From Pseudomonadota bacterium (GTDB lineage Bacteria > Pseudomonadota > Gammaproteobacteria > Burkholderiales > Burkholderiaceae_C), in the NCBI GenBank assembly GCA_020161775.1, contig JAIUOW010000028.1, positions 1 to 32,637 on the forward strand: a stretch of 32,637 nucleotides of DNA. The letters are read 5' to 3'. Under the pieces are notes generated by a model that worked only from the letters and a program-made list of their open reading frames with translations, was not told the origin of the DNA and did not search any database. How positions within the stretch are numbered: position 1 is the stretch's first letter; the number at the start of each line of letters is the position of its first letter. The translations under genes and the position numbers were made by a program. Below are positions 1 through 32,637 of this stretch, piece after piece.

Positions 1-73
1 GGGGTTTGGCGATTCCCAGTCTCTCAAAACCTCTCCGGGTGAACACCCGCAATAACCTATTGAACCTTCACAG

Positions 74-604
74 CTAGTGCAGCAGATCGTTGCCCGGGGC
101 TTGGGGCTGTACCTTGAAGAAGCCGGTTCCGGCTGAGCCGCGGCCGATTTCTTCCTCGGTGGCTTCGCGCACCCCTTGCACCTGCAGGCTCAGGCGGATG
201 GCAATCCCCGCCAGCGGGTGGTTGCCGTCCAGCACCACATGCTCGGGGTAAATCTCGGTCACGGTGTAGAGCACATCGCGTGCGGCTTGCGGGTTGCTGC
301 CCTCGGGCAGGCCTTCGAAGGTCATGCCTTCTTCAAGCTCGGCCGGGAACAGCCCGCGCGGCTCCAGGAACACGAGCTCTTCCCGGTAATCGCCAAACGC
401 TTCCTCCGGCTCCAGGTGCAGGTCCAGCCTGGCGCCCTTGCCATGGCCCTGCAGGGCCTGCTCGATCTTGTCGAACAGGTCATCGCCACCCACCAGGAAT
501 TCGACCGGGTCGTCGAGCACGTCCAGCACTTCGCCCAGGGTGTCCTTGAGCGTCCAGGTCAGCGCGACCACGCATTGGGGTGTAATTTCAGGAATCGTAT
601 TCAT
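74..604 (-). CDS. SlyD-like FKBP-type peptidyl-prolyl cis-trans isomerase
   Basis: This 176-aa cytosolic protein belongs to the SlyD branch of FKBP prolyl isomerases, which act as folding helpers. The family is shown by the N-terminal VVALTWTLKDTLGEVLD strand, the inserted-flap region GHGKGARLDLHLEPEEAFGDY, and the C-terminal DGNHPLAGIAIRLSLQVQ followed by VREATEEE, a typical SlyD ending of the FKBP domain. The His/Cys-rich metal-binding tail of E. coli SlyD is missing; the tail here is short (GSAGTGFFKVQPQAPGNDLLH region) with a single terminal His, so a nickel role is unlikely. The start is ATG at 604. The same frame stays open far upstream, but that is antisense to roxA. No Shine-Dalgarno is visible; a GACAAT hexamer lies 7 nt before the ATG. 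Family call is firm; the client is unknown. Confidence 0.9.
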   Translation of the reverse strand: MNTIPEITPQCVVALTWTLKDTLGEVLDVLDDPVEFLVGGDDLFDKIEQALQGHGKGARLDLHLEPEEAFGDYREELVFLEPRGLFPAELEEGMTFEGLPEGSNPQAARDVLYTVTEIYPEHVVLDGNHPLAGIAIRLSLQVQGVREATEEEIGRGSAGTGFFKVQPQAPGNDLLH

Positions 605-619
605 TGGCAGAATTGTCCC

Positions 620-1765
620 ATGGACATCCACACCCCCCTTGCGCTGCTCGGCGGCCTGACCCCCGCGAAATTCATGCAGCGCCACTGGCAGAAAAAACCT
701 TTGCTCGTGCGCCAGGCCATCACCGGCTTCACGCCGCCGCTCACGCGCACGCAGCTGTTTGCGCTGGCGCAAAGCGCCGACGTGGAGTCGCGCCTGGTGG
801 TGCAGGGCGCGGGTCCGCAGGGTTGGCAGATGCGCCGCGGTCCGTTTGAGCGGCGTGCACTGCCGCCGCTGGGCCGTGCGGGCTGGACGCTGCTGGTGCA
901 GGGCGTGGATCTGCATGACGACGCGGTGCACCGGCTGATGCAGCAGTTCCGCTTTGTGCCGGATGCGCGGCTGGACGACCTGATGATCAGCCACGCCACC
1001 GACCAGGGCGGGGTCGGGCCGCACTTTGACAGCTATGACGTGTTCCTGCTGCAGGCCCATGGCCGGCGGCGCTGGCGCATTGGCCGGCAAAAGGACCTGA
1101 CGCTGCAAGAGGACGTGCCACTGAAAATCCTCGCCCGCTTCGAACCCGAGCAGGAGTTCGTGCTGGAGCCCGGCGACATGCTGTACCTGCCGCCGCGCTA
1201 CGCGCACGACGGTATCGCCGAAGGCGAATGCCAGACGTATTCGATCGGTTTTCGCTCGCCGGCGCGCGGTGAGCTGGCGCGCGAGCTGATCCAGCGCCTG
1301 GCGGAGGACGCCGAGGAAGCCGCGGGCGCCACCCTGTACCGCGACCCGCGGCAGGATGCCGTGGCCAATCCCGGTGCCGTGCCCGAGGCGCTGGCCGGCT
1401 TTGCCCGCGACGCCGTGCAGGCGGCGCTGCAGGACCCGCAGGCCATGGCGCGTGTGCTGGGCGAATACCTGACCGAGCCCAAGGCCAGCGTCTGGTTTGA
1501 TGCCGGCCATGCGCCGCGTACCCTGCGTGGCGTGGTGCTGGACCGGCGCACCCGCATGATGCACGACGCACGGCACATCTTCATCAACGGCGAGAGCTAC
1601 CGTGCGGCAGGCCGTGACGCGACGCTGATGCGCACGCTGGCCGACCGGCGCATGCTCAGTGATGCCCAGGTGGCCGCCGCCAGCGACGATGCCCGCAGCC
1701 TGCTGCGCGACTGGTGCGAATCCGGCTGGCTGCATGCGGCAACGGGTGCGGGTGCGAAAGCGTGA
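620..1765 (+). CDS. roxA: Cupin-fold ribosomal protein uL16 arginine hydroxylase (RoxA/YcfD family)
   Basis: This 381-aa protein is a JmjC/cupin Fe(II)- and 2-oxoglutarate-dependent oxygenase of the family that hydroxylates an arginine of ribosomal protein L16 in E. coli. The length matches the family (E. coli YcfD is about 370 aa). The iron-binding triad is visible as H135-x-D137 in GPHFDSYDVF and H196 in PRYAHDG. The N-terminus has the usual FMQRHWQKKPLLVRQA motif, and a C-terminal winged-helix-like dimer region follows. The start is ATG at 620, only 15 bp from the divergent isomerase start at 604. The next gene overlaps its stop codon by GTGA, so the two are probably translationally coupled. 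The exact substrate is inferred from the family, not seen. Confidence 0.9.
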   Translation: MDIHTPLALLGGLTPAKFMQRHWQKKPLLVRQAITGFTPPLTRTQLFALAQSADVESRLVVQGAGPQGWQMRRGPFERRALPPLGRAGWTLLVQGVDLHDDAVHRLMQQFRFVPDARLDDLMISHATDQGGVGPHFDSYDVFLLQAHGRRRWRIGRQKDLTLQEDVPLKILARFEPEQEFVLEPGDMLYLPPRYAHDGIAEGECQTYSIGFRSPARGELARELIQRLAEDAEEAAGATLYRDPRQDAVANPGAVPEALAGFARDAVQAALQDPQAMARVLGEYLTEPKASVWFDAGHAPRTLRGVVLDRRTRMMHDARHIFINGESYRAAGRDATLMRTLADRRMLSDAQVAAASDDARSLLRDWCESGWLHAATGAGAKA

Positions 1766-2268
1766 ACGGGCCCCAGCCAGACGTGCAGTCGCTCCCTTCG
1801 GGGCGCTTTGAGGGCCGCGTGGCGTTCCAGCAACTGGTGCGCGATGCGCTGGCCTGCGCCGCGCGCGAGGGATGGCGCGAAATCATCCTGTGCGATGCCA
1901 GCTTTGCCGACTGGCCGCTGGGTGAGCGCGCCGTGGCGCAGTCGCTGCAGGACTGGTCGAAAACAGGCCGGCACATCACGCTGCTGGCCCGGCGTTATGA
2001 CGAGGTTGTCCGCCGTCATGCGCGTTTCGTGGCGTGGCGCGGCACCTGGAGCCACATCATCGAAGCACGCGCTTGCGCCGCGGCCGACCCGCTCGAATTG
2101 CCCAGCGCGATCTGGAGCCCGGGTTGGGTCATGCACCGGCTGGACCCGGAGCGTTGCATTGGCTACAGCGGCGCCGAGCCCGAGCGCCGGCTGGCGCTGC
2201 GTGAATCGTTGCAGGAATGGCTGGGCAGGAGCAGCCCGGCCTTCCCTGCTACCACATTGGGGTTGTAG
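1762..2268 (+). CDS. Conserved hypothetical protein coupled to roxA
   Basis: This 168-aa protein has no domain I can name with confidence. It looks soluble and mixed alpha/beta: REIILCDASFADWPLGERAV followed by an ITLLARRYDEVVRRHARFVAWR stretch reads like alternating strands and helices. There is no signal peptide or membrane segment. I chose the GTG at 1762 because it overlaps the roxA stop (GTGA), a common coupling arrangement, and the recognisable protein starts there. An ATG at 1714 in the same frame would add 16 unconvincing, Gly/Cys-rich residues. The context suggests co-expression with roxA, but no role in ribosome modification can be claimed from sequence. Confidence 0.75.
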   Translation: MNGPQPDVQSLPSGRFEGRVAFQQLVRDALACAAREGWREIILCDASFADWPLGERAVAQSLQDWSKTGRHITLLARRYDEVVRRHARFVAWRGTWSHIIEARACAAADPLELPSAIWSPGWVMHRLDPERCIGYSGAEPERRLALRESLQEWLGRSSPAFPATTLGL

Positions 2269-2299
2269 CGTGGGCTGCGGCAGGCCATGCCGTCAGGGT

Positions 2300-2330
2300 T
2301 TGCAAGGCTTGCGTGCTTCGAGCATATAAT
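2300..2330 (+). promoter_or_regulatory. Sigma70-type promoter for the small lipoprotein gene
   Basis: A perfect TATAAT lies at 2325-2330, with TTGCAA at 2300-2305 as the best -35 (19-bp spacer, slightly long). Transcription would start near 2337, exactly where a 9-bp inverted repeat begins. The quality of the -10 and the free-standing downstream gene support it. The -35 choice is less certain. Confidence 0.6.
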
Positions 2331-2336
2331 CTAAGG

Positions 2337-2370
2337 CTGAACGGCTAGAGCTCGAGTCCTTGCCGTTCAG
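2337..2370 (+). promoter_or_regulatory. 5' leader hairpin of the lipoprotein mRNA
   Basis: CTGAACGGC (2337-2345) and GCCGTTCAG (2362-2370) form a perfect 9-bp stem with a 16-nt loop containing the palindrome GAGCTC. It begins at or next to the predicted transcription start and lies about 70 nt before the start codon. A 5'-terminal stem of this kind often protects an mRNA from decay; a binding site for a regulator is the alternative. Confidence 0.5.
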
Positions 2371-2442
2371 TCAAAGCAACCAACAGCGTTGCAGTGACTA
2401 TTTCCGGAAATCGTTCCAATTGCTAACCCAAGGAAACCTGAA

Positions 2443-2715
2443 ATGAAGAAATCGCTTGTACTGGCGACCCTGATTGCCGCCGCTGCCCTGGCCGCCTGTG
2501 GCAAGAAGGAAGAGCCGGCGCCCGCGCCCGCTCCGGCCCCCGCCGCTGCTCCCGCACCTGCTCCCGCGCCGGCGCCTGCTCCCGAAGCTGCTGCTTCTGG
2601 CGCCGCTCCCGCTGCTGCAGCCGCCGCTTCTGCTCCCGCCGCTGCTGCTCCGGCTGCTGACGCTGCCGCTGAAGCCGCCAAGAAGGCTGCCGAAGCTGCT
2701 GCTCCCAAGAAGTAA
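2443..2715 (+). CDS. Small Ala/Pro-rich lipoprotein
   Basis: This 90-aa precursor has a clear lipoprotein signal: MKKS, a hydrophobic core, then LAAC with the lipidated Cys at position 19, followed by GKKEE. The mature part of about 70 residues is almost only Ala and Pro: an (AP)n run at residues 27-48, then Ala-rich stretches with scattered charges, ending in AAKKAAEAAAPKK. It is probably an extended periplasmic spacer or a coiled Lys/Glu/Ala helix anchored in a membrane, not an enzyme. AAGGAAA (2430-2436) is a good ribosome site 6 nt before the ATG. The gene stands alone, with its own promoter, leader hairpin and terminator, suggesting high expression. Function unknown. Confidence 0.85.
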   Translation: MKKSLVLATLIAAAALAACGKKEEPAPAPAPAPAAAPAPAPAPAPAPEAAASGAAPAAAAAASAPAAAAPAADAAAEAAKKAAEAAAPKK

Positions 2716-2736
2716 TCGTTTCAGCGATTCCTCAAG

Positions 2737-2761
2737 AAGCCACCTTCGGGTGGCTTTTTTG
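2737..2761 (+). terminator. Rho-independent terminator after the lipoprotein gene
   Basis: The stem AAGCCACC / GGTGGCTT closes a TTCG tetraloop and runs straight into a T-tract (TTTTTTT, 2755-2761). It starts 21 nt after the stop codon. Read on the minus strand the stem is the same but the T-tract is weak, so it may also stop the converging hydrolase operon less efficiently. Confidence 0.9.
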
Positions 2762-2784
2762 TGGGCCGTGGGGCGGTGCTGACC

Positions 2785-2865
2785 TCAGTCGCCGCCGGGC
2801 CGCCTCAAGGCGACTGAAGCCCCCTCGGGGGGCAGCGCAGTACACGCAGTGACAAGCGTGGGGGC
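2785..2865. repeat. GC-rich intergenic hairpin element (REP-like) between convergent genes
   Basis: This holds two inverted repeats in a row: a 9-bp stem TCAGTCGCC (2785-2793) / GGCGACTGA (2809-2817), and a G/C stem GCCCCC (2819-2824) / GGGGGC (2828-2833), followed by a conserved-looking tail to about 2865. It lies between the lipoprotein terminator and the end of the MBL hydrolase. Its architecture resembles the element at 10525-10610 (a CCCCC/GGGGG stem with flanking stems). That it is a dispersed genomic repeat is an inference; no second identical copy is in the window. Confidence 0.5.
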
Positions 2866-2868
2866 CCG

Positions 2869-3645
2869 TCAGGCGCTGAACCAGCTGCCGCTGCCAGCGG
2901 CATCCGCCACGGCGATGTCGGCGTCGTCGCAGCCCAGTGCCTGGGCGAGCGCCCGGCGTGCCAGCTCGGGGCGGTTGTTCTGTTCGCTCAGATGGGCAGC
3001 CACCACATGCTTGAGGCCGCCGTGATGCACGGCCTGCGCGACCTGCGCGGCCGCGTCGTTGGCCAGATGCCCCCACAGCCCGCCCACGCGCCGCTTCAGG
3101 AAAGGCGGATAACTGCCGCCTGCCAGCAGGTCCGGGTCGTGGTTGCACTCCAGCAGCAGCGCATGGCAGCCGGCCAGGCGCTCCAGCACGTAGGCGCTGG
3201 CATGGCCTAGGTCGGTCACCAGGCCCAGCCGTGCGTTGCCGTCGCTGCACACCAGCTGCAGTGGCTCACGGGCGTCGTGCGGCACGGTGAACGGCAGTAC
3301 CTGTAGCTCCCCGAGTTCGATGGCCTGTGCGTCGCGCGCCAGGTGCAACAGGCCGGCAAAGTCGGGTGCGCCAATGCCCGCGTAGGTGCCCTGGCTCATC
3401 CAGACCGGGATGCGCTGGCGCAGCGCCCAGGGCCGGGCGCTGCCTATGTGGTCGGCGTGCTCGTGGGTGATGAAGATGGCGTCAATGTCGCCGGGCGCCA
3501 GGCCGGCGGCGGCCAGCCGTGCTTCCAGGTGTTTTTGCCCCAGGCCGCAGTCCACCAGCAGTCGGGTGGTCTGCAGGCCGTTGCCGGCTTCAATGACTGT
3601 GGCGTTGCCGGTGCTGCCGCTGCCCAGGCTGCGGAACCTCAACAC
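2869..3645 (-). CDS. MBL-fold metallohydrolase (YycJ-like)
   Basis: This 258-aa metallo-beta-lactamase-fold hydrolase carries the zinc motif HEHADHIG (H61, H63, D65, H66) and later ligand regions LLECNHD, WGHLAN and VVAAHLSEQNN. That pattern is typical of the YycJ/VicX-like family, whose members are thought to be nucleases or phosphodiesterases. There is no signal peptide, so it is cytosolic. The start is GTG at 3645 (VLRFRSLGSGSTGN); the first SGSTGN strand is the usual N-terminus, so no residues seem to be missing. It is the last gene of the dapA-bamC run, 38 bp after bamC, a neighbour order often kept in Burkholderiales. The substrate is not predictable. Confidence 0.88.
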   Translation of the reverse strand: MLRFRSLGSGSTGNATVIEAGNGLQTTRLLVDCGLGQKHLEARLAAAGLAPGDIDAIFITHEHADHIGSARPWALRQRIPVWMSQGTYAGIGAPDFAGLLHLARDAQAIELGELQVLPFTVPHDAREPLQLVCSDGNARLGLVTDLGHASAYVLERLAGCHALLLECNHDPDLLAGGSYPPFLKRRVGGLWGHLANDAAAQVAQAVHHGGLKHVVAAHLSEQNNRPELARRALAQALGCDDADIAVADAAGSGSWFSA

Positions 3646-3683
3646 GGCTGGCTCGGCATGGTCGGGCGCAAGGCTTGCTGGAC

Positions 3684-4766
3684 TTACTTGAGGTCGTCGG
3701 CGATCACGTTGACGATGCGCTGCGCGTTGGCCGACGTTTCCGGGGCGCCAGCGGCATTGAGCACCGACACGGTGGTGGACTCGCCCTGGCTCTTCACGCT
3801 GATGCGGAACTTCAGCGGCGCCGCATTCGGGGTGGAGGGACCAAACAGCTTGCCCAGGAAGCCAGGTTCCTTCTTGTCGGGGTTCGGCTCCACATAGCGC
3901 ACGAAGTACGTGCCCTGGCTGCGGTCGCGGTCTTCCACGGTAAAGCCGGTGCGGTCCAGTGTCAGGCCGACCCGGCGCCAGGCGCGGTCAAAGCCTTCGT
4001 CGATCTGCACCACCGGCTGGCTGCCCACGGTGGCCACGCGGGACGTCGGCCGCACGGTGCCGCCAGCGGCCACCAGGGCGCGCGACTGCTCGGCCGGCGT
4101 GCCCAGGCGCACCATCAGCCGGCGCAGGAACTCGGCCTCCAGTTCGGGGTCGGTCGCGCGGGGCTGCCAGATCGTCTGGTCCTTCTGGGTGTTGTTGTAG
4201 ACCTCGATCATGCCGCGGTGGCTGATGTAGATCTCGGTGCCGCCCGCGGCGTTGCGCTCCAGCCGGGTGCGAAAGCGGTCACGCTCGCCGGTGGAATACA
4301 GCGAATCAAACACCTTGCCCAGTGCGTTGCGGATGAAGTCCTGCGGCAGCTTGGCCCGGTTCTCGGCCCAGTCGGTTTCCATGATGCCCAGGTTGGCCTG
4401 GTCCAGCGTCAGCAGGAAGCCGTTTTCCTGCCAGAACTCGCGCACCGGCCCCCACAGCTGGTCCGCCGGGCGGCTGACCACCAGCCAGCGGGTGTTGCCT
4501 GCGCGTTCAATGCGCACATCGCCCAGGGTGGATGCGGCCGTGGGCGCGCCCGGCACGGCCTGGCCGGCCTGGAAGCTGCTAGCGGTCACGGAGCCGCCGG
4601 GCACCACATAGCGCGTGTCGCGCGACAGCTGGGTCAGGTCCGGCGGGATTTCCAGTGACGTGCCGCGGCTGGCGCTCTTGTAGTCGATCTTGTCTGCTTC
4701 GAGGACGCTGCAGCCCGCCAGCGTGATGGACAGGCCCAGCAGCCCGATTCTTGCGATGTGGTTCAC
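3684..4766 (-). CDS. bamC: Outer membrane assembly lipoprotein BamC (NlpB)
   Basis: This 360-aa lipoprotein is a component of the BAM complex that inserts beta-barrel proteins in the outer membrane. The GTG start at 4766 gives a short lipoprotein signal ending LAGC (Cys19). The mature protein opens with the conserved unstructured segment containing KIDYKSA, the region that binds BamD in E. coli. Two helix-grip domains follow: about residues 90-200 (VREFWQENGF, METDW) and 240-350 (FDRAWRRVGLTLDRTGFTVEDRDRSQG). An AAGAGGAACC ribosome site precedes the GTG; a longer frame to 4826 would enter dapA and destroy the signal. It follows dapA by 25 bp, as in E. coli. Confidence 0.93.
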   Translation of the reverse strand: MNHIARIGLLGLSITLAGCSVLEADKIDYKSASRGTSLEIPPDLTQLSRDTRYVVPGGSVTASSFQAGQAVPGAPTAASTLGDVRIERAGNTRWLVVSRPADQLWGPVREFWQENGFLLTLDQANLGIMETDWAENRAKLPQDFIRNALGKVFDSLYSTGERDRFRTRLERNAAGGTEIYISHRGMIEVYNNTQKDQTIWQPRATDPELEAEFLRRLMVRLGTPAEQSRALVAAGGTVRPTSRVATVGSQPVVQIDEGFDRAWRRVGLTLDRTGFTVEDRDRSQGTYFVRYVEPNPDKKEPGFLGKLFGPSTPNAAPLKFRISVKSQGESTTVSVLNAAGAPETSANAQRIVNVIADDLK

Positions 4767-4791
4767 GTGTGGTTCCTCTTGAAATCCGGGC

Positions 4792-5682
4792 TCAGGCTGC
4801 CAGCAGGCCGCTGGCGCGCAGCGCACCTTCCACGACGGCTTCGTTGGACGCTGCCAGCGGCGTCATGGGCAGGCGCATGGTCCCGCCGCACAGCCCCATG
4901 CGGGCCATGGCCCACTTGAGCGGAATGGGGTTGGCCTCCACGAACAGGTGCTTATGCACCGGCATCAGCTTGAACTGGATGTCCATGGCGCGCTTTGTGT
5001 CGCCAGCGATGGCGGCCACGCACAGCTCGTGCATCAGGCGCGGCGCGATGTTGGCCGTCACGCTCACGTTGCCCTGGCCGCCGCACAGCATCAGTGCCAC
5101 GGCGGTGGGGTCGTCACCCGAATAGATGGCAAAGCCCTTGGGCACTTCGCGGATGAGCCACTGGGCGCGCTCGATGTTGCCGGTGGCTTCCTTGATGCCG
5201 ACGATGCCGGGCACCTGGGCCAGGCGCAGCACGGTATCGTGCGCCATGTCGGCCACGGAGCGGCCGGGCACGTTGTACAGGATGGTGGGCAGGTCGCCCA
5301 CGGCTTCCGCGATGGCCTTGAAGTGCTGGTACTGGCCCTCTTGCGTGGGCTTGTTGTAGTAAGGCACGACCTGCAGCTGGCAATCAGCGCCCACCGTTCT
5401 GGCGAACTTCGCCAGCTCGATGGCTTCGGCGGTGGAGTTGGCGCCGCAGCCGGCCATGATGGGCACGCGCTTGTTGGCCTGCTCAACCGCCACGCGGATG
5501 ATTTCGCAGTGTTCCTGCACGTTGACCGTGGGTGATTCACCCGTGGTGCCGACCACGCCGATGCAGTCGGTACCTTCGGCGATGTGCCAGTCAATCAGCT
5601 TGCGCAGCGTGGGGTAATCCACGCTGCCGTCTTCGTGCATCGGTGTGACGAGCGCCACGATGCTGCCTGTAATCGGTGTCAT
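4792..5682 (-). CDS. dapA: 4-hydroxy-tetrahydrodipicolinate synthase
   Basis: This 296-aa enzyme condenses pyruvate with aspartate semialdehyde, the first dedicated step of lysine and meso-diaminopimelate synthesis. The TIM-barrel active site is complete: the Schiff-base lysine K164 in GIKEATGN, Y136 and R141 in YNVPGRS, and the threonine pair in GTTGES. Length is standard. The ATG at 5682 has no clear Shine-Dalgarno. A good -10 (TAGAAT, 5715-5710) lies just past the upstream methyltransferase stop, so dapA may have its own promoter besides read-through. It heads the conserved dapA-bamC-hydrolase block. Confidence 0.97.
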
Positions 5683-5716
5683 GTCCGCAGTTTTGAACGG
5701 GAAAAGGGCATTCTAC

Positions 5717-6256
5717 CTAGAGCGGGTAGCGCGCCGGTGCCGTGCCAGCCGGCTCCCGCACGGCCGCGATGCGTTGCATGAAGCGCGCCGGACCGTCCAG
5801 GAAGCCGTCTTCATACGCCACCACGCGCAGGCCGGCGCAGGCGTCCAGCAGTTCGCCCGGGCGCAACAGGAAATCGGCCCGCGACGGCTTGCCCACGGTT
5901 TCATTGCCTGCGGCAAAGGTTTCGTAAATGAGCACGCCGCCAGGCGCTACCGCCGCCACGATGGCGGGCAGCAAGGGCCGCCACAGGTAATGGGTGACGA
6001 CCACGCCGTCAAACAGGCGTCCGGCAAACGGCCAGGGCCCGTTCTCGATGTCGGCCTGCACCACCGCGCCGGCCTGGGCGGCCTCTTGCAGTGCTTCAGG
6101 CGAGCGGTCCACCCCGGTTGCGGCATGCCCGCGCACGGAAAACCACCGCATGTGCCGCCCGCTGCCGCAGGCCACGTCCAGCACCGTGCCGCCGGGCGGC
6201 ACCAGGTGCGACCAGCGCCGCACCCAGGCCGACGCCTCCTGTGTGCTGTGCGTCAT
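5717..6256 (-). CDS. Class I SAM-dependent methyltransferase
   Basis: This 179-aa cytosolic protein has a Rossmann-type SAM-binding core: motif I LDVACGSGRH (residues 26-35), the acidic loop GVDRSPEAL, motif II QADIENGPWPF, and a post-motif strand VVVTHYLWRPLLPAI. It is compact, with no substrate domain, and resembles TehB/UbiE-like small methyltransferases. The substrate cannot be assigned. The start is ATG at 6256, which overlaps the stop of the upstream SDR (ATGA); an extension to 6331 would be antisense-like and lies inside the SDR gene. Translational coupling to the SDR is likely. Confidence 0.85.
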   Translation of the reverse strand: MTHSTQEASAWVRRWSHLVPPGGTVLDVACGSGRHMRWFSVRGHAATGVDRSPEALQEAAQAGAVVQADIENGPWPFAGRLFDGVVVTHYLWRPLLPAIVAAVAPGGVLIYETFAAGNETVGKPSRADFLLRPGELLDACAGLRVVAYEDGFLDGPARFMQRIAAVREPAGTAPARYPL

Positions 6257-7065
6257 TTGGGCTTGACGTCGTCTTTGAGCGCGGCCAAGGCCAGGTTTTC
6301 CACCACCCCGGGCGCCAGCAGCTTGAGCCATCGGCCCAGCTTGCCCTTGGCGGTCATGACGACCTCGCGCTGGCGGCTTTGCATGCCGTCAATGATGAGC
6401 CGCGCGCATTCTTCCACGCTCATGGCATCGTCTTCCTTCAGACCGCTGCGCCCGGCGGCCTGGCCCGCGGCGTTGTAGCCGCGGTAGCGGATCTGGGTGG
6501 CCACCACGCCGGGGTAGGCGGTGGTGACGCTGACGCCCGCCTGCTTGAGCTCCACCCGCAGCGCCTCGAAAAATCCCGTCATGGCGAATTTGGTGGCGCT
6601 GTAGGCGGTGCGCCCCGGCACACCCACCAGCCCGGCCAGCGAGGACACGGCCACGATGTGGCCGCGAGACGCCTTCAGGTGGGGCAGGGCGGCGTGGGTG
6701 CACCACACGCTGCCCCAGAGGTTGATGCGCATCAGGTCCTCGTACCAGGCCAGGTCTTCGGCCTTGACCTCTTCCAGCAGGGCTTGGGCAGACATGCCGG
6801 CGTTGTTGATCAGCGCGTCGATGCCGCCAAACTGCGCGACGGCGGCCGCGATCAGCGCGCGGCACTGGGCCGCGTCCGACACATCGGTGCGCACCACCAG
6901 CGTCTGCGCCCCGTGGCCGCGGCATTGGGTGGCCACGGCTTGCAGCGCGGCTTCGTTGCGCGCGGCCAGCACCAGCGCAGCGTCCTGCTTGTGGCGCGCC
7001 GCCAGTTGGCGCGCGATCTCGGCGCCAATCCCGTCGGAGGCACCGGTAATGACGATGGTTTTCAT
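6253..7065 (-). CDS. SDR family NAD(P)-dependent oxidoreductase
   Basis: This 270-aa short-chain dehydrogenase/reductase has all classical motifs: the cofactor loop TGASDGIG near the N-terminus, NNAG at 87-90, the catalytic Ser (SS at 141-142), and the Y155-x-x-x-K159 dyad in YSATK. An Arg-rich stretch after the second strand (AARNEAA) suggests NADP(H) preference. The basic C-terminal tail (KLGRWLKLLAPGVVENLALAAL) is amphipathic and resembles the membrane-associating tails of some SDRs acting on lipids. It starts 5 bp after the 41-codon mini-gene and overlaps the methyltransferase by 4 nt. Substrate unknown. Confidence 0.9.
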   Translation of the reverse strand: MKTIVITGASDGIGAEIARQLAARHKQDAALVLAARNEAALQAVATQCRGHGAQTLVVRTDVSDAAQCRALIAAAVAQFGGIDALINNAGMSAQALLEEVKAEDLAWYEDLMRINLWGSVWCTHAALPHLKASRGHIVAVSSLAGLVGVPGRTAYSATKFAMTGFFEALRVELKQAGVSVTTAYPGVVATQIRYRGYNAAGQAAGRSGLKEDDAMSVEECARLIIDGMQSRQREVVMTAKGKLGRWLKLLAPGVVENLALAALKDDVKPK

Positions 7066-7070
7066 GAAAG

Positions 7071-7196
7071 TTAGAAACAGGCCCAGAGTTGGTCGGCCAG
7101 TGTGACCATGAAATCCGGCTGCGTGTACAGGGCAAACACCGCCAGTAACGCCAGCACGGCGGCGGCGTATCCCAGGGGTTTGCGCAGGCTTTTCAT
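7071..7196 (-). CDS. 41-aa single-pass membrane mini-protein
   Basis: A small gene, easily missed by length filters, lies between the MFS and SDR genes. Its ATG at 7196 overlaps the MFS stop codon (ATGA), and its TAA ends 5 bp before the SDR start. The product begins MKSLRKPLGY, has a hydrophobic segment of about 14 residues (AAAVLALLAVFALY), then TQPDFMVTLADQLWACF. The basic N-terminus and following helix predict one membrane span with the N-terminus inside. Tight packing on both sides argues that it is real and translated. It could assist or modulate the MFS transporter; that is inference. Confidence 0.75.
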   Translation of the reverse strand: MKSLRKPLGYAAAVLALLAVFALYTQPDFMVTLADQLWACF

Positions 7197-8410
7197 GCTG
7201 ACTGCGCAGCCCCGCGATAGATGGGCGCCTCCTTGACAGGCAGATTCACCAGCGCCGCAAAAATCCCCAGCGCAATGGCGATGTACCAGACGATGTCATA
7301 GCTGCCCGTGCGGTCATACAGGTAGCCCCCCAGCCACACGCCCATGAACGAGCCGATCTGGTGGCTGAAGAACACGAAGCCGCCGAGCATGGACAGGTGC
7401 GCCACGCCGAAAATCTGCGCCACGGTGGCATTGGTGGGCGGCACGGTGGACAGCCACAGCAGCCCCATGACGCTGGCAAACACATACACGGACAGCGGCG
7501 ACAGCGGCACCACCAGGAACACCGCAATGGCCACGGCCCGCGCCAGATAAATGAACGCCAGGATCTTGCGCTTGGCCAGGCGCTGGCCCAGCGAACCCGC
7601 AATATAGGTACCAAACACGTTGAACAGGCCGATCAGCGCCAGCGCATAGCTGGCCACCATGGGCGACAGGCCCTTGTCCTTCAGGTAGCTCGGCATGTGC
7701 ACGCCGATGAACACCACCTGGAAGCCACAGACGAAGTAACCCGCCATCAGCAGCTGGAAACTCGGGTATTTGAAAGCCTCTTTCAGCGCCTGCAGGATGG
7801 ACTGATCACGCACCGGCGCCGCGCCGCCCGAAAAGCCGGGCTCGCGCAGGCCGATGGCCAGCGGGCTGATGAGCAGCACAAACAGGCTCAGCGCCAGCAG
7901 GGCCTCCTTCCAGCCCAGGCTGCTAATCAGGAAGCCCTCCACCGGCACCATCAGGAACTGGCCGAACGAGCCGGCGGCCGCTGCCACCCCCATGGCCCAG
8001 GACCGCTTGGCCGGATCGATCTGGCGGCCGATCACGCCATAGACCACGGCGTAGGTGGTGCCGGCCTGGGCCGCGCCCAGCAGCACGCCGGCGGTCAGCG
8101 TGAAGGACAGCGGCGTGGTGCTCAGTGCCATGCCGGCCAGGCCCGCCGCGTACAGCAGGCTGCCCAGGACCAGCACCCGGAACGCGCCAAAACGGTCAGA
8201 CGCCATGCCGGCAAACACGCCGAACACGCCCCAGGCCAGGTTCTGGATGGCAATGGCAAAGGCAAAGGTTTCGCGGGTCCAGTTCTGGGCCTGGGTGATG
8301 GGCTGCAGCCACAGGCCGAAGCCGTGGCGCACACCCATGGACAGGGTGACGATGGCCGCGCCGCAGATCAGCACCTGGGCCATCGAGAGGGATTTGTTGT
8401 GGGTTGTCAT
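7193..8410 (-). CDS. Major facilitator superfamily transporter
   Basis: This 405-aa inner-membrane protein has 12 predicted membrane helices in two halves separated by a polar loop around REPGFSGGAAPVRDQ. The loop-2 motif appears as GMASDRFGAFRVL (the MFS G-x-x-x-D-R-x-G signature). The N-terminal GVRHGFGLWLQPITQAQNWTRE pattern is typical of the oxalate/formate antiporter-like or monocarboxylate branch, so a small organic anion is a reasonable guess only. It starts the minus-strand run and diverges from parE with a 132-bp gap. No Shine-Dalgarno is seen; TACATT lies 7 nt before the ATG. Confidence 0.9.
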   Translation of the reverse strand: MTTHNKSLSMAQVLICGAAIVTLSMGVRHGFGLWLQPITQAQNWTRETFAFAIAIQNLAWGVFGVFAGMASDRFGAFRVLVLGSLLYAAGLAGMALSTTPLSFTLTAGVLLGAAQAGTTYAVVYGVIGRQIDPAKRSWAMGVAAAAGSFGQFLMVPVEGFLISSLGWKEALLALSLFVLLISPLAIGLREPGFSGGAAPVRDQSILQALKEAFKYPSFQLLMAGYFVCGFQVVFIGVHMPSYLKDKGLSPMVASYALALIGLFNVFGTYIAGSLGQRLAKRKILAFIYLARAVAIAVFLVVPLSPLSVYVFASVMGLLWLSTVPPTNATVAQIFGVAHLSMLGGFVFFSHQIGSFMGVWLGGYLYDRTGSYDIVWYIAIALGIFAALVNLPVKEAPIYRGAAQSA

Positions 8411-8417
8411 GGCGCTG

Positions 8418-8423
8418 AATGTA
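8418..8423 (-). promoter_or_regulatory. Candidate -10 of a leaderless MFS transcript
   Basis: TACATT (minus strand) ends 7 nt before the MFS ATG, so transcription would begin at or next to the start codon. No convincing -35 is visible at 16-18 bp. The call rests on the -10 match, the lack of a ribosome site and the same spacing at other genes in this window. Confidence 0.35.
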
Positions 8424-8542
8424 CAGAAAGCCTTGATGCCTGGCTCTTGAAAGCTTTTCAGCAGATTGATGCCGCCGCTGCAAGAATGGCAAGGCAGGAC
8501 CTCAAAACTGGACGTTCATACAGGTCTACAATGCCCCCTCCC

Positions 8543-10522
8543 ATGGCAACCAAACCACTTTCTGACTACTCTGAGGGCTCGATCCGCGTGCTCAAGGGCC
8601 TGGAGCCCGTGAAGCAGCGCCCGGGCATGTACACGCGCACCGACAATCCGCTGCACATCCTCCAGGAGGTGCTGGACAACTCGGCCGACGAAGCGCTGGC
8701 CGGCCACGGCCGCAAGATCAAGGTCACGCTGCACACCGACGGCTCCACCAGCATCGAGGACGATGGCCGCGGCATCCCCTACGGCCTGCACCCCGAGGAA
8801 AAGGCGCCGGTCATCGAGCTGGTGTTCACCCGGCTGCATGCGGGCGGCAAGTTCGACAAGGGCAAGGGCGGCGCCTACAGCTTCTCGGGCGGCCTGCATG
8901 GCGTGGGTGTGTCGGTGACCAATGCCCTGGCCAAACGGCTGGAGGCCACCAGCTACCGCGACGGCCATGTGGCCCGCCTGGTGTTTGAAGCCGGCGACGT
9001 GACCGAGCCCCTGGCGGTGCGCAAGGCTGGCGAGGGCGACCGCAAGCAGGGCACCTCGGTGCGCGTCTGGCCCGACCCCAAGTACTTTGAATCGGCCGCC
9101 CTCCCCATGGCTGACCTCACGCACCTGCTGCGCAGCAAGGCGGTGCTGATGCCCGGCGTGACCGTCACGCTGGTGAACGAGAAGACCAAAGACACGCAGA
9201 CCTGGGCCTACAAGGGCGGCTTGCGCGACTATTTGATGCAGACACTGCCGGCGGACCCGGTCATCCCGCTGTTCGAGGGTGAAGGCTTTGCCGACAAGGC
9301 CGTCAACGAAAAAGACAACTTTGCCGAAGGCGAGGGCGCGTCCTGGTGCGTGGCCTTCACCGAAGACGGCCAGCCGGTGCGCGAAAGCTACGTCAACCTG
9401 ATCCCCACCAGCGCCGGCGGCACCCACGAGGCCGGCCTGCGCGACGGGTTGTTCAACGCCGTCAAGAGCTTCATCGAGCTGCATTCCCTGCTGCCCAAGG
9501 GCGTGAAGCTGCTGCCCGAAGACGTGTTCGCGCGCGCCAGCTATGTGCTGAGTGCCAAGGTGCTGGACCCGCAGTTCCAGGGGCAGATCAAGGAACGGCT
9601 GAATTCACGCGACGCGGTGCGGCTGGTCTCCAGCTTCGTGCGCCCGGCGCTGGAGTTGTGGCTGAACCAGCATGTGGACTACGGCAAGAAGCTGGCCGAA
9701 CTCGCCATCAAGGCCGCCCAGACCCGGCAAAAAGCGGGGCAGAAGGTGGAAAAGCGCAAGGGCTCGGGCGTGGCCGTGCTGCCCGGCAAGCTGACCGACT
9801 GCGAAAGCCGCGACGTAAGTCACAACGAGGTGTTCCTGGTGGAGGGCGATTCCGCCGGTGGCAGCGCCAAGATGGGCCGCGACAAGGAATGCCAGGCCGT
9901 GCTGCCGCTGCGCGGCAAGGTGCTGAATACGTGGGAGGTCGAGCGCGACCGCCTGTTTGCCAACACCGAAATCCACGACATCGCGGTGGCCATTGGTGTG
10001 GACCCGCATGGGCCGAACGACACGCCGGACCTGTCCGGCCTGCGCTATGGCAAGGTCTGCATCCTGTCCGACGCTGACGTGGACGGCTCGCACATCCAGG
10101 TGCTGCTGCTGACGCTGTTTTTCCGGCATTTCCCTAAGCTCATCGAGTCGGGCAATGTGTATGTGGCCCGTCCGCCGCTGTTCCGGGTGGACGCGCCGGC
10201 GCGCGGCAAGAAGCCCGCCTCCAAGGTGTACGCGCTGGATGAAGGCGAATTGACGGCCATTCTGGACAAGTTGCGCAAGGAAGGCGTGCGCGAAGGCGCC
10301 TGGACGATCAGCCGCTTCAAGGGCCTGGGCGAAATGAGCGCGGAACAATTGTGGGAAACCACGCTCAACCCCGACACGCGCCGGCTGCTTCCGGTACAAC
10401 TGGGCGGCATGGACTTCCTGCAGACCGAAAACCTGATCACCAAGCTCATGGGCAAGGGCGAGGCCGCCGCCCGCCGCGAGCTGATGGAATTGCATGGCGA
10501 TTCCATAGAAATAGATATATGA
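8543..10522 (+). CDS. parE: DNA topoisomerase IV subunit B
   Basis: This 659-aa ATPase subunit of topoisomerase IV unlinks daughter chromosomes together with ParC. The GHKL domain shows E42 and N46 (QEVLDN), DDGRGIP and GLHGVGVSVTNAL. The TOPRIM domain shows VEGDSAGG near residue 434 and DADVDGSH near 510, and the C-terminal GLGEMSAEQLWETT motif is complete. It lacks the long insertion of gamma-proteobacterial GyrB, and the ParC partner is 2.7 kb downstream. I prefer ATG 8543 (MATKPLSDYSEG); an in-frame ATG at 8531 would add four residues, but the best -10 (TACAAT, 8527-8532) overlaps it. No Shine-Dalgarno is seen at either. Confidence 0.95.
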   Translation: MATKPLSDYSEGSIRVLKGLEPVKQRPGMYTRTDNPLHILQEVLDNSADEALAGHGRKIKVTLHTDGSTSIEDDGRGIPYGLHPEEKAPVIELVFTRLHAGGKFDKGKGGAYSFSGGLHGVGVSVTNALAKRLEATSYRDGHVARLVFEAGDVTEPLAVRKAGEGDRKQGTSVRVWPDPKYFESAALPMADLTHLLRSKAVLMPGVTVTLVNEKTKDTQTWAYKGGLRDYLMQTLPADPVIPLFEGEGFADKAVNEKDNFAEGEGASWCVAFTEDGQPVRESYVNLIPTSAGGTHEAGLRDGLFNAVKSFIELHSLLPKGVKLLPEDVFARASYVLSAKVLDPQFQGQIKERLNSRDAVRLVSSFVRPALELWLNQHVDYGKKLAELAIKAAQTRQKAGQKVEKRKGSGVAVLPGKLTDCESRDVSHNEVFLVEGDSAGGSAKMGRDKECQAVLPLRGKVLNTWEVERDRLFANTEIHDIAVAIGVDPHGPNDTPDLSGLRYGKVCILSDADVDGSHIQVLLLTLFFRHFPKLIESGNVYVARPPLFRVDAPARGKKPASKVYALDEGELTAILDKLRKEGVREGAWTISRFKGLGEMSAEQLWETTLNPDTRRLLPVQLGGMDFLQTENLITKLMGKGEAAARRELMELHGDSIEIDI

Positions 10523-10524
10523 AA

Positions 10525-10610
10525 GCACCCCCGAAGCGGCCTGCGGCCGCCTCCCCCTCAAGGGGGCGCCATCAGCGGCCCGGCAAAGCCGGTTCCGCGA
10601 TGGCCCTGGA
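10525..10610. repeat. Multi-hairpin intergenic repeat element after parE
   Basis: Within 90 bp there are three stems: AGCGGCC-TGC-GGCCGCC (about 10534-10551), CCCCCT-CA-AGGGGG (10553-10566) and CCGGC-AAA-GCCGG (10580-10592), then GGCCCTGGAGAAGAA running into the next ATG. It starts 2 nt after the parE stop. The composition and modular stems resemble short dispersed repeats common between genes in Comamonadaceae; that identity is from memory and unverified. Its tail supplies the GGAG ribosome site of the following acetyltransferase gene. Confidence 0.6.
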
Positions 10611-10616
10611 GAAGAA

Positions 10617-11168
10617 ATGACTGCTGCTGTGGCCGCAACTGCGAAAACGCCCGCCCGTGTGCGGCTGCGCCCGACCATGCAAAGCGACCTGGACTATGTG
10701 CTGTCGCTGGAGCAGGATCCGGCCAACCTGCCGTTCATCACACCCTGGGAGCGCACCCAGCACGAGGCCGCCATCCGCTTTCCCGATTTCCGCCACTTCA
10801 TCATTGAAGCGGGCGCCGGGCTGGACGCGGCAGGCTTTGTCATCCTGATCGGTTGCCGCAGCCCGAACCAGTCGCTGGAACTCAAGCGCATGGTGGTGCA
10901 GGAAAAGGGCTTGGGCCGCGGCCGCGCCGCACTGCGCGTGGTCAAGAAGATCGTGTTCGATGACCTGGGTGCGCACCGCTTCTGGCTGGACGTGAAGGAG
11001 CGCAATGCGCGCGCCCAGGGCCTGTACCAGGGCGAAGGCTTTGCGCTGGAGGGCCGCCTGCGCGACGCCGTGCGCGTGGCCGACGGGCGCGACTCCCTGA
11101 TCGTCATGTCCATGCTGGCGCCCGAGTTTGCCGCGCGCCGCGCGCAGGGCCTGGAGATGTTTGCATGA
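10617..11168 (+). CDS. GNAT family N-acetyltransferase (RimJ/RimL-like)
   Basis: This 183-aa cytosolic acetyltransferase starts with a divergent leader (MTAAVAATAKTPA), then VRLRPTMQSDLDYVLSLEQD, the first strand-helix of the GNAT fold. The acetyl-CoA loop is ELKRMVVQEKGLGRGRAALRVV, and the C-terminal strand is RFWLDVKERNARAQGLYQGEGFALEGRLRD, typical of ribosomal-protein or antibiotic-type acetyltransferases. The substrate is open. The ribosome site GGAG (10607-10610) lies in the repeat element. It overlaps the transglycosylase gene by 4 nt (ATGA), so the two are translated together. Confidence 0.88.
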   Translation: MTAAVAATAKTPARVRLRPTMQSDLDYVLSLEQDPANLPFITPWERTQHEAAIRFPDFRHFIIEAGAGLDAAGFVILIGCRSPNQSLELKRMVVQEKGLGRGRAALRVVKKIVFDDLGAHRFWLDVKERNARAQGLYQGEGFALEGRLRDAVRVADGRDSLIVMSMLAPEFAARRAQGLEMFA

Positions 11169-12061
11169 AGAAAATGCTGTGGCGTCTGTGTTTGCCGCTG
11201 CTGGGCCTGCTGCCGCTGGCGGCCCAGGCCGACATATGGGGCTTTGTGGACAGCAAGGGCGTGGCGCACTTTGCCTCCGAGCGGCTGGACGATCGCTACG
11301 AGCTTTTCTTCCGGGGCGACGAGCGGTTTGACACGGCGCGCGGCGTGGCACCGGTGGCGCACACGCCGCGCGCCGTCGCCGTGCCTACGGCGCCCCCGAA
11401 GCTGCTGGCATTTTTTGAGGTGTCGCCCAGCTACAAGCAGGTCAAGCATCACCTGCGCGAGGCCTCCAACCGCCATGGCATTGACTATGAACTGCTGCAG
11501 GCACTGATTGCCACGGAATCGGGGTTTGACGCCCGCGCCGTTTCGCCCAAGGGCGCAGTGGGGCTGATGCAGATCATCCCGGCCACGGCCGAGCGCTATG
11601 GCGTGTCGGGCGACGCGAGAACACCGGTCCAGCAGAAGCTGACCGACCCGCGAACCAACATCCGCGCTGGCAGCCGCTACCTGCGCGACCTGATCAACAT
11701 GTTTCCGGGCCAGCTGGAGCTGGCGCTGGCGGCTTACAACGCGGGCGAGGGGGCGGTGCAGCGCGCGGGCAACCGCATTCCCAATTACAGGGAAACGCAG
11801 AACTACGTGCGCACGGTGATGCAGCTGTACACCATGCTCAAGCCGCCTGAGGTGCTGGCCGAACGGCGCGCGCCCACGCGGGTGCGCATGCAGATGGCTG
11901 CGCCGGTCGGCGGCGTGAATGGCGTGACCGCGCCGGTGGGCGGCGTGTATGGATCAACCGCGCCGGTGGGCGGCGCGGTGGGCCGCGGCAACATGATCGC
12001 GCCGCTGGCGCCGGTGGCCGTGGCGCCGGCGCAGGCCGAATTCAAGATCGAGCGCGACTGA
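11165..12061 (+). CDS. Secreted lytic transglycosylase (SLT domain) with C-terminal repeats
   Basis: This 298-aa protein is predicted to be exported (signal peptide 1-22, cut after AAQA) and to cleave peptidoglycan between MurNAc and GlcNAc. Residues 23-50 (DIWGFVDSKGVAHFASER) resemble a DUF4124-type N-terminal strand pair. The SLT domain spans about 95-220, with catalytic E118 in ATESGFDARAVSPKGAVGLMQ and the AYNAGEGAV motif near 195. The C-terminus is Ala/Pro/Gly-rich with three copies of an APVGGV-type unit, encoded by a 30-bp DNA repeat. There is no LysM domain. It overlaps the GNAT gene by ATGA and is 3 bp from the next gene, forming one operon. Confidence 0.92.
   Translation: MKKMLWRLCLPLLGLLPLAAQADIWGFVDSKGVAHFASERLDDRYELFFRGDERFDTARGVAPVAHTPRAVAVPTAPPKLLAFFEVSPSYKQVKHHLREASNRHGIDYELLQALIATESGFDARAVSPKGAVGLMQIIPATAERYGVSGDARTPVQQKLTDPRTNIRAGSRYLRDLINMFPGQLELALAAYNAGEGAVQRAGNRIPNYRETQNYVRTVMQLYTMLKPPEVLAERRAPTRVRMQMAAPVGGVNGVTAPVGGVYGSTAPVGGAVGRGNMIAPLAPVAVAPAQAEFKIERD
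11900..11975 (+). repeat. 30-bp in-frame tandem repeat inside the transglycosylase gene
   Basis: Units begin at 11900, 11930 and 11960 with GCGCCGGT(C/G)GGCGGCG; the third is partial. Each full unit encodes ten residues of the pattern APVGGVxGxT. The period is a multiple of three, so copy-number change would lengthen or shorten the tail without breaking the frame. Confidence 0.85.
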
Positions 12062-12064
12062 GCG

Positions 12065-13219
12065 ATGCCGCTGGCGTTGGCAACCACCCTGGACATGCTG
12101 TTGCTGGCAGGCTTTGCCGGCGCATTGGTGCTGGTGGCGTTCTTCAGCCTGCTGATTGCCCAGGCGTACCGCGAGCGCGCGCTGGCGCTGCATGCGCTGA
12201 CGGCAGGGCTGGGCCTGGCGGTGCTGTATGCGCTGGTGCGCCCCTTGCCCCGCGGCCTGGGCAGCTGGGTGCCTGAAGCCGCCATGTTGACCTTGCTGGG
12301 CGTGGCCTGCCTGGTGCTGCGCGAACTGGTCAACCACGCCGGTGCCATGCGGCGGCTGCGCCAGGTGCTGCTGGCCCTGAGCCTGGCGCTGCCGGTGATG
12401 GCCGTGGCCGGCGCGGCCGGTGGCTGGAGCCTGCTGCTGCCGGGGGCCGCCGCGTTTGGCGCTGCCATGCTGCTGGTGCTGCTGCGCGTGTGGCCCCAGA
12501 GCCAGCCCTGGGCCTGGTGGCTGGGTGCCGCGCTGCTGGCGCTGGTGCTGGCTGCCGTCAACCTGGGTGGCCACGCGCTGGGGCTGCTGGCCGCGGCGCC
12601 GGTGCACCTGGCCGCCGCCTTGACGCTGTGGGCCGCGGGCACCTACCTGGCCGCCGTGTGGCGCAGCCGCATGTTTGCCGAAACGCGGGTGCGGGTGGAT
12701 GCGCGCAAGGTCACCGACCCGCTCACCGGGCTGAGCACGCCGCTGATCTTTGCCGACCGCATCGAAGCCGCGCGCGCCATCCTGCGCCGCTACGGCCACC
12801 CCAGCGTGCTGCTGCTGGTGGAGATTGAAAACCTCAATGCGCTGGTGCGCGAATTCGGCCCCGAGGTGGCGGAATCCGCCGTGCTCACGGCCGCCGGGCG
12901 CATCCGCCAGGCACTGGGCGAGGCCGACGTGGCCGCGCGCATTTCACACCGCCGCATTGCGGTGCTGGCCGAGGGTGTGTCGCTGGCCGAAGGCGCGGCC
13001 AAGGTAGGCACGCGCATCCTGGTGGCCGCGCTCAAGGAGCCGCTGCCGCAGGCCAAGGCAGAATTTTTGCAGCTGCGCATGGTGGTCACCGCCGTGCCGC
13101 GCGACGGCCTGTCGGCCAAGGCACTGCTGGCGCGGCTGGCCGTGCTGCTGGACGAACAGCTGCGCGCACCCACCGACCGGCGCATTGTCTCGGTCACCGC
13201 TGAAGAACTTCAGGCCTGA
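12065..13219 (+). CDS. Membrane protein with degenerate GGDEF domain
   Basis: This 384-aa protein has six or seven hydrophobic segments in residues 8-200, then a cytosolic GGDEF-fold domain (about 215-375). The fold is recognised by DPLTGLSTPLIFADRI (218-233), LLLVEIENLNALVREFGPEV (the usual LxxxDIDxFKxxND...G region) and the ARISHRRIAVL strand. The key residues are not kept: the metal-binding Asp is Glu or shifted, and the GGDEF signature is replaced by SHRRI at 294-298. It should therefore not make cyclic di-GMP and may sense or scaffold instead. It starts 3 bp after the transglycosylase stop and is 35 bp ahead of parC. Confidence 0.82.
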   Translation: MPLALATTLDMLLLAGFAGALVLVAFFSLLIAQAYRERALALHALTAGLGLAVLYALVRPLPRGLGSWVPEAAMLTLLGVACLVLRELVNHAGAMRRLRQVLLALSLALPVMAVAGAAGGWSLLLPGAAAFGAAMLLVLLRVWPQSQPWAWWLGAALLALVLAAVNLGGHALGLLAAAPVHLAAALTLWAAGTYLAAVWRSRMFAETRVRVDARKVTDPLTGLSTPLIFADRIEAARAILRRYGHPSVLLLVEIENLNALVREFGPEVAESAVLTAAGRIRQALGEADVAARISHRRIAVLAEGVSLAEGAAKVGTRILVAALKEPLPQAKAEFLQLRMVVTAVPRDGLSAKALLARLAVLLDEQLRAPTDRRIVSVTAEELQA

Positions 13220-13254
13220 CCCTTTTTTCTCTGGATCGTTGATTGACAAGCCCC

Positions 13255-15591
13255 ATGGAGCAAGAACTCATTACGTTTGACAGCGGCGACGACTCGCAGC
13301 TGAACCTGGCCACCTATGCCCAGCGCGCCTACCTTGAATACGCGCTGAGTGTGGTGAAGGGCCGCGCGCTGCCCGATGTGTGCGACGGGCAAAAGCCGGT
13401 GCAGCGGCGCATCCTGTACAGCATGTCACGCATGGGCCTGGGCTTTTCGGGCAACAGCGGTGCCAAGCCGGTGAAGTCGGCGCGGGTGGTGGGTGACGTA
13501 CTGGGCCGCTTCCACCCGCACGGCGACCAGGCCGCCTACGACGCGCTGGTGCGCATGGCGCAGGACTTCAGCCAGCGCTATCCGCTGATCGACGGGCAGG
13601 GCAACTTTGGCAGCCGCGACGGCGACGGCGCCGCGGCCATGCGCTACACCGAAGCGCGCCTGGCCAAAATCACCAGCCTGCTGCTGGACGAGATCGACGA
13701 AGGCACGGTGGATTTCGTGCCCAACTACGACGGCTCCACCGAAGAGCCGCGCCAGCTGCCCGCGCGGCTGCCGTTCACGCTGCTGAACGGCGCCAGCGGC
13801 ATTGCCGTGGGCCTGGCCACCGAAATCCCCAGCCACAACCTCAAGGAAGTGGCCGAGGCCTGCGTGGCCCTGATCAAGAACCCCAAGCTGCCCGAAGACG
13901 AATTGCTGGCGCTGCTGCCCGGCCCGGATTACCCGGCGGGTGGCCAGATCATCAGCCCGGCCAGCGACATCGCCGATGCCTACCGCACCGGCCGTGGCTC
14001 GCTGAAAGTGCGCGCGCGCTGGAAGATCGAAGACCTGGCGCGCGGCCAGTGGCAGCTGGTCGTCACCGAGCTGCCCCCCGGCGTCAGCGCGCAGAAGGTG
14101 CTGGAGGAAATCGAGGAATTGACCAACCCCAAGGTCAAGGCCGGCAAGAAGGCCCTGACGCAGGAGCAGACCCAGCTCAAGGCGTCCGTGCTGGCGGTGC
14201 TGGACGCCGTGCGCGACGAATCGAGCAAGGACGCCGCGGTGCGCCTGGTGTTCGAGCCCAAGACCAGCCGCATCGAGCAGCAGGAACTCATCACCACGCT
14301 GCTGGCGCACACCAGCCTGGAAACCTCGGCGCCCATCAACCTGACGATGGTGGGCCTGGACGGCAAGCCGGTGCAGAAATCGCTGCGCCAGATGCTGCAG
14401 GAGTGGATTGATTTCCGTCAGCAGACGGTGCAGCGCCGCTCGCAGCACCGCCTGGCCAAGGTGCTGGACCGCATCCACATCCTGGAAGGCCGCCAGCTGG
14501 TGCTGCTGAACATTGATGAAGTGATCGCCATCATCCGCCAGAGCGATGAGCCCAAGGCGGCGCTGATCGAGCGTTTCAAGTTGAGCGAGCGCCAGGCCGA
14601 GGACATCCTGGAAATCCGCCTGCGCCAGCTCGCACGGCTGGAGGCCATCAAGATCGAGCAGGAGCTGTCCAACCTGCGCGACGAGCAGAAAAGGCTGGAA
14701 GAAATCCTGGGCAGCCCCGCCGCGCTGCGCCGCCTGATGGTCAAGGAGATTGAAGCCGACGCCAAACAGTTTGCCGACCCGCGCCGCACGCTGATCCAGG
14801 CCGAAAAGAAAGCCGTGGCCGAAGTGAAGGTGGTGGACGAACCCGTGACCGTGGTGGTTTCGCAAAAAGGCTGGGCACGCGCGCGCACCGGCCACGGCCA
14901 TGATGCGGCAGGCTTTGCCTTCAAGGCCGGTGACGGCCTGTACGGCACGTTCGAGTGCCGCACGGTCGATACCCTGCTGGCTTTTGGCAGCAACGGGCGT
15001 GTGTACTCGGTGCCGGTGGCCACGCTGCCCGGCGCGCGCGGCGACGGGCAGCCCGTCACCACGCTGATCGAGCTGGAGTCCGGCACGCAGCTGCTGCACT
15101 ACTTTGCAGGCCCCGGCAATGCCGCGCTGCTGCTCAGCGGCAGCGGCGGCTATGGCTTCCTGGCCACGGTGGACAGCATGGTCTCGCGCGTGAAGGCCGG
15201 CAAGGCGTTCGTGAGCCTGGGCGAAGGTGAAACCATCTGCGCGCCTTCGCATGCTGCCTTCGGCTCGGGTGGCCAGCCGCTGCTGCCGGCCACGCACGTG
15301 GCCTGTGCATCGACTGGCGGGCGCATCCTGACGTTTGAGATCGGTGAGCTCAAGCTCATGGAAAAGGGCGGGCGCGGCCTGATGCTGATCGACCTGGAAG
15401 CCAAGGACACGCTGGCGGGCGCCGCGGCCTACACGCGCAGCGTGAAGATCGAAGGCATCGGGCGTGGCGGCAAGGAGCGCGAGGAAACGCTGGAAATCCG
15501 CAGCCTCAACAACGCCCGCGCGGCGCGCGGGCGCAAGGGCAAGGCGGCGGACCTGGGCTTCAAGCCGGTGTCGATCCGGCGCGTCGAATAG
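13255..15591 (+). CDS. parC: DNA topoisomerase IV subunit A
   Basis: This 778-aa subunit cuts and rejoins DNA in topoisomerase IV. The winged-helix active site is intact, with catalytic Y131 in [11 protein letters not shown]. The drug-contact helix reads [12 protein letters not shown]: Gln92 and Asp96 stand where E. coli ParC has Ser80 and Glu84. The tower and coiled-coil follow ([21 protein letters not shown]), then a C-terminal beta-pinwheel from about residue 520 with [18 protein letters not shown]-type blades. I chose ATG 13255 ([13 protein letters not shown]); a TTG at 13243 is possible. It ends the parE-GNAT-SLT-GGDEF-parC run, which shows it is likely co-transcribed with the cell wall genes. 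Confidence 0.96.
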
Positions 15592-15644
15592 GGTGCTGCC
15601 CGGCCGATTCTGGCAAGACCCGCAGGGGTATTGCGGCCGGGTGC

Positions 15645-15673
15645 TTGCCGCCCCTGGCGATCCGGCCTAGACT
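15645..15673 (+). promoter_or_regulatory. Candidate sigma70 promoter for rnk
   Basis: TTGCCG (15645-15650) and TAGACT (15668-15673) are separated by exactly 17 bp in the 279-bp gap after parC. Transcription from about 15680 would give a leader of about 190 nt that contains a long inverted repeat. Each hexamer matches four of six consensus positions. Confidence 0.5.
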
Positions 15674-15751
15674 GCCGGGGTGAAATTTCAAGCCACTCAG
15701 ACCTTCAAGCACGCCGCCTTGCTGCGGCCGCAGCTGCACGCACTTCCCTGA

Positions 15752-15803
15752 GCCCGGCGATTCCCACCCCTTTCCACTTCTGCGCAACTTCCAATCGCCG
15801 GGC
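15752..15803. promoter_or_regulatory. 11-bp inverted repeat in the rnk leader
   Basis: GCCCGGCGATT (15752-15762) and AATCGCCGGGC (15793-15803) are perfect complements around a 30-nt pyrimidine-rich loop. There is no T-tract, so it is not a standard terminator. It lies between the predicted rnk promoter and the gene, and could be an mRNA structure or an operator. A shorter palindrome GCTGCGGCCGCAGC sits at 15721-15734. The rest of 15592-15870 shows no convincing gene. Confidence 0.55.
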
Positions 15804-15870
15804 CCCCACCCCGGCGCTTTGACGTCCGAACGCATGGCGCGCACGGCGTCGTTCTTGCTCAGGAGCCCCC

Positions 15871-16269
15871 ATGGAATCGACCCGTCCCTTTGAACGCACA
15901 CTCACGCCGCTGGACCACATCCGGCTGACCCGCATCGCCCCGTCGGCGCCGCAGGGTATGGAAGAACTTCTTGCCACCTGCGACCTGGTCGCCGCGCCGG
16001 CCATCTCGCCGGACGTGGTGACCATGTATTCGCAGGTGCTGCTGGCCGACACCAAAGGGGGTGAATGCAGCAAGCTGACGCTGTGCTACCCGGCGGACGC
16101 CGAGCCCGAAAAGGGTTTCATCTCGGTGCTGTCGCCCGTGGGCACCAGCCTGCTGGGCTTGCGGGTGGGCGATGTGGCACGCTGGGCCTTGCCGGATGGC
16201 ACGCAGCGCGCCGCTGAAATCAGGGCCGTGCTGTTCCAGCCCGAAGCCAGCGGCGACTACACCACCTGA
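15871..16269 (+). CDS. rnk: Rnk-like nucleoside diphosphate kinase regulator (GreA/GreB C-terminal family)
   Basis: This 132-aa protein matches the Rnk family in size (E. coli Rnk is 136 aa). After a short N-terminal helix (about 10-60) comes the GreA/GreB-type C-terminal fold: VVTMYSQVLLAD, SKLTLCYPADAEPEKGFISVLSPVGTSLLGLRVGDVARWALPDG. Rnk proteins bind RNA polymerase in competition with Gre factors and affect nucleoside diphosphate kinase level. The short coiled coil lacks the acidic tip needed for GreA-type transcript cleavage. AGGAG (15861-15865) lies 5 nt before the ATG. It is expressed alone, from its own leader, and converges on the RidA gene. Confidence 0.85.
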   Translation: MESTRPFERTLTPLDHIRLTRIAPSAPQGMEELLATCDLVAAPAISPDVVTMYSQVLLADTKGGECSKLTLCYPADAEPEKGFISVLSPVGTSLLGLRVGDVARWALPDGTQRAAEIRAVLFQPEASGDYTT

Positions 16270-16302
16270 GCGGCCAGGGCGGCCTGCCGGTGGGGCGGAG
16301 CC

Positions 16303-16770
16303 TCAGCCGATCTGTGCAATCAGCTCGATTTCGACGCAGGCGCCCAGCGGAATCTGGGCCACGCCGAAGGCGCTGCGCGCGTGCGCGCCACGGTCGCCAA
16401 AGACCTGGCCAAACAGCTCGCTGGCGCCGTTGGTGACCAGGTGCTGCTCGGTGTAGCTGCCGGTGGAATTGACCAGGCTCATGAGCTTGACGATGCGCGT
16501 CACCTTGTTGAGATCGGCGCCAGCGGCCACGCAGGCGGCATGCAGCGTGCCCATCAGGTCGATCGCGATCGCGCGGGCAGCCAGCTTGCCTTCGTCGGTG
16601 GTCATGTTGGCGCCCAGCTGCCCCACCCAGGGCTTGCCGTCCTGGCGGGCGATATGGCCGCTCAGGAAGATCAGGTTGCCGGTCTGTACGAAGGGCACGT
16701 AGGCCGCAGCGGGCACGGCCACCGGCGGCAGGGTGATGTTCAGTTCTTTCAGCTTGTCGTAAACGCTCAT
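16303..16770 (-). CDS. RidA family protein (enamine/imine deaminase-like)
   Basis: This 155-aa protein belongs to the RidA/YjgF/UK114 family, trimeric cytosolic proteins that hydrolyse reactive enamines and imines. The signature Arg is kept (R132 in AHARSAFGV), as are IFLSGHIA and the C-terminal CVEIELIAQI. It belongs to the longer subgroup with an N-terminal extension (MSVYDKLKELNITLPP), not classic archetypal RidA. Its start codon overlaps the stop of the transglutaminase gene (ATGA), making it the last gene of the amidoligase-type operon. A function in that pathway is suggested only by this coupling. Confidence 0.9.
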   Translation of the reverse strand: MSVYDKLKELNITLPPVAVPAAAYVPFVQTGNLIFLSGHIARQDGKPWVGQLGANMTTDEGKLAARAIAIDLMGTLHAACVAAGADLNKVTRIVKLMSLVNSTGSYTEQHLVTNGASELFGQVFGDRGAHARSAFGVAQIPLGACVEIELIAQIG

Positions 16771-17675
16771 GGGTTGGGCTCCTGTGGGTCAGTATCGGTG
16801 ACGGGTTCCACCGTCACGCCGACATTCAGTGTATGCCGCTCACCCCCATGAATCACGCCGCGCACCGGTGAAACATCTGAATAGTCGCGCCCCACGGCCA
16901 GCGTCACGTAGTCCTCGCCGCGCGCGCGGTTGTTGGTCGGGTCCAGGTCATGCCAGGCGCCGCCGCCGTCGCGCCCCGGCGACCACACCGCCACCCAGGC
17001 GTGCGACGCGTCGCTGCCCACCAGGCGCGGTTGGCCGGGTGGCGGCTCGGTCAGCAGGTAGCCGCTGACATAGCGCGCGGGCAGCCCCATGCCACGCAGG
17101 CAGGCGATCATGATGTGGGCGAAGTCCTGGCAGACGCCGCGGCGCTGCGCCAGCGATTCCAGCGCGGGCGTGTTGACTTCGGTGGCCTGGGACTCGTACT
17201 CAAAATCCTCGTGGATGCGTTCCATCAGGTCCCAGGCGGCTTCCATCAGCGGCCGGTCGGCCGAGAAGCTGGGGCGGGCATAGGCCACGAAGTCGTCATG
17301 GCGCGGCACATAGGGCGACGGGAAGGTGAATTCGGTCGCAGCGTCATACGCGGCGCCGCGGTGGTAGCGCATGCGCTCGCGCACCTGCTCCCAGGGCAGG
17401 CCGGGCGCGGGTGCCGGGGGGGCGGTGGTGGACACCACGCTGTGGGCCACCACGATCAGCTCGTCATGCGCCGTCGGCAGGTTGAAGAACGCGCGGGTAT
17501 TGCCATACACGTCCATGGCCTCGGTCTGCTGGGCCGGCTCGGGCGTGATGGCCAGCGTGTGGCTGACCAGCGCCTGCCCGTCGCCCTCGCGCGGCTTCAG
17601 GTGCGCCATGTGCTGGGCATTCTTGACGGGCGGTGCGTAGTCGTACACCGTTTCGTGGATCACGCGCAGGAGCAT
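16767..17675 (-). CDS. Transglutaminase-like family protein
   Basis: This 302-aa cytosolic protein has an N-terminal beta domain (LLRVIHETVYDYAPPVKNAQHMAHLKPR, the transglutaminase N-terminal type) and a papain-like transglutaminase core with C182 in GVCQDFAHIM, H225 in SDASHAWVAVW and an Asp in WHDLDPTNN. The bacterial relatives are thought to act as peptidases or amidases, or to move acyl groups. The start is ATG at 17675, preceded by CAGGAAA; 52 more upstream codons are open but overlap the preceding gene and do not look like the family. It is 14 bp after the fused ATP-grasp gene. Confidence 0.92.
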   Translation of the reverse strand: MLLRVIHETVYDYAPPVKNAQHMAHLKPREGDGQALVSHTLAITPEPAQQTEAMDVYGNTRAFFNLPTAHDELIVVAHSVVSTTAPPAPAPGLPWEQVRERMRYHRGAAYDAATEFTFPSPYVPRHDDFVAYARPSFSADRPLMEAAWDLMERIHEDFEYESQATEVNTPALESLAQRRGVCQDFAHIMIACLRGMGLPARYVSGYLLTEPPPGQPRLVGSDASHAWVAVWSPGRDGGGAWHDLDPTNNRARGEDYVTLAVGRDYSDVSPVRGVIHGGERHTLNVGVTVEPVTDTDPQEPNP

Positions 17676-17689
17676 ATGAATTTCCTGCG

Positions 17690-20275
17690 CTATGCGCCGA
17701 CACTTTGGCGTGCGTCGGAGTGCGTGAAATAACGCGCGCTCAACGCGTCCGACAACAGCCAGGCCGCATTGGCGCAGCGTTCGAGCTCGCCGATGAGTGC
17801 CGCGTAGCGGCCGTCGGCATAGCGTGCACACAAGACCTCGAGCGTCCAGGCCTTGGGGTCGGGCACGGTTTGCGCGATGTCGGGTATTTCGCCGGCGGCC
17901 GTGCCCTCCAGCTTGGCCAGGCGCCCGCGCAGCGTCTGCGCCACCCAGCCCAGCGAGCGGGGGTTGTCGCGGTCCATCACCAGCAGGTCCACCAGCGCGG
18001 GCACGTCATGGCGCTGCTGGTATTGCGAATGGAAGGTGATGGTGCTGTCAAACAGCGCCACCACGGCCTCGAAGCCGCCTTCGTCAAACACCGCGCCGGT
18101 CTCAAAGCTCTGGGCCAGCGCCGACGCCAGAAAGCCCAGACGCTCGATGTGCCGCCCGCTGGACAGCAGGCGCCAGCCGTCGTCGCGCGTCATGCGGTCG
18201 GTTTGTGCGCCTGTCATGGCGGCGGTGTAGCCATTCACGGTGTCCAGGATGCGCATGGCTTCCACCGGCGAATAGTCGCCGTCTTCGGTGCAGATGGCGC
18301 ACTGGCGGAAGAATTCGGTTTCGGCCCGCACGATGACGTTCCATTGCTCCTGCGACAGGCGTTCGCGCACGGCCGACGCCGCGCTTTTGAGTGCGCGAAG
18401 GTTGTAGCCCACGCTGGTGGCGTGCGCGGTATCGGCCAGCGCGGCGATCAGGGATCGCTCGAACACGCGCCGCGCATGGGTGGCCGGCGGCACACCCTCC
18501 AGCACCAGCGCATGCTGCGCGGCCAGTTCACCCAGCCACACCAGCAGCGGCTGGGACGACTGGTCTTCGCCGTTGAGGCATTCCAGGATGAGGCGGGCCA
18601 GGCGGATGGAGTTTTCGGTGCGTTCGGTGTAGCGGCCCAGCCAGAACAGGTTTTCGGCGGCGCGGCTGGTCACCAGGCCGCTGCGGTGGGTCACGGCCGG
18701 GCCGGGCTGGTCGTGCGCCAGCAGCGTGGTGGTGTCCACCTCGCCGTCGGTCAGCACCCAGACGTCGGCGCTGCTGCCGCCGCGCTGCATGGAGGCAATT
18801 TCGTGGTCGGCGCTGGCAATGCGCGCCAGCCCGCCGGGCAGCACCCGCCAGGATTGCGCGCCGTCGCTCACGGCAAACACGCGCAGCAGCACCGAGCGCG
18901 GCGCAATATGGTCGCCCGAGAGGTCGGCCTTCCAGGTGGGCATCTGCGACAGTGGCATGTAGGCCTGCACGGTGTGCTCGTCGCCCTGGCGCACGATGCG
19001 CCCGGCCCATTCGTCCAGCCCGCGGCGCGACAGCGACCGGCCCAGCACGGCCGACATGTCCCCGCCCGGCCAGGTGGGCTTGATGACGCTTTCGGGCAGC
19101 TGGGGCAGCACGGCCTCCATGGCGGCGCGCTCGCCGCACCACCAGGTGGCCAGCGACGGCAGGCTCAGTTCTTCGCCCAGCAGGTGGCGCGACAGCGCCG
19201 GCAGAAAACCCAGCAGCGCGGTGGACTCAAGGAACGCCGAGCCCGGCGCATTGGCCACCAGCACGTTGCCCGCGCGGATGGCTTGCAGCAAGCCGGGCAC
19301 GCCGAGGCGCGAATCGCTGCGCAGCTCCAGCGGGTCCAGGAATTCATCGTCCAGCCGCTTGAGCAGGCCGTGCACCGGCTGCAGGCCCTGCAGCGTCTTG
19401 AGGTACAGGCGCTGGTCGCGCACGGTGAGGTCGCTGCCTTCCACCAGGGTCAGGCCCAGGTAGCGCGCCAGGTAGGCGTGCTCGAAATAGGTTTCGTTAT
19501 AGGGGCCGGGGGTGAGCAGCACGATGCGCGCGTCCGCGCCGCCGGGGCTCGTCTGGCGCAGGCCATCCACCAGCGCGCGGTAGCAGGCCGCCAGGCGCTG
19601 CACGTGCATGTCGCGAAAGGCCTCGGGGAACAGGCGCGAGGTGATCAGGCGGTTTTCCAGCAGGTAGCCCAGGCCGGACGGCGCCTGCGTGCGCTGCGAC
19701 ACCACCCACCAGTGGCCGTCGGCGCCGCGCGCGAGGTCAAACGCCGCAATGTGCAGGTGCGTGCCGCCCACGGGCGGCACGCCATGCATGGCGCGCAGGT
19801 AGCCGGGGTGGCCCTGCACCAGCGCGCTGGGCAGGAAGCCGTCGGCCAGCAGCCGCTGCGGGCCGTACACGTCGGCCATGATGCGGTCCAGCAGCCGCGT
19901 GCGCTGCAGCACGCCGGCTTCCACACGGCGCCAGCTTTCGGGCGAAATGATCAGCGGGAACAGGTCCAGCGACCAGGGGCGCTGCGGCCCGTTGGCGTCG
20001 GCATAGACGTTGTAGGTGATGCCGTTGTCTCGCACCTGGCGTTCCAGGTTGACGGTGCGGCGGTTCAGGTCATTGAAGCCTTCGCGGCCCAGATTTTCAA
20101 AGAAGCGGGCCCAGTGCGGCGTGAGCGGCGCGCTGGCCGTGGCGCCCACGCTGCCCCGCAGCTCATCAAAATGCCCGGCGGCAGCGGGCGGCGCCAAGGC
20201 CGCCGCCAGATCCGCAGGGGCTTCCTGGGCGTCGGCGGCAAAGAGGGAATCAGCTGAATCGTTGCGATGGTCCAC
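17690..20275 (-). CDS. Fused circularly permuted ATP-grasp and alpha-E domain protein
   Basis: This 861-aa protein fuses what the plus arm encodes as two genes. Residues about 55-520 are a type 2 circularly permuted ATP-grasp (LLTPGPYNETYFEHAYLA, LDDEFLDPLELRSDSRLG, VIKPTWPGG). Residues about 535-850 are an alpha-E domain (ENLFWLGRYTERTENSIRLA, IERLGFLASAL). Compared with the 499-aa paralogue, E186-D187-N188 become S193-Q194-R195, Asp453 becomes Leu463, Asn484 becomes Ser495, and the GAGGYG loop is lost; K399 is kept. The ATP-grasp may thus be inactive. The start is GTG at 20275, with AGGA upstream. It lies between the two transglutaminase genes. Substrate unknown. Confidence 0.9.
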   Translation of the reverse strand: MDHRNDSADSLFAADAQEAPADLAAALAPPAAAGHFDELRGSVGATASAPLTPHWARFFENLGREGFNDLNRRTVNLERQVRDNGITYNVYADANGPQRPWSLDLFPLIISPESWRRVEAGVLQRTRLLDRIMADVYGPQRLLADGFLPSALVQGHPGYLRAMHGVPPVGGTHLHIAAFDLARGADGHWWVVSQRTQAPSGLGYLLENRLITSRLFPEAFRDMHVQRLAACYRALVDGLRQTSPGGADARIVLLTPGPYNETYFEHAYLARYLGLTLVEGSDLTVRDQRLYLKTLQGLQPVHGLLKRLDDEFLDPLELRSDSRLGVPGLLQAIRAGNVLVANAPGSAFLESTALLGFLPALSRHLLGEELSLPSLATWWCGERAAMEAVLPQLPESVIKPTWPGGDMSAVLGRSLSRRGLDEWAGRIVRQGDEHTVQAYMPLSQMPTWKADLSGDHIAPRSVLLRVFAVSDGAQSWRVLPGGLARIASADHEIASMQRGGSSADVWVLTDGEVDTTTLLAHDQPGPAVTHRSGLVTSRAAENLFWLGRYTERTENSIRLARLILECLNGEDQSSQPLLVWLGELAAQHALVLEGVPPATHARRVFERSLIAALADTAHATSVGYNLRALKSAASAVRERLSQEQWNVIVRAETEFFRQCAICTEDGDYSPVEAMRILDTVNGYTAAMTGAQTDRMTRDDGWRLLSSGRHIERLGFLASALAQSFETGAVFDEGGFEAVVALFDSTITFHSQYQQRHDVPALVDLLVMDRDNPRSLGWVAQTLRGRLAKLEGTAAGEIPDIAQTVPDPKAWTLEVLCARYADGRYAALIGELERCANAAWLLSDALSARYFTHSDARQSVGA

Positions 20276-20355
20276 GTCATCCTATTGTCACATTGCACAC
20301 GGGGGCGGGCCATGCCCATGTTGCATGACAACGACGCCCCGATTGGATGCCTGCC

Positions 20356-23300
20356 TCAACGCTGGCCCGCGCGCCGCAGGTCCAGGGTGAACGGGAATTC
20401 ACGGCTGCCCGCCACGTTGATGGTGGCTGGCGGCACGTCCATCTGGCCCGGCGTGTGGCCCATGCGGAAAAACCGCGCCATGCGGCGGCTTTCGGCCTCG
20501 TAGGCGTTCACGGGGAAGGTGTCGTAGTTGCGCCCGCCCGGGTGGGCCACGTGGTACTGGCAGCCGCCCAGCGAGCGCTTCATCCAGGTGTCCACGATGT
20601 CAAACACCAGCGGCGCATGCACGCCGATGGTGGGGTGCAGCGCCGACGGCGGGTTCCAGGCCTTGTAGCGCACGCCCGCGACAAATTCACCCATGGTGCC
20701 GGTGGATTGCATGGGCAGCGCCTGGCCATTCACGGTGATGACGTAGCGGCTTTCGTTCAGGCCGGTCACGCGCACCTCGATGCGCTCCAGCGACGAATCC
20801 ACATAGCGCACGGTGCCGCCAACGGCGCCTTCCTCGCCCATCACATGCCAGGGCTCCAGCGCGTTGCGCAGCGTCAGCTCGATGCCGCGCGACTGCACCT
20901 CGCCCACCAGCGGGAAGCGGAATTCAAAATGCGGCGCGAACCAGGCCGTGTCAAACGCGTAGCCGGCCTCGCGCATTTCGGCCAGCACGTCGTTCAGGTC
21001 CATCTTGACGAAGGTGGGCAGCAGGAAGCGGTCGTGCAGCTCGGTGCCCCAGCGGGTGGCCGGCGCCTTGTACGGCGACTTCCAGAAGCGCGCGATCAGC
21101 GCGCGCAGCAGCAGTTGCTGCACGACGCTCATGCGGGCATGGGGCGGCATCTCGAAAGCGCGCAGCTCCAGCAGGCCCAGGCGGCCGGTGGCGGAATCGG
21201 GCGAGTACATCTTGTCGATGCAGAACTCGCTGCGGTGGGTGTTGCCGGTCACGTCGATCAGGATGTTGCGCAGCGTGCGGTCCACCAGCCAGGGCGGCAT
21301 GTCCTGGCCGTACACCTCGCGGTTGCGCTCGATCTCGCGCAGGGCAATTTCCAGCTCGTACAGCTGGTCGTTGCGGGCTTCGTCCACGCGCGGCGCCTGG
21401 CTGGTGGGGCCCACGAACATGCCGCTGAACAGGTAACTGAGGCTCGGATGGTTGTGCCAGTACAGGATGAGGCTGGCCAGCAGTTCGGGCTTGCGCAGGA
21501 ACGGGCTGTCGGCCGGCGTGGCGCCGCCCATCACGAAGTGGTTGCCGCCGCCGGTGCCGGTATGGCGGCCGTCGGTCATGAATTTTTCCGCCGACAGGCG
21601 CGATTCAAACGCGGCCTGGTACAGGAACTCGGTGTGCTCCACCAGTTCGCGCCAGTTGTGCGCGGGGTGGATGTTGACCTCGATCACGCCCGGATCGGGC
21701 GTGACCTGCAGCAGCTTCAGGCGGGCGTCGCGCGGCGGCGGGTAGCCCTCCAGCACGATCTTCACGCCCAGGGTTTCGGCCGTGGCCTCGATGGCGGCCA
21801 GCAGGTCCAGGTAATCCTCCAGCCGCGCCAGCGGTGGCATGAAGACGTAGAGCACACCGTGCTTGCTGCCGATCTGTTCCGCCTTCGGGCCGTTGGCACG
21901 GCGCGGGTCGCGCGCCTCCACGCACAGCGCGGTGCGGGTGTAGCCGTGGGCGGATTCAAACCGCGTGGGCGGCTGCATGAAGCCGTCTGGCTCGGGCTGG
22001 CCGGGCGCACGCGCGTTGGCCGCGCCCGGGCCACCCGGCTGGCCCGGCCCGCCCTGGTGGATGCGCTGGGCCTCGCCCGGGGCGCTGGCGCCGGCCAGGT
22101 AGGGCAGGTCGTGGCCTGCCGCGCCTGCGCCTGCCTCCGCAGGCGGGGTGGCATAGCGGGCCTGCAGCGCGGCCGCGGCGGGCAGCGGCCCCTGCGGCGC
22201 GGTCGGGTCCTGCTCGATCAGGTAGGGGTAGTCAGCTTTGCTGACCCAGGGCAATGAATCCAGCGGAAGGCGGTAACCCATAGGCGAATCGCCGGGGATC
22301 AGGTACATGCGCTCGTCGCGGTAGAACCAGGGGCCGGTGCTCCACAGGCTGCCGGCCAGGCGCGGCCCCGAGCCAGCCGCGGGCTGCGGGTTGGGCTGCA
22401 GGGGCAGCACGTAGCCCACCACGCTGTCCAGCTTCTGCTCGAACACGCGGCGCAGGCGGGCGCGTTCCAGCTCGTCGTCCAGGCGCGAATCAAACGGGTC
22501 CACGTTGACCGGCAGGCGGCGCTCGCGCCACAGGTAATAGAACACGTCCTCATAGCCGGGCTGGATGAAGCGGCTGCTCAGGTTCAGCTTGCCGGCCAGC
22601 GTCTCGGCAAACCGGCGCGCGTCTTCGCTGGTGTAGTGGTGGGCGTCGCGTTCGTCGGCAAACAGGGCCGGGTTGCGCCACACCGGCTGGCCGTCGGCCC
22701 GCCAGCAGATCGACAGCGCCCAGCGCGGCAACTGCTCGCCGGGGTACCACTTGCCCTGGCCAAAATGCAGAAAGCCGCCGTCGCCGTATTCGGCGCGCAG
22801 CTTGTGCACCAGCTCGGTGGCGTAGCCGCGCTTGGTGGGGCCCAGCGCGTCGGTGTTCCACTCGGGCGCATCACGGTCGGACACCGCCACGTAGGTGGGC
22901 TCGCCGCCCATGGTCAGGCGCACGTCGCCGGCCTGCAGCTGCGCGTCCACCGCGTCGCCCAGGGCCAGCACCCTGGCCCATTGCTCTTCGGTGTAGGGCT
23001 TGGTCACGCGCGGCGATTCATGGATGCGCGTCACCACCATGTGGTGGGCAAAGTCCACCTCGGCCTTGTCCACGCCGCCCTCGATGGGCGCGGCGCCCGA
23101 GGGCTGCGGCGTGCAGGCCAGGGGGATGTGGCCTTCACCCGCCATCAGGCCCGAGGTGGCGTCCAGCCCGATCCAGCCCGCGCCGGGCAGGTACACCTCG
23201 CACCAGGCGTGCAGGTCGGTGAAGTCCACCGTGGTGCCGCTGGGGCCGTCCAGGGACTTCACATCGGGCACCAGCTGGATCAGGTAGCCCGACACAAAGC

Positions 23301-23895
23301 GCGCGGCCAGGCCCATGTGGCGCAGCAGCTGCACCAGCAGCCAGCCCGAATCGCGGCAGGAGCCGCTGGCCAGCTTCAGCGTCTCCTCGGGCGACTGCAC
23401 GCCCGGCTCCATGCGGATCAGGTACTTGATGTCGCGCGCTACCTGCTGGTTCAGCCCCACCAGGAAGTCGATGGTGCGGCGCTGCTTGCGGTCGATCCTG
23501 TCCAGGTAGGCCTTGACCAGCGGCGTCATGGGCGCGGTGCTGAGGTAGGGCGCCAGCTCCTCGCGCACCATGGGCGCGTACTTGAACGGGAAGTTCTCGG
23601 CCTCGGGCTCCAGGAAAAAGTCGAACGGGTTGTACACCGCCATCTCGACCACCAGGTCCACCGTGACCTTGAATTCGGTGGTCTTTTCCGGGAACACCAG
23701 GCGCGCCTGGTAGTTGGCAAAAGGGTCTTGCTGCCAGTTGATGAAATGGCCCGCGGGCTCGACCTTGAGCGAGTACGAAATGACGTTGCTGCGGCAATGC
23801 GGCGCCGGTCGCAACCGTATGACCTGCGGCCCCAGGTTCACCGGGCGGTCGTACTTGTAGTGGGTGACGTGGTTCAGGGCGGCATGGATGGACAT
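20356..23895 (-). CDS. Large transglutaminase-DUF2126 protein
   Basis: This 1179-aa cytosolic protein starts with a transglutaminase N-terminal beta domain (SIHAALNHVTHYKYDRPVNLGPQ) and a core with C180 in ASGSCRDSGWL, H229 in DLHAWCEVYLP and D245 in GLDATSG. From about residue 320 (RLTMGGEPTYV) to the end is DUF2126, which is always found with such transglutaminases; it contains DGRHTGTGGGNHFVMGG and HPSLSYLFSG motifs like a carboxylate-amine ligase fold. A Gly/Pro/Ala-rich linker (about residues 575-645) splits DUF2126. ATG 23895 is chosen at the start of homology; the frame is open far upstream but antisense to comEC. It is the first gene of the minus arm, 80 bp ahead of the fused protein. 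Confidence 0.92.
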   Translation of the reverse strand: MSIHAALNHVTHYKYDRPVNLGPQVIRLRPAPHCRSNVISYSLKVEPAGHFINWQQDPFANYQARLVFPEKTTEFKVTVDLVVEMAVYNPFDFFLEPEAENFPFKYAPMVREELAPYLSTAPMTPLVKAYLDRIDRKQRRTIDFLVGLNQQVARDIKYLIRMEPGVQSPEETLKLASGSCRDSGWLLVQLLRHMGLAARFVSGYLIQLVPDVKSLDGPSGTTVDFTDLHAWCEVYLPGAGWIGLDATSGLMAGEGHIPLACTPQPSGAAPIEGGVDKAEVDFAHHMVVTRIHESPRVTKPYTEEQWARVLALGDAVDAQLQAGDVRLTMGGEPTYVAVSDRDAPEWNTDALGPTKRGYATELVHKLRAEYGDGGFLHFGQGKWYPGEQLPRWALSICWRADGQPVWRNPALFADERDAHHYTSEDARRFAETLAGKLNLSSRFIQPGYEDVFYYLWRERRLPVNVDPFDSRLDDELERARLRRVFEQKLDSVVGYVLPLQPNPQPAAGSGPRLAGSLWSTGPWFYRDERMYLIPGDSPMGYRLPLDSLPWVSKADYPYLIEQDPTAPQGPLPAAAALQARYATPPAEAGAGAAGHDLPYLAGASAPGEAQRIHQGGPGQPGGPGAANARAPGQPEPDGFMQPPTRFESAHGYTRTALCVEARDPRRANGPKAEQIGSKHGVLYVFMPPLARLEDYLDLLAAIEATAETLGVKIVLEGYPPPRDARLKLLQVTPDPGVIEVNIHPAHNWRELVEHTEFLYQAAFESRLSAEKFMTDGRHTGTGGGNHFVMGGATPADSPFLRKPELLASLILYWHNHPSLSYLFSGMFVGPTSQAPRVDEARNDQLYELEIALREIERNREVYGQDMPPWLVDRTLRNILIDVTGNTHRSEFCIDKMYSPDSATGRLGLLELRAFEMPPHARMSVVQQLLLRALIARFWKSPYKAPATRWGTELHDRFLLPTFVKMDLNDVLAEMREAGYAFDTAWFAPHFEFRFPLVGEVQSRGIELTLRNALEPWHVMGEEGAVGGTVRYVDSSLERIEVRVTGLNESRYVITVNGQALPMQSTGTMGEFVAGVRYKAWNPPSALHPTIGVHAPLVFDIVDTWMKRSLGGCQYHVAHPGGRNYDTFPVNAYEAESRRMARFFRMGHTPGQMDVPPATINVAGSREFPFTLDLRRAGQR

Positions 23896-23902
23896 GCGGC
23901 AG

Positions 23903-23930
23903 ATACTAGCAAGGTCCGAGCCATGGGCAA
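23903..23930 (-). promoter_or_regulatory. Candidate promoter of the DUF2126 operon
   Basis: On the minus strand TTGCCC (23930-23925) and TAGTAT (23908-23903) are separated by 16 bp, and the -10 ends 7 nt before the ATG, predicting a leaderless mRNA. The -35 lies inside the 18-bp tandem repeats, so repeat number would change the upstream promoter context. Confidence 0.4.
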
Positions 23931-23962
23931 GGTCCGAGCCATAGGCAAGGTCCGAGCCAGTG
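23909..23962. repeat. Three tandem 18-bp repeats between DUF2126 and comEC
   Basis: Three head-to-tail units start at 23909, 23927 and 23945, each GCAAGGTCCGAGCCA plus three variable bases; the first 15 bases are identical in all three. They fill half of the 105-bp divergent intergenic region. Possible roles are binding sites for a regulator in phase (18 bp is under two helical turns) or a slippage-prone spacer. Confidence 0.85.
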
Positions 23963-24000
23963 GTGATGACGGTGGGGCCAGTCCGTGGACAATGCTCGCC

Positions 24001-26421
24001 ATGCCAGGCACACAAGCACCCAGGGAGGGCGGCACGGCGCTGATCGCGCCCGTGCTGGGCGCCAGCGTGGCGGGCGCCGCGCTGCAGCTGCAGCAGCCGA
24101 CGCTGTGGCCGGTGGCCGTGTACGTGGTTTTCACCGTCGCAGGCCTTGCCCTGCTGGCGCTGTCGGCCTCCAGACGGCTTGCAAGCCCCTGGCCCGTGCT
24201 GCTGGCGCTGACCGGCGCGCTGCTGGCCGGCGGCGGTGCCTGCGGCTGGCGGGCCCAGGCCTTTGCCAGCCAGGCGCTGGCGCCCGCGCTGGAAGGCCGC
24301 GACCTGCGGGTGACCGGCGTGGTGGCCGCCATGCCCCAGCGCAACGAAACCGGGCTGCGCTTTCGCCTGGCGGTGGAATCGGCCTGGCTGGGGGCGCAAG
24401 AGGTACGCCTGCCGCCGCGGCTGCAGCTGGGCTGGTACGGTGGTGCGGGCGCTGGTGAGCTGACGCGCCAGCCAGCCGACCTGCGCGCCGGCGAGCGCTG
24501 GCAGATGACGGTGCGGCTGAAGGCGCCGCACGGCCACCTGAACCCGCACGGTTTTGACTATGAGCTGTGGCTGTGGGAGCAGGGCGTGCAGGCCACGGGC
24601 TATGTGCGCGCCGGGCCGCGCGAGGCGCCACCGCAACGCCTGGGCATGACCTGGCAGCACCCGGTGGAGCAGGCTCGCCAGGCCGTGCGCGACGACATCC
24701 TGGCGCGGGTGGACGACCGCCAGCGGGGCGGGATCGTGGCGGCGCTGGTCACGGGCGACCAGAACGCGATTGACCGGGCCGACTGGGACGTGTTTCGCGC
24801 CACCGGCGTGGCACACCTGATGAGCATCTCGGGCCTGCACATCACCCTGTTTGCCTGGGTGGCGGCGGCCGTGGTGGGCTGGCTGTGGCGGCGCAGCCCG
24901 CGGCTGTGCCTGGCGTTGCCGGCCCAGCATGCGGCGCTGGCCGGCGGCCTGCTGCTGGCCACCGGCTATGCGCTGTTCAGCGGCTTTGGCGTGCCCGCGC
25001 AGCGCACGGTGTGGATGCTGGCCACGGTGGCCGCGTTGCGCTTTGCGGGGCTGCGCTGGCCCTGGCCGCTGGTGTGGTTGCTGGCCTGCGCCGTGGTGGT
25101 GGCGCTGGACCCGTGGGCGCTGCTGCAGCCGGGCTTCTGGCTGAGCTTTGTGGCGGTGGGCGTGCTGTTTGCCACCGACGCCGGGCCCACCGGGCGGACG
25201 CGGGGCGCGGCGCACCACGTGCGCGCCCTGTTGCGCGAGCAGACCGTGGTGACGCTGGCCCTGACGCCGCTGACCTTGCTGCTGTTTGGCCAGGCGTCGG
25301 TGGTGGGGCTGGTGGCCAACCTGCTGGCCATCCCCTGGGTGACGCTGGTGGTGACGCCGCTGGCCCTGCTGGGTGTGCTGGCGCCGCCGCTGTGGGACGC
25401 CGCCGCGCTGGCCGTGCAGGCGCTGGCGGTGGTGCTGGCGTGGATGGCGGCGCTGCCGTATGCGGCGGTGTCGGTGGCCGCGCCGCCGCTGTGGGCCGGC
25501 GCGGCGGGCGTGCTGGGCGGCGTGGTGCTGGCCCTGCGCTGGCCCTGGCCGATGCGGCTGCTGGGCCTGCCGCTGCTGCTGCCGGTGCTGTTGTGGCAGC
25601 CTCCGCGCCCGGCGCCGGGCGCGTTCGAGCTGCTGGCGGCTGACGTGGGCCAGGGCAATGCCGTCATCGTGCGCACGGCCGCGCACACGCTGGTGTACGA
25701 CGCCGGCCCGCGCTACGGCCCCGAAAGCGACGCCGGCCACCGCGTGCTGGTGCCGCTGCTGCGCGCGCTGGATGAACGCGTGGATGTGCTCATGCTCAGC
25801 CACCGCGACGCCGACCACACCGGCGGCGCGGCGGCAGTGCTGGCCCAGCAGCCGCAGGCGCAGGTACTGGGCTCCATCGAACCGGGGCACGAGCTGCAGG
25901 CCCTGCGGCCCGTGGCGCCGTGCCAGGCCGGCCAGCGATGGCAATGGGACGGCGTGGGCTTTGAAGTGCTGCACCCCGCCCCTGGCGCACTGGCCGCGGG
26001 CGGCAAGCCCAACACGCTGAGCTGCGTGCTGCGCATCCAGGCCGCGCCCGGGGTGGACGGTGCGGGCGGCGCAGTGGCCCTGCTGGCGGGCGACATCGAA
26101 CAGCCGCAGGAGCAGGCGCTGGTCATGGCCGGCGCGAACCTGGCCGCCGACGTGCTGCTGGTGCCGCACCATGGCAGCAAGACATCGTCCAGCGCGGCCT
26201 TTCTGGACGCGGTGCAACCGGCGGTGGCGCTGGCCCAGGTGGGTTACCGCAACCGCTTTGGCCACCCGGCACCGGCGGTGCTGCAGCGGTATGCCGAGCG
26301 CGGCATCCGGGTGGCGGACACGCCGCGCTGCGGTGCCGCGCTGTGGCGGTCTGACGCGCCGCAGGCCGTGCAATGCCACCGGCACGCCGCGCAACGCTAC
26401 TGGCACCATCGCATTCCCTAG
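24001..26421 (+). CDS. comEC: DNA internalization competence protein ComEC/Rec2
   Basis: This 806-aa inner-membrane protein forms the channel that takes up single-stranded DNA in natural transformation. It has the three usual parts: N-terminal membrane and OB-like DUF4131 region (1-230), the Competence domain with HLMSISGLHITLFA near residue 271 and about ten membrane helices, and a C-terminal MBL nuclease-like domain with SHRDADHTGG near 600 and LVPHHGSKTSSS near 720. It looks intact, so uptake capacity is plausible. I prefer ATG 24001; ATG 23992 in the same frame overlaps a GACAAT -10-like hexamer. No Shine-Dalgarno is seen. It sits between the two arms of the amidoligase locus, diverging from one arm and co-oriented with the other. 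Confidence 0.95.
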   Translation: MPGTQAPREGGTALIAPVLGASVAGAALQLQQPTLWPVAVYVVFTVAGLALLALSASRRLASPWPVLLALTGALLAGGGACGWRAQAFASQALAPALEGRDLRVTGVVAAMPQRNETGLRFRLAVESAWLGAQEVRLPPRLQLGWYGGAGAGELTRQPADLRAGERWQMTVRLKAPHGHLNPHGFDYELWLWEQGVQATGYVRAGPREAPPQRLGMTWQHPVEQARQAVRDDILARVDDRQRGGIVAALVTGDQNAIDRADWDVFRATGVAHLMSISGLHITLFAWVAAAVVGWLWRRSPRLCLALPAQHAALAGGLLLATGYALFSGFGVPAQRTVWMLATVAALRFAGLRWPWPLVWLLACAVVVALDPWALLQPGFWLSFVAVGVLFATDAGPTGRTRGAAHHVRALLREQTVVTLALTPLTLLLFGQASVVGLVANLLAIPWVTLVVTPLALLGVLAPPLWDAAALAVQALAVVLAWMAALPYAAVSVAAPPLWAGAAGVLGGVVLALRWPWPMRLLGLPLLLPVLLWQPPRPAPGAFELLAADVGQGNAVIVRTAAHTLVYDAGPRYGPESDAGHRVLVPLLRALDERVDVLMLSHRDADHTGGAAAVLAQQPQAQVLGSIEPGHELQALRPVAPCQAGQRWQWDGVGFEVLHPAPGALAAGGKPNTLSCVLRIQAAPGVDGAGGAVALLAGDIEQPQEQALVMAGANLAADVLLVPHHGSKTSSSAAFLDAVQPAVALAQVGYRNRFGHPAPAVLQRYAERGIRVADTPRCGAALWRSDAPQAVQCHRHAAQRYWHHRIP

Positions 26422-26491
26422 GTCGGTACCGCACGATGTGGCCCAAAACAGGGCCCGGAACTTGCTATGCTGGTGGCAGGAGATAGCCTTT

Positions 26492-27991
26492 ATGCAGAAA
26501 TTCGACGAGATGTATGCCCAACTGCCGGGCACCGGTCAGACACAGACACAAGGCCAATCTCAGGGCCAGTCGCAGTTCCAGTTCCAGGGCAGCGACATAC
26601 GGGCGCATTACCAGGCGTATGCGCAATGGCTGGCGCGCCAGCCGGCCGACGTGATGCGCGCGCGCCGCGAAGAGGCCGAGATGATCTTCCGCCGCGTGGG
26701 CATCACCTTCGCGGTGTATGGCGCCAAGGACGAAGACGGCTCGGGCACCGAGCGGCTGATCCCTTTTGACCTGATCCCGCGCATCATCCCCGCCCACGAA
26801 TGGGCCAGCATGGAAAAAGGCCTGGTGCAGCGCGTGACCGCGCTCAACCGCTTTCTGCATGACGTGTACCACGACCAGGACATCATCAAGGCCGGCATCA
26901 TCCCCGCCGAGCAGATCCTGAACAACGCGCAGTACCGCCCTGAAATGAAGGGCGTGTACACGCCGCACCATGTGTATTCGCACATCGCGGGCGTGGACAT
27001 CGTGCGCGCGCCCAACGCCCAAGGCCAGGGCGAGTATTACGTGCTGGAAGACAACCTGCGCGTGCCCAGCGGCGTGAGCTACATGCTGGAAGACCGCAAG
27101 ATGATGATGCGGCTGTTCCCTGACCTGTTCTCAAGCCACCGCGTGGCGCCCGTCATGCACTACCCCGACCTGCTGCTGGAAACGCTGCGCGCGTCGGCCC
27201 AGCCCGGCGCGCCCGACCCGACGGTGGTAGTGCTCACGCCCGGCATGTACAACAGCGCTTACTTCGAACACGCCTTCCTCGCGCAGCAGATGGGCGTGGA
27301 GCTGGTGGAGGGGCAGGACCTGTTTGTGAAAGACCGCTACGTGTACATGCGCACCACGCGGGGCCCCAAGCGGGTGGACGTGATCTACCGCCGGGTGGAC
27401 GATGACTTTCTGGACCCTTCCGTGTTCCGCCCCACGTCCACGCTGGGCTGCGCGGGCCTGCTGGACGCGTACCGCGCGGGCAATGTGTCGCTGTGCAACG
27501 CGATCGGCACCGGCGTGGCGGACGACAAGTCCATCTACCCCTACGTGCCCAAGATGATCGAGTTCTACCTGGGCGAGAAGCCCATCCTGAACAACGTGCC
27601 CACCTACATGTGCCGCAACCCGGACGACCTGAAATACACGCTGGCCAACCTGAAGGACCTGGTGGTCAAGGAAGTGCATGGCGCGGGCGGCTACGGCATG
27701 CTGGTGGGCCCGGCCGCCACCAAGGCCGAGATTGAGGACTTCCGCAAGGCGGTGGAGGCCAACCCCAGCGGCTACATCGCCCAGCCCACGCTGAGCCTGT
27801 CCAGCTGCCCCACGTTTGTGGACAGCGGCATTGCGCCGCGCCACATTGACCTGCGCCCCTTTGTGCTGAGCGGCAAGGAAGTGCAGATGGTGCCCGGCGG
27901 CCTGACGCGCGTGGCGCTGAAGGAAGGCTCGCTCGTCGTTAACTCGTCTCAAGGTGGCGGCACCAAGGACACCTGGATTCTGGAGGTCTAA
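26492..27991 (+). CDS. Circularly permuted type 2 ATP-grasp protein
   Basis: This 499-aa cytosolic protein is a stand-alone circularly permuted ATP-grasp (formerly DUF404/DUF407), predicted to activate a carboxylate with ATP and join it to an amine. Candidate nucleotide and metal residues are present: E186-D187-N188 in VLEDNLRVPSG, K393 with the Gly loop GAGGYGMLVG, D453-x-R in IDLRPF, and N484 with GGGTKD. The N-terminus (residues 16-33) is Gln-rich, QTQTQGQSQGQSQFQFQG, an odd low-complexity tail before the conserved domain. The ribosome site AGGAGA (26478-26483) is strong. It lies 70 bp after comEC and 3 bp before alpha-E. Confidence 0.93.
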   Translation: MQKFDEMYAQLPGTGQTQTQGQSQGQSQFQFQGSDIRAHYQAYAQWLARQPADVMRARREEAEMIFRRVGITFAVYGAKDEDGSGTERLIPFDLIPRIIPAHEWASMEKGLVQRVTALNRFLHDVYHDQDIIKAGIIPAEQILNNAQYRPEMKGVYTPHHVYSHIAGVDIVRAPNAQGQGEYYVLEDNLRVPSGVSYMLEDRKMMMRLFPDLFSSHRVAPVMHYPDLLLETLRASAQPGAPDPTVVVLTPGMYNSAYFEHAFLAQQMGVELVEGQDLFVKDRYVYMRTTRGPKRVDVIYRRVDDDFLDPSVFRPTSTLGCAGLLDAYRAGNVSLCNAIGTGVADDKSIYPYVPKMIEFYLGEKPILNNVPTYMCRNPDDLKYTLANLKDLVVKEVHGAGGYGMLVGPAATKAEIEDFRKAVEANPSGYIAQPTLSLSSCPTFVDSGIAPRHIDLRPFVLSGKEVQMVPGGLTRVALKEGSLVVNSSQGGGTKDTWILEV

Positions 27992-27994
27992 AAA

Positions 27995-28954
27995 ATGTTG
28001 TCACGCACCGCAGACCACCTGTTCTGGATGTCGCGCTACACCGAACGCGCAGAAAACACCGCCCGCATGCTGGACGTCAATTACCAGACGTCGCTGCTGC
28101 CGCAGTCCGCCGCCGTGGCCCAGGTGGGCTGGCAGGGCCTGCTGTCCATCAGCGAGCTGCTGCCGGCCTATGGCGCGCAGCATGGCGAAATCACGCCGCA
28201 GCGGGTGATGGAATTCATGGTCAAGGACGAAAACAACCCGTCGTCCATCGTCAGCTGCCTGAAGGCCGCGCGCGAGAACGCCCGCGCCGTGCGTGGCTCG
28301 CTGACCACCGAAGCCTGGGAGACACAGAACCAGACCTGGCTGGAAGTCAACCGCATGCTCAAGGCCGGGCAGTTCGAGCGCGACCCGGGCCAGTTCTTTG
28401 AATGGGTGAAGTTCCGCTCGCACCTGTCGCGCGGCGTGACGGTGGGCACCATGCTGATGGACGAGGCGCTGCACTTCATGCGCCTGGGCACGTTCCTGGA
28501 GCGCGCGGACAACACCGCGCGGCTGGTGGACGTGAAGTTCCACGCCGTGCAGAGCGACTTTTTTGGCGCGGCCACCGAGCAGGACCAGGAATACGACTTC
28601 TACCACTGGAGCGCGATCCTGCGCAGCGTCAGCGGCTTTGAGATCTACCGCAAGGTGTACCGCGACGTGATCAAGCCCGAGCGCGTGGCCGACCTGCTGA
28701 TCCTGCGCCCGGACATGCCGCGCTCATTGCACGCCAGCATGAACGAAGTGCTGAGCAACCTGGAGATGGTGGCGAACGACCAGTCCCATGAAACCATCCG
28801 CCGCGCGGGCAAGCTGCGCGCGGACCTGAAGTGGGGCCACATCGACGAAATACTGGCCACCGGCTTGCACGCCTTCCTGACGCAGTTTCTGGACCGCGTG
28901 AACGAACTGGGCGCGCGCATCAGCCGCGACTTCCTGATCCCCGCATCGGCGTGA
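27995..28954 (+). CDS. Stand-alone alpha-E domain protein
   Basis: This 319-aa all-helical protein is a full alpha-E domain (DUF403), named for conserved glutamates in helices. The first motif is FWMSRYTERAENTARMLDV (residues 10-28) and the second is GTFLERADNTARLVDVKF near 167. It has no signal or membrane segment. Members almost always accompany the permuted ATP-grasp and are predicted partners in amide bond synthesis, though the exact role is not known. It begins 3 bp after the ATP-grasp stop. Its counterpart is the C-terminal third of the fused protein on the other strand. Confidence 0.93.
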   Translation: MLSRTADHLFWMSRYTERAENTARMLDVNYQTSLLPQSAAVAQVGWQGLLSISELLPAYGAQHGEITPQRVMEFMVKDENNPSSIVSCLKAARENARAVRGSLTTEAWETQNQTWLEVNRMLKAGQFERDPGQFFEWVKFRSHLSRGVTVGTMLMDEALHFMRLGTFLERADNTARLVDVKFHAVQSDFFGAATEQDQEYDFYHWSAILRSVSGFEIYRKVYRDVIKPERVADLLILRPDMPRSLHASMNEVLSNLEMVANDQSHETIRRAGKLRADLKWGHIDEILATGLHAFLTQFLDRVNELGARISRDFLIPASA

Positions 28955-28961
28955 GCACGGC

Positions 28962-30527
28962 GTGAACCCGCTGGAGCAGGCCGCCGCGCTGCTGGCGGGC
29001 GGGCGCTTTCATGAGGCGCTGGCCCTGTACGGGCAGCTGCTGCAGCGCGAGCCCGCATCGGCCGAAGCCCGCCAGGGGCTGGCGCAGGCCTGTGCAGGCG
29101 CCGGCGACGCCTGGGCCGCCGTGGCATGGCTCAATGACGCCTGCCGCGTGGCGCCCACTGATCCTGCCCCGGCCCACCGCCTGGCCGAGCTGCTGCTGAA
29201 CCTGAAGCAGCACGACCAGGCCCTGCCGGTGTATCAGCGGCTGTACGACCAGTTCAACGCGCGCGACCGCGCCACGCTGCTGCATTACGGCTTTTGCCTG
29301 GAACACACGGGCGACCTGGACGGCGCCGTGCGGCTGTACCGCGAAGCCATCGCGCAAGAGCCCGACTTCATGGAAGCGCATGTGGACCTGGCCGGCGTGC
29401 TGTGGCGGGTGGAGGACCACGCCGGCGCGCTGGCCCATGCGCGGCGCGCGGCAGCCATTGCGCCGCAGCACCCGTATGCGGTGCGCATCCTGGGCACGGC
29501 GCTGCTGCACATGAACCAGCTGGACGAAGCGCAGGCACAACTGCGCCGGGCGCTGGAGTTGCAGCCGGGCTTTCCGTTGGCGGCGGTCGATTTGTCGCTG
29601 GCTCAATTGCTGGCCGGGCAACTGGCTGAGGGCTGGGCGCAGTACAGCGCCCGCTGGAGCGACACGGTACGCATGGCGCGCCCACGCTTTTACAACCCTG
29701 CGCTGGAATGGCAGGGCCCGCAGCGCCAGCCGATCAAGGGCAAACGCATCATCGTGTACGCCGAGCAGGGGCTGGGCGACGTGATCCACTTCATCCGCTA
29801 TGTGCGGCTGCTGCAGGCCGACGGCGCCAGTGTGGTGGCCGTGGTGCAGCCCGAGCTGGTGACACTGCTGGAAGGCATGCCCGGTCTACAGTGCTTCAAG
29901 CCCGGCGCGGACGATGTGGTGGCCGACTGCCACGTGGCCCTGCTGGACCTGCCCATGCACTACGGCACCACACTGGCCAACATACCGGCAGAGGTGCCCT
30001 ACCTGCAGGCGCAGGCGGCCAAGGTAGCGCAGTGGCGCGAACGACTGAAGCCGTGGGATGGCAGGCGCAAGGTGGGCATTGCCTGGGCCGGCTCACCCAC
30101 GCAGGTGAACAACCGCAACCGCAGCATGCCGCTGAGCGCGTTGGCGCCGCTGCTGGATGTGAAAGGCGTGCAATGCTTCAGCCTGCAAAAGGGCCTGGGC
30201 GGTGCATTCACAGACATGACGCCCGATGCCAACGCGCTGGTGGACCTGACAGGCGAATGGCGCGACTTCAGCGACAGCGCCGCCATGATCGAATGCCTGG
30301 ACTTGGTGATTACGGTGGACTCAGCGGTGGCCCACCTGGCCGGCGCACTGGGCAAACCTGTGTGGATGCTGCTGGGGCCGAACCCCGACTGGCGCTGGCT
30401 GCTGGGCCGCGAGGATTCGCCGTGGTACCCGACGATGCGGCTGTTCAGGCGGGGGTTTGGGGAGGAGAGGGAGGTGCAGGTGGGGAGGGTGGTGAAGGCG
30501 TTGGCGGTACCGCTGTACACACCCTGA
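28962..30527 (+). CDS. TPR protein with GT9-like glycosyltransferase domain
   Basis: This 521-aa protein has several tetratricopeptide repeats in residues 1-225 (for example EALALYGQLLQREPASAEAR, GAVRLYREAIAQEPDFMEAH, EAQAQLRRALELQPGFP) and then a glycosyltransferase-B-like domain (about 250-515) with IIVYAEQGLGDVIHFIRYVR, KVGIAWAGSP and the C-terminal LVITVDSAVAHLAGALGKPVW motif of heptosyltransferase-like enzymes. No signal peptide is seen. It starts with GTG 7 bp after the alpha-E gene, so it is probably in the same transcript. Donor and acceptor are unknown; protein or surface glycan modification are both possible. Confidence 0.85.
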   Translation: MNPLEQAAALLAGGRFHEALALYGQLLQREPASAEARQGLAQACAGAGDAWAAVAWLNDACRVAPTDPAPAHRLAELLLNLKQHDQALPVYQRLYDQFNARDRATLLHYGFCLEHTGDLDGAVRLYREAIAQEPDFMEAHVDLAGVLWRVEDHAGALAHARRAAAIAPQHPYAVRILGTALLHMNQLDEAQAQLRRALELQPGFPLAAVDLSLAQLLAGQLAEGWAQYSARWSDTVRMARPRFYNPALEWQGPQRQPIKGKRIIVYAEQGLGDVIHFIRYVRLLQADGASVVAVVQPELVTLLEGMPGLQCFKPGADDVVADCHVALLDLPMHYGTTLANIPAEVPYLQAQAAKVAQWRERLKPWDGRRKVGIAWAGSPTQVNNRNRSMPLSALAPLLDVKGVQCFSLQKGLGGAFTDMTPDANALVDLTGEWRDFSDSAAMIECLDLVITVDSAVAHLAGALGKPVWMLLGPNPDWRWLLGREDSPWYPTMRLFRRGFGEEREVQVGRVVKALAVPLYTP

Positions 30528-30552
30528 CAAGGTATGCCCTGTATCTCCTTCT

Positions 30553-30580
30553 GGGAGGAGGCAAAGCCTGCGCACCTCCC
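30553..30580 (+). terminator. Nested hairpin after the TPR gene, possible terminator
   Basis: GGGAGG (30553-30558) pairs with CCTCCC (30575-30580), and inside it AGGC pairs with GCCT around AAA. It starts 25 nt after the stop codon at the end of the plus arm. No T-tract follows, so it may be a pause or Rho-assisted end and not a classical terminator. Confidence 0.4.
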
Positions 30581-30592
30581 CACATTGGATGA

Positions 30593-30620
30593 TTTATCGA
30601 TGCTGCTTGCTACCTAGAAT
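30593..30620 (+). promoter_or_regulatory. Candidate promoter for the HNH gene
   Basis: TAGAAT (30615-30620) is a good -10; TTTATC (30593-30598) is a weak -35 at 16 bp. The local sequence is much richer in A and T than the preceding operon. The leader would be about 40 nt. Confidence 0.45.
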
Positions 30621-30668
30621 GGCTCAGATTGCGGGTTTTGTGAAAATCTATTCGGCAGAAGTGAGACC

Positions 30669-31148
30669 ATGGCGCGAACCGACAATTTGCTGTACATCGA
30701 GACCGAAGACGCGTGTGCGAACTGCGGCCTAAGGGATGTTCGTGCACTCACAGTTCATCACATCGAACAATCAGCCCCGAAGAATGAGGATTACGACAAC
30801 AAGATCGTCTTGTGTCACAACTGTCATCAATGCCACCATAGCGGCAAAGGGCCCACCAAAGCACAAATTGAAGAAATCAAGTCGCGTCTAATTGTTAAGA
30901 CCTTGACTCGCCTTGGCCTCAACGCGTTGAAAAGGGCCCACAGAGGCTCGGTCGTCATCGCGATGCCTTTTACCGTGGACCATTTGGTCGAATGGGGATA
31001 TCTCAGGCACGTTCAGGATTTGGCGTTTTGGGAGGAAGATGAAGATGAGCCAAAATTGCTCGAGACAGGCAAGCAAGTGGCATCTGAAGCGGCCTATGCG
31101 ATAACGGAAAAAGGAAAAAGATTGCTGGAAAAATGGAAGCTGAAGTAG
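30669..31148 (+). CDS. HNH-type zinc nuclease-like protein
   Basis: This 159-aa cytosolic protein has an HNH zinc-finger core: CANC (C16, C19), VHHIE (H30, H31), N44 in DYDNKI, and LCHNCHQCH (C49, C52). That order matches small HNH endonuclease domains. The C-terminal 70 residues (TVDHLVEWGYLRH, AAYAITEKGKRLLEKWK) look like a winged helix, which could bind DNA or control expression. Base use is less GC-rich than in the flanking genes and AAA/GAA codons are frequent, suggesting recent acquisition. No methylase, restriction partner or integrase is beside it. A nuclease role in defence is possible but not shown. Confidence 0.72.
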   Translation: MARTDNLLYIETEDACANCGLRDVRALTVHHIEQSAPKNEDYDNKIVLCHNCHQCHHSGKGPTKAQIEEIKSRLIVKTLTRLGLNALKRAHRGSVVIAMPFTVDHLVEWGYLRHVQDLAFWEEDEDEPKLLETGKQVASEAAYAITEKGKRLLEKWKLK

Positions 31149-31255
31149 CGCCGATCTGGTTTTTCAAAATAGTCCGTTTAGCCGTCTTGTCGCCTTTTGT
31201 GTTTATGCGCCTTCTTCCCGCGAGCTGCTGGTTGCACGCACTTTTGCCACCACCA

Positions 31256-31873
31256 ATGATGCAGCGGATCCTATTACTCGTTCTTTTTTGCCCCACCGTG
31301 GTCATTGGCGCGAGCTTCGACTGCAAGAAGGCAACTACACGAGTGGAAAACCTTATCTGCGTGAATTCCGATCTTTCCTGGCTCGACGACACGCTTTCGG
31401 AGACCTTCGCACTTGAAGTCACACGCGGTGAAGACGCTGCCCAGCTTCGCACCGCGCAGAAAGCTTGGCTTGCCGCAAGAAACGCATGTACTGAAGTTAC
31501 CTGCATACAACGTCATTACGAGCGTCGGATCGCGCAGTTATCCTGCGATCACCAAAGCGCGATGGCCGGGTCGGCCAGGGGTGCCAGTCAATGCGCGTAC
31601 TTTTCACTTCGGGAGCTGGACCGTGAGCTTCTACTCATCGAAGGCCGATACAGCCGACGGGTATCCCAAGACTCTAACAACCCCGACTTTGCCATCCGAA
31701 CCTTCAAAGAAGAGCAGACCGCTTGGCGCAGCTATCGCGCCGCGTACTGCGCTCACTATGGCTCAATCGAAGGAGGCTACGATGGTTGGAAGAATGCCTT
31801 CGCCGGAATATGTGAAGTCGACGAAACGAAGAAGCGCATGATGCGCCTGAACAATGAAATAGGCGAAAAGTAG
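31256..31873 (+). CDS. Exported LprI/DUF1311-like protein, two repeats
   Basis: This 205-aa precursor has a signal peptide (MMQRILLLVLFCPTVVIGA) and a mature part with the LprI-type pattern: FDCKKATTRVENLICVNSDLSWLDDTLSETF (C23, C35), then RTAQKAWLAARNAC and a CxxxxC pair (C78, C83). A second, weaker copy follows after residue 110 (LRELDRELLLIEGRYSRR, EEQTAWRSYRAAYC). LprI proteins can inhibit lysozyme, but most DUF1311 members are uncharacterised. I chose ATG 31256, where the signal starts; the frame is open from 31133, overlapping the HNH stop, and an ATG at 31205 is also possible. Low GC, as for the HNH gene. Confidence 0.72.
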   Translation: MMQRILLLVLFCPTVVIGASFDCKKATTRVENLICVNSDLSWLDDTLSETFALEVTRGEDAAQLRTAQKAWLAARNACTEVTCIQRHYERRIAQLSCDHQSAMAGSARGASQCAYFSLRELDRELLLIEGRYSRRVSQDSNNPDFAIRTFKEEQTAWRSYRAAYCAHYGSIEGGYDGWKNAFAGICEVDETKKRMMRLNNEIGEK

Positions 31874-31954
31874 AGCGAAGGCGCTACGCATGACTACCGC
31901 TGGGCGGATCTACACAAACGCTGATTATTTTCAAAGTCAACGGCTTACTCCCTC

Positions 31955-32413
31955 ATGAACATCGCCCTGGAATCCCCCGATCAACCCGAAGTCATCGCCC
32001 TCATCGCCGAGCTGGACGCGTACCAGGACACGCTCTATCCGCCCGAAAGCCGGCACGCGCTGGACCTGGCCTCGCTCATGCAGCCCAACGTCCTGTTTGC
32101 TGTCGCGCGTGATGATGCGCAGCGCGCCGTGGGCTGCGGCGCCATCGTGCTCTACCCGGCGTTTGGTGAACTCAAGCGCATGTACGTCAGCCCGCAGTGC
32201 CGGGGCCAGGGCGTCGCCCGGCGGCTTCTGTCCCTGCTGGAATCCAGGGCAGCCGCGCGCGGCGCCAAGTTGCTCACGCTGGAGACAGGACCCTACCAGC
32301 CGGAGGCGCTGGGCCTGTATGAGCGCTGTGGCTATGAGCGCCGCGGCCCCTTTGGCGATTACGCCGACGATCCCTTGAGCGTGTTCATGCAAAAGCGCCT
32401 GACCGGCGTTTGA
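31955..32413 (+). CDS. GNAT family N-acetyltransferase
   Basis: This 152-aa acetyltransferase has a complete GNAT core: LIAELDAYQDTLYPPES near the N-terminus, the GELKRMYVSPQCRGQGVARRLLSLLESRAA acetyl-CoA loop, and a C-terminal LYERCGYERRGPFGDY. It resembles the small PanZ-like/YjdJ-size enzymes whose substrate is unknown. Its GC content and codon use return to the high level of the chromosome, so the islet ends before it. No clear ribosome site is seen. It lies 20 nt ahead of the truncated glyoxalase-like gene and is probably co-transcribed. Confidence 0.88.
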   Translation: MNIALESPDQPEVIALIAELDAYQDTLYPPESRHALDLASLMQPNVLFAVARDDAQRAVGCGAIVLYPAFGELKRMYVSPQCRGQGVARRLLSLLESRAAARGAKLLTLETGPYQPEALGLYERCGYERRGPFGDYADDPLSVFMQKRLTGV

Positions 32414-32432
32414 CGCAGCCTCTGGCGTCACC

Positions 32433-32552
32433 ATGCCGTCCCAGCTCGACCACATCGTCGTCGTCGCGCCGTCGCTGGCCTCAGGCGCGGCCCTCGTGGA
32501 GCAATCGCTCGGCGTTCCGCCCGGCCCGGGTCGCAAACACCCGCACATGTGA
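32433..32552 (+). pseudogene. Truncated glyoxalase-like (VOC) gene, 5' fragment
   Basis: The ATG at 32433 opens a frame with the usual N-terminus of glyoxalase-like domain proteins: MPSQLDHIVVVAPSLASGA, then VEQSLGVPPGPGRKHPHM. In intact family members the sequence normally continues with a Gly-Thr-His-Asn-like turn, but here the frame hits TGA after 39 codons, exactly where the base composition changes. The rest of the gene is not in the window. Disruption by an insertion at about 32549 is the best reading. Confidence 0.7.
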
Positions 32553-32637
32553 CCTGCCCCCTACCGGCGTACCAATCAAAAGTGGAAGTCCGGGTTGAAG
32601 ATTACTCGATGGATTTTGGTGTTGATGGGAATTGAGC
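32550..32637. mobile_element. Probable left end of an inserted mobile element
   Basis: From 32550 the sequence begins TGACCTGCCCCCTACCGG and is poorer in G and C than the interrupted gene. A 5' TG and a G/C-rich first 15 bases resemble an insertion-sequence terminal repeat, but the other end, target duplication and transposase lie outside the window. The IS family is not assignable. A short open frame from TTG 32595 cannot be judged. Confidence 0.4.

Follow-up and report, generated by a model that had tools for sequence, protein, structure and literature searches.

Judged by its gene families, the locus described here belongs to the amidoligase/Anbu system that was predicted in 2009. Iyer et al. 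reportedly combined a circularly permuted (CP) ATP-grasp, a permuted GS-like ligase, alpha-E, a transglutaminase and Anbu in this predicted peptide-tagging/amidoligase system. Our best explanation, to which we give a probability of roughly 45%, is that the locus represents a Burkholderiales CP-ATP-grasp/alpha-E/transglutaminase/DUF2126/Anbu system, which would act as an amide ligase/hydrolase under nitrogen stress and would contain one active and one pseudo-ATP-grasp.

The window (the whole stretch of DNA that was analysed, 32,637 nucleotides) carries two divergent arms with comEC between them (Table 1). Arm A, on the minus strand, consists of TGD, AGaE_A, TG_A and the RidA-like gene; arm B, on the plus strand, of AG_B and aE_B. 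Pfam matches were far above chance for CP_ATPgrasp_2 (PF14403; 483 bits in AGaE_A, 551 bits in AG_B), Alpha-E (PF04168; 198 bits in AGaE_A, 334 bits in aE_B) and DUF2126 (PF09899; 1339 bits in TGD). Circularly permuted ATP-grasps (PF14403/PF04174) are represented by two copies, and a search of the window genome found two alpha-E copies and no others. Pfam and the coordinates bear out the gene list of a preliminary description of this DNA, which named proteins of 861, 499 + 319, 1179 and 302 aa along with RidA, comEC and a TPR/GT9-like protein. It had also reported two transglutaminase-bearing sets of genes. Two divergent ATP-grasp/alpha-E arms do exist, but both transglutaminases belong to arm A, which leaves arm B without one. 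The transglutaminase domain of the 1179-aa protein is likewise real, but the description did not name the DUF2126 'putative amidoligase' domain fused to it. As in the system of Iyer et al., every component family was found in the window genome; the differences are the arrangement on two divergent arms around comEC, the location of Anbu on another contig and an A ATP-grasp that appears degenerate.

Table 1. Genes and promoter-type motifs of the locus, with positions in the window
Feature	Position	Strand	Remarks
RidA-like (YjgF/L-PSP), 155 aa	16303..16770	-	Pfam PF14588/PF01042
TG_A, stand-alone transglutaminase-like, 302 aa	16767..17675	-	Pfam PF08379 + PF01841
AGaE_A, fused circularly permuted ATP-grasp + alpha-E, 861 aa	17690..20275	-	Pfam PF14403, PF04168
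TGD, transglutaminase domain + DUF2126 putative amidoligase, 1179 aa	20356..23895	-	Pfam PF08379, PF01841, PF09899
Sigma54-type -24/-12 motif TGGCTCGGACCTTGCT	23908..23923	-	28 bp ahead of TGD start codon
Two further tandem copies of sigma54-type motif	23926..23959	-	18-bp period
comEC, start uncertain	about 23992..26421	+	Pfam PF03772, PF13567, PF00753
Sigma54-type motif GGGCCCGGAACTTGCT	26451..26466	+	comEC/AG_B gap, 41 bp ahead of AG_B ATG
AG_B, circularly permuted ATP-grasp, 499 aa	26492..27991	+	Pfam PF14403
aE_B, alpha-E protein, 319 aa	27995..28954	+	Pfam PF04168
TPR + GT9-like protein, 521 aa	28962..30527	+	domain matches

Both arms are preceded by a sigma54-type motif, scored with weights that were set by hand from the consensus. 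The motif TGGCTCGGACCTTGCT ahead of TGD reaches 27 of 29 points, a score attained by 0.12% of random 120-bp stretches, and in the nearest relatives, L043 (27) and L054 (24), it is placed identically. The extra tandem copies were not seen in these two loci. GGGCCCGGAACTTGCT ahead of AG_B scores 25 of 29, as do or exceed 1.1% of random stretches of that length. Across all loci, the window included, a score of at least 25 was found upstream of TGD in 60/98 cases, of AG_B in 26/53 and of AGaE_A in 4/90 (random 1.1%), and never upstream of comEC (0/31), RidA (0/28), aE_B (0/53) or TG_A (0/84). Where TGD is placed behind aE_B on the same strand, the motif was found in 0 of 16. Thinning the sample for similar upstream DNA gave 34/68 for TGD, 23/48 for AG_B, 3/73 for AGaE_A, 0/64 for TG_A, 0/27 for comEC and 0/24 for RidA. 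The score alone proves nothing, since the whole window holds seven sites of at least 25 on both strands together, fewer than expected from a Markov model (6.25 per strand).

Neither arm has an exact NtrC dyad (GCAC-N7-GTGC) in the 400 bp ahead of it, and an NtrC site in the window was dropped. The dyad does occur in relatives, upstream of TGD (9/97), AG_B (10/52) and AGaE_A (3/89), with 0/30 for comEC, 0/27 for RidA and 1.6% in random sequence; it is present within 400 bp in 9 of 18 unlinked arm-B loci (L133-L150). A. caldus carries ntrC and glnL near the system genes on a megaplasmid. Expression data described for homologues point to nitrogen control. By its description, the NtrC-dependent cluster I35_5080-5083 of Burkholderia cenocepacia H111 contains the same families as the window (DUF404/407, i.e. 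ATP-grasp; DUF403, i.e. alpha-E; a transglutaminase and a large transglutaminase); it is down 6.0- to 9.4-fold in an ntrC mutant and listed as a joint sigma54/NtrC target (PMC5491218). In Pseudomonas putida, PP_2686-2688 were reported to be up 11- to 15-fold in the wild type under nitrogen limitation, with a change of only 1.12-fold for PP_2685 (PMC7801951). Further reports give 6.6- to 11.1-fold increases for PP2685-2687 (PMC3325844) and log2 changes of 4.4 and 4.0 for PP_2685 and PP_2688 on nitrate (PMC8050072). However, the nitrogen induction of PP_2686-2688, by 14- to 20-fold, is described to persist when rpoN is mutated (PMC7801951), which speaks against sigma54 dependence in P. putida and makes our best explanation less certain. 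The scarcity of the motif among arm-B loci L141-L150, from Pseudomonas and one other gammaproteobacterium (1 of 10 reaches 25), is in line with this rpoN-independent induction.

The thiol triads of both transglutaminases are preserved. The triad of TG_A (C182/H225/D245) is intact, and its homologues retain C in 84/84, H in 84/84 and D in 83/84 cases; that of TGD (C180/H229/D245) is intact as well, and in 99/99 homologues. The transglutaminase domain in the AlphaFold model of TGD matches 3isr. For the DUF2126 model (pLDDT 75.6), one GS structure was found among the 50 matches listed, a weak one at rank 35 (E 0.062, TM 0.31 by target). The predicted fold of aE_B had no PDB match at E<=0.001, despite a good model (pLDDT 90.3).

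A reading of the locus alone would have Anbu absent here; the search of the whole genome overturned this. An Anbu gene lies on another contig (C12:129583-130407), unlinked to the locus, where it follows an apparent mutS and has no sigma54-type motif upstream. The name rests on a proteasome-family match, on 54% identity to a protein of another genome (G036) encoded behind ATP-grasp, alpha-E and transglutaminase genes, and on the published operon order. Among 100 genomes (that of the window plus 99 relatives), 69 had both Anbu and ATP-grasp, 7 ATP-grasp only, 1 Anbu only and 23 neither (Fisher P 1.8e-15, a value that ignores the relatedness of the genomes).

This co-inheritance of unlinked genes would fit the prediction of 2009 that the ligases tag proteins with amino acids or peptides, and that Anbu and the transglutaminases either strip these tags or break down the tagged proteins to salvage nitrogen. 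The induction of homologues by nitrogen starvation is consistent with such protein tagging. We nevertheless consider it rather unlikely. We know of no tag or tagged protein for the amidoligase/Anbu system, and no Anbu was detected in 7 of the 76 ATP-grasp genomes. Published proposals of tagging are reviewed in PMC6376114 and PMC5666114, but the assays described in PMC6376114 gave no Anbu peptidase activity, and the Yersinia Anbu operon, as presented there, encodes no AAA+ unfoldase.

It is also somewhat improbable, in our estimate, that AG_B and DUF2126 make a small soluble metabolite of peptide or amide type, a nitrogen store or osmolyte, which the transglutaminases and Anbu turn over. Two ligase-type modules alongside hydrolase-type modules would suit such a cycle, as would the nitrogen control described for homologues, the amidase genes found near the module on two plasmids and, as reported for marine metagenomes, a co-variation with domains of urea metabolism (PMC3597751). 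Yet the conserved set, in loci searched for the window proteins, Anbu and TG_B only, showed neither an exporter or carrier protein nor any further metabolite enzyme, and phosphate release by the Yersinia ATP-grasp is described as not stimulated by glutamine or glutamate (PMC6376114).

The two ATP-grasps differ sharply in their active sites. Eight residues are invariant in the family (E186, N188, K346, K393, G400, G402, D453 and N484), and we take them to be catalytic. E186 and N188 presumably form the metal site, an assignment from knowledge of permuted ATP-grasps and not from a ligand-bound structure. All eight are found in 57/57 B-type proteins, AG_B included, while A-type ATP-grasps keep at most three in 93/93 proteins and AGaE_A retains K393 alone. 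N188 is replaced by R in 93/93 A-type proteins. In the tree, the A and B ATP-grasps are parted by a single branch (SH-aLRT 100). By sequence search the solved structure 3n6x, which we take to be a 'putative glutathionylspermidine synthase' from Methylobacillus, matches residues 31-498 of AG_B with 718 bits (E 4.8e-215) and the arm A protein with only 283 bits. It was the sole match of AG_B; ligand-bound glutathione(spermidine) synthetases gave none at E<=10, and a sequence link to them was dropped. As far as its residues tell, the arm A ATP-grasp is degenerate, probably a pseudo-ATP-grasp.

One could argue that the A site has been rebuilt for a different reaction, with invariant residues of its own. 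A-type proteins do have such near-invariant positions (e.g. R195, G203, E261 and Q497), and AGaE_A is under purifying selection (dN/dS 0.20-0.41 in three pairs); the ratio is 1.7 to 2.5 times the AG_B value. K393 is retained in 68 of the 93 A-type proteins, so nucleotide binding may still occur. However, with the E-x-N pair, K346, the GGYGM loop and D453 all lost, no metal or triphosphate site is evident, and we regard a living A-arm enzyme as quite unlikely.

The distribution of the genes links the two arms. An ATP-grasp match above the cut-off was found in 172 of the 299 genomes sampled from the phylum (weak matches below it in G072, G120 and G207 were left out), and DUF2126 in 96, all 96 of which had a CP-ATP-grasp; 127 had neither. 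These are matches counted per genome, regardless of A or B class. In the set of 100 genomes, both full-length ATP-grasp classes occurred in 44, the class being given by bit score (above 540 is B, for matches of at least 900 bases, a rule that misclasses fragments). The two lie on one contig, at most 18.8 kb apart, in 37 of these 44. Many genomes have B without A. The reverse was confined to five assemblies, all fragmented or incomplete, and in four of these there is a second, cut match. From 39 loci with TGD and AGaE_A and no arm B in the stretch, 20 were sampled, and 19 of the 20 genomes had a B-type ATP-grasp elsewhere. The dependence is therefore one-way, of A on B. Seven genomes at least 90% complete have B and DUF2126 without A, and two of that completeness have A and B without DUF2126, so that neither A nor DUF2126 is required by the rest.

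Gene order varied. Some relatives have a single operon with all five genes, an Enterobacter plasmid carries the complete five-gene run, and in Granulicella (Acidobacteriota) an arm A cassette is on a plasmid. Separate loci for the two arms are known from Actinomycetota as well. The preliminary description had the arms work as one pathway and suggested comparing neighbourhoods for their co-occurrence. This comparison indicates that the arms do not occur independently: every genome with DUF2126 also has an ATP-grasp, close linkage and one-operon forms recur, and both arms have sigma54-type motifs. The idea needs amending in that the dependence runs one way, the arms are not equivalent (the A ATP-grasp looks inactive) and Anbu is a further, unlinked partner. 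That the arms are separate systems, held together near comEC by old synteny, is very improbable: the comEC/RidA neighbourhood does recur, with differing gene orders, and the arms are unlinked in Pseudomonas and several Paraburkholderia loci, but the one-way dependence holds even when they are unlinked, each arm has its own sigma54-type motif and comEC none, and the plasmid run is complete.

The preliminary description had further listed comEC, RidA and the TPR protein in the locus; we found no support for their membership of the system. In many other loci comEC does not adjoin system genes, and in other gene orders the RidA-like gene adjoins comEC in place of TG_A (e.g. L035, L044 and L045). 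With these shifting positions and no sigma54-type motif, both were rejected as components, and comEC is a bystander between the arms. The TPR-GT9 protein was rejected from the conserved system too: of 99 annotated loci, 2 gave a match (L043 and L054), although some of the 99 end short of that point. A DNA uptake (ComEC) pathway was discarded for lack of a co-regulation signal and of constant linkage with comEC. A role in anti-phage defence was dropped because none of seven proteins matched PADLOC-DB 2.0.0 at E<=0.001.

Among the closest described relatives are the Anbu operons. That of Yersinia bercovieri holds ATP-grasp, alpha-E, transglutaminase and Anbu together; its ATP-grasp is reported to release phosphate from ATP, and pull-downs of the operon proteins, as described, gave no specific interaction (PMC6376114). 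Compared by description, this operon and the nitrogen-induced PP_2685-2688 of P. putida have the same families as the window, but their descriptions include neither DUF2126 nor a fused A-type protein. Unlike these operons, arm B has neither a transglutaminase of its own nor a linked Anbu. The rlo and RimK-RimB systems of Pseudomonas likewise unite an ATP-grasp with transglutaminase-like and peptidase partners. They differ in that RloC is akin to RimK and, as far as stated, not of the permuted family, while RloB is a membrane-bound inactive transglutaminase and the protease is retropepsin-like (PMC12239564).

Under our best explanation we infer the following course, as regards catalysis, the formation of a complex, control in the window organism, and the substrate and product. 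The system would most likely be switched on via sigma54 (with NtrC in relatives) under nitrogen shortage. AG_B would activate a carboxylate at the expense of ATP and then form an amide bond, with alpha-E as a helical partner. TGD would contribute DUF2126 as another ligase-like module, linked to a thiol transglutaminase/amidase. AGaE_A, a catalytically dead paralogue, may pair with AG_B and alpha-E as a scaffold, substrate-binding or regulatory subunit, and TG_A and the unlinked Anbu could remove or exchange amide bonds. More tentatively, we propose that the pseudo-ATP-grasp/alpha-E protein, conserved and of single origin, is an obligate non-catalytic partner of its active paralogue. Together with the DUF2126-transglutaminase and the dispersed Anbu it might make up a single complex for nitrogen starvation in which amide bonds are ligated and de-ligated, i.e. 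a tagging or storage cycle controlled by a pseudoenzyme.

The system is widespread in the phylum (172/299 genomes by ATP-grasp, 96/299 by DUF2126), yet in the literature searched no reaction has been assigned to it since the prediction of 2009. From the nested dependence, the promoter motifs of both arms and the pair of an intact and a degenerate ATP-grasp one can tell which genes to delete, that nitrogen limitation is the condition to use, and which protein is the expected ligase and which the partner. The five-gene run on the plasmid provides a compact unit for biochemistry.

The window, a complete contig of a 4.36-Mb genome (G000:C28), holds a member of the amidoligase/Anbu system predicted by Iyer et al. 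in 2009. Gene calls from an ORF scan and a Pfam scan (table below) confirmed the gene sizes given in the preliminary description. The same scans contradict its layout of two sets of ATP-grasp, alpha-E and transglutaminase genes. They found no transglutaminase in arm B (AG_B and aE_B), and Bact_transglu_N has just two matches genome-wide, both of them in arm A (TGD, AGaE_A and TG_A). Alpha-E has likewise two matches in the genome, both inside the window.

Genes of the two arms and their neighbours in the window
Gene	Position	Strand	Product
RidA-like	16303-16770	-	
TG_A	16767-17675	-	transglutaminase, 302 aa
AGaE_A	17690-20275	-	CP-ATP-grasp + alpha-E, 861 aa
TGD	20356-23895	-	transglutaminase + DUF2126, 1179 aa
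comEC	about 23992-26421	+	
AG_B	26492-27991	+	ATP-grasp, 499 aa
aE_B	27995-28954	+	alpha-E, 319 aa
TPR/GT9-like protein	28962-30527	+	directly behind the alpha-E gene

Just two close relatives, L043 and L054, have a match to the TPR/GT9-like protein at that position. At the right end of the window (30001-32637), G+C drops to about 56%, and the genes there include one resembling HNH endonucleases and one resembling LprI lysozyme inhibitors; this stretch looks like DNA of different or acquired origin.

The ATP-grasps fall into an A-type (like AGaE_A) and a B-type (like AG_B). A column-by-column comparison of 53 B and 90 A sequences gave 176 columns with a conservation of 97% or more in B; in A, 66 of these columns are retained in 90% or more of the sequences and 58 in less than 10%. 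With seven sequences added (57 B, 93 A), we counted eight probable site residues, which were chosen after the A/B contrast was visible. All eight (E186, N188, K346, K393, G400, G402, D453, N484) are present in 57/57 B-type proteins, whereas the A-type proteins retain none (21), one (52), two (19) or three (1). N188 is replaced by R in all 93. We take E-x-N to be the magnesium site of permuted ATP-grasps, as in eukaryotic glutathione synthetase and GspS. A single branch with SH-aLRT 100 separates the types in a quick tree (111 rows thinned from these sequences), consistent with the degeneracy belonging to a single old subfamily. A-type proteins have near-invariant residues of their own, and dN/dS against three relatives is 0.20–0.41 for AGaE_A (0.11–0.16 for AG_B, 0.31–0.46 for comEC). 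AGaE_A is thus a maintained protein and not a decaying gene. Indirect support for activity of B-type ATP-grasps comes from Yersinia bercovieri, where the Anbu-operon ATP-grasp, assigned to the B-type by its operon, released phosphate from ATP (PMC6376114).

Co-occurrence was assessed in 100 genomes (the window's own and 99 relatives), whose full-length ATP-grasps form two classes by score, B (high) and A (lower, fused). A, B and DUF2126 occur together in 42 genomes, B alone in 19, B with DUF2126 in eight, A with B in two, A with DUF2126 in four and A alone in one; 24 have none. Four of the five genomes with A and no B are fragmented assemblies in which a second ATP-grasp match is cut or partial and cannot be classed, and the fifth (G008) is 65% complete. 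In 37 of the 44 genomes having both classes, the two share a contig and are no more than 18.8 kb apart; in the other seven this is not so. In a wider set of 299 genomes of the phylum (taken as Pseudomonadota from the relatives that carry names), each at least 95% complete, CP-ATP-grasp exceeded the cut-off in 172 and DUF2126 was found in 96; 127 had neither, and none had DUF2126 without CP-ATP-grasp. Two or more ATP-grasps were present in 91/96 DUF2126 genomes versus 11/76 other ATP-grasp genomes (Fisher P 1.9e-29, relatedness ignored). There were also 39 loci with TGD and AGaE_A and no arm B in the stretch; among 20 of their genomes checked, 19 carry a B-type ATP-grasp elsewhere, the exception being a 3.0-Mb MAG (G406, locus L101). 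A and DUF2126 thus go with B, but B is frequently found without either. Genome G298, which has just one ATP-grasp match, carries a strongly diverged DUF2126 homologue (L152 6721-9706, pieces at 29–37% identity).

The transglutaminase triads of TGD and TG_A are both intact; among eight B-operon transglutaminases, one (L095) has Ser replacing Cys. Alpha-E gave a good model (pLDDT 90.3), with no solved structural relative at E<=0.001. For TGD the model is moderate (pLDDT 75.6): 3isr is a match for the first domain (target TM 0.67–0.73), and the DUF2126 part gives a weak glutamine-synthetase match (rank 35). The gene for the proteasome-like partner Anbu lies on contig C12 (L052 1584-2408), immediately after a gene that by eye looks like mutS, with an apparent ATGA overlap; no sigma54-type motif was found at it. 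Among the 100 genomes, 69 have both Anbu and ATP-grasp, seven only ATP-grasp, one only Anbu and 23 neither. Of the 70 genomes with Anbu, 41 have no ATP-grasp within 15 kb of it on the same contig.

Gene order was compared in 99 annotated loci (the best 80 of 587 from one genome-contig scan and 19 from further relatives), many of them interrupted by contig ends. The order of the window, with AG_B and comEC divergent from TGD, occurs 23 times, 18 of these complete with all six genes. The single co-directional run AG_B-aE_B-TGD-AGaE_A-TG_A was found 16 times and TGD-AGaE_A-TG_A-AG_B-aE_B five times, and the Pseudomonas loci in this set have arm A by itself. Mycobacterium tuberculosis presumably has both arms as two separate loci.

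The system is also found on plasmids. In Enterobacter roggenkampii, the five genes form a single run on a 90.7-kb IncFII plasmid, all read in the same direction (L153 3123-12314) and about 2 kb from arsC; megablast with this DNA gave no match to complete E. coli genomes or elsewhere in the plasmid collection. On an Acidithiobacillus caldus megaplasmid (L157 843-3373, 8001-15435), an interrupted transglutaminase-DUF2126 match, ATP-grasp and alpha-E lie near ntrC and glnL, with an aliphatic amidase downstream. A Granulicella tundricola (Acidobacteriota) plasmid stretch (L158 9001-15799) has an arm A cassette of transglutaminase-DUF2126, fused ATP-grasp and transglutaminase, and no arm B. Four records of a phage collection also contain AG_B homologues: two contigs labelled 'Acinetobacter phage MD-2021a' (232–305 kb) and two from faecal phages. 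These matches may stem from bacterial DNA inside the records.

We scored sigma54 -24/-12 motifs with hand-set weights (maximum 29, cut-off 25), based on the general sigma54 consensus. One motif precedes TGD (23908-23923, minus strand, 27/29), so near the start codon that a very short leader is expected, and another lies in the comEC/AG_B gap (26451-26466, 25/29). Three copies of the TGD element follow one another at a period of 18 bp (23908-23959, minus strand); L043 and L054 have one copy at the same place. Seven sites in the whole window score at least 25, including four at the arms, against 6.25 per strand expected from a Markov model. The argument therefore comes from where the motifs lie and how they are conserved, and not from their score. 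In the 120 bp before each gene, with the window's own genes counted, the cut-off is reached for TGD in 60/98 and AG_B in 26/53, compared with AGaE_A in 4/90, aE_B in 0/53, TG_A in 0/84, comEC in 0/31, RidA in 0/28 and 1.1% of 6000 random stretches. The contrast survives thinning of similar upstream DNA. TGD has the motif in 22/27 cases when divergent from comEC and in 0/16 when behind aE_B on the same strand. An exact NtrC dyad is absent from the window; in relatives such dyads are enriched, with 9/97 at TGD and 10/52 at AG_B, compared with 3/89 at AGaE_A, 0/30 at comEC, 0/27 at RidA and 1.6% of random stretches. Among 18 unlinked arm-B loci, nine have an NtrC dyad within 400 bp and six (five Paraburkholderia, one Pseudomonas) a sigma54 score of at least 25 within 200 bp, a score not reached in nine of the ten loci L141-L150 among them.

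In a Burkholderia cenocepacia H111 ntrC mutant, adjacent ATP-grasp, alpha-E, transglutaminase and large transglutaminase genes are 6.0- to 9.4-fold down, and this cluster is listed among joint sigma54/NtrC targets (PMC5491218). Nitrogen limitation raises Pseudomonas putida PP_2686-2688 11- to 15-fold; sigma54 dependence fits poorly there, since an rpoN mutant keeps the induction (14- to 20-fold) and PP_2685 changes by only 1.12-fold in the wild type (PMC7801951). Elsewhere, PP2685-2687 were 6.6- to 11.1-fold up (PMC3325844), and nitrate versus ammonium gave log2 changes of 4.4 (PP_2685) and 4.0 (PP_2688) (PMC8050072). In marine metagenomes the domains vary together with urea metabolism (PMC3597751), and in Sinorhizobium a COG2308 regulatory region was linked to nodule competitiveness (PMC8407117). 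The connection to nitrogen is thus already known.

Within the open-licence PMC literature, we found neither DUF2126 by name nor the phrases 'inactive', 'pseudo-' or 'degenerate' ATP-grasp. The locus is best read as a putative amide ligase/hydrolase machine for nitrogen stress, in which AG_B would be the working ATP-grasp and AGaE_A an obligate non-catalytic partner; these roles for the two proteins did not turn up in that literature. To the published regulation, this analysis adds the two-promoter layout around comEC.
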